Assembly: GCA_021808195.1 (NCBI GenBank)
Contig: JAKBCE010000039.1
Location: forward strand, 1 to 30,185
DNA: 30,185 nucleotides
Source: Pseudomonadota bacterium
GTDB lineage: Bacteria; Pseudomonadota; Gammaproteobacteria; Steroidobacterales; Steroidobacteraceae
Direction of reading: 5' to 3'
The notes below the pieces were generated by a model. The model ran no database searches, was not told where the DNA came from, and saw only the letters and a program-made list of their open reading frames with translations. A program made the translations under genes and the position numbers. Position 1 is the stretch's first letter. Each line of letters opens with the position of its first letter. Positions 1-30,185 of the stretch are shown here, piece by piece.

Positions 1-922
1 GTCGTGGCCGCGCGCATCGCCCGAGAAGTCGGCGCGCCCGTGAAAGCGATCTGGTCGCGCGAGGAGGACAGCCTGCAGGATCGATTCCGCCCCATGGTGC
101 GCCGCGCGGCTCCAGGCGAGCCTCGATTCCAGTGGCGCGCCGCAGCGGCTGCATGTGGACATTGCCGCTCTGGGCGATCACCCGCGCACTTCCGGACTCG
201 ACGCCATGCCCTACCGCTTGGGCGATGTTCGTGTGCGCTACTCGGGGATCACACCGGCAATCCGAGTCGGCTACTGGCGCTCGGTCGACGCATCGCAGAA
301 TGTCTTCTTCCGGGAATCCTTCATCGACGAGTGCGCGCATGCCGCCGGGGCGGATCCTCTCGCTTACCGATTGCGCCTCCTCGGCGGCCATCGCTCCAGG
401 GGCCGGTGGGTGCTCGAGACGCTCGCCGCAGCCTCGGGTTGGCACTGGCCGCAGTCCCGAGGCCGGTTTCTCGGGCTCGCCTACCACGAGGGCTTTCGGT
501 CGGTCACGGCGCAGGCCATCGAGGTCTCTCGCTCCGGCTCCGGTGCCATCCGGATCGAGCGGATCGTGGTGGTGGTGGATTGCGGCACTGCCGTGAACCC
601 CGACGGCATCCGCGCGCAACTCGAGGGAGGGGCGCTCTTTGCGCTGAGCGCCGCGCTGGGGGAAGAAGCGACCTTCGTCGGTGGCCGCCTGATGCAGCGC
701 AACTTCGATCGCTACCCGGTCCTCAGGATCGGGGACGCTCCGAAAGTCGAGGTCCGGATCCTGGAGACTCCCGATGCGCCCATCGGAGGCATGGGCGAAG
801 TGGGCGTACCGCCGCTAGCGCCCGCCTTGGCCAACGCCCTGTTCGCGGCGACCGGCGTCAGGATCAGGCGCCTTCCGCTGCAGGACCAGGGTGGGCTGCA
901 GCTCGGCCGCAGCGGCAGCTAA
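1..922 (+). CDS. Molybdenum hydroxylase large (molybdopterin-binding) subunit, 3' part only, with apparent frameshift
   Basis: This is the C-terminal part of a xanthine dehydrogenase/aldehyde oxidase family large subunit (IorB-like). The family hydroxylates N-heterocycles or aldehydes using a molybdopterin cofactor, with partner FeS and FAD subunits. Frame 1 (from base 1) reads VAARIAREVGAPVKAIWSRE...FRPM. From about base 107 the homology continues in frame 2 (RLQASLDSSGAPQRLHVD...). One extra base near 97-107 therefore breaks the gene, or it is a sequence error. Downstream, VDCGTAVNPDGI, QLEGG and GEVGVPP are conserved; the Glu in GEVG is the family's catalytic base. The stop is TAA at 920-922. 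The last 108 bases overlap the convergent exosortase gene. The substrate cannot be told. Family is confident; the intact or broken state is uncertain. Confidence 0.8.
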
Positions 923-2473
923 CTGCTCGCGCGCCGCACCGCAATCCGAGCTGCAGATCGCCCGCAGCGCCACCAGCGACGAGACAGGCGGGCTGCCCGT
1001 CAGCGACGCCAATCCATACCAGAGCTGTGACAGCCGCGGCTGGGTGAAGAGCCGGTCTCCAACCCGGTAACGCCACCAGATGAGCGAGCGCACACCCGTG
1101 GGATCGACCGCAGCAGTCTCCCGCCAGGGGCCGGCCGGCGAGCCTACGATCCGCTGCGATCGCCCCTGCAGTCGCGCCGCGCCGCCGAACAGGGTGTTGC
1201 CATACGCCAGAAGCTTGGCCTTCTGGGTCTGGCTCCGATAAGCTACGGCGAAGGCCTCGATCGGCCGTGCGCGGGGATCGATGTAGAGACGAAGGGACTG
1301 CGCGCTCGCATTCAGGAACCGCGGCGACCACTCGCTCACCGTATCGGGCACCGGCCCGCGCCACCCCTGCGGCGCTTCGGGCCAGCGAATGCCGACGCGT
1401 TCCTGGGTATTCGATCGCCAGAGATCGGTCCCGTAAGAGATCGCCGGCAGGAGTCCCATGCAGGCGAGGACGACCACCAGGCGTGTGACGCCCGGCCCTT
1501 GAGCGTTCAGCTCGGGAGGCGACGCCGAGGGCCGCTGCTCCTTCGGTTCCTCGCGCGGGCGCTGCCGATCCCAGGCGTCGCCGAGCCGTCTGGCAACCCG
1601 CAGAAACACGACGACCGCGACGGCGAACAAGCACCAGCCCAGCCAGATATGGTGCTTCACGAGCGGGCTGCGCATGTCCGTCTCGTAAGCCGCCGCCGTC
1701 ACGATGAATATTCGCACGGAGTTGGCGACCAGCGCGAAGGACGCCAGCATGGCGAGCCAGATCAGCCGGCGCCGTAGCGGATCGCGCTCAATCTCACCAT
1801 AGAGGGCTGCCACGGTCAGCCCGATCACGAATCCGTTGAGGCCGGCGCACGTTTGCGCGATCTGGATCGTCCCGCCGGGAAGCCGGATCAGGTCTCCCTG
1901 CATGTAAGCAGGCATTCCCGAGAGCCATATCAGGACGCCGTTGACCTTGGAGCTCAAGATCTGCAGGCCATCGTTGAGGGCGCCCCAGACGGGCATGGCG
2001 AACAGCAGCAGGCCAACGGGAAACAGCGACACGCGCGCGAGACGCCATCCCAGCGCCGCCACGAGGGCGACGACCAATATGACGGGCAGCAGCAACACGT
2101 GGGCCGCCTGGACGGCGGCCCGCCACGAGAAGAGCCAGGCGACGCTCAGCATGAGCAGGGGCAGCAGGGCCCAGCCCGCGGCACGGACCGGCGTCGCTTC
2201 GATGCGCCCGCGGTCTCGCACGAGGAGCCACAGGGATGCGATCAGGACGAGATAGCCGTGGGTGTAGGTATCCCCGTCGGAGCCCGTCCAGATCGAATTC
2301 AGCGCCGCGGCGCTCGGCCAATAGATCGCCGCCACCGCGATCCAAAGGCCGAGGATGATGCTCAGGCGGCCGGTGGCTAGCGCGCGCCACCCTGGGCGGA
2401 CACCGCGCCGGGATCCGTCCCGCCCCTGCGCCGGCGAGCCGCTCCACCCCGTGCTGGTCGTGAGATCGGCCAT
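815..2473 (-). CDS. xrtA: Exosortase A fused to EpsI domain (XrtA)
   Basis: This inner-membrane transpeptidase-like protease is expected to cleave C-terminal PEP-CTERM signals of exported proteins. The 552 residues begin with about eight hydrophobic segments (roughly 35-300). The exosortase triad is visible: Cys209 in AQTCAGLNG, Arg254 in ANSVRIF and His274/275 in KHHIWLGW. After a Pro/Glu-rich linker (about 300-330), one more membrane segment leads into an EpsI domain (about 345-520) with GWRGP, AYRSQTQKAKL and WYRVG-like blocks. The C-terminal 35 or so residues are low-complexity and overlap the molybdenum hydroxylase gene, so they may be a late readthrough extension. It is the last gene of the prsT-to-xrtA operon, 17 bases after the kinase. 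PEP-CTERM substrates exist in the window (27993-28757). Confidence 0.95.
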   Translation of the reverse strand: MADLTTSTGWSGSPAQGRDGSRRGVRPGWRALATGRLSIILGLWIAVAAIYWPSAAALNSIWTGSDGDTYTHGYLVLIASLWLLVRDRGRIEATPVRAAGWALLPLLMLSVAWLFSWRAAVQAAHVLLLPVILVVALVAALGWRLARVSLFPVGLLLFAMPVWGALNDGLQILSSKVNGVLIWLSGMPAYMQGDLIRLPGGTIQIAQTCAGLNGFVIGLTVAALYGEIERDPLRRRLIWLAMLASFALVANSVRIFIVTAAAYETDMRSPLVKHHIWLGWCLFAVAVVVFLRVARRLGDAWDRQRPREEPKEQRPSASPPELNAQGPGVTRLVVVLACMGLLPAISYGTDLWRSNTQERVGIRWPEAPQGWRGPVPDTVSEWSPRFLNASAQSLRLYIDPRARPIEAFAVAYRSQTQKAKLLAYGNTLFGGAARLQGRSQRIVGSPAGPWRETAAVDPTGVRSLIWWRYRVGDRLFTQPRLSQLWYGLASLTGSPPVSSLVALRAICSSDCGAAREQLAAAAAELQPTLVLQRKAPDPDAGRREQGVGQGGR

Positions 2474-2490
2474 GCGGAGCCGGCAGAAGC

Positions 2491-3390
2491 CTACTTGCTC
2501 TCCGACCCGGCGGGCCGCGCGGAGCGATCCTCGCCATAGCCGTAGTAGTAATAGGCCGAGGTCGCGGAGCGCATGCTCTGGTTGAGGATCAGCGACACCG
2601 CCGGATGCTCCTGCAGGGCTTCGAGCGCATCGAGCAGCACCGGCTGGGGAGTCGACTCCGCACGCACCACGACGAGGACCTGCCCGGCCATCTGCACCAA
2701 CGCCGGGGACTCGGTGGTCTGCATCAGAGGCGGGGTGTCAAAGAGGACGATCCGGTCGTGGTCGCGCTCGCCGAGAAGCGCCGCGACTTCCTCCATCCGC
2801 CGGCTCGCGAGCAGCTCGGTCGCATCGCCCGAATTCTTGCCCGCGGGCAGAAAGGACAGCGTCGGAATGTCCGTCGGTCGGATGACCGACTCGACGTCGA
2901 GCTGCGGATCGCGCAGGACATCGAGCAGACCCGGCTCCCCCTCGAGCCCGAGGACCCGGCTCAATTGAGGCTTGGCCACATCGGCGTCGACGAGAACCAC
3001 GCGCAGGTCCTTCTCCTGGGCGAAGCTCAGCGCCAGATTGACTCCCGTGAAGGTCTTGCCCTCGCCCGGCATCGCGCTGGCGAGCATGATCAGGTAACCC
3101 TTGGGCAATCGCTCGACGCCGCGGCCGAGCGCATTCGCGATGAGCGGCCGCTTGATCTTCCGATACTCCGACGCCAGGCGTCGCTCGTCTGCGGCCGGCG
3201 GCATCAAACCCACCGCGTGCAGCGCCGCGCGGTCGAGGACGATCGGCGGGCCCTGCTCCCTGCCCGCGGCGCGGGGGGCGGACGCGCGCGCGCCTGCATC
3301 CCCTCTGGCCAGGGAAGCCGTGTCCGCCGCATCGACACTCCGCTGCTGAGCTTCCTGAACCTTTCGTAGCATCTTCTCCACCAGACTCAT
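2491..3390 (-). CDS. XrtA-associated tyrosine autokinase (BY-kinase)
   Basis: This is a bacterial tyrosine kinase of the CpsD/Wzc cytoplasmic type. It autophosphorylates a C-terminal tyrosine cluster and controls polysaccharide chain length through its Wzz partner. In 299 residues I see Walker A SAMPGEGKT (105-113), Walker A' VVLVDAD (131-137), Walker B IVLFDTP (214-220) and a tyrosine cluster YYYYGYG (280-286). The N-terminal 60 residues are charged and Ala-rich. A separate kinase polypeptide with its own Wzz gene is the usual arrangement in exosortase A loci. Its ATG overlaps the stop of the Wzz gene by 4 bases (ATGA), so the two are translationally coupled and should act as one membrane complex. 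Confidence 0.93.
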   Translation of the reverse strand: MSLVEKMLRKVQEAQQRSVDAADTASLARGDAGARASAPRAAGREQGPPIVLDRAALHAVGLMPPAADERRLASEYRKIKRPLIANALGRGVERLPKGYLIMLASAMPGEGKTFTGVNLALSFAQEKDLRVVLVDADVAKPQLSRVLGLEGEPGLLDVLRDPQLDVESVIRPTDIPTLSFLPAGKNSGDATELLASRRMEEVAALLGERDHDRIVLFDTPPLMQTTESPALVQMAGQVLVVVRAESTPQPVLLDALEALQEHPAVSLILNQSMRSATSAYYYYGYGEDRSARPAGSESK

Positions 3391-4985
3391 GCGTGCAGCC
3401 CTCCAAAGAGACCATAGATGCGTGACTGCAGCACCAGGATTCCGAAGCCCAGCACGATGAGGCCCAGCACCGACCAGGCGTAGCGCAGCCGCTCCGCCCG
3501 CAGCCCGGTACGATATTGCTCGAGCCCGGCCATACTGACCAAGCCCAGCACCGGAAGCCCCGTTACGGCGCCGAGCTGGCGCGGGCTGACGAACACCGGC
3601 TGCAGCATGTGCAGCAGGTATGCCACACCGCCTCCGAGACCGAGGGCGCCGAGGAGCGCCGCGATGACGAGCATCGACCTATGAGGCGCCACCGGCTCGA
3701 ACAGGGACACCGGCGGCTGCACGACGCTGAATTTCACGTCACCCGTGGTGGCGGCCTCCTGCCCCAGCCGCGCCCGGTCGAGCCGGGCAAGCAGCGCATT
3801 GTACTGCGTGCGGGTGACGGTGTAGTCGCGCGTGAGCTGTGCGTATTGGGCCTGCACCTCCGGGGCCGTCGAGATCATGGAGCGCAGGTAAACGATCTCC
3901 TTCCCGCGGTCCGCGATCTCCTGCCGGATGGAGGCAATATCGACTCCCTCGTTGTTGTACTGCTCCTGCAGCTTCTGGTAGACCGGATTGGCCGTGAGGC
4001 TCAGCTGGGTGGCGGCCCCCAGGTCGCCGTGCTTCGCGGCGGCGATCTGCGCCTGCTCGCGTGCCTTGAGCTCCTTCAGCGTCTGGCGAAGCGCGATGAC
4101 GTCGGGATATTTGTCGGTGAACTTGAGTAGCAGCTGATTGAGCCTCTCCTGTGTCTGCGCGATCTGTCCCTCGGTGTCGAGCGCCGCCGGGTTCTGTGCG
4201 CCCGACTGCGGGGGGCCGGCCGTGAACTGCTGTCCCGCATGCAGCTCCTGCTCCAGCGCCGCGCGCTTGCGCAGCTCGAGGCCGAGGTGCTCCTTATCCT
4301 TGGTCAGCTTGCTCATGTCGGCCTGCAGGCGGCTGAAGTAATCGCCCTGCTCGCCAGGCAGCAGCCCGACGTTTTGCTTCTTGAACGCCGCCAGGCGCTG
4401 CTCGGAGGCCGAGAGACGCTGTCCGTACTTGCGGATCTGCCGCACCAGGAATTGCTCGGCCTCCATCGAGCCCCGCTGCTTGCCGCCCAGGGTCCCCTCG
4501 ACGAAGCTGTTCTTCAACTGCGTCACGACTTGCAGGCTTCGCTGCCGGTTGCGGTCGCGGTACTTGATCGTGAAGAGGGCCATGGTGCTGTCCGGCTCGA
4601 GGTTGCCGGTGATGTCGATGTTCTCGCGGAGCTTGGCCAGCACCTTCTGCTGCTGCGCGCCGGTGAGCGCACCCGCCATCAGGTTGGTGTTGTCGGCCAC
4701 GGTCCGCAGCTCCGGATCGCTGAGCAGAGCGTCCCGCACCCCCTGGATCTGGCTGCGGATGTCGCTGCCGATGCTCAGCCCCTTGGTCGCCTCGCTCAAG
4801 GTGGTTCGCGTATCAACGAACACCTTCGTATAGGACTCGTAGGTATTGGGGATCAGGAAAACGACGAACCAGAGGACCAGGGCCGCGCACCATGCGACGA
4901 TCAACGCGATCCATCTGAATCGCCAGATGCCCCGGAGCTGATCCAGCAGGTCTTCGACGGTGGCGTGGAGATTCGCGGTGCTCAT
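3387..4985 (-). CDS. XrtA-system polysaccharide chain-length determinant (Wzz/GumC type)
   Basis: This inner-membrane polysaccharide co-polymerase of 532 residues sets exopolysaccharide chain length with the adjacent tyrosine kinase. I place the start at MSTANLHATVEDLLDQL; the open frame extends further upstream, but that part overlaps the metX-like gene and is not conserved-looking. A membrane segment lies at about 22-45 (WIALIVAWCAALVLWFVV). A long periplasmic, coiled-coil-rich section rich in Gln, Lys and Glu follows (about 90-420). C-terminal membrane segments read MLVIAALLGALGLGGGVAYLL and VLGLIVLGFGILVL. The PPVSLFEPVAPHRS block before the second segment is the Pro-rich signature of the Wzz family. 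It lies 7 bases after the metX-like stop and overlaps the kinase by 4 bases. Confidence 0.92.
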   Translation of the reverse strand: MSTANLHATVEDLLDQLRGIWRFRWIALIVAWCAALVLWFVVFLIPNTYESYTKVFVDTRTTLSEATKGLSIGSDIRSQIQGVRDALLSDPELRTVADNTNLMAGALTGAQQQKVLAKLRENIDITGNLEPDSTMALFTIKYRDRNRQRSLQVVTQLKNSFVEGTLGGKQRGSMEAEQFLVRQIRKYGQRLSASEQRLAAFKKQNVGLLPGEQGDYFSRLQADMSKLTKDKEHLGLELRKRAALEQELHAGQQFTAGPPQSGAQNPAALDTEGQIAQTQERLNQLLLKFTDKYPDVIALRQTLKELKAREQAQIAAAKHGDLGAATQLSLTANPVYQKLQEQYNNEGVDIASIRQEIADRGKEIVYLRSMISTAPEVQAQYAQLTRDYTVTRTQYNALLARLDRARLGQEAATTGDVKFSVVQPPVSLFEPVAPHRSMLVIAALLGALGLGGGVAYLLHMLQPVFVSPRQLGAVTGLPVLGLVSMAGLEQYRTGLRAERLRYAWSVLGLIVLGFGILVLQSRIYGLFGGLHA

Positions 4986-4992
4986 GGGGCTC

Positions 4993-6066
4993 TCAAGAAA
5001 TCGGCGATGGGCATTGTGTCTCCAGGGACCGCAGCGCGGCCGACATGATAGCGCGGAGCTGCTCCGGTTCCCGCAGATAGGCATCGTGGCCGTGGATTGA
5101 CGATATCTCGCGCACCTGCGCGGCCCCCATCCGCGCGGCCAGCGCACGCACGTCCGCCAGCGGCACGAGCTGATCCTCCCGGGCTCCTACCGCGGTCGTG
5201 GGAACGAAGATGCGGGTGGCATCGACCTGGTGCAGATCGAGCGACTCCGCGAGGCACAGGAACCCCTCGGCCCGCAGCGCGGACATTGAATCATCGCGGT
5301 CCGCGAAGAGATAGCGCTCGACCGGGAACTGGAAGTCGCCGCCTTCGAGCCGCGGAATGCCCGGGAATCGGGCGGCGAATTCCTCGGCGCTGCGATAGAG
5401 CGAGCGACCCACGGCGCGCGCAAGTCTCAGTCCCTCCTCGGGGCGGCCGGAATCGATCGCGAATTTCACGATGCGCCGTTGGATGCAGTGCCAGGCGATC
5501 GCCATCGGGTGCGGGCGGTCCGCCGCTGAGACGATGCACAACGCGCCGACGCGCTCGGGAAACCGCTCCGCGAATGCGAGGGCGACCATCCCGCCGTAGG
5601 AGCCACCCACTATCGCGCGCATCGAGCGGACTTGCAGATGATCAAGGAGGCGCGCCAGGACCTCCGCCTGATCGTAAGTCGAGATGCTGGGGATCCCGCC
5701 GCCCTGCGCAGGCCCCGTCGAATCGCCGCTGCCGCCGAGATAATCGAAGCTGAGAATCCGGTGACGGCTCGAGTCCAACGGGCGACCGGGACCCACGACT
5801 TCACGCCAACAGCCGCGCCGGGCGTCCGCAGGATCGAACAGCCACCGGTCGCACCAGATGCCTCCCATGGCGCACACGAGCGGCGCAACCGTCGGTCCCG
5901 TGAGCCGCCACGCGATGCGCACGCCGGGTAGCTGCCCGCCGTGATGGAGCGTCAGCCCGCCGGGGATCTCGAGAACGCCCTCTCTGCAGGTCGTATCGCC
6001 AGGGGCGACACCGCCCGCGATGCTCGCTTGCGCCATCACCAAGGTGGGCTCGCTCGAATCGTCCAC
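4993..6066 (-). CDS. MetX-like alpha/beta-hydrolase-fold homoserine acyltransferase
   Basis: This 357-residue protein belongs to the homoserine O-acetyl/succinyltransferase (MetX) branch of alpha/beta hydrolases, which O-acylates L-homoserine in methionine synthesis. Visible blocks are VGPGRPLD and YLGGSGDSTGP, the nucleophile elbow GGSYGGM (Ser156), an acid residue in AREDQLVP (Asp298) and GHDAYL (His327). Family proteins usually read GGSMGGM; here Met is Tyr. It sits inside the exosortase operon, 12 bases after prsT and 7 before the Wzz gene, so it is co-transcribed with polysaccharide genes. This is not one of the smaller exosortase-associated hydrolases I would expect there. It could be a genuine methionine enzyme or an acyltransferase recruited to modify the polymer. 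Acyl donor and acceptor cannot be read from the sequence. Confidence 0.8.
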   Translation of the reverse strand: MDDSSEPTLVMAQASIAGGVAPGDTTCREGVLEIPGGLTLHHGGQLPGVRIAWRLTGPTVAPLVCAMGGIWCDRWLFDPADARRGCWREVVGPGRPLDSSRHRILSFDYLGGSGDSTGPAQGGGIPSISTYDQAEVLARLLDHLQVRSMRAIVGGSYGGMVALAFAERFPERVGALCIVSAADRPHPMAIAWHCIQRRIVKFAIDSGRPEEGLRLARAVGRSLYRSAEEFAARFPGIPRLEGGDFQFPVERYLFADRDDSMSALRAEGFLCLAESLDLHQVDATRIFVPTTAVGAREDQLVPLADVRALAARMGAAQVREISSIHGHDAYLREPEQLRAIMSAALRSLETQCPSPIS

Positions 6067-6078
6067 CCGCGATGCTCC

Positions 6079-8610
6079 TCAGGCGTGCCCGTGACCGGGG
6101 AGGCTCGCCAGCAGCCGCTGCGCGGCAGCGCGCGAGTCGAAGGACCGGGACGTGGAGAGAATCCCGGTCAGGACCTCCCGGGCCTTGTAGGGCTTGCCGG
6201 ACTTGGAGAGCGCGTAGGCGTAGTGATAGGCGACGTCCGGATCGGACGGGATCAGCTTGGCTGCCCGCGCAAGCAGCGGCACTGCGCGCGCCGCCTCATT
6301 CCTGCGGGCCAGGATCCAGCCGACGGTGTCATCGACCTGCGGGACCTGCGGCGCGAGCTTGTAGACTCTTTCGGCCATCGCCACGGCCCGCGGGTCTTCG
6401 AGCTTGCCGTAGATCCAGGCGAGATTGTTGAGAGCGATCACATCGTCCGGCGACTGCTGCACCGTGGTTTCGAACTGCTGTGCGGCCGGGCGCAAGGCGT
6501 GGATCGCCAGATCGTACTCACCCAGGATTTCGCGCACGCGCCAATCGCCGGGCTCGCGCGCGAGCCAGTCCTCGAGTGGCTTCTCGGCATCGGCACGGTG
6601 GCTTGCAAGCTGCAGGCGGTAGAGCTGGACCGCGATCTGCGCGGTCGGATCCAGGGCCTGGGCCTGCGTGTAGGCCGCGATTGCCGCGCCGGTATCCCCA
6701 AGAGCCGCCTCGACGGAGCCCTTGAGCGCGAGTGCCGGGGCATCGTTGCGGTGGCCGGCGACCAGGGCGTTGACGCGTGCGAGCGCCGCCTGGCGGTTGC
6801 CCGCATGCACGTCGAGGAATGCGAGAATGCCGACGACCGGCAGCCAGTTGGGTCGAATCCGCGCCGCCTTCAGCAGCGACTCGCGGGCGGCGGCGGTTTG
6901 ATGGAGCGCGAGCTGTGCTCGCGCGCTGTTGAGCCAGTAGAGCGCGTTGCCGGGCTCGAGCGCGGTGGCCTGCGCGAAGCGCTGGAGCGCGGCTCCATAC
7001 TGGTTGGCCTCGAAGAGCAGCGCACCGGCGCTCTCGATGAGCGGCGCGCGGTTGGGCTGGGCGGCGATCGCCTGATCGAGAGTGCCCTGCGCCGCCTCGA
7101 GGTTGCCCTGGGCCAGCTGGACACGGGCGACGGCCAGCTTGATGCCCGGTCCGGCGCCGGGCTTGTCGGCCGCTTGCAGCACGGCGAGCGCCTGTGGGAA
7201 GGCCTTCGAGCGCAGCAGCACCCCCGCAAGGGTGAGGCGTACCGGCAGCGCATCGGGATGGGCGGCGAGCGCCGCACTCAGGGTGTCCCTGGCACCCGTC
7301 AGGTTGCCTGTCGCGGCCTGGAGCCGGGCGAGATTGAGAACCGCGGCCTGGCTCTTCGAGTCCGCCCGCAGCTTGCGCTCGAGCTTCTGCACCGCGGGCT
7401 CGCTGCCGGGCGCGCCGCCTGCCGCCGCGAGGAGATAGAGGAGCTGCGGATCAACCGTCGACTGCGAAGGCGACTCGAGGGCCGGAGTCAGCACCGACAA
7501 TGCCCCCGCGGGCTCGCCGAGCCGCAGCCGCACGGTCGCGAGGAGCTTGCGAGCCGGGAGGTTGTCCGGCTGCGCCTGCACGACTTGCTCGAGTTGCTGC
7601 TGGGCCTGTTGGAGATTGCCTTGATCGAGCTCCGCCGCCCCGAGATACAACCGCGCCTCGATGAAGCCCGGCGCCTTGGCGACCACGTCCTCCAGCCGAT
7701 TGACTCCTGCGCTCAGGTGGCCGCGCGCCAGTTCGATGCGCCCCGCGAGCATCTCGACAACGGGCGCACCCGGCACCTGCGCGGCGAGGACCGCCTGGGT
7801 CTTTGCGGCCGCGTCAGTCTTCCCCTGCGCGAGCTGCGCTTCGGCGAGCACGATCAAGGCCCCCGCCCGCTCGAGCACCGGTTGCGCGGGGGGCATCCGC
7901 TTCAGGGCGACATCGAGAGCCTGCTCGGCCGCGGCGTACTGCCCGCGAGAGGCCAGGATCCGGCCTTCGAGAAGCGGCGGGTAAGGGGACTTCGTGTCGC
8001 CCCGCATGGCGGCATCGAGCTGCTGCAAGGCCTGCTGGAGCTTGCCCTGGGCCGCCAGCGCCTCGGCCATGACGACCCGTCCGCGCGTCAGATCCGCCCG
8101 CTGGGCGAGCAGCGGCTGCAGAACCGCGAGCGCCCGATCTGCCTGGCCCGTCGCGAGGTAGGCACGGGCGAGATCGAGCGATCGAGCCGGCTCGCCGGGA
8201 TGGACGGTGTGGCCGGCGACCGCCGCGATCACCTTTTTCGGCTGGCCCGCTGCGAGCCAGAATCGCAGCCGCAGCGCATCGACCTCGGGGCCCTTCGCAC
8301 CGGCGGCCAGCGCGTGCTGCAATGAGGATTGCGCCCCGCTGATGTCGCCGGCGCCAAAGGACACCTCGGCGAGCAGTTTCCAGGCCTCGGCATTGCCGGG
8401 ATGTCCCTGGACGACCGTCCGGAGCTCACCCGCCGCCGCCTGCCAACGGCCGGCCTTCATCTCGGTTCGCGCGACCGCGATGCGGTGCTGAGGCGTGATG
8501 AGCAGGCCGCAACCGGAGAAGACAATGGAAACAGCAGCCAGCGCGCCTAGCCGTCCGGCCCGCTTCAAGGTCGAGTGCGGCCACTCTGAACTGGTCTTGA
8601 CATTCGGCAT
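6079..8610 (-). CDS. prsT: PEP-CTERM/XrtA system TPR-repeat lipoprotein PrsT
   Basis: This large periplasmic or outer-membrane-facing TPR protein is the standard PrsT partner of the XrtA exopolysaccharide locus. I start it at the ATG at 8610 (MPNVKTSSEW), because this places a lipoprotein signal right at the N-terminus: basic HSTLKRAGR, hydrophobic LGALAAVSIV and lipobox FSGC with Cys34. Codons further upstream give a non-signal, unconserved extension. About 840 residues follow, with some twenty tandem TPR units. The repeated pattern is visible as LA-RA-YLATGQADRAL, EALAAQGKLQQALQQLD, NLAWIYGKLEDPRAVAMAERVYKLAP and VAYHYAYALSKSGKPYKAREVL. It is the first gene of the prsT-metX-wzz-kinase-xrtA operon. 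In the presumed ancestral order prsR lies directly upstream; here only a broken prsR copy does. Confidence 0.93.
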   Translation of the reverse strand: MPNVKTSSEWPHSTLKRAGRLGALAAVSIVFSGCGLLITPQHRIAVARTEMKAGRWQAAAGELRTVVQGHPGNAEAWKLLAEVSFGAGDISGAQSSLQHALAAGAKGPEVDALRLRFWLAAGQPKKVIAAVAGHTVHPGEPARSLDLARAYLATGQADRALAVLQPLLAQRADLTRGRVVMAEALAAQGKLQQALQQLDAAMRGDTKSPYPPLLEGRILASRGQYAAAEQALDVALKRMPPAQPVLERAGALIVLAEAQLAQGKTDAAAKTQAVLAAQVPGAPVVEMLAGRIELARGHLSAGVNRLEDVVAKAPGFIEARLYLGAAELDQGNLQQAQQQLEQVVQAQPDNLPARKLLATVRLRLGEPAGALSVLTPALESPSQSTVDPQLLYLLAAAGGAPGSEPAVQKLERKLRADSKSQAAVLNLARLQAATGNLTGARDTLSAALAAHPDALPVRLTLAGVLLRSKAFPQALAVLQAADKPGAGPGIKLAVARVQLAQGNLEAAQGTLDQAIAAQPNRAPLIESAGALLFEANQYGAALQRFAQATALEPGNALYWLNSARAQLALHQTAAARESLLKAARIRPNWLPVVGILAFLDVHAGNRQAALARVNALVAGHRNDAPALALKGSVEAALGDTGAAIAAYTQAQALDPTAQIAVQLYRLQLASHRADAEKPLEDWLAREPGDWRVREILGEYDLAIHALRPAAQQFETTVQQSPDDVIALNNLAWIYGKLEDPRAVAMAERVYKLAPQVPQVDDTVGWILARRNEAARAVPLLARAAKLIPSDPDVAYHYAYALSKSGKPYKAREVLTGILSTSRSFDSRAAAQRLLASLPGHGHA

Positions 8611-8959
8611 GTGAATGGACGTCGGCTCCGCCGAAAACGCACTCCGGCGCTCGCTGCGTCCGGCCTTGTTCGTCGAGCAATTGTACCAGTCAAAGGAGGA
8701 GAGCGCTCGGGGGGTGGGCCCGGGTCGATGAGATCCAGTACTCACTTTCGGGGACGCCGCGCTTGAGTCGCCGCAACAGCCATTGCGCCGGCCTTCCCTC
8801 GATCAAGACCCGTCGGCTCGAGGAGCGGCAGGGCCCGCGCCGACCGCCCCTCCCCTACGGCCGCAAGTGGGGTCACCGGACAGCCGCCCGGAAAGACGGC
8901 CACTGCCGATGAGCGTTCCTCACTCGGATCATTGCCGGAGTCCGTCGGCTTGCGGCTCG
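8611..8959. promoter_or_regulatory. Leader and promoter region upstream of prsT
   Basis: These 349 bases separate the prsT start from the broken prsR copy, and I see no credible gene. An extended -10 element (TGGTACAAT, minus strand, 8680-8688) would start transcription near 8673, about 60 bases upstream of prsT; it has no convincing -35. I looked for a -24/-12 sigma-54 element on the minus strand and did not find one, so control of this operon by PrsR is not evident. The promoter call is tentative. Confidence 0.35.
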
Positions 8960-9887
8960 TCAGCTCTCCATCGGCCGCTTGGGAGACGGAGTGGCTGTGC
9001 GCTCCATCAGGTCGTAGAGGGTCGGCCGTGTCACACCGAGCAGCTCCGCGGCCTTGGCGATGTTGCCGCCAGCCAGCGCCATTGCGCGCTGCACGGCGGC
9101 GGTCTCGGCCCGCTGCCGGACCTCGCGCAGCGGCAGAATCTCTGCCTCGCCGGCATCCACGGCACCCAGTGACAGATCCGCCGCGGAAATGAGCTCGCCC
9201 TCACACATGATGGCCGCGACGTTGACCCGGTTCTCGAGGTCGCGCACGTTGCCGGGCCAAGGGTAGTGCTCGATCGCGGCAATGGCGTCGGGGGCGAGCC
9301 TCAGCAGCGGCCTGCCGTGGCGCTTGCAGGACTCCTGCAGGAACATAGTGCGCGAGCAGCACCCCATCCGAGCCGCGCTCGCGCAGCGGCGGGATGACGA
9401 CCGACACCTCGCCGCTGCGGTAATAGAGATCCTCGCGGAAGCGGCCCTGCTCGATCTCGGTCTTCAGGTCCCGGTGCGTGGCCGCGATGATGCACACGTC
9501 CACCTGAATCAGCTCGCGACCGCCCAGCCTCTCGATGACACGCTCCTGCAGGAAGCGCAGCAGCTTCGCCTGCAGCGCCAGCGGCATGTCGCCAATCTCA
9601 TCGAGAAACAGCATACCGCCGTTGGCGGTCTCGATCTTGCCGAGCGCCTGTTTCACCGCGCCCGTGAAGGCGCCACGCTCATACCCGAACAGCTCGCTCT
9701 CCAGGAGCGTCTCGGGAATGGCGGCGCAGTTGATGGCCACCCTGGGCTGCGCCGCACGCTCGCTCAGGGCGTGCAGCGCCTCGGCGAGACGATCCTTGCC
9801 GCGCGAGTTGGAATCCGAGCGAACCAGCACACCTCGGATCAGGCAGGACTCAAACACCTGCGGGTGACAATGCGCGCGCAGAACCAC
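8960..9887 (-). pseudogene. Truncated, frameshifted second copy of prsR (sigma-54 response regulator)
   Basis: Two adjacent frames on the minus strand together match the C-terminal two thirds of the intact PrsR at 21975-23339. The upstream piece (9887 to about 9340) carries the AAA+ core: INCAAIPETLLESELFGYERGAFTGA and a Walker B LFLDEIGDM. The match then jumps frame at about 9335-9345, where one extra base turns the expected YLLQE into YVPAG. It continues as FLQESCKRHG...HYPWPGNVRDLENRVN and the C-terminal helix-turn-helix GGNIAKAAELLGVTRPTLYDLME. The receiver domain is missing. The Walker A is ruined: GESGTGK in the intact copy corresponds to SDSNSRGK here. About four of five aligned residues still agree by eye. 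It should not encode a working activator. Confidence 0.9.
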
Positions 9888-9896
9888 CTCATTTCG

Positions 9897-9963
9897 CGGG
9901 CAAAAAGTTATGTAAATTTATTACTATAATTTATTGATTTATTTATTATTTTTATAATATAAA
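9897..9963. other. Very AT-rich junction segment
   Basis: About 65 bases made almost only of A and T lie between the broken prsR copy and the stop codon of the decarboxylase gene. Flanking DNA on both sides is GC-rich coding sequence, so the compositional change is abrupt. Sequences resembling -10 boxes (TATAAT at 9925-9930 and 9953-9958) are expected by chance in such DNA. I read it as a junction of the inserted island, though it could also be a relic transcription stop or promoter. Confidence 0.6.
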
Positions 9964-11385
9964 TCAGCGCGCCGCATCCAACGCGGCAACCAGCGTATCC
10001 ACATCTGCGTCACTCACTTCTCCATGTGTCGCGCAGATCCGCACAACATCCCGTCCCTCAAATTGTGCAACGGCGGCCCATGCCTTTCGCGTCGCCAACA
10101 GACGACATACAATCTCGCGAACGGGAACTGAGCCTGTCGGCGGAAGCGCACAGAGCACTGCTAACCGCGAATCGTTCGCGATTGACCAACCGCACTTGAT
10201 GAGTCCGCTCTTGACCCGTTCGATCACCTGCACTGCTCGCTCGACATGGCGTGCATAGCCGGACCAGCCCGCCGTTGCCAGAGACACAAAGAGCCGCAGA
10301 CCGAGGAAGCGCCGCGACCACTGGACCGTATTGAGGTATGGATCGATGCCCGAGGCGGTCGAGGGCATGAAGTCCGCGCCAACGTGAAAGGCATCGTTCA
10401 GAACCTTCGGGTAACGCGTGATGAACATGCCGCAACCCATCGTCGTGGCGAACCATTTGTGGGCATCGATGGTGATCGAATCGGCCCGTTCGATTCCCGC
10501 CAGCTCACTCCGCAGCCGCTCGGAGCACAGCGCCGCCCCACCCCAGGCCGCATCCACGTGATACCAGACGCCGTCCTCGCGCGCGACCTCCGAGCACGCC
10601 TCGAGCGGATCCACCATGCCGGCACCGGTGGTCCCGGCGGTCGGTGAAATCAACACCGGAACGATGCCCCGGAGTCGATCCTGGCGGACCGTTTCGGCCA
10701 GGGCCGCCGCGTCCATCCGTCCACGGCCATCGGTCGCGACGAGCCGGACCGCCTGCCGGCCGATCCCCGCCTGATGGGCGATCTTGTGCCAGGCCGGCTG
10801 GCACTCCCGCGACGTGTACAGGGCCACCGGCCCCGCGAACGCGCGTACGCCCTCCGTGGCGAACCGCGGATCCGCACGGGTCAGCGCGCAGACGAGGGCC
10901 GTATAGTTCGCTTCCGAGCCGCTGGTGGTGAAGTGCCCCGCCGAGTCCGGCGGCAGCCCCGCGCGCTGCGCCAGGGCGGCGATTACGTGCGCCTCGATGG
11001 CCACCGGCACCGGCGAAGAGCCCGAGCTGGCCAGCTGAGGATTGAAGCAGCCGGCAATCCGGTCGGCGAGCTGCGCCGGGAAGGTCGGCGCGGGATTGAA
11101 CAGCCCGAAATAGCGCGGGTGCGTCATGTGCACCGTGCCATGCTCGAGCTGCGCGATCGTCCAGTCGATCAGCGCACCGGCCGGCTGCGGGGTCGTGAAA
11201 TCGTAGCCGGTGAGTTCCCGGCGGAAGCGCTCCATGTCCAGATCGGGCATGACCGGGCCGCGCTTGACGCGCGCGTCCGCTGCAGCGAGTGCGCGCGTGA
11301 GGTAGTCCTCCAGCTGCTCGCGGACTTCGCGGTCCGGAAACAGCTCGGCCACGGGCGCGGGAATCTCATGCTGCGTCATCGACAC
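9964..11385 (-). CDS. Group II PLP-dependent amino acid decarboxylase
   Basis: This 473-residue pyridoxal-phosphate enzyme belongs to the aromatic-amino-acid/glutamate decarboxylase family. Motifs run in family order: HPRYFGLFNPAP (about 89-100), FTTSGSEANYTAL (about 152-164), a PLP-ring Asp in WYHVDAAWGG (Asp278) and the Schiff-base lysine in SITIDAHKWFATTMGCG (Lys310). The N-terminus has the usual helical lead-in. It is the last gene of the island's minus-strand operon, 9 bases after the MetY-type gene. It probably decarboxylates the amino acid built or activated by this cluster, giving an amine. Within the group, aromatic, glutamate, aspartate and diaminobutyrate decarboxylases look alike at this level, so I do not assign a substrate. 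Confidence 0.85.
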   Translation of the reverse strand: MSMTQHEIPAPVAELFPDREVREQLEDYLTRALAAADARVKRGPVMPDLDMERFRRELTGYDFTTPQPAGALIDWTIAQLEHGTVHMTHPRYFGLFNPAPTFPAQLADRIAGCFNPQLASSGSSPVPVAIEAHVIAALAQRAGLPPDSAGHFTTSGSEANYTALVCALTRADPRFATEGVRAFAGPVALYTSRECQPAWHKIAHQAGIGRQAVRLVATDGRGRMDAAALAETVRQDRLRGIVPVLISPTAGTTGAGMVDPLEACSEVAREDGVWYHVDAAWGGAALCSERLRSELAGIERADSITIDAHKWFATTMGCGMFITRYPKVLNDAFHVGADFMPSTASGIDPYLNTVQWSRRFLGLRLFVSLATAGWSGYARHVERAVQVIERVKSGLIKCGWSIANDSRLAVLCALPPTGSVPVREIVCRLLATRKAWAAVAQFEGRDVVRICATHGEVSDADVDTLVAALDAAR

Positions 11386-11394
11386 GCCTTTGCC

Positions 11395-12675
11395 TCACGG
11401 ACCGACCGCGGCCGCGAGCGCCTGATCGAGGTCGGCCAGGATATCGTCGATGTGCTCGATCCCGACGCTGAGCCGCATCGTTTCCGGACCGATACCTGCC
11501 AGACGCTGCTCCTCGGGAGACATCTGCCGGTGCGTCGTGGACGCCGGATGGCAGGCCAGCGACTTGGCATCCCCGAGGTTCACCAGGCGCTTGAACAGCT
11601 TCAGCGCATCGTAGAAGCGCGTGCCGGCATCGTAGCCGCCGCGCAGCGCAAAGGTCAGCAGCGAGCAGGTCCGGCCTTTGAGGTACTTCCGCACCAGCGG
11701 GTAATGAGGGCTGTCGGGAAAGCCCGCATAGCTCACCGAGGCGACGCGGGGATCGTCGCGCAGGAATTCCGCCACGCGCCGGGCATTGTCCACGTGCCGC
11801 TCCATTCTCAGCGCGACCGTCTCGATGCCCTGCAGCAGCAGGAACGCGCTGAGCGGTGAGAGCACCGAGCCCATGGTCCGCTGGAAGACGCTCCGGCAGC
11901 GGCCGACATAGGCAGCCCGCCCGTAATGCGCCGTGTAGACCAGTCCGTGGTAGGACTCATCGGGACGAGTCAGCATCGGAAAGCGTTCCGCATGCGTCTG
12001 CCAAGGGAAGTTCCCGCTGTCGACAATCACCCCGCCCAGGGTCGTGCCGTGACCGCCGAGGAACTTGGTCAGGGAATGCACGACGATGTCCGCCCCGTAC
12101 TCGAACGGTCGCACCAGCAGCGGGGTCGGCACGGTATTGTCGACGATCAGGGGAACCCCGGCGCGGTGCGCCACCGCGGCCAGCGCCTCGAGATCACACA
12201 CGTTGCCCGCCGGGTTGCCGACCATTTCGCAGTACACGGCCCGGGTGTTCTCGTCGATCAGCGCGGCCAGCGATTCGGGGCGGTCGTCCTGGGCAAAGCG
12301 CGCGCCGATCCCCAGCTGCGGCAGGATATGCGCAAAGAGCGTGTGCGTGGTGCCGTAGAGCTGGGGCACGGACACGATATTGCGGCCCGCCTGCGTGACG
12401 GCGAGGATGGCGTAATGCAACGCCGCCTGTCCCGAGCTCACGCACAGCGCATCGATCCCGCCCTCGAGCTGCGCCATGCGCTTCTCGAGCACCTGAGTGG
12501 TGGGATTGGAGATGCGCGTATACCGGAACCCGTCCACCTCGAGATTGAACAGCGCGGCGCCGTGCTCGGCGCTGTCGAACGAATACGCCACGGTCTGGTA
12601 GATGGGGACCGCCACCGCTTTGGTGGTCGGATCGGCGTCGAAGCCGCCGTGCAGGGCTATGGTCTCGGGTCGCAC
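11395..12675 (-). CDS. MetY-type O-acylhomoserine sulfhydrylase-family PLP enzyme
   Basis: This Cys/Met-metabolism PLP enzyme is close to O-acetylhomoserine aminocarboxypropyltransferase (MetY). The family replaces the acyloxy group of an O-acylhomoserine with a thiol or other nucleophile. I prefer the GTG at 12675 (MRPETIALHGG), which matches the usual family N-terminus and follows a GTGAGG ribosome site. An ATG at 12702 would overlap the SDR gene by 20 bases. Visible blocks are YTRISNPTT, SSGQAAL, LYGTTHTLF, VDNTVPTPLL, the lysine motif VVHSLTKFLGGHGT (Lys204) and KLVNLGDAKSL-like FKRLVNLGDAKSLACHPASTTH. About 426 residues is a normal length. A MetA-type acyltransferase at 18780 could supply its substrate. 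The nucleophile it uses is unknown; rhizobitoxine synthesis shows that this fold can use nucleophiles other than sulfide. Confidence 0.88.
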   Translation of the reverse strand: MRPETIALHGGFDADPTTKAVAVPIYQTVAYSFDSAEHGAALFNLEVDGFRYTRISNPTTQVLEKRMAQLEGGIDALCVSSGQAALHYAILAVTQAGRNIVSVPQLYGTTHTLFAHILPQLGIGARFAQDDRPESLAALIDENTRAVYCEMVGNPAGNVCDLEALAAVAHRAGVPLIVDNTVPTPLLVRPFEYGADIVVHSLTKFLGGHGTTLGGVIVDSGNFPWQTHAERFPMLTRPDESYHGLVYTAHYGRAAYVGRCRSVFQRTMGSVLSPLSAFLLLQGIETVALRMERHVDNARRVAEFLRDDPRVASVSYAGFPDSPHYPLVRKYLKGRTCSLLTFALRGGYDAGTRFYDALKLFKRLVNLGDAKSLACHPASTTHRQMSPEEQRLAGIGPETMRLSVGIEHIDDILADLDQALAAAVGP

Positions 12676-12682
12676 TCTGGCC

Positions 12683-13402
12683 TCACGCGGTGTTGCCGGC
12701 ATCCACGGTCAGTGTGGTGCCAGTGATGTTGTGGGCGGCGTCGCTCAACAGATATTCAACCGCGCCGGCGATGTCCGCCGGTTCGGCCATGCGCCGCAGC
12801 GCGCTGCGGCGCACGATCTGTTCCCGGGCTTGCGCGCCGAGCTCGTGGGTCATCGCGGTATCCACGAACCCCGGGGCAACGGAATTCACCGTGATCCCGA
12901 GCGGCCCGACCTCCCGCGCCAGCGAGCGCGTAAAGCCTTCCAGCGACGCCTTAGTCGCCGAATACGCGGCCAGGGCCTTGTAGCCGCTCTGGGCAACGAT
13001 GCTGGAGATGCTGACGATGCGCCCGCAGCCCGCGCTCATCATGGAACGCAGCACGTACTTGGTCAGCAGGATGGGCGCGAGCGTATTGAGGCGCACCAGC
13101 GCCTCGATGTCCGCATCGCGCATCATGGACAGCAGTCCGCCGGTGCCGAGACCGGCATTGTTGACGAGCCCGTAGAACGGCCCAAACTCGCGGCGCAGAC
13201 GGCCAACCTGTTCACCGATGCCGGCCGTGTCGGCGAGATCGCACGCGCGGAAATGCAGCTCGGGCTGCCCGGCTCGCGCGGTGCGCAGCTCAGCGCTCTC
13301 GGAGCGCGCCAGGGCGATCACCCGATAGCCGCCGAGTGCCAGCCGCGCCGCAATGGCGAGCCCGAGTCCACGGCTGCCGCCGCTCACGAGCACGCTACGC
13401 AT
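12683..13402 (-). CDS. FabG-like short-chain dehydrogenase/reductase
   Basis: This classical NAD(P)-dependent SDR has 239 residues. The cofactor glycine motif SGGSRGLG is at residues 7-14, followed by NNAG, the catalytic Ser in SISSIVAQSG and the Tyr-Lys pair in AYSATKAS. PGFVDTAM is the normal loop after the active site. Closest in feel to 3-oxoacyl-ACP reductases, it may reduce a beta-keto or imine group on a carrier-protein-bound intermediate. It overlaps the upstream ligase by 8 bases and so belongs to the same operon. Substrate not assigned. Confidence 0.88.
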   Translation of the reverse strand: MRSVLVSGGSRGLGLAIAARLALGGYRVIALARSESAELRTARAGQPELHFRACDLADTAGIGEQVGRLRREFGPFYGLVNNAGLGTGGLLSMMRDADIEALVRLNTLAPILLTKYVLRSMMSAGCGRIVSISSIVAQSGYKALAAYSATKASLEGFTRSLAREVGPLGITVNSVAPGFVDTAMTHELGAQAREQIVRRSALRRMAEPADIAGAVEYLLSDAAHNITGTTLTVDAGNTA

Positions 13403-14765
13403 TGGGACGCACCAGCTTGCCCGACGGCGAAACCTCGAGCACCGGCACGAAGTGGATCAAGGCCGGCACCTTGTGCGCCGCGAGGCTGGCGCGACAGAGA
13501 CCCAGAATCTCCTGACGAATACCCGCCTCCTCAGCGGCGCCTTGCGACGCGTCGCGCTCGAGGACCACGTCGGCGGTCACCACGGCACCGGTAATGGGGC
13601 TACGGCGCGGCTTGACCAGGGACATGCGCACCGCGGGATGCGCATTGATCACCGCCTCCACCTCCTCAGGATGCACCTTCAGGCCCCCGACGTTGATGAT
13701 GCCGCCGCTGCGGCCCATGAAATGGTACCGGCCATCGCGCAGCTCGAGCCGGTCGCCGGTGTTCACGAATCCGTCGGCATCCTTCAGCGGCGGCACGTCA
13801 CCGAGGTAGCCCAGCGCATTGCCGGGCGATCTGAGCCTGAGCGACCCGCGACTGACATCGAGCTGCACGCCGTGCTGGGATTCATCGACGAGTGACGCCG
13901 GAAAGCCGCTGAGTCCGTCCTCCACCTCAAATCCCACACCCGCTTCGGTGGACGCAAATGCATGTGCCACGCGCGCATGCGGGAATGCCGTGCGCAGGCT
14001 CTCCAGAATCCCCTGATCGGCGATCTCGCCGGACAGCCGCACGTAGGCGGGCGTGAAGCCTCCCGCGGCTCCGCTCATGAGCGCCTTTCTCCAGTGGGAC
14101 GGGGTTCCCGAAATGTGCGTGACCCCCGCGGCACCGGCGCGCGCCAGAAACGATTCGGTGGACTCGTTCGGACTCGACAATACCAGCGATCCACCGCACA
14201 GCGCCCGCAGGAAGATCTGCAGGCCCCCGTACCGGCGGATGTCATAGAAGGTGCTCCAGGTCGTCGGCGCGCCGGCAGCGTCGATGAAGTTCAGCAGGCT
14301 GGCCAGGGTGTGGCGCACCAGCTTGGGTGCACCGCTCGTGCCGGAGGTCAGCAGAATCCACTCCGTGTCGTACTCCGGATGCCGCGTGACTCCGCAGGGC
14401 TGCGGGTCCGCAAGCGCCTCGACCCACAGATGCGCCGCGACATCCTGCGGCGGCGGGCCGCTGCCGGCGTCCCCGACCCAGGCGTCGCACTCGGCCGTGC
14501 GGGCAATGTACGGCATGTGCTCGGGCGCAATACCGCCCGGGCAGAGCACCATCCGCCGGGCAACGCCGTCGAGCTCGACTAGGGCCACAGCGGCGGTCAA
14601 TTGATCCTGGACCGCCACCACGACACTCCGCCCGCGGAAAGCGTCAATTTTCCCCGCCAGACAGGATGCGTGTTCCAGAGCCTGTAGTTCTACGGTCCGC
14701 TGCGCGTCACGGAGCGTACCCACCGGCCGTCCGCGCTCACGCAACAGCGATGCCCACAGGGTCAT
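13395..14765 (-). CDS. AMP-forming acyl/aminoacyl ligase (ANL superfamily)
   Basis: This 456-residue adenylating enzyme is short for the family, with a compact N-terminal region. Core motifs are present: P-loop LLTSGTSGAPK (138-148), ASTEAG, GFVNTGD and the hinge GRSGGIINVGGLKVHPEEVE, and the C-terminal catalytic lysine in SPSGKLVR. It begins directly at the stop of the small acyl carrier protein gene (4-base ATGA overlap). That coupling suggests it loads an acyl or aryl acid onto that carrier protein. No transmembrane or condensation domain is fused to it. The acid it activates cannot be deduced. Confidence 0.87.
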   Translation of the reverse strand: MTLWASLLRERGRPVGTLRDAQRTVELQALEHASCLAGKIDAFRGRSVVVAVQDQLTAAVALVELDGVARRMVLCPGGIAPEHMPYIARTAECDAWVGDAGSGPPPQDVAAHLWVEALADPQPCGVTRHPEYDTEWILLTSGTSGAPKLVRHTLASLLNFIDAAGAPTTWSTFYDIRRYGGLQIFLRALCGGSLVLSSPNESTESFLARAGAAGVTHISGTPSHWRKALMSGAAGGFTPAYVRLSGEIADQGILESLRTAFPHARVAHAFASTEAGVGFEVEDGLSGFPASLVDESQHGVQLDVSRGSLRLRSPGNALGYLGDVPPLKDADGFVNTGDRLELRDGRYHFMGRSGGIINVGGLKVHPEEVEAVINAHPAVRMSLVKPRRSPITGAVVTADVVLERDASQGAAEEAGIRQEILGLCRASLAAHKVPALIHFVPVLEVSPSGKLVRPNA

Positions 14766-15007
14766 GAGACCTTCGCGTGGGACTCGTAGAGCTGCACAAA
14801 ATCGCCGAACGTCACGGGAAAATGCTCGGCGGTATCGAACGGATTGAAGCCCAGGGTCTCCTCGAGTCGGGCAGCAATGAGCGCGAAGCTCAGCGAATCG
14901 AGTCCGCTGTCGAGCAATTTCAGATCATCGTTCAGCGGCACCAGCTCTCGCTGCTGCTCCTGGGCAATTTCCGCGAACAGGGCGGTTATCGTCGAGCGTA
15001 CGGTCAT
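14762..15007 (-). CDS. Acyl carrier protein 1 (phosphopantetheine-binding)
   Basis: This free-standing 81-residue carrier protein has the phosphopantetheine attachment motif LLDSGLDSLSF (Ser38) at the start of helix 2. The first helix carries ITALFAEIAQEQQ. An AGGAG ribosome site lies 7 bases before the ATG at 15007. It is coupled by a 4-base overlap to the AMP-forming ligase. A gap of 129 bases separates it from the upstream SnoaL-like gene, so it may also have its own promoter. The natural partner set is that ligase, the SDR and possibly the amino acid:carrier-protein ligase upstream. Confidence 0.92.
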   Translation of the reverse strand: MTVRSTITALFAEIAQEQQRELVPLNDDLKLLDSGLDSLSFALIAARLEETLGFNPFDTAEHFPVTFGDFVQLYESHAKVS

Positions 15008-15136
15008 GCCTGCTCTCCTGCTGCGATCGCTCGTGTCACTGGGTACATCAGCGGGCTCCTATTGCGCAATCTTGGTCTGTTGTTCACTTACTGCTTGCCT
15101 TGCCGGCAAGCTCGCACCGGCACGCAGCCCCGCGCC
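15008..15136. promoter_or_regulatory. Intra-operon gap with two perfect short palindromes
   Basis: This is the only sizeable gap inside the island's minus-strand operon. It contains the 10-base palindromes ATTGCGCAAT (15061-15070) and TTGCCGGCAA (15100-15109). Neither is followed by a T-run on the minus strand, so a terminator is unlikely. They could be operator half-sites of an internal promoter for the carrier-protein gene. Short palindromes of this size also occur by chance. Confidence 0.25.
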
Positions 15137-15535
15137 TCATACGGGCGCGAAAAACTCCACGTAGGACGCGATCCGATCACCGCGCACCTCGATGACGTCC
15201 ACCAGTTCAGTGGCAATGCGTGCGCCGGTGACCCGCGAATGGATCACGGCGCGCCAATGAACCGCCGCGCGGTTGCCTTCGATGACCCGAGCCAGCACCG
15301 CATACTCGGAGAGACTGAAGGACTTCAGCAGCACCGCGAGCCAGCCACGGATCTGCGCCGCATTGCACACAGCGATGGCGATCGGCTTGCCGTCACTAGA
15401 GCCGGATATCCGAAACTGCGCCTGCTCGGCAAAAAGCCCGGCCAGCGGATCGAGCTCACCGTCAAGCCGTGCCGCGTACAGCACCTCCAGCACCTGCTCG
15501 ATGCGCGCACGATCGCTATCCACAACGTCTGTCAT
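15137..15535 (-). CDS. SnoaL/NTF2-fold small protein
   Basis: This 132-residue protein has the pattern of the SnoaL-like/NTF2 superfamily: an N-terminal helix (RARIEQVLEVLYAARLDGE), LAGLFAEQAQFRISG, then alternating beta strands (YAVLARVIEGNRAAVHWRAVIHSRVTG and ELVDVIEVRGDRIASYVEFF). The fold occurs in cyclases, isomerases, dehydratases and ligand-binding proteins, so the role is open. It follows the alpha/beta hydrolase gene by 8 bases and is therefore in the operon. A role on a carrier-bound or released intermediate is plausible but not shown. Confidence 0.75.
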   Translation of the reverse strand: MTDVVDSDRARIEQVLEVLYAARLDGELDPLAGLFAEQAQFRISGSSDGKPIAIAVCNAAQIRGWLAVLLKSFSLSEYAVLARVIEGNRAAVHWRAVIHSRVTGARIATELVDVIEVRGDRIASYVEFFAPV

Positions 15536-15543
15536 AGGTTCGA

Positions 15544-16479
15544 TCAGGCTAGGAGGGCGCGGATATCCGCGCCGATGGTTTGGTACGCCTCTGCCGCATG
15601 GGGGATCACCATGCCGAGTCCATAGAATAAATGAATCATCCCGGCGTGACAGCGATAGCGGGTCGGCACGCCAGCCTCCTGCAACTGTCCGGCGTACGCG
15701 CTGCCGTCGTCGCGCACCGGGTCACACTCGGCGGTGTGGATGCAGGCCGGCGGAAGATCCGCAGTGGCTTGCGCGCGTAGCGGCGAGACCCGGGGGTCGG
15801 CCGGATCCGTCCGCGGAGGCAGATAGTGAGCCACATCGTGCTCGAGTGTGCCCCGGTCGAGCAGATCGCCCTGATCATACGGCCGCCGGTCAATCGTCCC
15901 CGGCCGGTAATCGAGGATGGGACAGAGCAGGACCTGCACCGCGAAGCGAGGTCCCCGGCCGGCGAGACGGTGCCGGCAGGCCGCAACGGCGAGCGCCGCG
16001 CCCGCCGAGTCCCCGGACACGCCCAATCGCTCGCGCTCGACCCCCAGGTCCGCAGCGTGATCGAACACCCAGTCGCACGCCGCGCAAGCGTCCTCGATGG
16101 CGGCGGGAAACCGTGCCTCCGGTGCCAAACGATAATCGACGGAAATCACCCGGCAACCGCTGGCGTTCGCCAGCGCGCGCGCGACGCCATCGTGCGTCTC
16201 GAGGCTGCCGGCCACGAATCCGCCGCCGTGGAAGTACAGCAGTGCCGCAGGCGTCTCTGCGGCCGCGTTGAGCGGCGTGTACGTGCGCAGGCGCAGCGCG
16301 CCGTCGGGCCCGGGCACGCTGCACTCGGCGACGCGCCCAACCGGCTGGGGCTCCCCTCCCAGACTCAACAGGCGCTGCAGCGCCTCTCGCCGTCCAGGCA
16401 CCGTGAGCGCTCCTGCGCTGCGCGCCTCGCCCAGCGACAGTCGGGCAAGAAATCGCCGCACATGGGGATCCAACGTCAT
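15544..16479 (-). CDS. Hormone-sensitive-lipase-type alpha/beta hydrolase
   Basis: This 311-residue esterase of the HSL (GDSAG) family starts at MTLDPHVRRFL. A longer reading frame upstream would run over the amino acid:carrier-protein ligase gene and is out of family. The oxyanion motif HGGGF is at 84-88. The catalytic triad is visible: Ser158 in GDSAGA, Asp253 in ECDPVRDDG and His283 in GMIHLFYG. No signal peptide, so it is cytoplasmic. Located between the amino acid:carrier-protein ligase and the carrier-protein genes, it may act as a thioesterase or esterase that releases or edits a product. That is inference from position. Confidence 0.88.
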   Translation of the reverse strand: MTLDPHVRRFLARLSLGEARSAGALTVPGRREALQRLLSLGGEPQPVGRVAECSVPGPDGALRLRTYTPLNAAAETPAALLYFHGGGFVAGSLETHDGVARALANASGCRVISVDYRLAPEARFPAAIEDACAACDWVFDHAADLGVERERLGVSGDSAGAALAVAACRHRLAGRGPRFAVQVLLCPILDYRPGTIDRRPYDQGDLLDRGTLEHDVAHYLPPRTDPADPRVSPLRAQATADLPPACIHTAECDPVRDDGSAYAGQLQEAGVPTRYRCHAGMIHLFYGLGMVIPHAAEAYQTIGADIRALLA

Positions 16480-16492
16480 GAGCCAACGTGCT

Positions 16493-17458
16493 TCAGATCT
16501 GCAACGCCCGGCGGACCGTGGCGGGCCAGCCGGCCGGATCGAGTCCGTGGACGCAGAACATCGCCACCGCCAGCCGATCCATCCCGAACGCGACGCAACC
16601 GCTGTGCGCGGCCTCGCCATCCACACTGCTCAAGCCCCATACCGAACCGAAGTGGTCCTGGTGATAATTGAAACTCATGCAGGCGGTAGGCTTCATGTCC
16701 GGTGCATAGGGAACGAGGAACTCGAATTTCAGCGACTGCTGCCGCTGGCTCACCGCCATGACCTGCCCCACGCGCCCGAAGAACGGGTCGCTGGCGACAT
16801 CCATTTGACCGGGCAAGCCGAGTTCGGCCGCTATCGACTGCGCGCGCGCCATCCATTGCTCCCGGAACCCCTGCACGTCCCCGGCAGAGCCGATGCGTAC
16901 GTATTCGCGCATCCGGAACGACTGCAGTCGATCGAGTGCCGCCGACGGCTCGTGGCGGAAGCAATCGGCCGCGACATCGAAGATCAAACCACCCGGCGGC
17001 ACGGCACCCCGGCCTGCGACCATCGGATAGACCGGATAGCACGCCGCCGGCGACAGCACGAGATCCGATGCCGCCAGAGAATCCGTCCAGCTCCCGCCGT
17101 GCTCATGGGTGTTGGCCGCCGCCAGGATCTGCGCTTCCGTACCGTGCAGCGCACAGACGCACCCGAGCAGATTGGGGAAACTGCCCAGGTAGCCGGACTT
17201 CTCGACCTGTGCCCGACTCATCACCGGTGGAAAGCGCAGCACTTCCGCACGCGGATCCCGATGCCGCGTGATGAGCGTAGCGAGCCGCTGCAGCACATTT
17301 TCATATCGCTCCGTGCGCGCATAGACGCCCTCGACCCCCATCGGCCGGAAGAGTGCCTGCCGCAGCGCCTCGAAGGCATCGACGCGGGAGGTCTCAGCGC
17401 AGTTCACGTTGACGGCGCTCATGCCGCAAACCAGATCATGATTCACCGCTGAGGACAC
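16493..17458 (-). CDS. Amino acid:[carrier protein] ligase (class II aminoacyl-tRNA-synthetase-like)
   Basis: This 321-residue homologue of the SerRS-type catalytic core lacks a tRNA-binding arm. The described family activates small amino acids such as glycine or alanine with ATP and transfers them to the phosphopantetheine of a small carrier protein. Family blocks include FPPVMSRAQVEKSGYLGSFPNLLG (about 76-99), the motif-2 segment DCFRHEPSAALDRLQSFRMREYVRIG (about 165-190), HQDHFG (266-271) and the motif-3 segment HSGCVAFGMDRLAVAMF (285-301). The zinc ligands of the family, Cys-Glu-Cys, fit Cys140, Glu185 and Cys288. The start is unsure: GTG at 17458 overlaps the dehydrogenase gene by 23 bases, while ATG at 17422 would not overlap. 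Two carrier-protein genes occur in the same island. The amino acid used is not known. Confidence 0.87.
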   Translation of the reverse strand: MSSAVNHDLVCGMSAVNVNCAETSRVDAFEALRQALFRPMGVEGVYARTERYENVLQRLATLITRHRDPRAEVLRFPPVMSRAQVEKSGYLGSFPNLLGCVCALHGTEAQILAAANTHEHGGSWTDSLAASDLVLSPAACYPVYPMVAGRGAVPPGGLIFDVAADCFRHEPSAALDRLQSFRMREYVRIGSAGDVQGFREQWMARAQSIAAELGLPGQMDVASDPFFGRVGQVMAVSQRQQSLKFEFLVPYAPDMKPTACMSFNYHQDHFGSVWGLSSVDGEAAHSGCVAFGMDRLAVAMFCVHGLDPAGWPATVRRALQI

Positions 17459-18650
17459 CCGGGATCGGGGTCATCATGGCCGTCAGGGTGAAATTTGCCA
17501 GAATACGATCGTTATTGATCATCAGCGGCGAGGAAAGCACGTCGCGCAGATGCCGCTCGACACTGAACGGACTGTCGCAGCGGTATCCCGACAGGCCGCA
17601 CACCCGCAGCGCGGCCAGCACGGTGGAAACCGCCAATTCCGATGCCTGTACCTTCGTCAAGGTGATCTGAGACTGGAAGTCGACCGCTTCGAGTGCTTTC
17701 GGATCATCCATGATGCTCTCGTATCGCCGCAGCGAGTCGCTCAGCATGCCGCGCAGGGTCTTGAGCGTGGAGACGACTTCCGCGAGGCGGGGTGCGCCCG
17801 GAGGCAACGTTCCGCCACTCTTGCGGACCGCCGTCCGCACGAAGGACTGGGCTCGCGCGGCCGCACCGGAAGCAATTCCCGCCCAGACCGAACCCCACAG
17901 CAGGTGCGCGAAGGGCACCATGGTGCGGGCATGAATCGACGCATAGGGCTCTGAGACGATCTGTTCGGGTGAGCCGTTGGCCCGCAACAGGTATCCTTCG
18001 CTGCACGTGCCTCGCATGCCCAGCGTCTGCCAGCCTTGTATGCGGCTCAGGGTGTAATCGTCCTTCAGAAACACGATGAGCACCTGATCCGATGCAGTTG
18101 CATCCGCTGCACGGCGCGCCGTCGTCACGATGCCATCGGCATTTTCACCATAGGAAATCACCGTTGCCTGCCGCTCCAGTTCGATCCGGCCGTCCCGGTG
18201 GGTCACAGCCGCCTCGCTCGAGCGGACATTGCCGCCAGCCTGTCCTTCCGTGGTGGAAGACGCCAGGAGCAGTTGCTCTGCGCAGAGTCGGCGCAGCACC
18301 GCATCAATCGCCGCATTGCCGTGCCGATGGCGCGCCAGACACGCCACCTTGACCTGATGCATGGCATAGATCATGCCGGTCGCGGAGCAGTTCTGCGCCA
18401 GGTGGAAACACACGTCCGCGACCTGAGAGACGCTCGCCTCCTCTCCGCCCAGTTCAGCGGGCACGAGAATACCGAGAAGCCGTTGGTCCCGTACGGCATC
18501 GAATGCTTCGCTCGGAAATCGCGGCTGCGCGTCAACCTGTGCGGCATGAGCCGCGGCCACGGCGCCCGCCGCCCTGGCCCGCTCCACCAGCGCCAACCCA
18601 GGGCACGCCGCGGAATGTTCGGCTGCCGGATTCAAGGATGACGAGTTCAC
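17436..18650 (-). CDS. Acyl-CoA-dehydrogenase-fold flavoenzyme
   Basis: This protein of about 404 residues has the acyl-CoA dehydrogenase architecture: an N-terminal helical part (LLGILVPAELGGEEASVSQVADVC), a middle beta domain (LLASSTTEGQAGGNVRSSEAAV, TLGMRGTCSEGYLL) and a C-terminal four-helix part ending VCGLSGYRCDSPFSVERHLRDVLSSPLMINND. I prefer a GTG start at 18650 (VNSSSLNPAAEHS), preceded by AGAGG 8 bases upstream. An in-frame ATG at 18680 has no ribosome site and lies on a palindrome. It heads the operon, overlapping the amino acid:carrier-protein ligase. By analogy with prolyl-carrier-protein oxidases it may desaturate an aminoacyl or acyl thioester on a carrier protein. A plain fatty acyl-CoA substrate is the alternative. 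Confidence 0.85.
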   Translation of the reverse strand: MNSSSLNPAAEHSAACPGLALVERARAAGAVAAAHAAQVDAQPRFPSEAFDAVRDQRLLGILVPAELGGEEASVSQVADVCFHLAQNCSATGMIYAMHQVKVACLARHRHGNAAIDAVLRRLCAEQLLLASSTTEGQAGGNVRSSEAAVTHRDGRIELERQATVISYGENADGIVTTARRAADATASDQVLIVFLKDDYTLSRIQGWQTLGMRGTCSEGYLLRANGSPEQIVSEPYASIHARTMVPFAHLLWGSVWAGIASGAAARAQSFVRTAVRKSGGTLPPGAPRLAEVVSTLKTLRGMLSDSLRRYESIMDDPKALEAVDFQSQITLTKVQASELAVSTVLAALRVCGLSGYRCDSPFSVERHLRDVLSSPLMINNDRILANFTLTAMMTPIPGVLSGES

Positions 18651-18779
18651 GATTTCAGCCTCTACGGGAATTATTCCCATTTGGAAAGGTTATCATACGG
18701 CCAAAAGCGGGGCAGAGAGTCGGGCAAGCTTCACAATCTCCCGACCCCACTGCCGCGCAACAATATTGAGCATTAAGGC
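18651..18779. promoter_or_regulatory. Divergent promoter region of the island with palindrome GGGAATTATTCCC
   Basis: This segment separates the two divergent operons. A perfect 13-base palindrome, GGGAATTATTCCC, lies at 18666-18678. On the minus strand a -10-like TATGAT (18692-18697) would start RNA near 18685, putting the palindrome just downstream of the start, as expected for a repressor operator, if translation begins at 18650. No good -35 is visible for either direction, so activation by a regulator is possible. No regulator gene lies in the island itself. Confidence 0.4.
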
Positions 18780-19757
18780 ATGCCGCTCGAGTTTGAAGTA
18801 CCAACTGCAGCGAGTCCGCCCGCCGACGGCCTGGTCGTTGCCCTGGTCAACAACATGCCGGACGCGGCGCTCGAAGCGACCGAGAACCAGTTCGCAGCCC
18901 TGCTCGCAGCTGCCGCAGGCCGGTTCCGAATCCGGCTGCGTCCGACTTGCCTGCCCGAGGTGCCGCGAGAGCCCGAAGCGCTCCAGTCCATCGCAGCGCG
19001 CTACTGGCCGCTCGAGAGCGTCCTGGACGCCCTCCCGGACGCGATCATCGTCACCGGCGCCGAGCCGCGTGCGGCCACACTGGAGGAAGAGCCGTATTGG
19101 CGGAGCCTCGTCCGGCTACTCGATTGGACGCAGCGCTACGCGCGATCGAGCGTCTGGTCGTGCCTCGCAGCGCACGCGGCCGTGCAGGCGCTCGACGGTA
19201 TCCGCCGGCGCCGGCTGCCCCGGAAGCGCTTCGGCGTGTTTGAACATGACCGCACCGCAGACGTGCCGCTGCTGGCCAAGGTGGATGCGCCGCTGGCCAC
19301 CCCGCATTCACGCTGGAACGAGCTCTCCGTGGCGGAATTGCGCGCAGCCGGTTACACCATTGCAAGCGCTTCGCCCGAGAACGGTGTCGACGTCTTTGTC
19401 CGCCAGGACCGCGGGCTGCTGGTGGGTTTCCAGGGGCATCCGGAATACGAGCCCGCGACGCTTCTCAAGGAGTATCGGCGGGACGTGGCGCGCTACCTGC
19501 GCGGGGACTGTGCCGACTGGCCTTCGATGCCGAGCGGATACTTCTCGGGCGAGGCACTCGAAATGCTGCGGGCGTTCCGCCAGCGTGCCGAGCCCGCACG
19601 AGATCCTGATCTGCTCGAGCATTTTCCGATGCGGACACTGGCGGCCGGGCTTCAGGCGCGCTGGCGGCCCGCCGCAACGCAGATCTACCGCAACTGGATC
19701 GAGTACCTGGCCGGGACGAGAACCGGTGCGCACTCGCGCCGTCGAGTCCAGGTATGA
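18780..19757 (+). CDS. MetA-type homoserine O-acyltransferase (glutamine-amidotransferase-like fold)
   Basis: This 325-residue protein is of the MetA family, which transfers succinyl or acetyl from CoA to the hydroxyl of L-homoserine. It shows ALVNNMPDAALEATENQF, VTGAEPRAATLEEEPYW, the catalytic cysteine in SVWSCLAAHAA (Cys128), LPRKRFGVFEH, PHSRWNEL and GFQGHPEYEP with His220 and Glu222. The Cys-His-Glu spacing agrees closely with Escherichia coli MetA. The text around the cysteine differs from the usual ICWGAQA, which may mean a changed acyl donor. It is the first gene of the plus-strand operon, 7 bases before a carrier-protein gene. Together with the MetY-type enzyme at 11395 it could form a homoserine side-chain substitution pathway. 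Ordinary methionine synthesis is the alternative. Confidence 0.87.
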   Translation: MPLEFEVPTAASPPADGLVVALVNNMPDAALEATENQFAALLAAAAGRFRIRLRPTCLPEVPREPEALQSIAARYWPLESVLDALPDAIIVTGAEPRAATLEEEPYWRSLVRLLDWTQRYARSSVWSCLAAHAAVQALDGIRRRRLPRKRFGVFEHDRTADVPLLAKVDAPLATPHSRWNELSVAELRAAGYTIASASPENGVDVFVRQDRGLLVGFQGHPEYEPATLLKEYRRDVARYLRGDCADWPSMPSGYFSGEALEMLRAFRQRAEPARDPDLLEHFPMRTLAAGLQARWRPAATQIYRNWIEYLAGTRTGAHSRRRVQV

Positions 19758-19764
19758 TTCCACC

Positions 19765-20076
19765 ATGAACGCCAGTGAGACGCAGCTGTCCTCGTTGACC
19801 CCACGCGAGCGCCTGCTCGGTCTGGTCCGCAAGGTCCTCGGGTCGTCCGCCGCGAACCGGCCCCTGCCCATCGATGCGCGGCTCTCGGAACTCGGCGTCA
19901 GCTCCATCAAGATGGTCAGTCTGATGCTCGCCATCGAAACCGAGTTCGATCTGACCATTCCGCAGAGCGAAATCACCCCTGAGAACTTCGCATCCCTGGC
20001 GACGGTCGAAGCGCTGATCAACAAGATGGGCGGCATCGCCGGGGAACCGATGGCATCGGGCGGGACGTCCATCTGA
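19765..20076 (+). CDS. Acyl carrier protein 2
   Basis: This 103-residue carrier protein starts with ATG at 19765, 7 bases after the MetA-type gene. The phosphopantetheine site is in LSELGVSSIKMVSLML, with Ser47 as the attachment residue. The common DSL is replaced by SSI, as in some dedicated carrier proteins. The third-helix region reads IPQSEITPENFASLATVEALIN. Its place between a MetA-type acyltransferase and an acyl-CoA synthetase suggests that it carries the acyl group handled by one or both. It differs clearly from the 81-residue carrier protein of the opposite operon. Confidence 0.9.
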   Translation: MNASETQLSSLTPRERLLGLVRKVLGSSAANRPLPIDARLSELGVSSIKMVSLMLAIETEFDLTIPQSEITPENFASLATVEALINKMGGIAGEPMASGGTSI

Positions 20077-20113
20077 TTCTGCGCGGCATCGCTCACGAGG
20101 TCCGTACCGAATC

Positions 20114-21925
20114 GTGTCAGCCGAGGACCCGTCCGAGCCGCACACCGCCCAGAGCGCCGGAACCTCGGCGCTGAAGTCGTGGGTTCGCGCCCTGGAGCGC
20201 ACGGCATCGATCGGCCACGATCCGTACGCGACCTTTCCGGTCCTGATCGGCGAACTGGCAGCGCGAATGCAGTCCGCCCCTGCACTCGCCTCGCAGGAGC
20301 AGGTGCTCACCTATCGCTCACTGGCCGAGCGCGCGAATCGATACGCGCGCTGGGCGATCGGTCAAGGAATCGCGCGCGGGGCGACGGTCTGTCTGCTGCT
20401 CAGGAACTGCCCCGACTATCTTGCGATCTGGCTGGGATTGACCCGTGCAGGGGTCACCGTCGCCCTGCTCAATACCCACCTGACCGGCGAGTCCCTGGCG
20501 CACTCCATCCGCGTGGCCAACGCCAGTGCGGTCATCTCCGGTGTCGGCTTGCTCGAGGCCGTGCGTTCGACACGCGCTCTGCTCAATGCGCCGATCCCCT
20601 GCTGGGCGCATGGCGGCGACGATGGGGACCTGCCGCGTATCGACCGGGCCATCGCCGCGCTCTCCTGCGGCACTTTGGAGCCGACGGAATGCGCATTGCC
20701 CGTGCTCTCGGACCATGCACTCTATATCTATACGTCGGGCACGACGGGACTCCCGAAGGCGGCAGTCGTCACGCACCTGCGGCTGATGCGCTGGATCCAA
20801 TGGTTCAGCGGCATGATGAACATGACCTCCGCGGACCGGATGTACGACTGCCTGCCCCTCTATCACAGCGTCGGCGGTGTCGTCGCCACCGGCGCCACCC
20901 TGGCCGCGGGCGGCACAGTCGTGCTGCGCGAGAAATTCTCCGCCAGCCGCTTCTGGCAGGACGTCACCGAACAGGGCTGCACGGTGTTCCAATACATCGG
21001 TGAGCTGTGCCGGTACCTGCTGGCCCAGCCTCAGCAAGACGCCGAGCGCACCCATCGGCTGCGCCTGGCATGCGGAAACGGCATGCAGGGCGAAGTCTGG
21101 TCGGCATTCCAGCGGCGGTTCCGCATTCCGCAGATTCTCGAGTATTACGCCTCCACCGAAGGCAACGTCTCACTCTATAACTGCGAGGGACGGCCCGGAT
21201 CCGTCGGCCGTATCCCGCCGTTTCTCTCTCACCGTTATCCAGTGGCCGTGGTGCGCTCTGATCCCGACACCGGCGAGCCGCTTCGCGACGCCGCCGGACG
21301 ATGCATGGCGTGCGGGCCGGATGAACCCGGTGAGGTACTCGGCAAGATCATGGACGGCCCCGGACACGCGGGCACGCGCTTCGAGGGCTACTCCGACCCT
21401 GACGCCACGCGCAGCAAAGTACTGTCCGATGTGTTCACGCCGGGCGACGCCTGGTACCGGACCGGGGACTTGATGCGGCGCGATCCGCAGGGCTTCTTCT
21501 ATTTCGTGGACCGGATCGGCGACACGTTCCGCTGGCAGGGCGAGAACGTCTCGACCACCGAGGTCACGGCGGCCCTGCTGCAATGTAGCGGCGTGGCCGA
21601 TGCAGCCGTGTACGGAGTGCGTATTCCCGGCACCGAAGGCCGCGCAGGCATGGCCGCCCTCGTCGTCGATGACACGTTCGATCTGGACGCGTTCCGACGC
21701 GAATGCGTCGCGCGCCTGCCCAAATACGCCCGCCCCGTCTTTGTCAGAATCGTACCCGGCCTCGACAGAACCGGAACGTTCAAGCTGCAAAAGAGCACCC
21801 TCATCGCAGACGGCTACGATCCGGGCCGTGTTGCCGATGCGCTCTACGTCGACCAGATTCATCGAGGGCGGTACGTCGCGCTGGACAGGCCGCTCTTCGA
21901 GAAGCTGCAAGCTGGACTGGAGTAA
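20114..21925 (+). CDS. FATP-type (very-long-chain) acyl-CoA synthetase
   Basis: This 603-residue AMP-forming ligase is closest to the fatty-acid-transport-protein/very-long-chain acyl-CoA synthetase group. Motifs are YIYTSGTTGLPK (204-215), LPLYHSVGG, LEYYASTEGNVSLYN, WYRTGDLMRRDPQGFFYFVDRIGDTFRWQGENVSTTEV and the C-terminal catalytic stretch GTFKLQKSTL. Start is a GTG at 20114, with no strong ribosome site. It is 37 bases after acyl carrier protein 2 and in the same operon. It may activate a fatty acid for that carrier protein or for CoA. Chain length preference cannot be read off. It ends 49 bases from the convergent prsR. Confidence 0.9.
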   Translation: MSAEDPSEPHTAQSAGTSALKSWVRALERTASIGHDPYATFPVLIGELAARMQSAPALASQEQVLTYRSLAERANRYARWAIGQGIARGATVCLLLRNCPDYLAIWLGLTRAGVTVALLNTHLTGESLAHSIRVANASAVISGVGLLEAVRSTRALLNAPIPCWAHGGDDGDLPRIDRAIAALSCGTLEPTECALPVLSDHALYIYTSGTTGLPKAAVVTHLRLMRWIQWFSGMMNMTSADRMYDCLPLYHSVGGVVATGATLAAGGTVVLREKFSASRFWQDVTEQGCTVFQYIGELCRYLLAQPQQDAERTHRLRLACGNGMQGEVWSAFQRRFRIPQILEYYASTEGNVSLYNCEGRPGSVGRIPPFLSHRYPVAVVRSDPDTGEPLRDAAGRCMACGPDEPGEVLGKIMDGPGHAGTRFEGYSDPDATRSKVLSDVFTPGDAWYRTGDLMRRDPQGFFYFVDRIGDTFRWQGENVSTTEVTAALLQCSGVADAAVYGVRIPGTEGRAGMAALVVDDTFDLDAFRRECVARLPKYARPVFVRIVPGLDRTGTFKLQKSTLIADGYDPGRVADALYVDQIHRGRYVALDRPLFEKLQAGLE

Positions 21926-21974
21926 CGCCAGAACTCAAGTCTGCGAATAATGGCCGCCGGCGCCGGTCACAGGG

Positions 21975-23339
21975 CTACTTCTGTTCCGCCGTTCCCGTCC
22001 GCTCCATCAAGTCGTAGAGCGTCGGACGGGTGATGCCGAGCAGCTCGGCGGCTTTGGAGATGTTCCCGCCGGTCATTGCCAGGGCGCGTTGAATGGCTTC
22101 CGTCTCGGCGCGCTGACGGACTTCGCGCAGCGGCAGGATCGCCGCGCCGTCTCCGGGCTCCTCGAGGGAGAGGTCTTCGGCGGTGACCCGCTTGTCCTCG
22201 GCCATGATGGCCGCGGCGTTCACCCGGTTCTCGAGTTCGCGCACGTTGCCGGGCCACGGATAGTGCTCGATGGCGGCGATGGCATCGGGCGCGAGTTTCA
22301 TCTGTGCCTTGCCGTGGCGCTTGCACGCTTCCTGCAGCAGGTAATTGGCGATCAGCACCGCATCGGAGCCGCGCTCGCGCAGCGGCGGGATGTTCACCGT
22401 GACCTCGCTGATGCGGTAGAAGAGGTCCTCGCGGAAGCGCTTCTCGGCCATCGCCGCCTTCAGGTCCTGGTGGGTGGCGACGATGATGCGCACGTCCACC
22501 GGAATCAGATCGCGACCGCCCACCCGCTCGATGACCCGCTCCTGTAGGAAGCGCAGCAGCTTCGCCTGCAGGGCGAGCGGCATGTCGCCGATCTCATCGA
22601 GAAACAGGGTGCCGCCGTCGGCGGTCTCGATCTTGCCGCGGGTCCGCTTCACCGCACCGGTGAACGCGCCCCGCTCGTAGCCGAACAGCTCGCTCTCGAG
22701 CAGGTTCTCCGGAATGGCCGCGCAGTTGATCGCCACCATGGATCGGGCGGCACGGTCACTCAGCCCGTGCAGCGCCTGTGCGAGGCGCTCCTTGCCGGTA
22801 CCGCTCTCCCCGAGCAGCAGCACGGTGGCCTGGGTCGGCGCCAGCTTCCGCACCAGACGGCAGACGTTCACCATCGGATCGCTGGCCGCGATGACCCCCT
22901 CGAGCGTGCTCGCCGGGCGGCTCTCGGCGAGCCGGCGATTCTCCGCTTCGAGTTCCTGGATACGCCGCGCCCGGTCGATGATCAGGGAGAGCACTTGCAG
23001 GTCGACCGGCTTCTGGCAGAAATCGTAGGCGCCGAGCCGGATGGCGCGCAGCGCATGCTCGCGCCCCTCGCGCCCCGTGACCACGATGATCTTGGTCGCC
23101 GGCGCCAGGCGCAGCAGCTCGGTGATGGTCGCAAAGCCCTCTTCCACCCCGTCCGGATCGGGCGGCAGGCCGAGATCCTGCAGCACGATGGGCGGCTCGA
23201 ACCGTCGGGCCGCGGCGAGCGCCTCCTCGCGCATGGCTGCGCATTCGACCTCGAACTCATCCAGCGCCCACTTCAGCTGGCGCTGCAATCCCGGATCGTC
23301 CTCGACGATCAGCAGTCTAGTCTTCGGATTGGAACTCAT
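21975..23339 (-). CDS. prsR: PEP-CTERM-box response regulator PrsR (sigma-54 activator)
   Basis: This 454-residue NtrC-type regulator pairs with PrsK. The receiver domain (about 1-125) has acidic residues in IVEDD (13-15), the phosphorylated Asp55 in LQDLGLPPDPDG and Lys110 in QKPVD. The AAA+ domain has Walker A GESGTGKE (177-184), the sigma-54-contacting GAFTGA (224-229) and Walker B LFLDEIGDM. The C-terminal helix-turn-helix reads GGNISKAAELLGITRPTLYDLME. The LQDLGLPPDPDGVEEG text around the phospho-site is typical of PrsR. It overlaps the end of prsK by 23 bases. A target is likely the -24/-12 promoter of the PEP-CTERM gene at 27934. A decayed second copy lies at 8960-9887, on the far side of the island. 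Confidence 0.95.
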   Translation of the reverse strand: MSSNPKTRLLIVEDDPGLQRQLKWALDEFEVECAAMREEALAAARRFEPPIVLQDLGLPPDPDGVEEGFATITELLRLAPATKIIVVTGREGREHALRAIRLGAYDFCQKPVDLQVLSLIIDRARRIQELEAENRRLAESRPASTLEGVIAASDPMVNVCRLVRKLAPTQATVLLLGESGTGKERLAQALHGLSDRAARSMVAINCAAIPENLLESELFGYERGAFTGAVKRTRGKIETADGGTLFLDEIGDMPLALQAKLLRFLQERVIERVGGRDLIPVDVRIIVATHQDLKAAMAEKRFREDLFYRISEVTVNIPPLRERGSDAVLIANYLLQEACKRHGKAQMKLAPDAIAAIEHYPWPGNVRELENRVNAAAIMAEDKRVTAEDLSLEEPGDGAAILPLREVRQRAETEAIQRALAMTGGNISKAAELLGITRPTLYDLMERTGTAEQK

Positions 23340-25425
23340 GGAGCTTCAGTGCCCGGACCTCTTGTGTCGACAGCAGCGGCGCGAGTGGCAGACGCACGGT
23401 GAAGCGTGTTCCGCGTCCCGGCGCACTCTCGACCTCGATCGCACCACCGCACTTGCGCACGAACTCGCGCGCCTGATACGCGCCGATCCCGAAGCCGCGC
23501 TCACCCTTGGTGGTCTCGAACGGCCGGAACAGCCGCTCGCGGATGAACGCCGCATCCATTCCGCACCCCGTATCGCGCACTTCGATGACGCCGTGCAGGT
23601 CTGCCGTGTGGACCGATACGGTAACCGATCCGGCCGCCGGTGTCGCATCCTGAGCATTACGGACGAGATGCTCGAGCACCTGCAGCAGGCGGTCGCGGTT
23701 GAGCACGACTTCGGCCCGCTCGCGCACCTCGAGGACGGGCACGGGCTTCTGCGCCGCGCAGCGCCGCACCGCCTCGGCGCACAGGTCGGCGAGCTCCACG
23801 CGGTGGTTCTGCTCGGTGAGCGCACCGCTGCGCAGCTCATCCATCAGGCGCGTCATGCGCTTGACCGAATTGTCGATGGTGAGGATGGCATCGTCGAAGA
23901 ACGCCGGATTACCCCGGTGGCGTGCAGCGTTCTGCACGACCAGTGCCTGCTGCGCGATGAGATGGCGCAGGTCATGCATCAGCACCGCCGAGAGCCGGTT
24001 CAGGGCCTCGAACTGATGCGCCTCGGCGAGACGCTTGGCCGCCTGTTCGAAGGCGAGAAAGCTCGCCACTTGGCGCCCCGCGGCACGCAGCAGATCGAGT
24101 TCCTCCCACGAGAGGCGTATTGCAGCCAGCGGCTGGCCGATCACCACGAACCCGACCAGTGCACCGTCGCAGATGAGGGGCACGACGGCCCACATCCGTG
24201 GATTGTCCACCATCCACTGCGGTGGATCGGGCATCGTTTCGCCGTGCGGTGTGTGGCCGAGGTTCCGCGCGCTGGGAAGCCGATCGCGCGCATCCTCGAG
24301 GCTGCAGATCCACTCGTGGCGACGCAGATAATCGAAGAATTCAGCGTGACCGCTCTCCCGCGGGGCGTCCGCGGGCGCAAAGATTCCGCCGGACGGGACG
24401 AAGACACCCTCACCGTCGCGCAGCCACAACCCGCTGTGAGGCGCGCCCATGAACCCCGCCATGACACGCGCCACACGCTCATGCAGCGGCGTCTCACTGG
24501 CCTCGGAGAGCGCCCGGGTGAGCTTCTGCCATTCGGTGCGATAGTCGTAGCGGTACGGGAAGAGATAGCGCGCCACGGTCACCCGCGACCAGGCCCGGAA
24601 CTGTTCCGACAGCGCCGCGACCGCCAGCATCAGCCCGCCGGCGGCCAGGAACATCAGCTGGCCGGCCTCGCCCCACGAGCCGCCGAGCCGGCGGACCAGG
24701 TAGCTTCCGCCGGCCATGACGAGCGCATAGAGGGCGGTGCCAAGCAGCGTCGCGCTGAAGAAGACGATCCGCGGCGACAGGAATGCCGCCGATTCCCACT
24801 CGGAAATCCGGCTGAACCCCACCGCGAGCAGCACCGCCAGCGCGGCGTTGAAGAAGCCGCGGTCCGTCCAGAACAGCGTTGCCAGACTGCCGTGCAGCAT
24901 CGCCACCGAGTACAGGCACAAGTCCCAGGCGTACAGGCCCCCGATCGCGAGCCAGATGTATTTCAGATCCCAGCGCCGGCTGGCACGGGTATTGCGGGCC
25001 ACCTGCTCGACCAGCACCAACCCGCCGATGGCGAACAGGAATCCCCCCCAGAGCCATTGGCTCTCGATCCCTCGGCCGATCAGATCGCCGCCCGGAAAGA
25101 GTGTGCCCGCTGCGGCCAGGATCGCCAGCACCACCAGCGCCGCGACGATGCGCTGCGCACTGCGGACACCCGGGGAGAGCGTCTGTGCACTGAGGCAGCG
25201 GATGAGCACCAGGGCCCAGGCCAGATTGCGCAAAGACTCGAGCCCGATAAGGAGCGCAGGCGGGAACGGTCCCCACCCCCGTTGAGTGCCGAGCGCGAGC
25301 GCCCAGCCGAATTGGGCGGCCATTGCCGCGGTGAGTCCAGACCCGGTGAGCCGCCGCCGCCACAGCGTCAAACCCGCCCCGAGCAACAGAGCATAGGTCC
25401 CGGCGCAGACCAGATAGCCGATCAC
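23317..25425 (-). CDS. prsK: PEP-CTERM system sensor histidine kinase PrsK
   Basis: This membrane sensor kinase phosphorylates PrsR. I start it at the GTG at 25425 (VIGYLVCAGTYALLL), so that the first membrane helix is at the N-terminus; this gives 702 residues. A TTG at 25500 would add 25 Pro/Ala-rich residues. About eight to nine membrane helices come first (1-275). A GAF-like region follows (about 305-465). Then come the histidine box SAVLMHDLRHLIAQQ (His484), the N-box HLVRNAQDATP, the G1 box VRDTGCGMD and the G2 box GERGFGIGAYQAREFV. The HDLRHL text resembles the HDLKNL seen in PrsK. It lies 79 bases downstream of the NHL-protein gene in the same direction. The signal sensed is unknown. 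Confidence 0.93.
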   Translation of the reverse strand: MIGYLVCAGTYALLLGAGLTLWRRRLTGSGLTAAMAAQFGWALALGTQRGWGPFPPALLIGLESLRNLAWALVLIRCLSAQTLSPGVRSAQRIVAALVVLAILAAAGTLFPGGDLIGRGIESQWLWGGFLFAIGGLVLVEQVARNTRASRRWDLKYIWLAIGGLYAWDLCLYSVAMLHGSLATLFWTDRGFFNAALAVLLAVGFSRISEWESAAFLSPRIVFFSATLLGTALYALVMAGGSYLVRRLGGSWGEAGQLMFLAAGGLMLAVAALSEQFRAWSRVTVARYLFPYRYDYRTEWQKLTRALSEASETPLHERVARVMAGFMGAPHSGLWLRDGEGVFVPSGGIFAPADAPRESGHAEFFDYLRRHEWICSLEDARDRLPSARNLGHTPHGETMPDPPQWMVDNPRMWAVVPLICDGALVGFVVIGQPLAAIRLSWEELDLLRAAGRQVASFLAFEQAAKRLAEAHQFEALNRLSAVLMHDLRHLIAQQALVVQNAARHRGNPAFFDDAILTIDNSVKRMTRLMDELRSGALTEQNHRVELADLCAEAVRRCAAQKPVPVLEVRERAEVVLNRDRLLQVLEHLVRNAQDATPAAGSVTVSVHTADLHGVIEVRDTGCGMDAAFIRERLFRPFETTKGERGFGIGAYQAREFVRKCGGAIEVESAPGRGTRFTVRLPLAPLLSTQEVRALKLHEFQSED

Positions 25426-25504
25426 GGCCCGCCCGGTACGAGCAGCAGACGGGCTCGCCGGTCGCTCGGCTGGGCCGAACCCCAGGCACGACCCGAACAA
25501 GTCA

Positions 25505-27436
25505 TTACGGCGTCAACTTGCACACCGCGCTGGCTGTGTAATCGGTGACGTAGACGTCACCGGTCGCGCTGTCGACGGCCACACCGTAGGGATTCTGGAA
25601 CAACGGTGGATTAGCGGTGCAACTGCCTTGTGCGCTAGTACTACCGGCCAAAGTCGTTACGCCTCCCGCCGGCGTGATCATGCGCACCTCAAAATCATCG
25701 TTGTCCGCCACATAGACGTTTGCGGCCGAATCCACCCCCACACCAAAGGGCAGATTGTATGTCCCGGCGAGCTTGGTGACCGTGGTGCCGGAGATCTCCA
25801 CCACGGCGTTGTTACCCGTATCAGCGACGAACACGTTCCCCGAAGAATCCACTGCCACCCCGGACGGTTGATTAAACGCATAGGAACTTCCGAGCGCACT
25901 GACTGTTCCGCCGGAGATCTCCTCGATCTTGCTGTTGCCCGTATCGGCCACGAACACGTTGCCGTTGCCATCGACTGCGACACCCTGCGGCTGGTTGAAT
26001 CCCGAGCCCAGCGTCGTCAGAACGCCGCCATTGTCCTCGAGAACATCATTCGCGTTGGTGTTTGCGACGTAGATGATCGTCCCGGTGGAATTGACAGCCA
26101 CTCCCATCGGACCGCTCAACCCATTGGCCACAGTCAGCGGATAACTCACAGTGCCGGCGTGGGAGATCTCCACGATGCGGTTATTGCCGCTGTCGGCAAC
26201 GAACAGGTCGCCCGCGGAATCAAGCGCGATCCCATCCGGAAGGCTGAAAGACGTACCCGAGGGCAGCGTGATTGCCGAGCCCGTCGCAGCATTGCTCGTG
26301 CAGACGAAGCTGTCGTTCGTAACGTTGGCGGTAATCGGGCCATTGAGATTGGATGCGCCCGCCACACAGGTCTGCCATGACGGCTGCGAGGTTGGCGTGA
26401 CATCCACGTTCGTGCCGGCCGCCACGGGGGTCGTGAACGCGAAACTGGTCGCACCAGAGGCAATGGACAACGTGGGACCGCCCGAGTACTCCTGCAGCTT
26501 CAGCCCGGAACTCAGACCCACGGATGCAGGAGCACTGAGGGTCCCCGATACCGTGTAGGTCAACAGCGCGCAGGTCACTTTGACCGTGGACACATTGCCA
26601 CTGACCGTGCCGGTTCCCGAGGAGACCGTGCAGGACTCGTAGGTCGGCTGCGTCTTGACGGACACGGTATAGGCCGAGCCCACCGCAAGAGAATTGGAGA
26701 ATGTGAACGTGCCCGCATTGGCTGGGACCGACTGGTCGTACTGGCCATTGAGCTGCAGGATCAGTCCCGAGTTCGTCAGCCCGCTGATCGACCCGCCGAT
26801 GGTATACATGTTCACTGCGCAGGCCACACTCACAGTGGTTACATTCGCGGTCGACGTGCCGGAACCGGCGCTCACCGTGCAGGTCTCGCCGGTCGGCTGC
26901 GTCGCCACGGTCACGTCATATTTACTTCCCGACTGCAGGACCTGGCTGAACTGAAAGGACTTTGCGCCAAGGGCCACCGGCAGGTTGTCGCCGCCGTTGT
27001 CCGCGAGGACCAGGCCCGAGGCGCTCAGGCCGCTGATGTTGCCCCCGATCGTGTAGGTGTTGACGGTGCAGGCGACACCGATGGAAGTGACATCACTGCT
27101 CGCCGTGCCAGAACCGGAGCTCACCGTGCAGGTTTCACCGGTCGGCTGGGTTGCCACTGCCACGCTATAGCTAGACCCGGAAGACACTGCCTGGCTGAAG
27201 GTGAACGTGCTGGCGCTGGCGGAAACCGACAGGTTGTCCGCTCCATTGTCCGTCAGCACGAGACCCGATGCGTTCAGGCCGCTGATGCTGCCTCCGACGG
27301 TATAGCTCACGGTCGTGGTGGCGCCGCTGGTACCCGATCCACCACCCCCTCCCCCACAGGCACCCAGCGGGAGCGCGGCCAGAACGACAACCGCCCATCG
27401 AGCGGACCAGAAGCCGGCATGAGCGGTACGGCGCAC
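25505..27436 (-). CDS. Secreted lipoprotein with four tandem beta repeats and an NHL-type propeller
   Basis: This is a 643-residue predicted lipoprotein of unknown function. I start it at the GTG at 27436, which has GGAGAG 5 bases upstream and gives a clean signal: RRTAHAGFWSAR, a hydrophobic stretch WAVVVLAALPLGAC with the lipobox Cys, then a Gly run. A longer frame reaching 27670 would bury the signal. Next come four repeats of about 75-85 residues, each starting YTxGGxISGL and ending in a cysteine pair (QPTGETCTVSSG...VAC); the fourth is divergent. The second half is an NHL/SMP-30-like beta propeller of about six blades, with the recurring GVAVDSSGNVFVADTGNN pattern. It probably binds surface polymer or protein. 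It is divergent from the PEP-CTERM gene and immediately upstream of prsK. Confidence 0.85.
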   Translation of the reverse strand: MRRTAHAGFWSARWAVVVLAALPLGACGGGGGGSGTSGATTTVSYTVGGSISGLNASGLVLTDNGADNLSVSASASTFTFSQAVSSGSSYSVAVATQPTGETCTVSSGSGTASSDVTSIGVACTVNTYTIGGNISGLSASGLVLADNGGDNLPVALGAKSFQFSQVLQSGSKYDVTVATQPTGETCTVSAGSGTSTANVTTVSVACAVNMYTIGGSISGLTNSGLILQLNGQYDQSVPANAGTFTFSNSLAVGSAYTVSVKTQPTYESCTVSSGTGTVSGNVSTVKVTCALLTYTVSGTLSAPASVGLSSGLKLQEYSGGPTLSIASGATSFAFTTPVAAGTNVDVTPTSQPSWQTCVAGASNLNGPITANVTNDSFVCTSNAATGSAITLPSGTSFSLPDGIALDSAGDLFVADSGNNRIVEISHAGTVSYPLTVANGLSGPMGVAVNSTGTIIYVANTNANDVLEDNGGVLTTLGSGFNQPQGVAVDGNGNVFVADTGNSKIEEISGGTVSALGSSYAFNQPSGVAVDSSGNVFVADTGNNAVVEISGTTVTKLAGTYNLPFGVGVDSAANVYVADNDDFEVRMITPAGGVTTLAGSTSAQGSCTANPPLFQNPYGVAVDSATGDVYVTDYTASAVCKLTP

Positions 27437-27992
27437 GAGTCTCTCCGGAAGTGGGACACGAATGGCGCGGCAGTATAAGGGTCCCAAGTCCTTACGCCAG
27501 GACACAGACACTCCCTTCTGGTGCCTGCCGAGACCGTGTGTCGATTTTTTTGACATGCGTCGCCAACCCCCGCATCGACTGTGGCCGAAAAGGGATGAAT
27601 TTGAATACATAATTGCTTGATTTATTGAGACCCATGTCTCAGTTGTGGAAATCTGGTATTGATTTTGCATAATTCTTTTCGGCTCTCACGGCGCGACCAC
27701 CGCCCGACACTGAGGGCCCGATGCACGGCAGCAGACGAACCCGCCGAATGGCCGGCTCGTTCGACTGCGGTGAGGCAGGGACGACCACAATCCGACTGGC
27801 GTCATGCGGCAGCAGCCTTTAACATAACGCGCTGCCGTAGGGGCATGTGTGTGTGTCGGACATTCTTACAAAGGCGCCAACCACCGTCGCCACGAAGAAT
27901 TCATCGCCTTGTTCCTCAAGCGATTTTTCCCAGTGGCACGCCCTTTGCTTCATACCGAGCAGAGATCATTCCCTGTGGTGAGGAGCGTAATC
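27437..27992. promoter_or_regulatory. Divergent intergenic region between NHL lipoprotein and PEP-CTERM genes
   Basis: These 556 bases hold no convincing gene. Contents: a -10-like TATACT on the minus strand (27472-27477) about 30 bases before the NHL gene; an AT-rich stretch (about 27595-27675); a perfect inverted repeat TGAGAC-CCAT-GTCTCA (27626-27641); and the sigma-54 promoter listed separately. The inverted repeat lies about 300 bases upstream of the sigma-54 promoter, a possible distance for an enhancer-binding site, but its role is unproven. Confidence 0.45.
27934..27948 (+). promoter_or_regulatory. Sigma-54 (-24/-12) promoter of the PEP-CTERM gene
   Basis: TGGCAC, five bases, then TTGC is a full match to the RpoN consensus, with the GG and GC dinucleotides 10 bases apart. 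Transcription would start near 27960, leaving a leader of about 33 bases before the ATG at 27993. The promoter lies in the correct orientation directly before the PEP-CTERM gene. PrsR at 21975, with its GAFTGA motif, is the obvious activator. This is the strongest regulatory site in the window. Confidence 0.85.
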
Positions 27993-28757
27993 ATGATGAG
28001 GCGATTTTTTCAGCTCGGACTCGCGGCCACCGCCGTCGCGGCGATGGCAACGGGAACGGCTTTCGCCACCCCAGTGTTGATGAGCGTGTCGACGACCGAC
28101 TCCTCAAACACCGTTCACAGCCTGGTTATTACCGGGACCGGCGCGAATCCTTCGACGGTCGCGTATTCGAACTCGAATTTCTATGGCTGGAACCTCGAGA
28201 GCTTCCTGTACAACATTAATCAGACGCAGATTACCGTTCCGCAAACCGTAGGGACCAGCTATTCGCCGTCCGTGACGCCGTTCGCGCTCGATCTGCAGAC
28301 CCTCTCGGCGGCCTGCATGATGAGCAGCTGCAACCCCCTCACCATCTCGATCAGCGACGTCGGCTTCACCAGCCCGCTGATTGCAAACGGCCTGCTCAGC
28401 AACGTGGGCGGCACGTTGACGGGCAACGGCTCTGTCACTCAGACAGCCTATTTCGATCCATTCAACCAGTACTTCGGGCAGACTGTCGCCATTCCCGCCG
28501 TCACCGTTTCCGGGCCCGGCGCAGTGAGCGGCTCAGCAGTAGGCGGCGATCCATGGCCGATGGGCGATTCGACCGCCTACTCGCTCACGCTGACTGATAC
28601 GTTGACCGCAAGCTGTTCGCAGAGCAACTGCGCAACCTACAGCCTGGACAACAACATCGCGTCTGCGCCGGAGCCCGGCACCCTGGCCCTGTTCGGGGCC
28701 GGCCTGCTCGGCCTCGGGCTGCTCCTGCGTCGCCGCCGCGCGACGGATCGGGCGTAA
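27993..28757 (+). CDS. PEP-CTERM sorting-domain surface protein
   Basis: This 254-residue secreted protein is a predicted XrtA substrate. The start is the ATG at 27993, with AGGAG 7 bases upstream. A Sec signal peptide (MMRRFFQLGLAATAVAAMATGTAFA) is followed by a Ser/Thr/Asn-rich beta-type body. The C-terminus is a textbook PEP-CTERM signal: APEPGT at 225-230, a hydrophobic helix LALFGAGLLGLGLLL and the basic tail RRRRA. The body contains two CX4C pairs, Cys108/Cys113 and Cys208/Cys213, which could form two disulfides. Function of the body is unknown; similar short proteins are associated with exopolysaccharide and floc formation. It is expressed from a sigma-54 promoter and closed by a strong terminator at 28794-28819. 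Confidence 0.92.
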   Translation: MMRRFFQLGLAATAVAAMATGTAFATPVLMSVSTTDSSNTVHSLVITGTGANPSTVAYSNSNFYGWNLESFLYNINQTQITVPQTVGTSYSPSVTPFALDLQTLSAACMMSSCNPLTISISDVGFTSPLIANGLLSNVGGTLTGNGSVTQTAYFDPFNQYFGQTVAIPAVTVSGPGAVSGSAVGGDPWPMGDSTAYSLTLTDTLTASCSQSNCATYSLDNNIASAPEPGTLALFGAGLLGLGLLLRRRRATDRA

Positions 28758-28793
28758 TCCACGCCAGGCAGGGCATCGTTACGGATGCGAGCG

Positions 28794-28819
28794 CAAACGG
28801 CCCCACTCGGGGCCGTTTG
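28794..28819 (+). terminator. Rho-independent-type terminator of the PEP-CTERM gene
   Basis: A perfect 11-base-pair stem (CAAACGGCCCC / GGGGCCGTTTG) with an ACTC loop starts 36 bases after the stop codon. It is followed by TGTTTGC, a broken T-run. The stem also has A-rich and T-rich edges, so it could act in both directions. Confidence 0.85.
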
Positions 28820-29194
28820 TGTTTGCACCGCCGGTCAACTCCCGATCGACTGGCCAGCACTTTCTTCTCCATCCGCTCGATCGCGTGCTCGAACGAGCAC
28901 CCGGCGGCTCACGTCTGTTGCGCTGACGCTCAATGGCCTGCGGGAGCGGCCCAACCGTTACGCCAGGCGCCTGCAGTCCTCATGTCCCCCGGCGGGCACG
29001 ACTCGCTAGCATCGAGACCCGCTGCGGATCTTCTCTACTGCTTCACCTCGCAGCCGATGCGCCGGGTGGCCACCACCATGTCATCGAGCAGCAATAACGA
29101 TGACGCGCTGGCGGTAGGGAAACTCTGCACAGGTCACGTTGACTGGCCGATACTGCGTCCAGTGGGCAGTAGCGCTCCGGATCTGGGAAAATCG
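28820..29194. other. Non-coding stretch before the transposase fragment
   Basis: I see no credible gene in these 375 bases. A reading frame in phase with the transposase runs through part of it, but its text shows no protein family and no ribosome site. The left end of the insertion sequence must lie in the distal part. I could not recognise its terminal inverted repeat. Confidence 0.4.
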
Positions 29195-29500
29195 ATGGAA
29201 CAGAGGACCTTTGCATCGGCGGCGTGGAAGAAGAAGGGCAAGGTCACCCGCTGGGAGCGGTTTCTGGCGGAGATGGATCAGGTGATCCCCTGGGCATCGA
29301 TCCTGGCGCTGACAGAGCCGCACTACCCGAAGGCGGGCAATGGCACCCAGCCGATGCCAATGGGGCGGATGCTGCGTATCTGCTTCATGCAGCAGTGGTT
29401 CAACCTCTCGGACCCTGCGATGGAGGACGCGCTGTACGACTCGGAGTCGATGCGGCGATTTGCCGAGGTCGAGCTCGTTGAGGATGTGGGAGGGAGGTAA
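29195..29500 (+). pseudogene. Truncated IS5-family transposase (N-terminal third)
   Basis: The text from ATG at 29195 (MEQRTFASAAWKKK) is the N-terminal domain of an IS5-group transposase: TRWERFLAEMDQVIPW, EPHYPKAGNGTQPMPMGRMLRICFMQQWFNLSDPAMEDALYDSESMRRFAEVEL. The homology stops at about VELVEDV and the frame closes three residues later. The 101 residues compare with about 320-330 for the full enzyme. The DDE catalytic domain is absent, so this is an immobile remnant left by deletion or recombination at about 29487-29495. Confidence 0.85.
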
Positions 29501-29833
29501 GCGCGAGCTCACCCCCTACCCGATCGCGGCCGCACTGTCAGGCGCCGTCGCCCAATTCAGACAGCTGCGCCGCCCGTGACGCCGTCCAACCTGATCGGTG
29601 CCTGCGACAGTGACACGCGCGCGCCTGTCGGCGTTTTTCCACTCTGGACGCACCCCCGTTTACACGGCAGGATAGGAACGATTACATGCCGGGACGGTCG
29701 ACCCCGGTCGACGCACGGGAAGCGCGGACGTTGTGTCGAGTCCCGCGCATCGACCGATTGATTGGGAGCGCACGGCCCGTCTCGATGTGAAGAAGCAACC
29801 GCGTTTTCGCCATCTGATTTGGGAGGATCTACG
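29501..29833. other. Intergenic stretch with a weak terminator-like hairpin
   Basis: No credible gene is visible. At 29622-29638 CGCC-TGTC-GGCG is followed by five T, a short hairpin that could end transcription on the plus strand. An alternative stem CGACAG/CTGTCG overlaps it. I find no -24/-12 element and no convincing promoter for the lipoprotein gene downstream. Confidence 0.35.
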
Positions 29834-30185
29834 ATGCGTTCTTCGCGCACTCCAGTCGGCCGAAACCGGCGCGGCAAGGGCCTGCTCGCGGGACTGGCGC
29901 TGCTGGCCGCCCTCGCGCTCGCCGGCTGCGGCGGATCGGGCAGCAGCCCGGCCTCGAGCAGCGGACCTGCGGTCTCGGTAAACTCCGCCGTCTGCAACGG
30001 CTGCGGCACGGCGATGGTCTCCTTAAGCGATGCGCCGGGGGACTTCGTCAGCTATCTGGTCACGGTGGACTCCCTCAGCCTCACCCGCTCGGACGGCACC
30101 ACGGTGCAGATCGTGCCGAAGGCGACCCAGGTGGACTTCGCGCAGCTGGTGAACCTCTCCGAGGTGATCGGTGCGCACGAGGTGC
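29834..30185 (+). CDS. DUF4382-like lipoprotein, 5' part (runs off the window)
   Basis: An open frame starts at ATG 29834, preceded by GGGAGG with 7 bases spacing, and continues to the window end (117 codons seen). The N-terminus is a lipoprotein signal: MRSSRTPVGRNRRGKG, then GLLAGLALLAALALAGC with lipobox LAGC (Cys33), followed by a Gly/Ser linker. The mature part begins GTAMVSLSDAPGDFVSYLVTVDSLSLTRSDG, which matches my recollection of the DUF4382 beta-sandwich start (SLTDAP... followed by VTVD). Function of that domain is not established. It may be a surface or matrix component like the neighbouring secreted proteins. Confidence 0.8.
   Translation, partial: MRSSRTPVGRNRRGKGLLAGLALLAALALAGCGGSGSSPASSSGPAVSVNSAVCNGCGTAMVSLSDAPGDFVSYLVTVDSLSLTRSDGTTVQIVPKATQVDFAQLVNLSEVIGAHEV

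Follow-up and report, generated by a model that had tools for sequence, protein, structure and literature searches.

A recurring twelve-gene island built around an amino acid:carrier-protein ligase and the carrier-protein pathway that it might encode

Gene content and layout of the island

The window, by which we refer to the whole stretch of 30,185 nucleotides analyzed, contains at 9964..21925 an island of 12 intact open reading frames (ORFs), nine on the minus strand and three on the plus strand, which genes, together with the gap between the two divergent groups, are the following:

9964..11385, minus: DEC, group II PLP-dependent decarboxylase (PF00282, E=1.4e-54)
11395..12702, minus: METY, MetY-type O-acylhomoserine gamma-substitution enzyme (TIGR01326, 599.1 bits, cut-off 495.1)
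12683..13402, minus: SDR, FabG-like short-chain reductase (PF13561/PF00106)
13395..14765, minus: LIG1, AMP-forming acyl/amino-acyl ligase, paired with ACP1 (PF00501 and PF13193)
14762..15007, minus: ACP1, free carrier protein 1 (PF00550)
15137..15535, minus: SNOAL, SnoaL-like protein (PF12680, E=3.9e-10)
15544..16479, minus: HSL, hormone-sensitive-lipase-type hydrolase (PF07859, E=8.6e-65)
16493..17422, minus: AACPL, amino acid:carrier-protein (CP) ligase, class II aaRS-like (PRK07080/NF005479, 440.7 bits, cut-off 357)
17436..18680, minus: ACAD, acyl-CoA-dehydrogenase-fold flavoenzyme, apparently without the usual Glu base (PF02771)
18681..18779, no strand: divergent intergenic region of 99 bases between ACAD and META
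18780..19757, plus: META, homoserine O-acyltransferase (MetA/HTS) family (PF04204, E=2.4e-60; NF003776, 369 bits, cut-off 358)
19765..20076, plus: ACP2, free carrier protein 2 (PF00550, E=2.2e-08)
20114..21925, plus: FACL, long-chain acyl-CoA synthetase type ligase (PRK08279/NF006134, 736 bits, cut-off 625)

The first-pass annotation had described twelve genes in two divergent operons at this place, and the families that it had assigned to all twelve were confirmed by profile matches. The tight packing also held, in that, given the starts that we adopted, 8 of the 10 junctions within the operons overlapped or were at most 15 bases apart, the wider ones being the 129 bases between ACP1 and SNOAL and the 37 between ACP2 and FACL. 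As to the frames themselves, the HSL start is an ATG placed, from the translation, inside an over-long GTG frame; and a plus-strand frame of 436 residues at 18766-20076 was discarded as a misleading long ORF, which interval encodes both META, in another frame, and ACP2. The best NCBIfam match of ACP2 was the carrier PRK07081, at 41.5 bits and under the cut-off of 72, while FACL scored 138.9 bits against the XrtA-associated ligase TIGR03098, under the cut-off of 592.35. Domain profile searches detected no condensation or ketosynthase domain among the 12 proteins, in agreement with the claim that the island contains no NRPS or PKS megasynthase. Near the island's left end two terminator-like sites were located, versus 0.6 expected, and no sigma-70-like promoter site was detected in 18500-18900, which interval spans the divergent gap.

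Recurrence and conservation of the twelve genes

We compared 30 loci, 24 of them found through AACPL and 5 through DEC, so that the presence of AACPL and ACAD in all 30 is partly the result of selection. Matches had to reach E<=1e-4 with an identity of 33% or more, for which reason weak gene copies were read as absent, and many of the loci are fragments of metagenome-assembled genomes. All 12 genes were found in 8 of the 30 loci and 11 genes in a further 4, these near-complete loci spanning 10-13 kb, with protein identities of 36-91%, an often changed gene order, and Gemmatimonadota included. Three of the 24 closest loci (L012, L015, and L017), located on short pieces or contig ends, contained 3 or 4 genes only. 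The co-occurrence of the ligase, the MetA- and MetY-type genes, and the decarboxylase within 15 kb, for which the first-pass annotation had suggested searching, was accordingly found in the eight complete loci; and the twelve genes that it had enclosed within the cluster boundaries recur together. The inclusion of the decarboxylase as a member stood for the complete clusters, but not throughout, since the search for DEC gave nothing in 8 of the 21 cluster genomes. Five of those eight, mainly Caulobacterales, carry an aminotransferase plus a thiamine-diphosphate enzyme, and the other three (G008, G013, and G020) have neither DEC nor the aminotransferase.

When DEC replaced the ligase as the starting query, the same cluster was recovered: 13 of 246 genomes of one order matched at E<=1e-120, and in 7 of those 13 METY was adjacent to DEC; five of these seven loci were previously unseen, and all five also hold AACPL and ACAD. 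For the six matches lying elsewhere than in the cluster, 4.4-kb loci were inspected, and for five of them also wider stretches, of which one was only 4.5 kb. Among nine genes that we tested, the pairwise distances are correlated, with r between 0.52 and 0.91, which correlation plain vertical descent would also be expected to give.

The residues inspected in the second carrier triad and in the hydrolase were retained: the Ser-Tyr-Lys of SDR and the phosphopantetheine (Ppant) serine of ACP1 in 17 of 17 aligned copies each, the P-loop Lys of LIG1 (with matches in 24 of the 26 cluster genomes) in 17 of 17 and its C-terminal Lys in 16 of 17 with one gap, and the catalytic Ser and Asp of HSL in 21 of 21, with the His in 20 of 21 and one gap. 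We conclude that the twelve genes are one conserved, recurring linked unit, whose catalytic residues are intact where checked. A chance neighborhood of methionine, fatty-acid, and other genes with no common pathway has next to no likelihood, and is already contradicted: although every one of the families is common when taken singly, the twelve recur across phyla in altered order.

The ligase core and the homoserine branch

Amino acid:CP ligases are a structurally known family, and AACPL, with 309 residues, consists of the catalytic core without a tRNA-binding domain. Its residues 14-307 align with Bll0957 of Bradyrhizobium (PDB 3mey) at 66% identity (194 of 294 aligned residues), the amino acid substrate of which enzyme we take to be glycine. 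C128, E173, and C276, presumably the Cys-Glu-Cys zinc ligands, were invariant in 22 sequences, and the Ppant serine of ACP2 was kept in 18 of 18 aligned copies. The likeness extends to the AACPL/ACAD pair, in that the Bradyrhizobium ligase gene has an apparently neighboring acyl-CoA dehydrogenase gene, bll0958 (acd), the two bearing consecutive numbers and appearing together in one table of PMC10888616. The literature searched contained neither a pathway assigned to that pair nor one for this type of ligase.

The structure model of ACAD had a pLDDT of 88.7, and fold matches confirmed the acyl-CoA dehydrogenase fold. In the alignments, I388 (Ile in 38 of 40 copies) falls at the position of MCAD-376, and A258 at that of IVD-254, where a 38-row alignment inspected by eye has Ala, Ser, or Thr; these positions being what we take to be the two classical sites of the glutamate base, ACAD appears to lack both. 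His259 was kept in 39 of 40 aligned copies, the exception being that of Streptomyces, which differs at many of the positions checked and has an apparent Glu near the usual place. The idea that a His had replaced the Glu exactly at the IVD place was dropped because A258 occupies that position, with His259 lying one residue further on. In lacking the usual catalytic glutamate, ACAD would be predicted to act on amino acids attached to a carrier by a flavin chemistry of a new kind. Instead of a dehydrogenase, the enzyme might be a flavin monooxygenase (e.g., an N-oxygenase) acting on the carrier-bound amino acid, which reading is favored by the loss of both Glu-base positions, by the retention of His259, and by a Foldseek search that ranked DszC first and listed nitrososynthases too. 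The fold-search scores for dehydrogenases versus oxygenases tie, the structures in the tie including 7xp7 of ColB1, and we regard the monooxygenase as a tentative and rather unlikely alternative. A precedent for the oxidation of a carrier-bound amino acid by an ACAD-type flavoenzyme is that of CaeB1/ColB1 in caerulomycin and collismycin, as presented in PMC8149447. CaeB1, however, acts on an NRPS module, its recruitment being through a Ct domain, and requires E372, whereas the ACAD of the island would act on a free carrier and has no equivalent of that Glu, so that what holds for CaeB1 may not hold here.

In loci of Azospirillum, Mycetohabitans, and Priestia the ACP-ACAD-AACPL trio occurs by itself, its genes in one order; and the ACAD-AACPL pair does so in rhizobial loci, the searches placing ACAD and then AACPL in L028-L083. 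In L001-L003 and L028-L083 there was no match to METY, DEC, LIG1, or ACP1, and only a few weak ones to FACL or META. Since trio and pair thus occur alone elsewhere, we consider the AACPL-ACAD core to be a module. The aminomalonyl-ACP extender pathway of the zwittermicin type also places an amino acid on a free carrier, where an ACAD-family oxidase acts along with a 3-hydroxyacyl-CoA dehydrogenase partner; we rejected that pathway for the island because no domain of the latter kind is present among the twelve proteins. A Streptomyces plasmid locus combines an aminomalonyl-type set with an AACPL-like gene, its ACAD being of another kind than that of the island.

The homoserine branch consists of a dedicated MetA/MetY pair. 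META, which matches the HTS family, kept its Cys, His, and Glu in 17 of 17 aligned copies. In MetA enzymes the acyl donor follows a switch residue, Glu denoting acetyl and Gly succinyl; the corresponding column of the 17 sequences contains R in 10, K in 2, L in 2, and M, I, and H in 1 each, and hence neither Glu nor Gly, at which position META would depart from both donor types. In METY the PLP Lys, Tyr116, His385, Ser388, and Arg410 were kept in 23 of 23 copies, and Tyr61 and Arg63 in 22 of 23 with one gap. By the residues checked METY looks like an ordinary O-acetylhomoserine sulfhydrylase, which observation, like the deviating switch position of META, speaks against the pathway proposed below. 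Against the housekeeping MetY equivalog PRK06084 the protein scored 647 bits, under the cut-off of 790. Copies with 66-91% identity are present in all 21 cluster genomes, one match being partial, and a genome-wide search with METY in 30 genomes having only the ligase core at the locus gave no MetY above 52% identity. In a tree, the cluster METYs form one clade (100/100) that includes the Gemmatimonadota copies and is separate from the nine second MetY copies that were sampled from the same genomes, which clade is not fully independent of the cluster label since that label was set by at least 64% identity to the METY of the window; pieces below 330 residues (e.g., those of G012 and G009) were left out, and several inner forks are unstarred. 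As for DEC, all 14 aligned copies retain the PLP Lys and the His before it, and the nearest NCBIfam models were diaminobutyrate and aspartate decarboxylases, far under cut-off.

METY might simply convert the O-acylhomoserine to homocysteine, and DEC would act on this compound, or on a product of it, to yield a thiol amine (homocysteamine, for example), to be then acylated. METY is indeed closest to bacterial O-acetylhomoserine sulfhydrylases (474 bits versus 424 for Fub7, whose chains are among the structure matches) and keeps the catalytic residues checked; but at least 10 of the 21 cluster genomes already have a second MetY, of 47-62% identity, and no sulfur-relay or sulfide-generating gene was recognized within the cluster, so that we find this alternative doubtful. 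We know of no residues diagnostic of C-C or C-N formation of the Fub7/CndF/LolC type. Gamma-substitution with diverse nucleophiles in special pathways has been described, in PMC10367076, for Fub7, CndF, AnkD, and Mur24; and Fub7, CndF, and LolC share with METY the MetY-family fold and the logic of a vinylglycine ketimine, although METY is nearer the bacterial sulfhydrylases.

Proposed pathway and genomic surroundings

The first-pass annotation had called the island undescribed, and in the literature searched, consisting of openly licensed papers only, we found no matching cluster or pathway. We propose, with the chances about evenly balanced, a dedicated, megasynthase-free carrier-protein pathway to an amino-acid-derived amine or amide, the chemistry, order, and product of which are deduced from the genes. 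AACPL would load glycine, or possibly alanine, on ACP2, and ACAD would oxidize the resulting aminoacyl thioester; were that amino acid glycine, which lacks a beta carbon, the site of oxidation would have to be C-N or N. META would O-acylate homoserine, and METY, by way of a vinylglycine ketimine, would then put a pathway nucleophile in place of the gamma-acyloxy group, to yield a new amino acid whose carboxylate DEC would remove, for which last step the aminotransferase and thiamine-diphosphate enzyme may do the equivalent in one group. A further carboxylate might be loaded on ACP1 by LIG1 and reduced by SDR, while FACL would activate a fatty acid, and HSL and SNOAL could serve in product release or tailoring. 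An orphan type of amino acid:CP ligase is hereby placed with a defined carrier, an oxidase, and partner genes, and the cluster could give orphan carrier-protein ligases a biological role, which role is directly testable since the ligase sits in a compact recurring twelve-gene unit. The MetA/MetY/decarboxylase branch, for its part, may be a bacterial route to C-C or C-N bonds on homoserine.

The same loading, oxidation, substitution, decarboxylation, and acyl-activation steps might alternatively build an unusual acyl or aminoacyl substituent of an exopolysaccharide or other surface glycan instead of a free small molecule. The island in the window sits within an XrtA/PEP-CTERM exopolysaccharide locus, and we keep the glycan role as a live option because polysaccharide-assembly or glycosyltransferase genes flank 6 of the 12 near-complete loci (the window, L004, L007, L025, L124, and L128). 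In addition, G016 has a Wzz gene at 12.5 kb from AACPL, and G015 one at about 8 kb from METY. Azospirillum brasilense Sp7, Qingshengfaniella, and Haematobacter, too, have ACP-ligase-SDR triads close to genes for glycosyltransferases: that of Sp7 plasmid p3 shares the ACP1-LIG1-SDR order, with LIG1 37-43% identical among the 14 plasmid matches listed, and such triads sit with glycosyltransferase, pseudaminic acid, or flagellin genes, the annotated stretch containing neither MetY-type nor AACPL genes. Furthermore, in the three annotated trio loci, two of Azospirillum and one of Mycetohabitans, DUF1839, glycosidase, and hydrolase genes come next; and PMC10318531 suggests, from genomic contexts, that DUF1839 acts on cell-wall glycans. 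Nevertheless, the conserved twelve include no glycosyltransferase, the flanking ORFs of L009, L010, L022, L125, and L126 (1-4 scanned in each; L027 left out) contain no polysaccharide or glycosyltransferase gene, and exopolysaccharide loci are, besides, places of particularly frequent gene turnover. Of the 18 genomes in which Wzz was matched, moreover, 14 have no such match at up to 15 kb from any located cluster gene, yet one of those 14, G004, has genes for chain length, exosortase, and kinase next to its cluster (L007) that resemble the ones in the window. On balance we judge the glycan role possible, though rather unlikely.

Returning to the carrier-protein pathway, a bolder version of it, a dispersed assembly line of a new type, in which the aaRS-derived ligase would load glycine on a free carrier and the glycyl-ACP, oxidized by the flavoenzyme that lacks the classical base, would become a reactive C2 unit, to be coupled to the homoserine-derived gamma-carbon unit from the dedicated MetA/MetY pair and decarboxylated into a new alkaloid-like or amide substituent of an exopolysaccharide, is in our estimation improbable. 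Among the families common to at least 3 of 25 loci, some of whose shared ORF families are unannotated, no exporter or resistance gene was seen, a further point against the proposed pathway; the other families recognized there were a GNAT, a thiamine-diphosphate enzyme, and a tyrosine-kinase-type gene. Many further shared families, unannotated and judged from few coordinates, were taken for antisense ORFs.

Gene content and surroundings of the island

The island is a real, conserved and uncharacterised biosynthetic cluster, whose twelve genes (window 9964-21925) are all intact, nine on the minus and three on the plus strand:

Minus strand, in coordinate order: DEC (group II PLP decarboxylase), METY (MetY-type gamma-substitution enzyme), SDR (FabG-like reductase), LIG1 (AMP-forming ligase), ACP1 (its paired free carrier protein), SNOAL (SnoaL-like protein), HSL (hydrolase), AACPL (amino acid:carrier protein ligase), ACAD (acyl-CoA-dehydrogenase-fold flavoenzyme)
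18780-19757, plus strand: META (MetA-type homoserine O-acyltransferase), corrected call
19765-20076, plus strand: ACP2 (second carrier), corrected call
Plus strand: FACL (long-chain acyl-CoA synthetase type ligase)

Family searches bore out the gene-family calls made for all twelve in the first-pass annotation. The long plus-strand frame 18766-20076 was rejected as a gene, META and ACP2 occupying that stretch instead; the likely starts of HSL and AACPL lie after the first GTG, at about 16479 and 17422, respectively. Eight of the ten within-operon junctions overlap or are at most 15 bases wide.

The island sits between the two arms of an XrtA/PEP-CTERM exopolysaccharide locus (818-8745 and 21975-28754). 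Exosortase, tyrosine autokinase, chain-length determinant and PrsT genes make up the left side, those for PrsR and PrsK stand on the right, and the locus also encodes one NHL-repeat and one PEP-CTERM protein. Directly left of the island, two frames (8978 to about 9830-9887) preserve the decayed remains of a PrsR-like gene, 72-75% identical to the intact PrsR (21975-23339), so that two diverged prsR copies bracket the island, which arrangement hints at its route of arrival. Within the exopolysaccharide locus, the frame at 4996-6066, which overlaps the chain-length gene, encodes a MetX-like homoserine acyltransferase (PRK08775, 287.6 bits; cut-off 296), the second such family in the window after that of META; an IS5-type transposase-like frame (28817-29497) scored 71 bits, under the model cut-off of 140.

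Conservation of the cluster

In a genome scan with AACPL, 311 loci encoded a relative, and we compared the best 80 of these. Six or more island genes, variously ordered, occurred in 21 of the 24 closest (L004-L027), L012, L015 and L017 having three or four each; the remaining 56 held ACAD and AACPL, in some with a carrier, and further matches that were weak only. In annotated plasmid loci this core has the order carrier-ACAD-ligase, and DUF1839, glycosidase and hydrolase genes come after it. The co-occurrence of AACPL, META, METY and DEC elsewhere, which the first-pass annotation proposed as a check, was recovered: among 30 loci (the window, L004-L027, and L124-L128, reached through DEC), eight carried all twelve genes and four carried eleven. 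Individually, ACP2 was present in 26, HSL in 24, METY in 22, LIG1 and ACP1 in 21 each, SDR in 20, DEC, SNOAL and FACL in 18 each, and META in 15. Many absences may reflect contig ends, since genome-wide searches found LIG1 in 24 of 26 cluster genomes (all but G013 and G019) and METY in all 21 searched. Pairwise distances for the nine genes tested were correlated (r 0.52-0.91), to a degree that no more than 2 of 500 label shuffles reached; this pattern is compatible with co-inheritance but also with plain vertical descent. Two genomes hold two copies: G018 (L023 and L025), and G003, where a diverged second copy (L105, 2285-12919) accompanies L006.

With DEC as query at E<=1e-120, a class sample yielded one of 369 genomes, namely G001 itself, and an order sample 13 of 246 (12 of 246 in a nearly identical sample with another centre). 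METY adjoined DEC in seven of the 13; wider stretches of five of these contained 8 to 12 island genes, always with AACPL and ACAD, and the other two are the genomes that carry L004 and L007. The remaining six matches (50-56% identity) had other surroundings within the stretches read. The twelve-gene cluster is thus rare yet coherent, and DEC relatives occur outside it as well.

The METY lineage and two versions of the cluster

METY was 66-91% identical in 21 of 21 cluster genomes (the G009 match being partial); in a genome-wide search of 30 genomes with a core-only locus none exceeded 52%, a match at E<=1e-100 being present in 29 and absent from one. In a tree of 37 proteins, 28 cluster METYs formed one clade (100/100), with nine sampled second copies outside, the clade and the label 'cluster' being not fully independent, as the latter was set by identity to the window METY (at least 64%). 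Three Gemmatimonadota METYs nest among the proteobacterial copies of that clade, which suggests transfer between phyla, though support is good at some forks there and not at all of them. The catalytic residues that were checked are conserved in METY, whose nearest matches are bacterial sulfhydrylases; related enzymes accept other nucleophiles, LolC being believed to use proline (PMC10367076). Separate from the ligase cluster of its genome, L096 (6362-11618) bears a mini-cluster of a thiamine-diphosphate enzyme, an HSL hydrolase, a second MetY (54%) and an AraC regulator.

DEC was present in 13 of 21 cluster genomes, and a class IV aminotransferase in five, never alongside DEC; the same five carried a close thiamine-diphosphate enzyme (at least 59%), a relative of 48-53% occurring in five further genomes. 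Both genes adjoin ACP1 at L019, and the aminotransferase lies near METY at L084, L087 and L090. As the five genomes are recorded as Caulobacter or Caulobacterales and, in one case, as a Bradyrhizobium MAG, the exchange may represent one evolutionary contrast rather than five. The two versions are consistent with a need to remove the carboxylate of the METY product, either in one step or via a keto acid.

Enzyme features and the proposed chemistry

Our best reading, to which we give about an even chance, is that an amino acid would be oxidised while carrier-bound, that a homoserine-derived branch would supply a further part, and that a decarboxylation would take place. META keeps its Cys, His and Glu; the residue that switches the acyl donor in homoserine acyltransferases, Glu or Gly, is neither in META. 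AACPL is 66% identical (194 of 294 aligned residues) to Bll0957, which we take to be glycine-specific. According to a review, ligases of this type load the phosphopantetheine of carrier proteins with Gly, Ala or Ser (PMC9437257). On a Priestia megaterium plasmid (L094, 10130-18677) holo-ACP synthase, carrier, ACAD, ligase, ATP-grasp, hydrolase, alanine permease and alanine racemase genes stand together and may represent a form of the core that uses alanine; because the trio lies beside the permease and racemase genes, alanine is a possible AACPL substrate.

ACAD is predicted to adopt the acyl-CoA dehydrogenase fold (pLDDT 88.7), but in the alignments the two places known to hold the Glu base are occupied by other residues (I388, A258). 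His259 is shared by 39 of 40 copies; a Streptomyces ACAD of a different kind is the one that lacks it. CaeB1, which oxidises a carrier-bound cysteinyl group, requires its Glu, E372 (PMC8149447), whereas ACAD lacks such a Glu, so that, judging from these residues, its chemistry is probably other than that of CaeB1. A Streptomyces plasmid set (L095, 8427-15556)—3-hydroxyacyl-CoA dehydrogenase, carrier, ACAD and ligase-like protein among PKS/NRPS genes—resembles an aminomalonyl-ACP set.

Polysaccharide-assembly or glycosyltransferase genes flank six of the twelve loci with at least eleven genes (the window, L004, L007, L025, L124 and L128); at the others apart from L027, namely L009, L010, L022, L125 and L126, none was seen in the 1-4 flanking ORFs scanned per locus. 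The ACP-ligase-SDR triad, apart from other island genes, occurs with glycosyltransferase genes at three plasmid loci, in one case next to genes for flagellin and pseudaminic acid, and these flanks and triad contexts are suggestive of a connection between the cluster and glycans.
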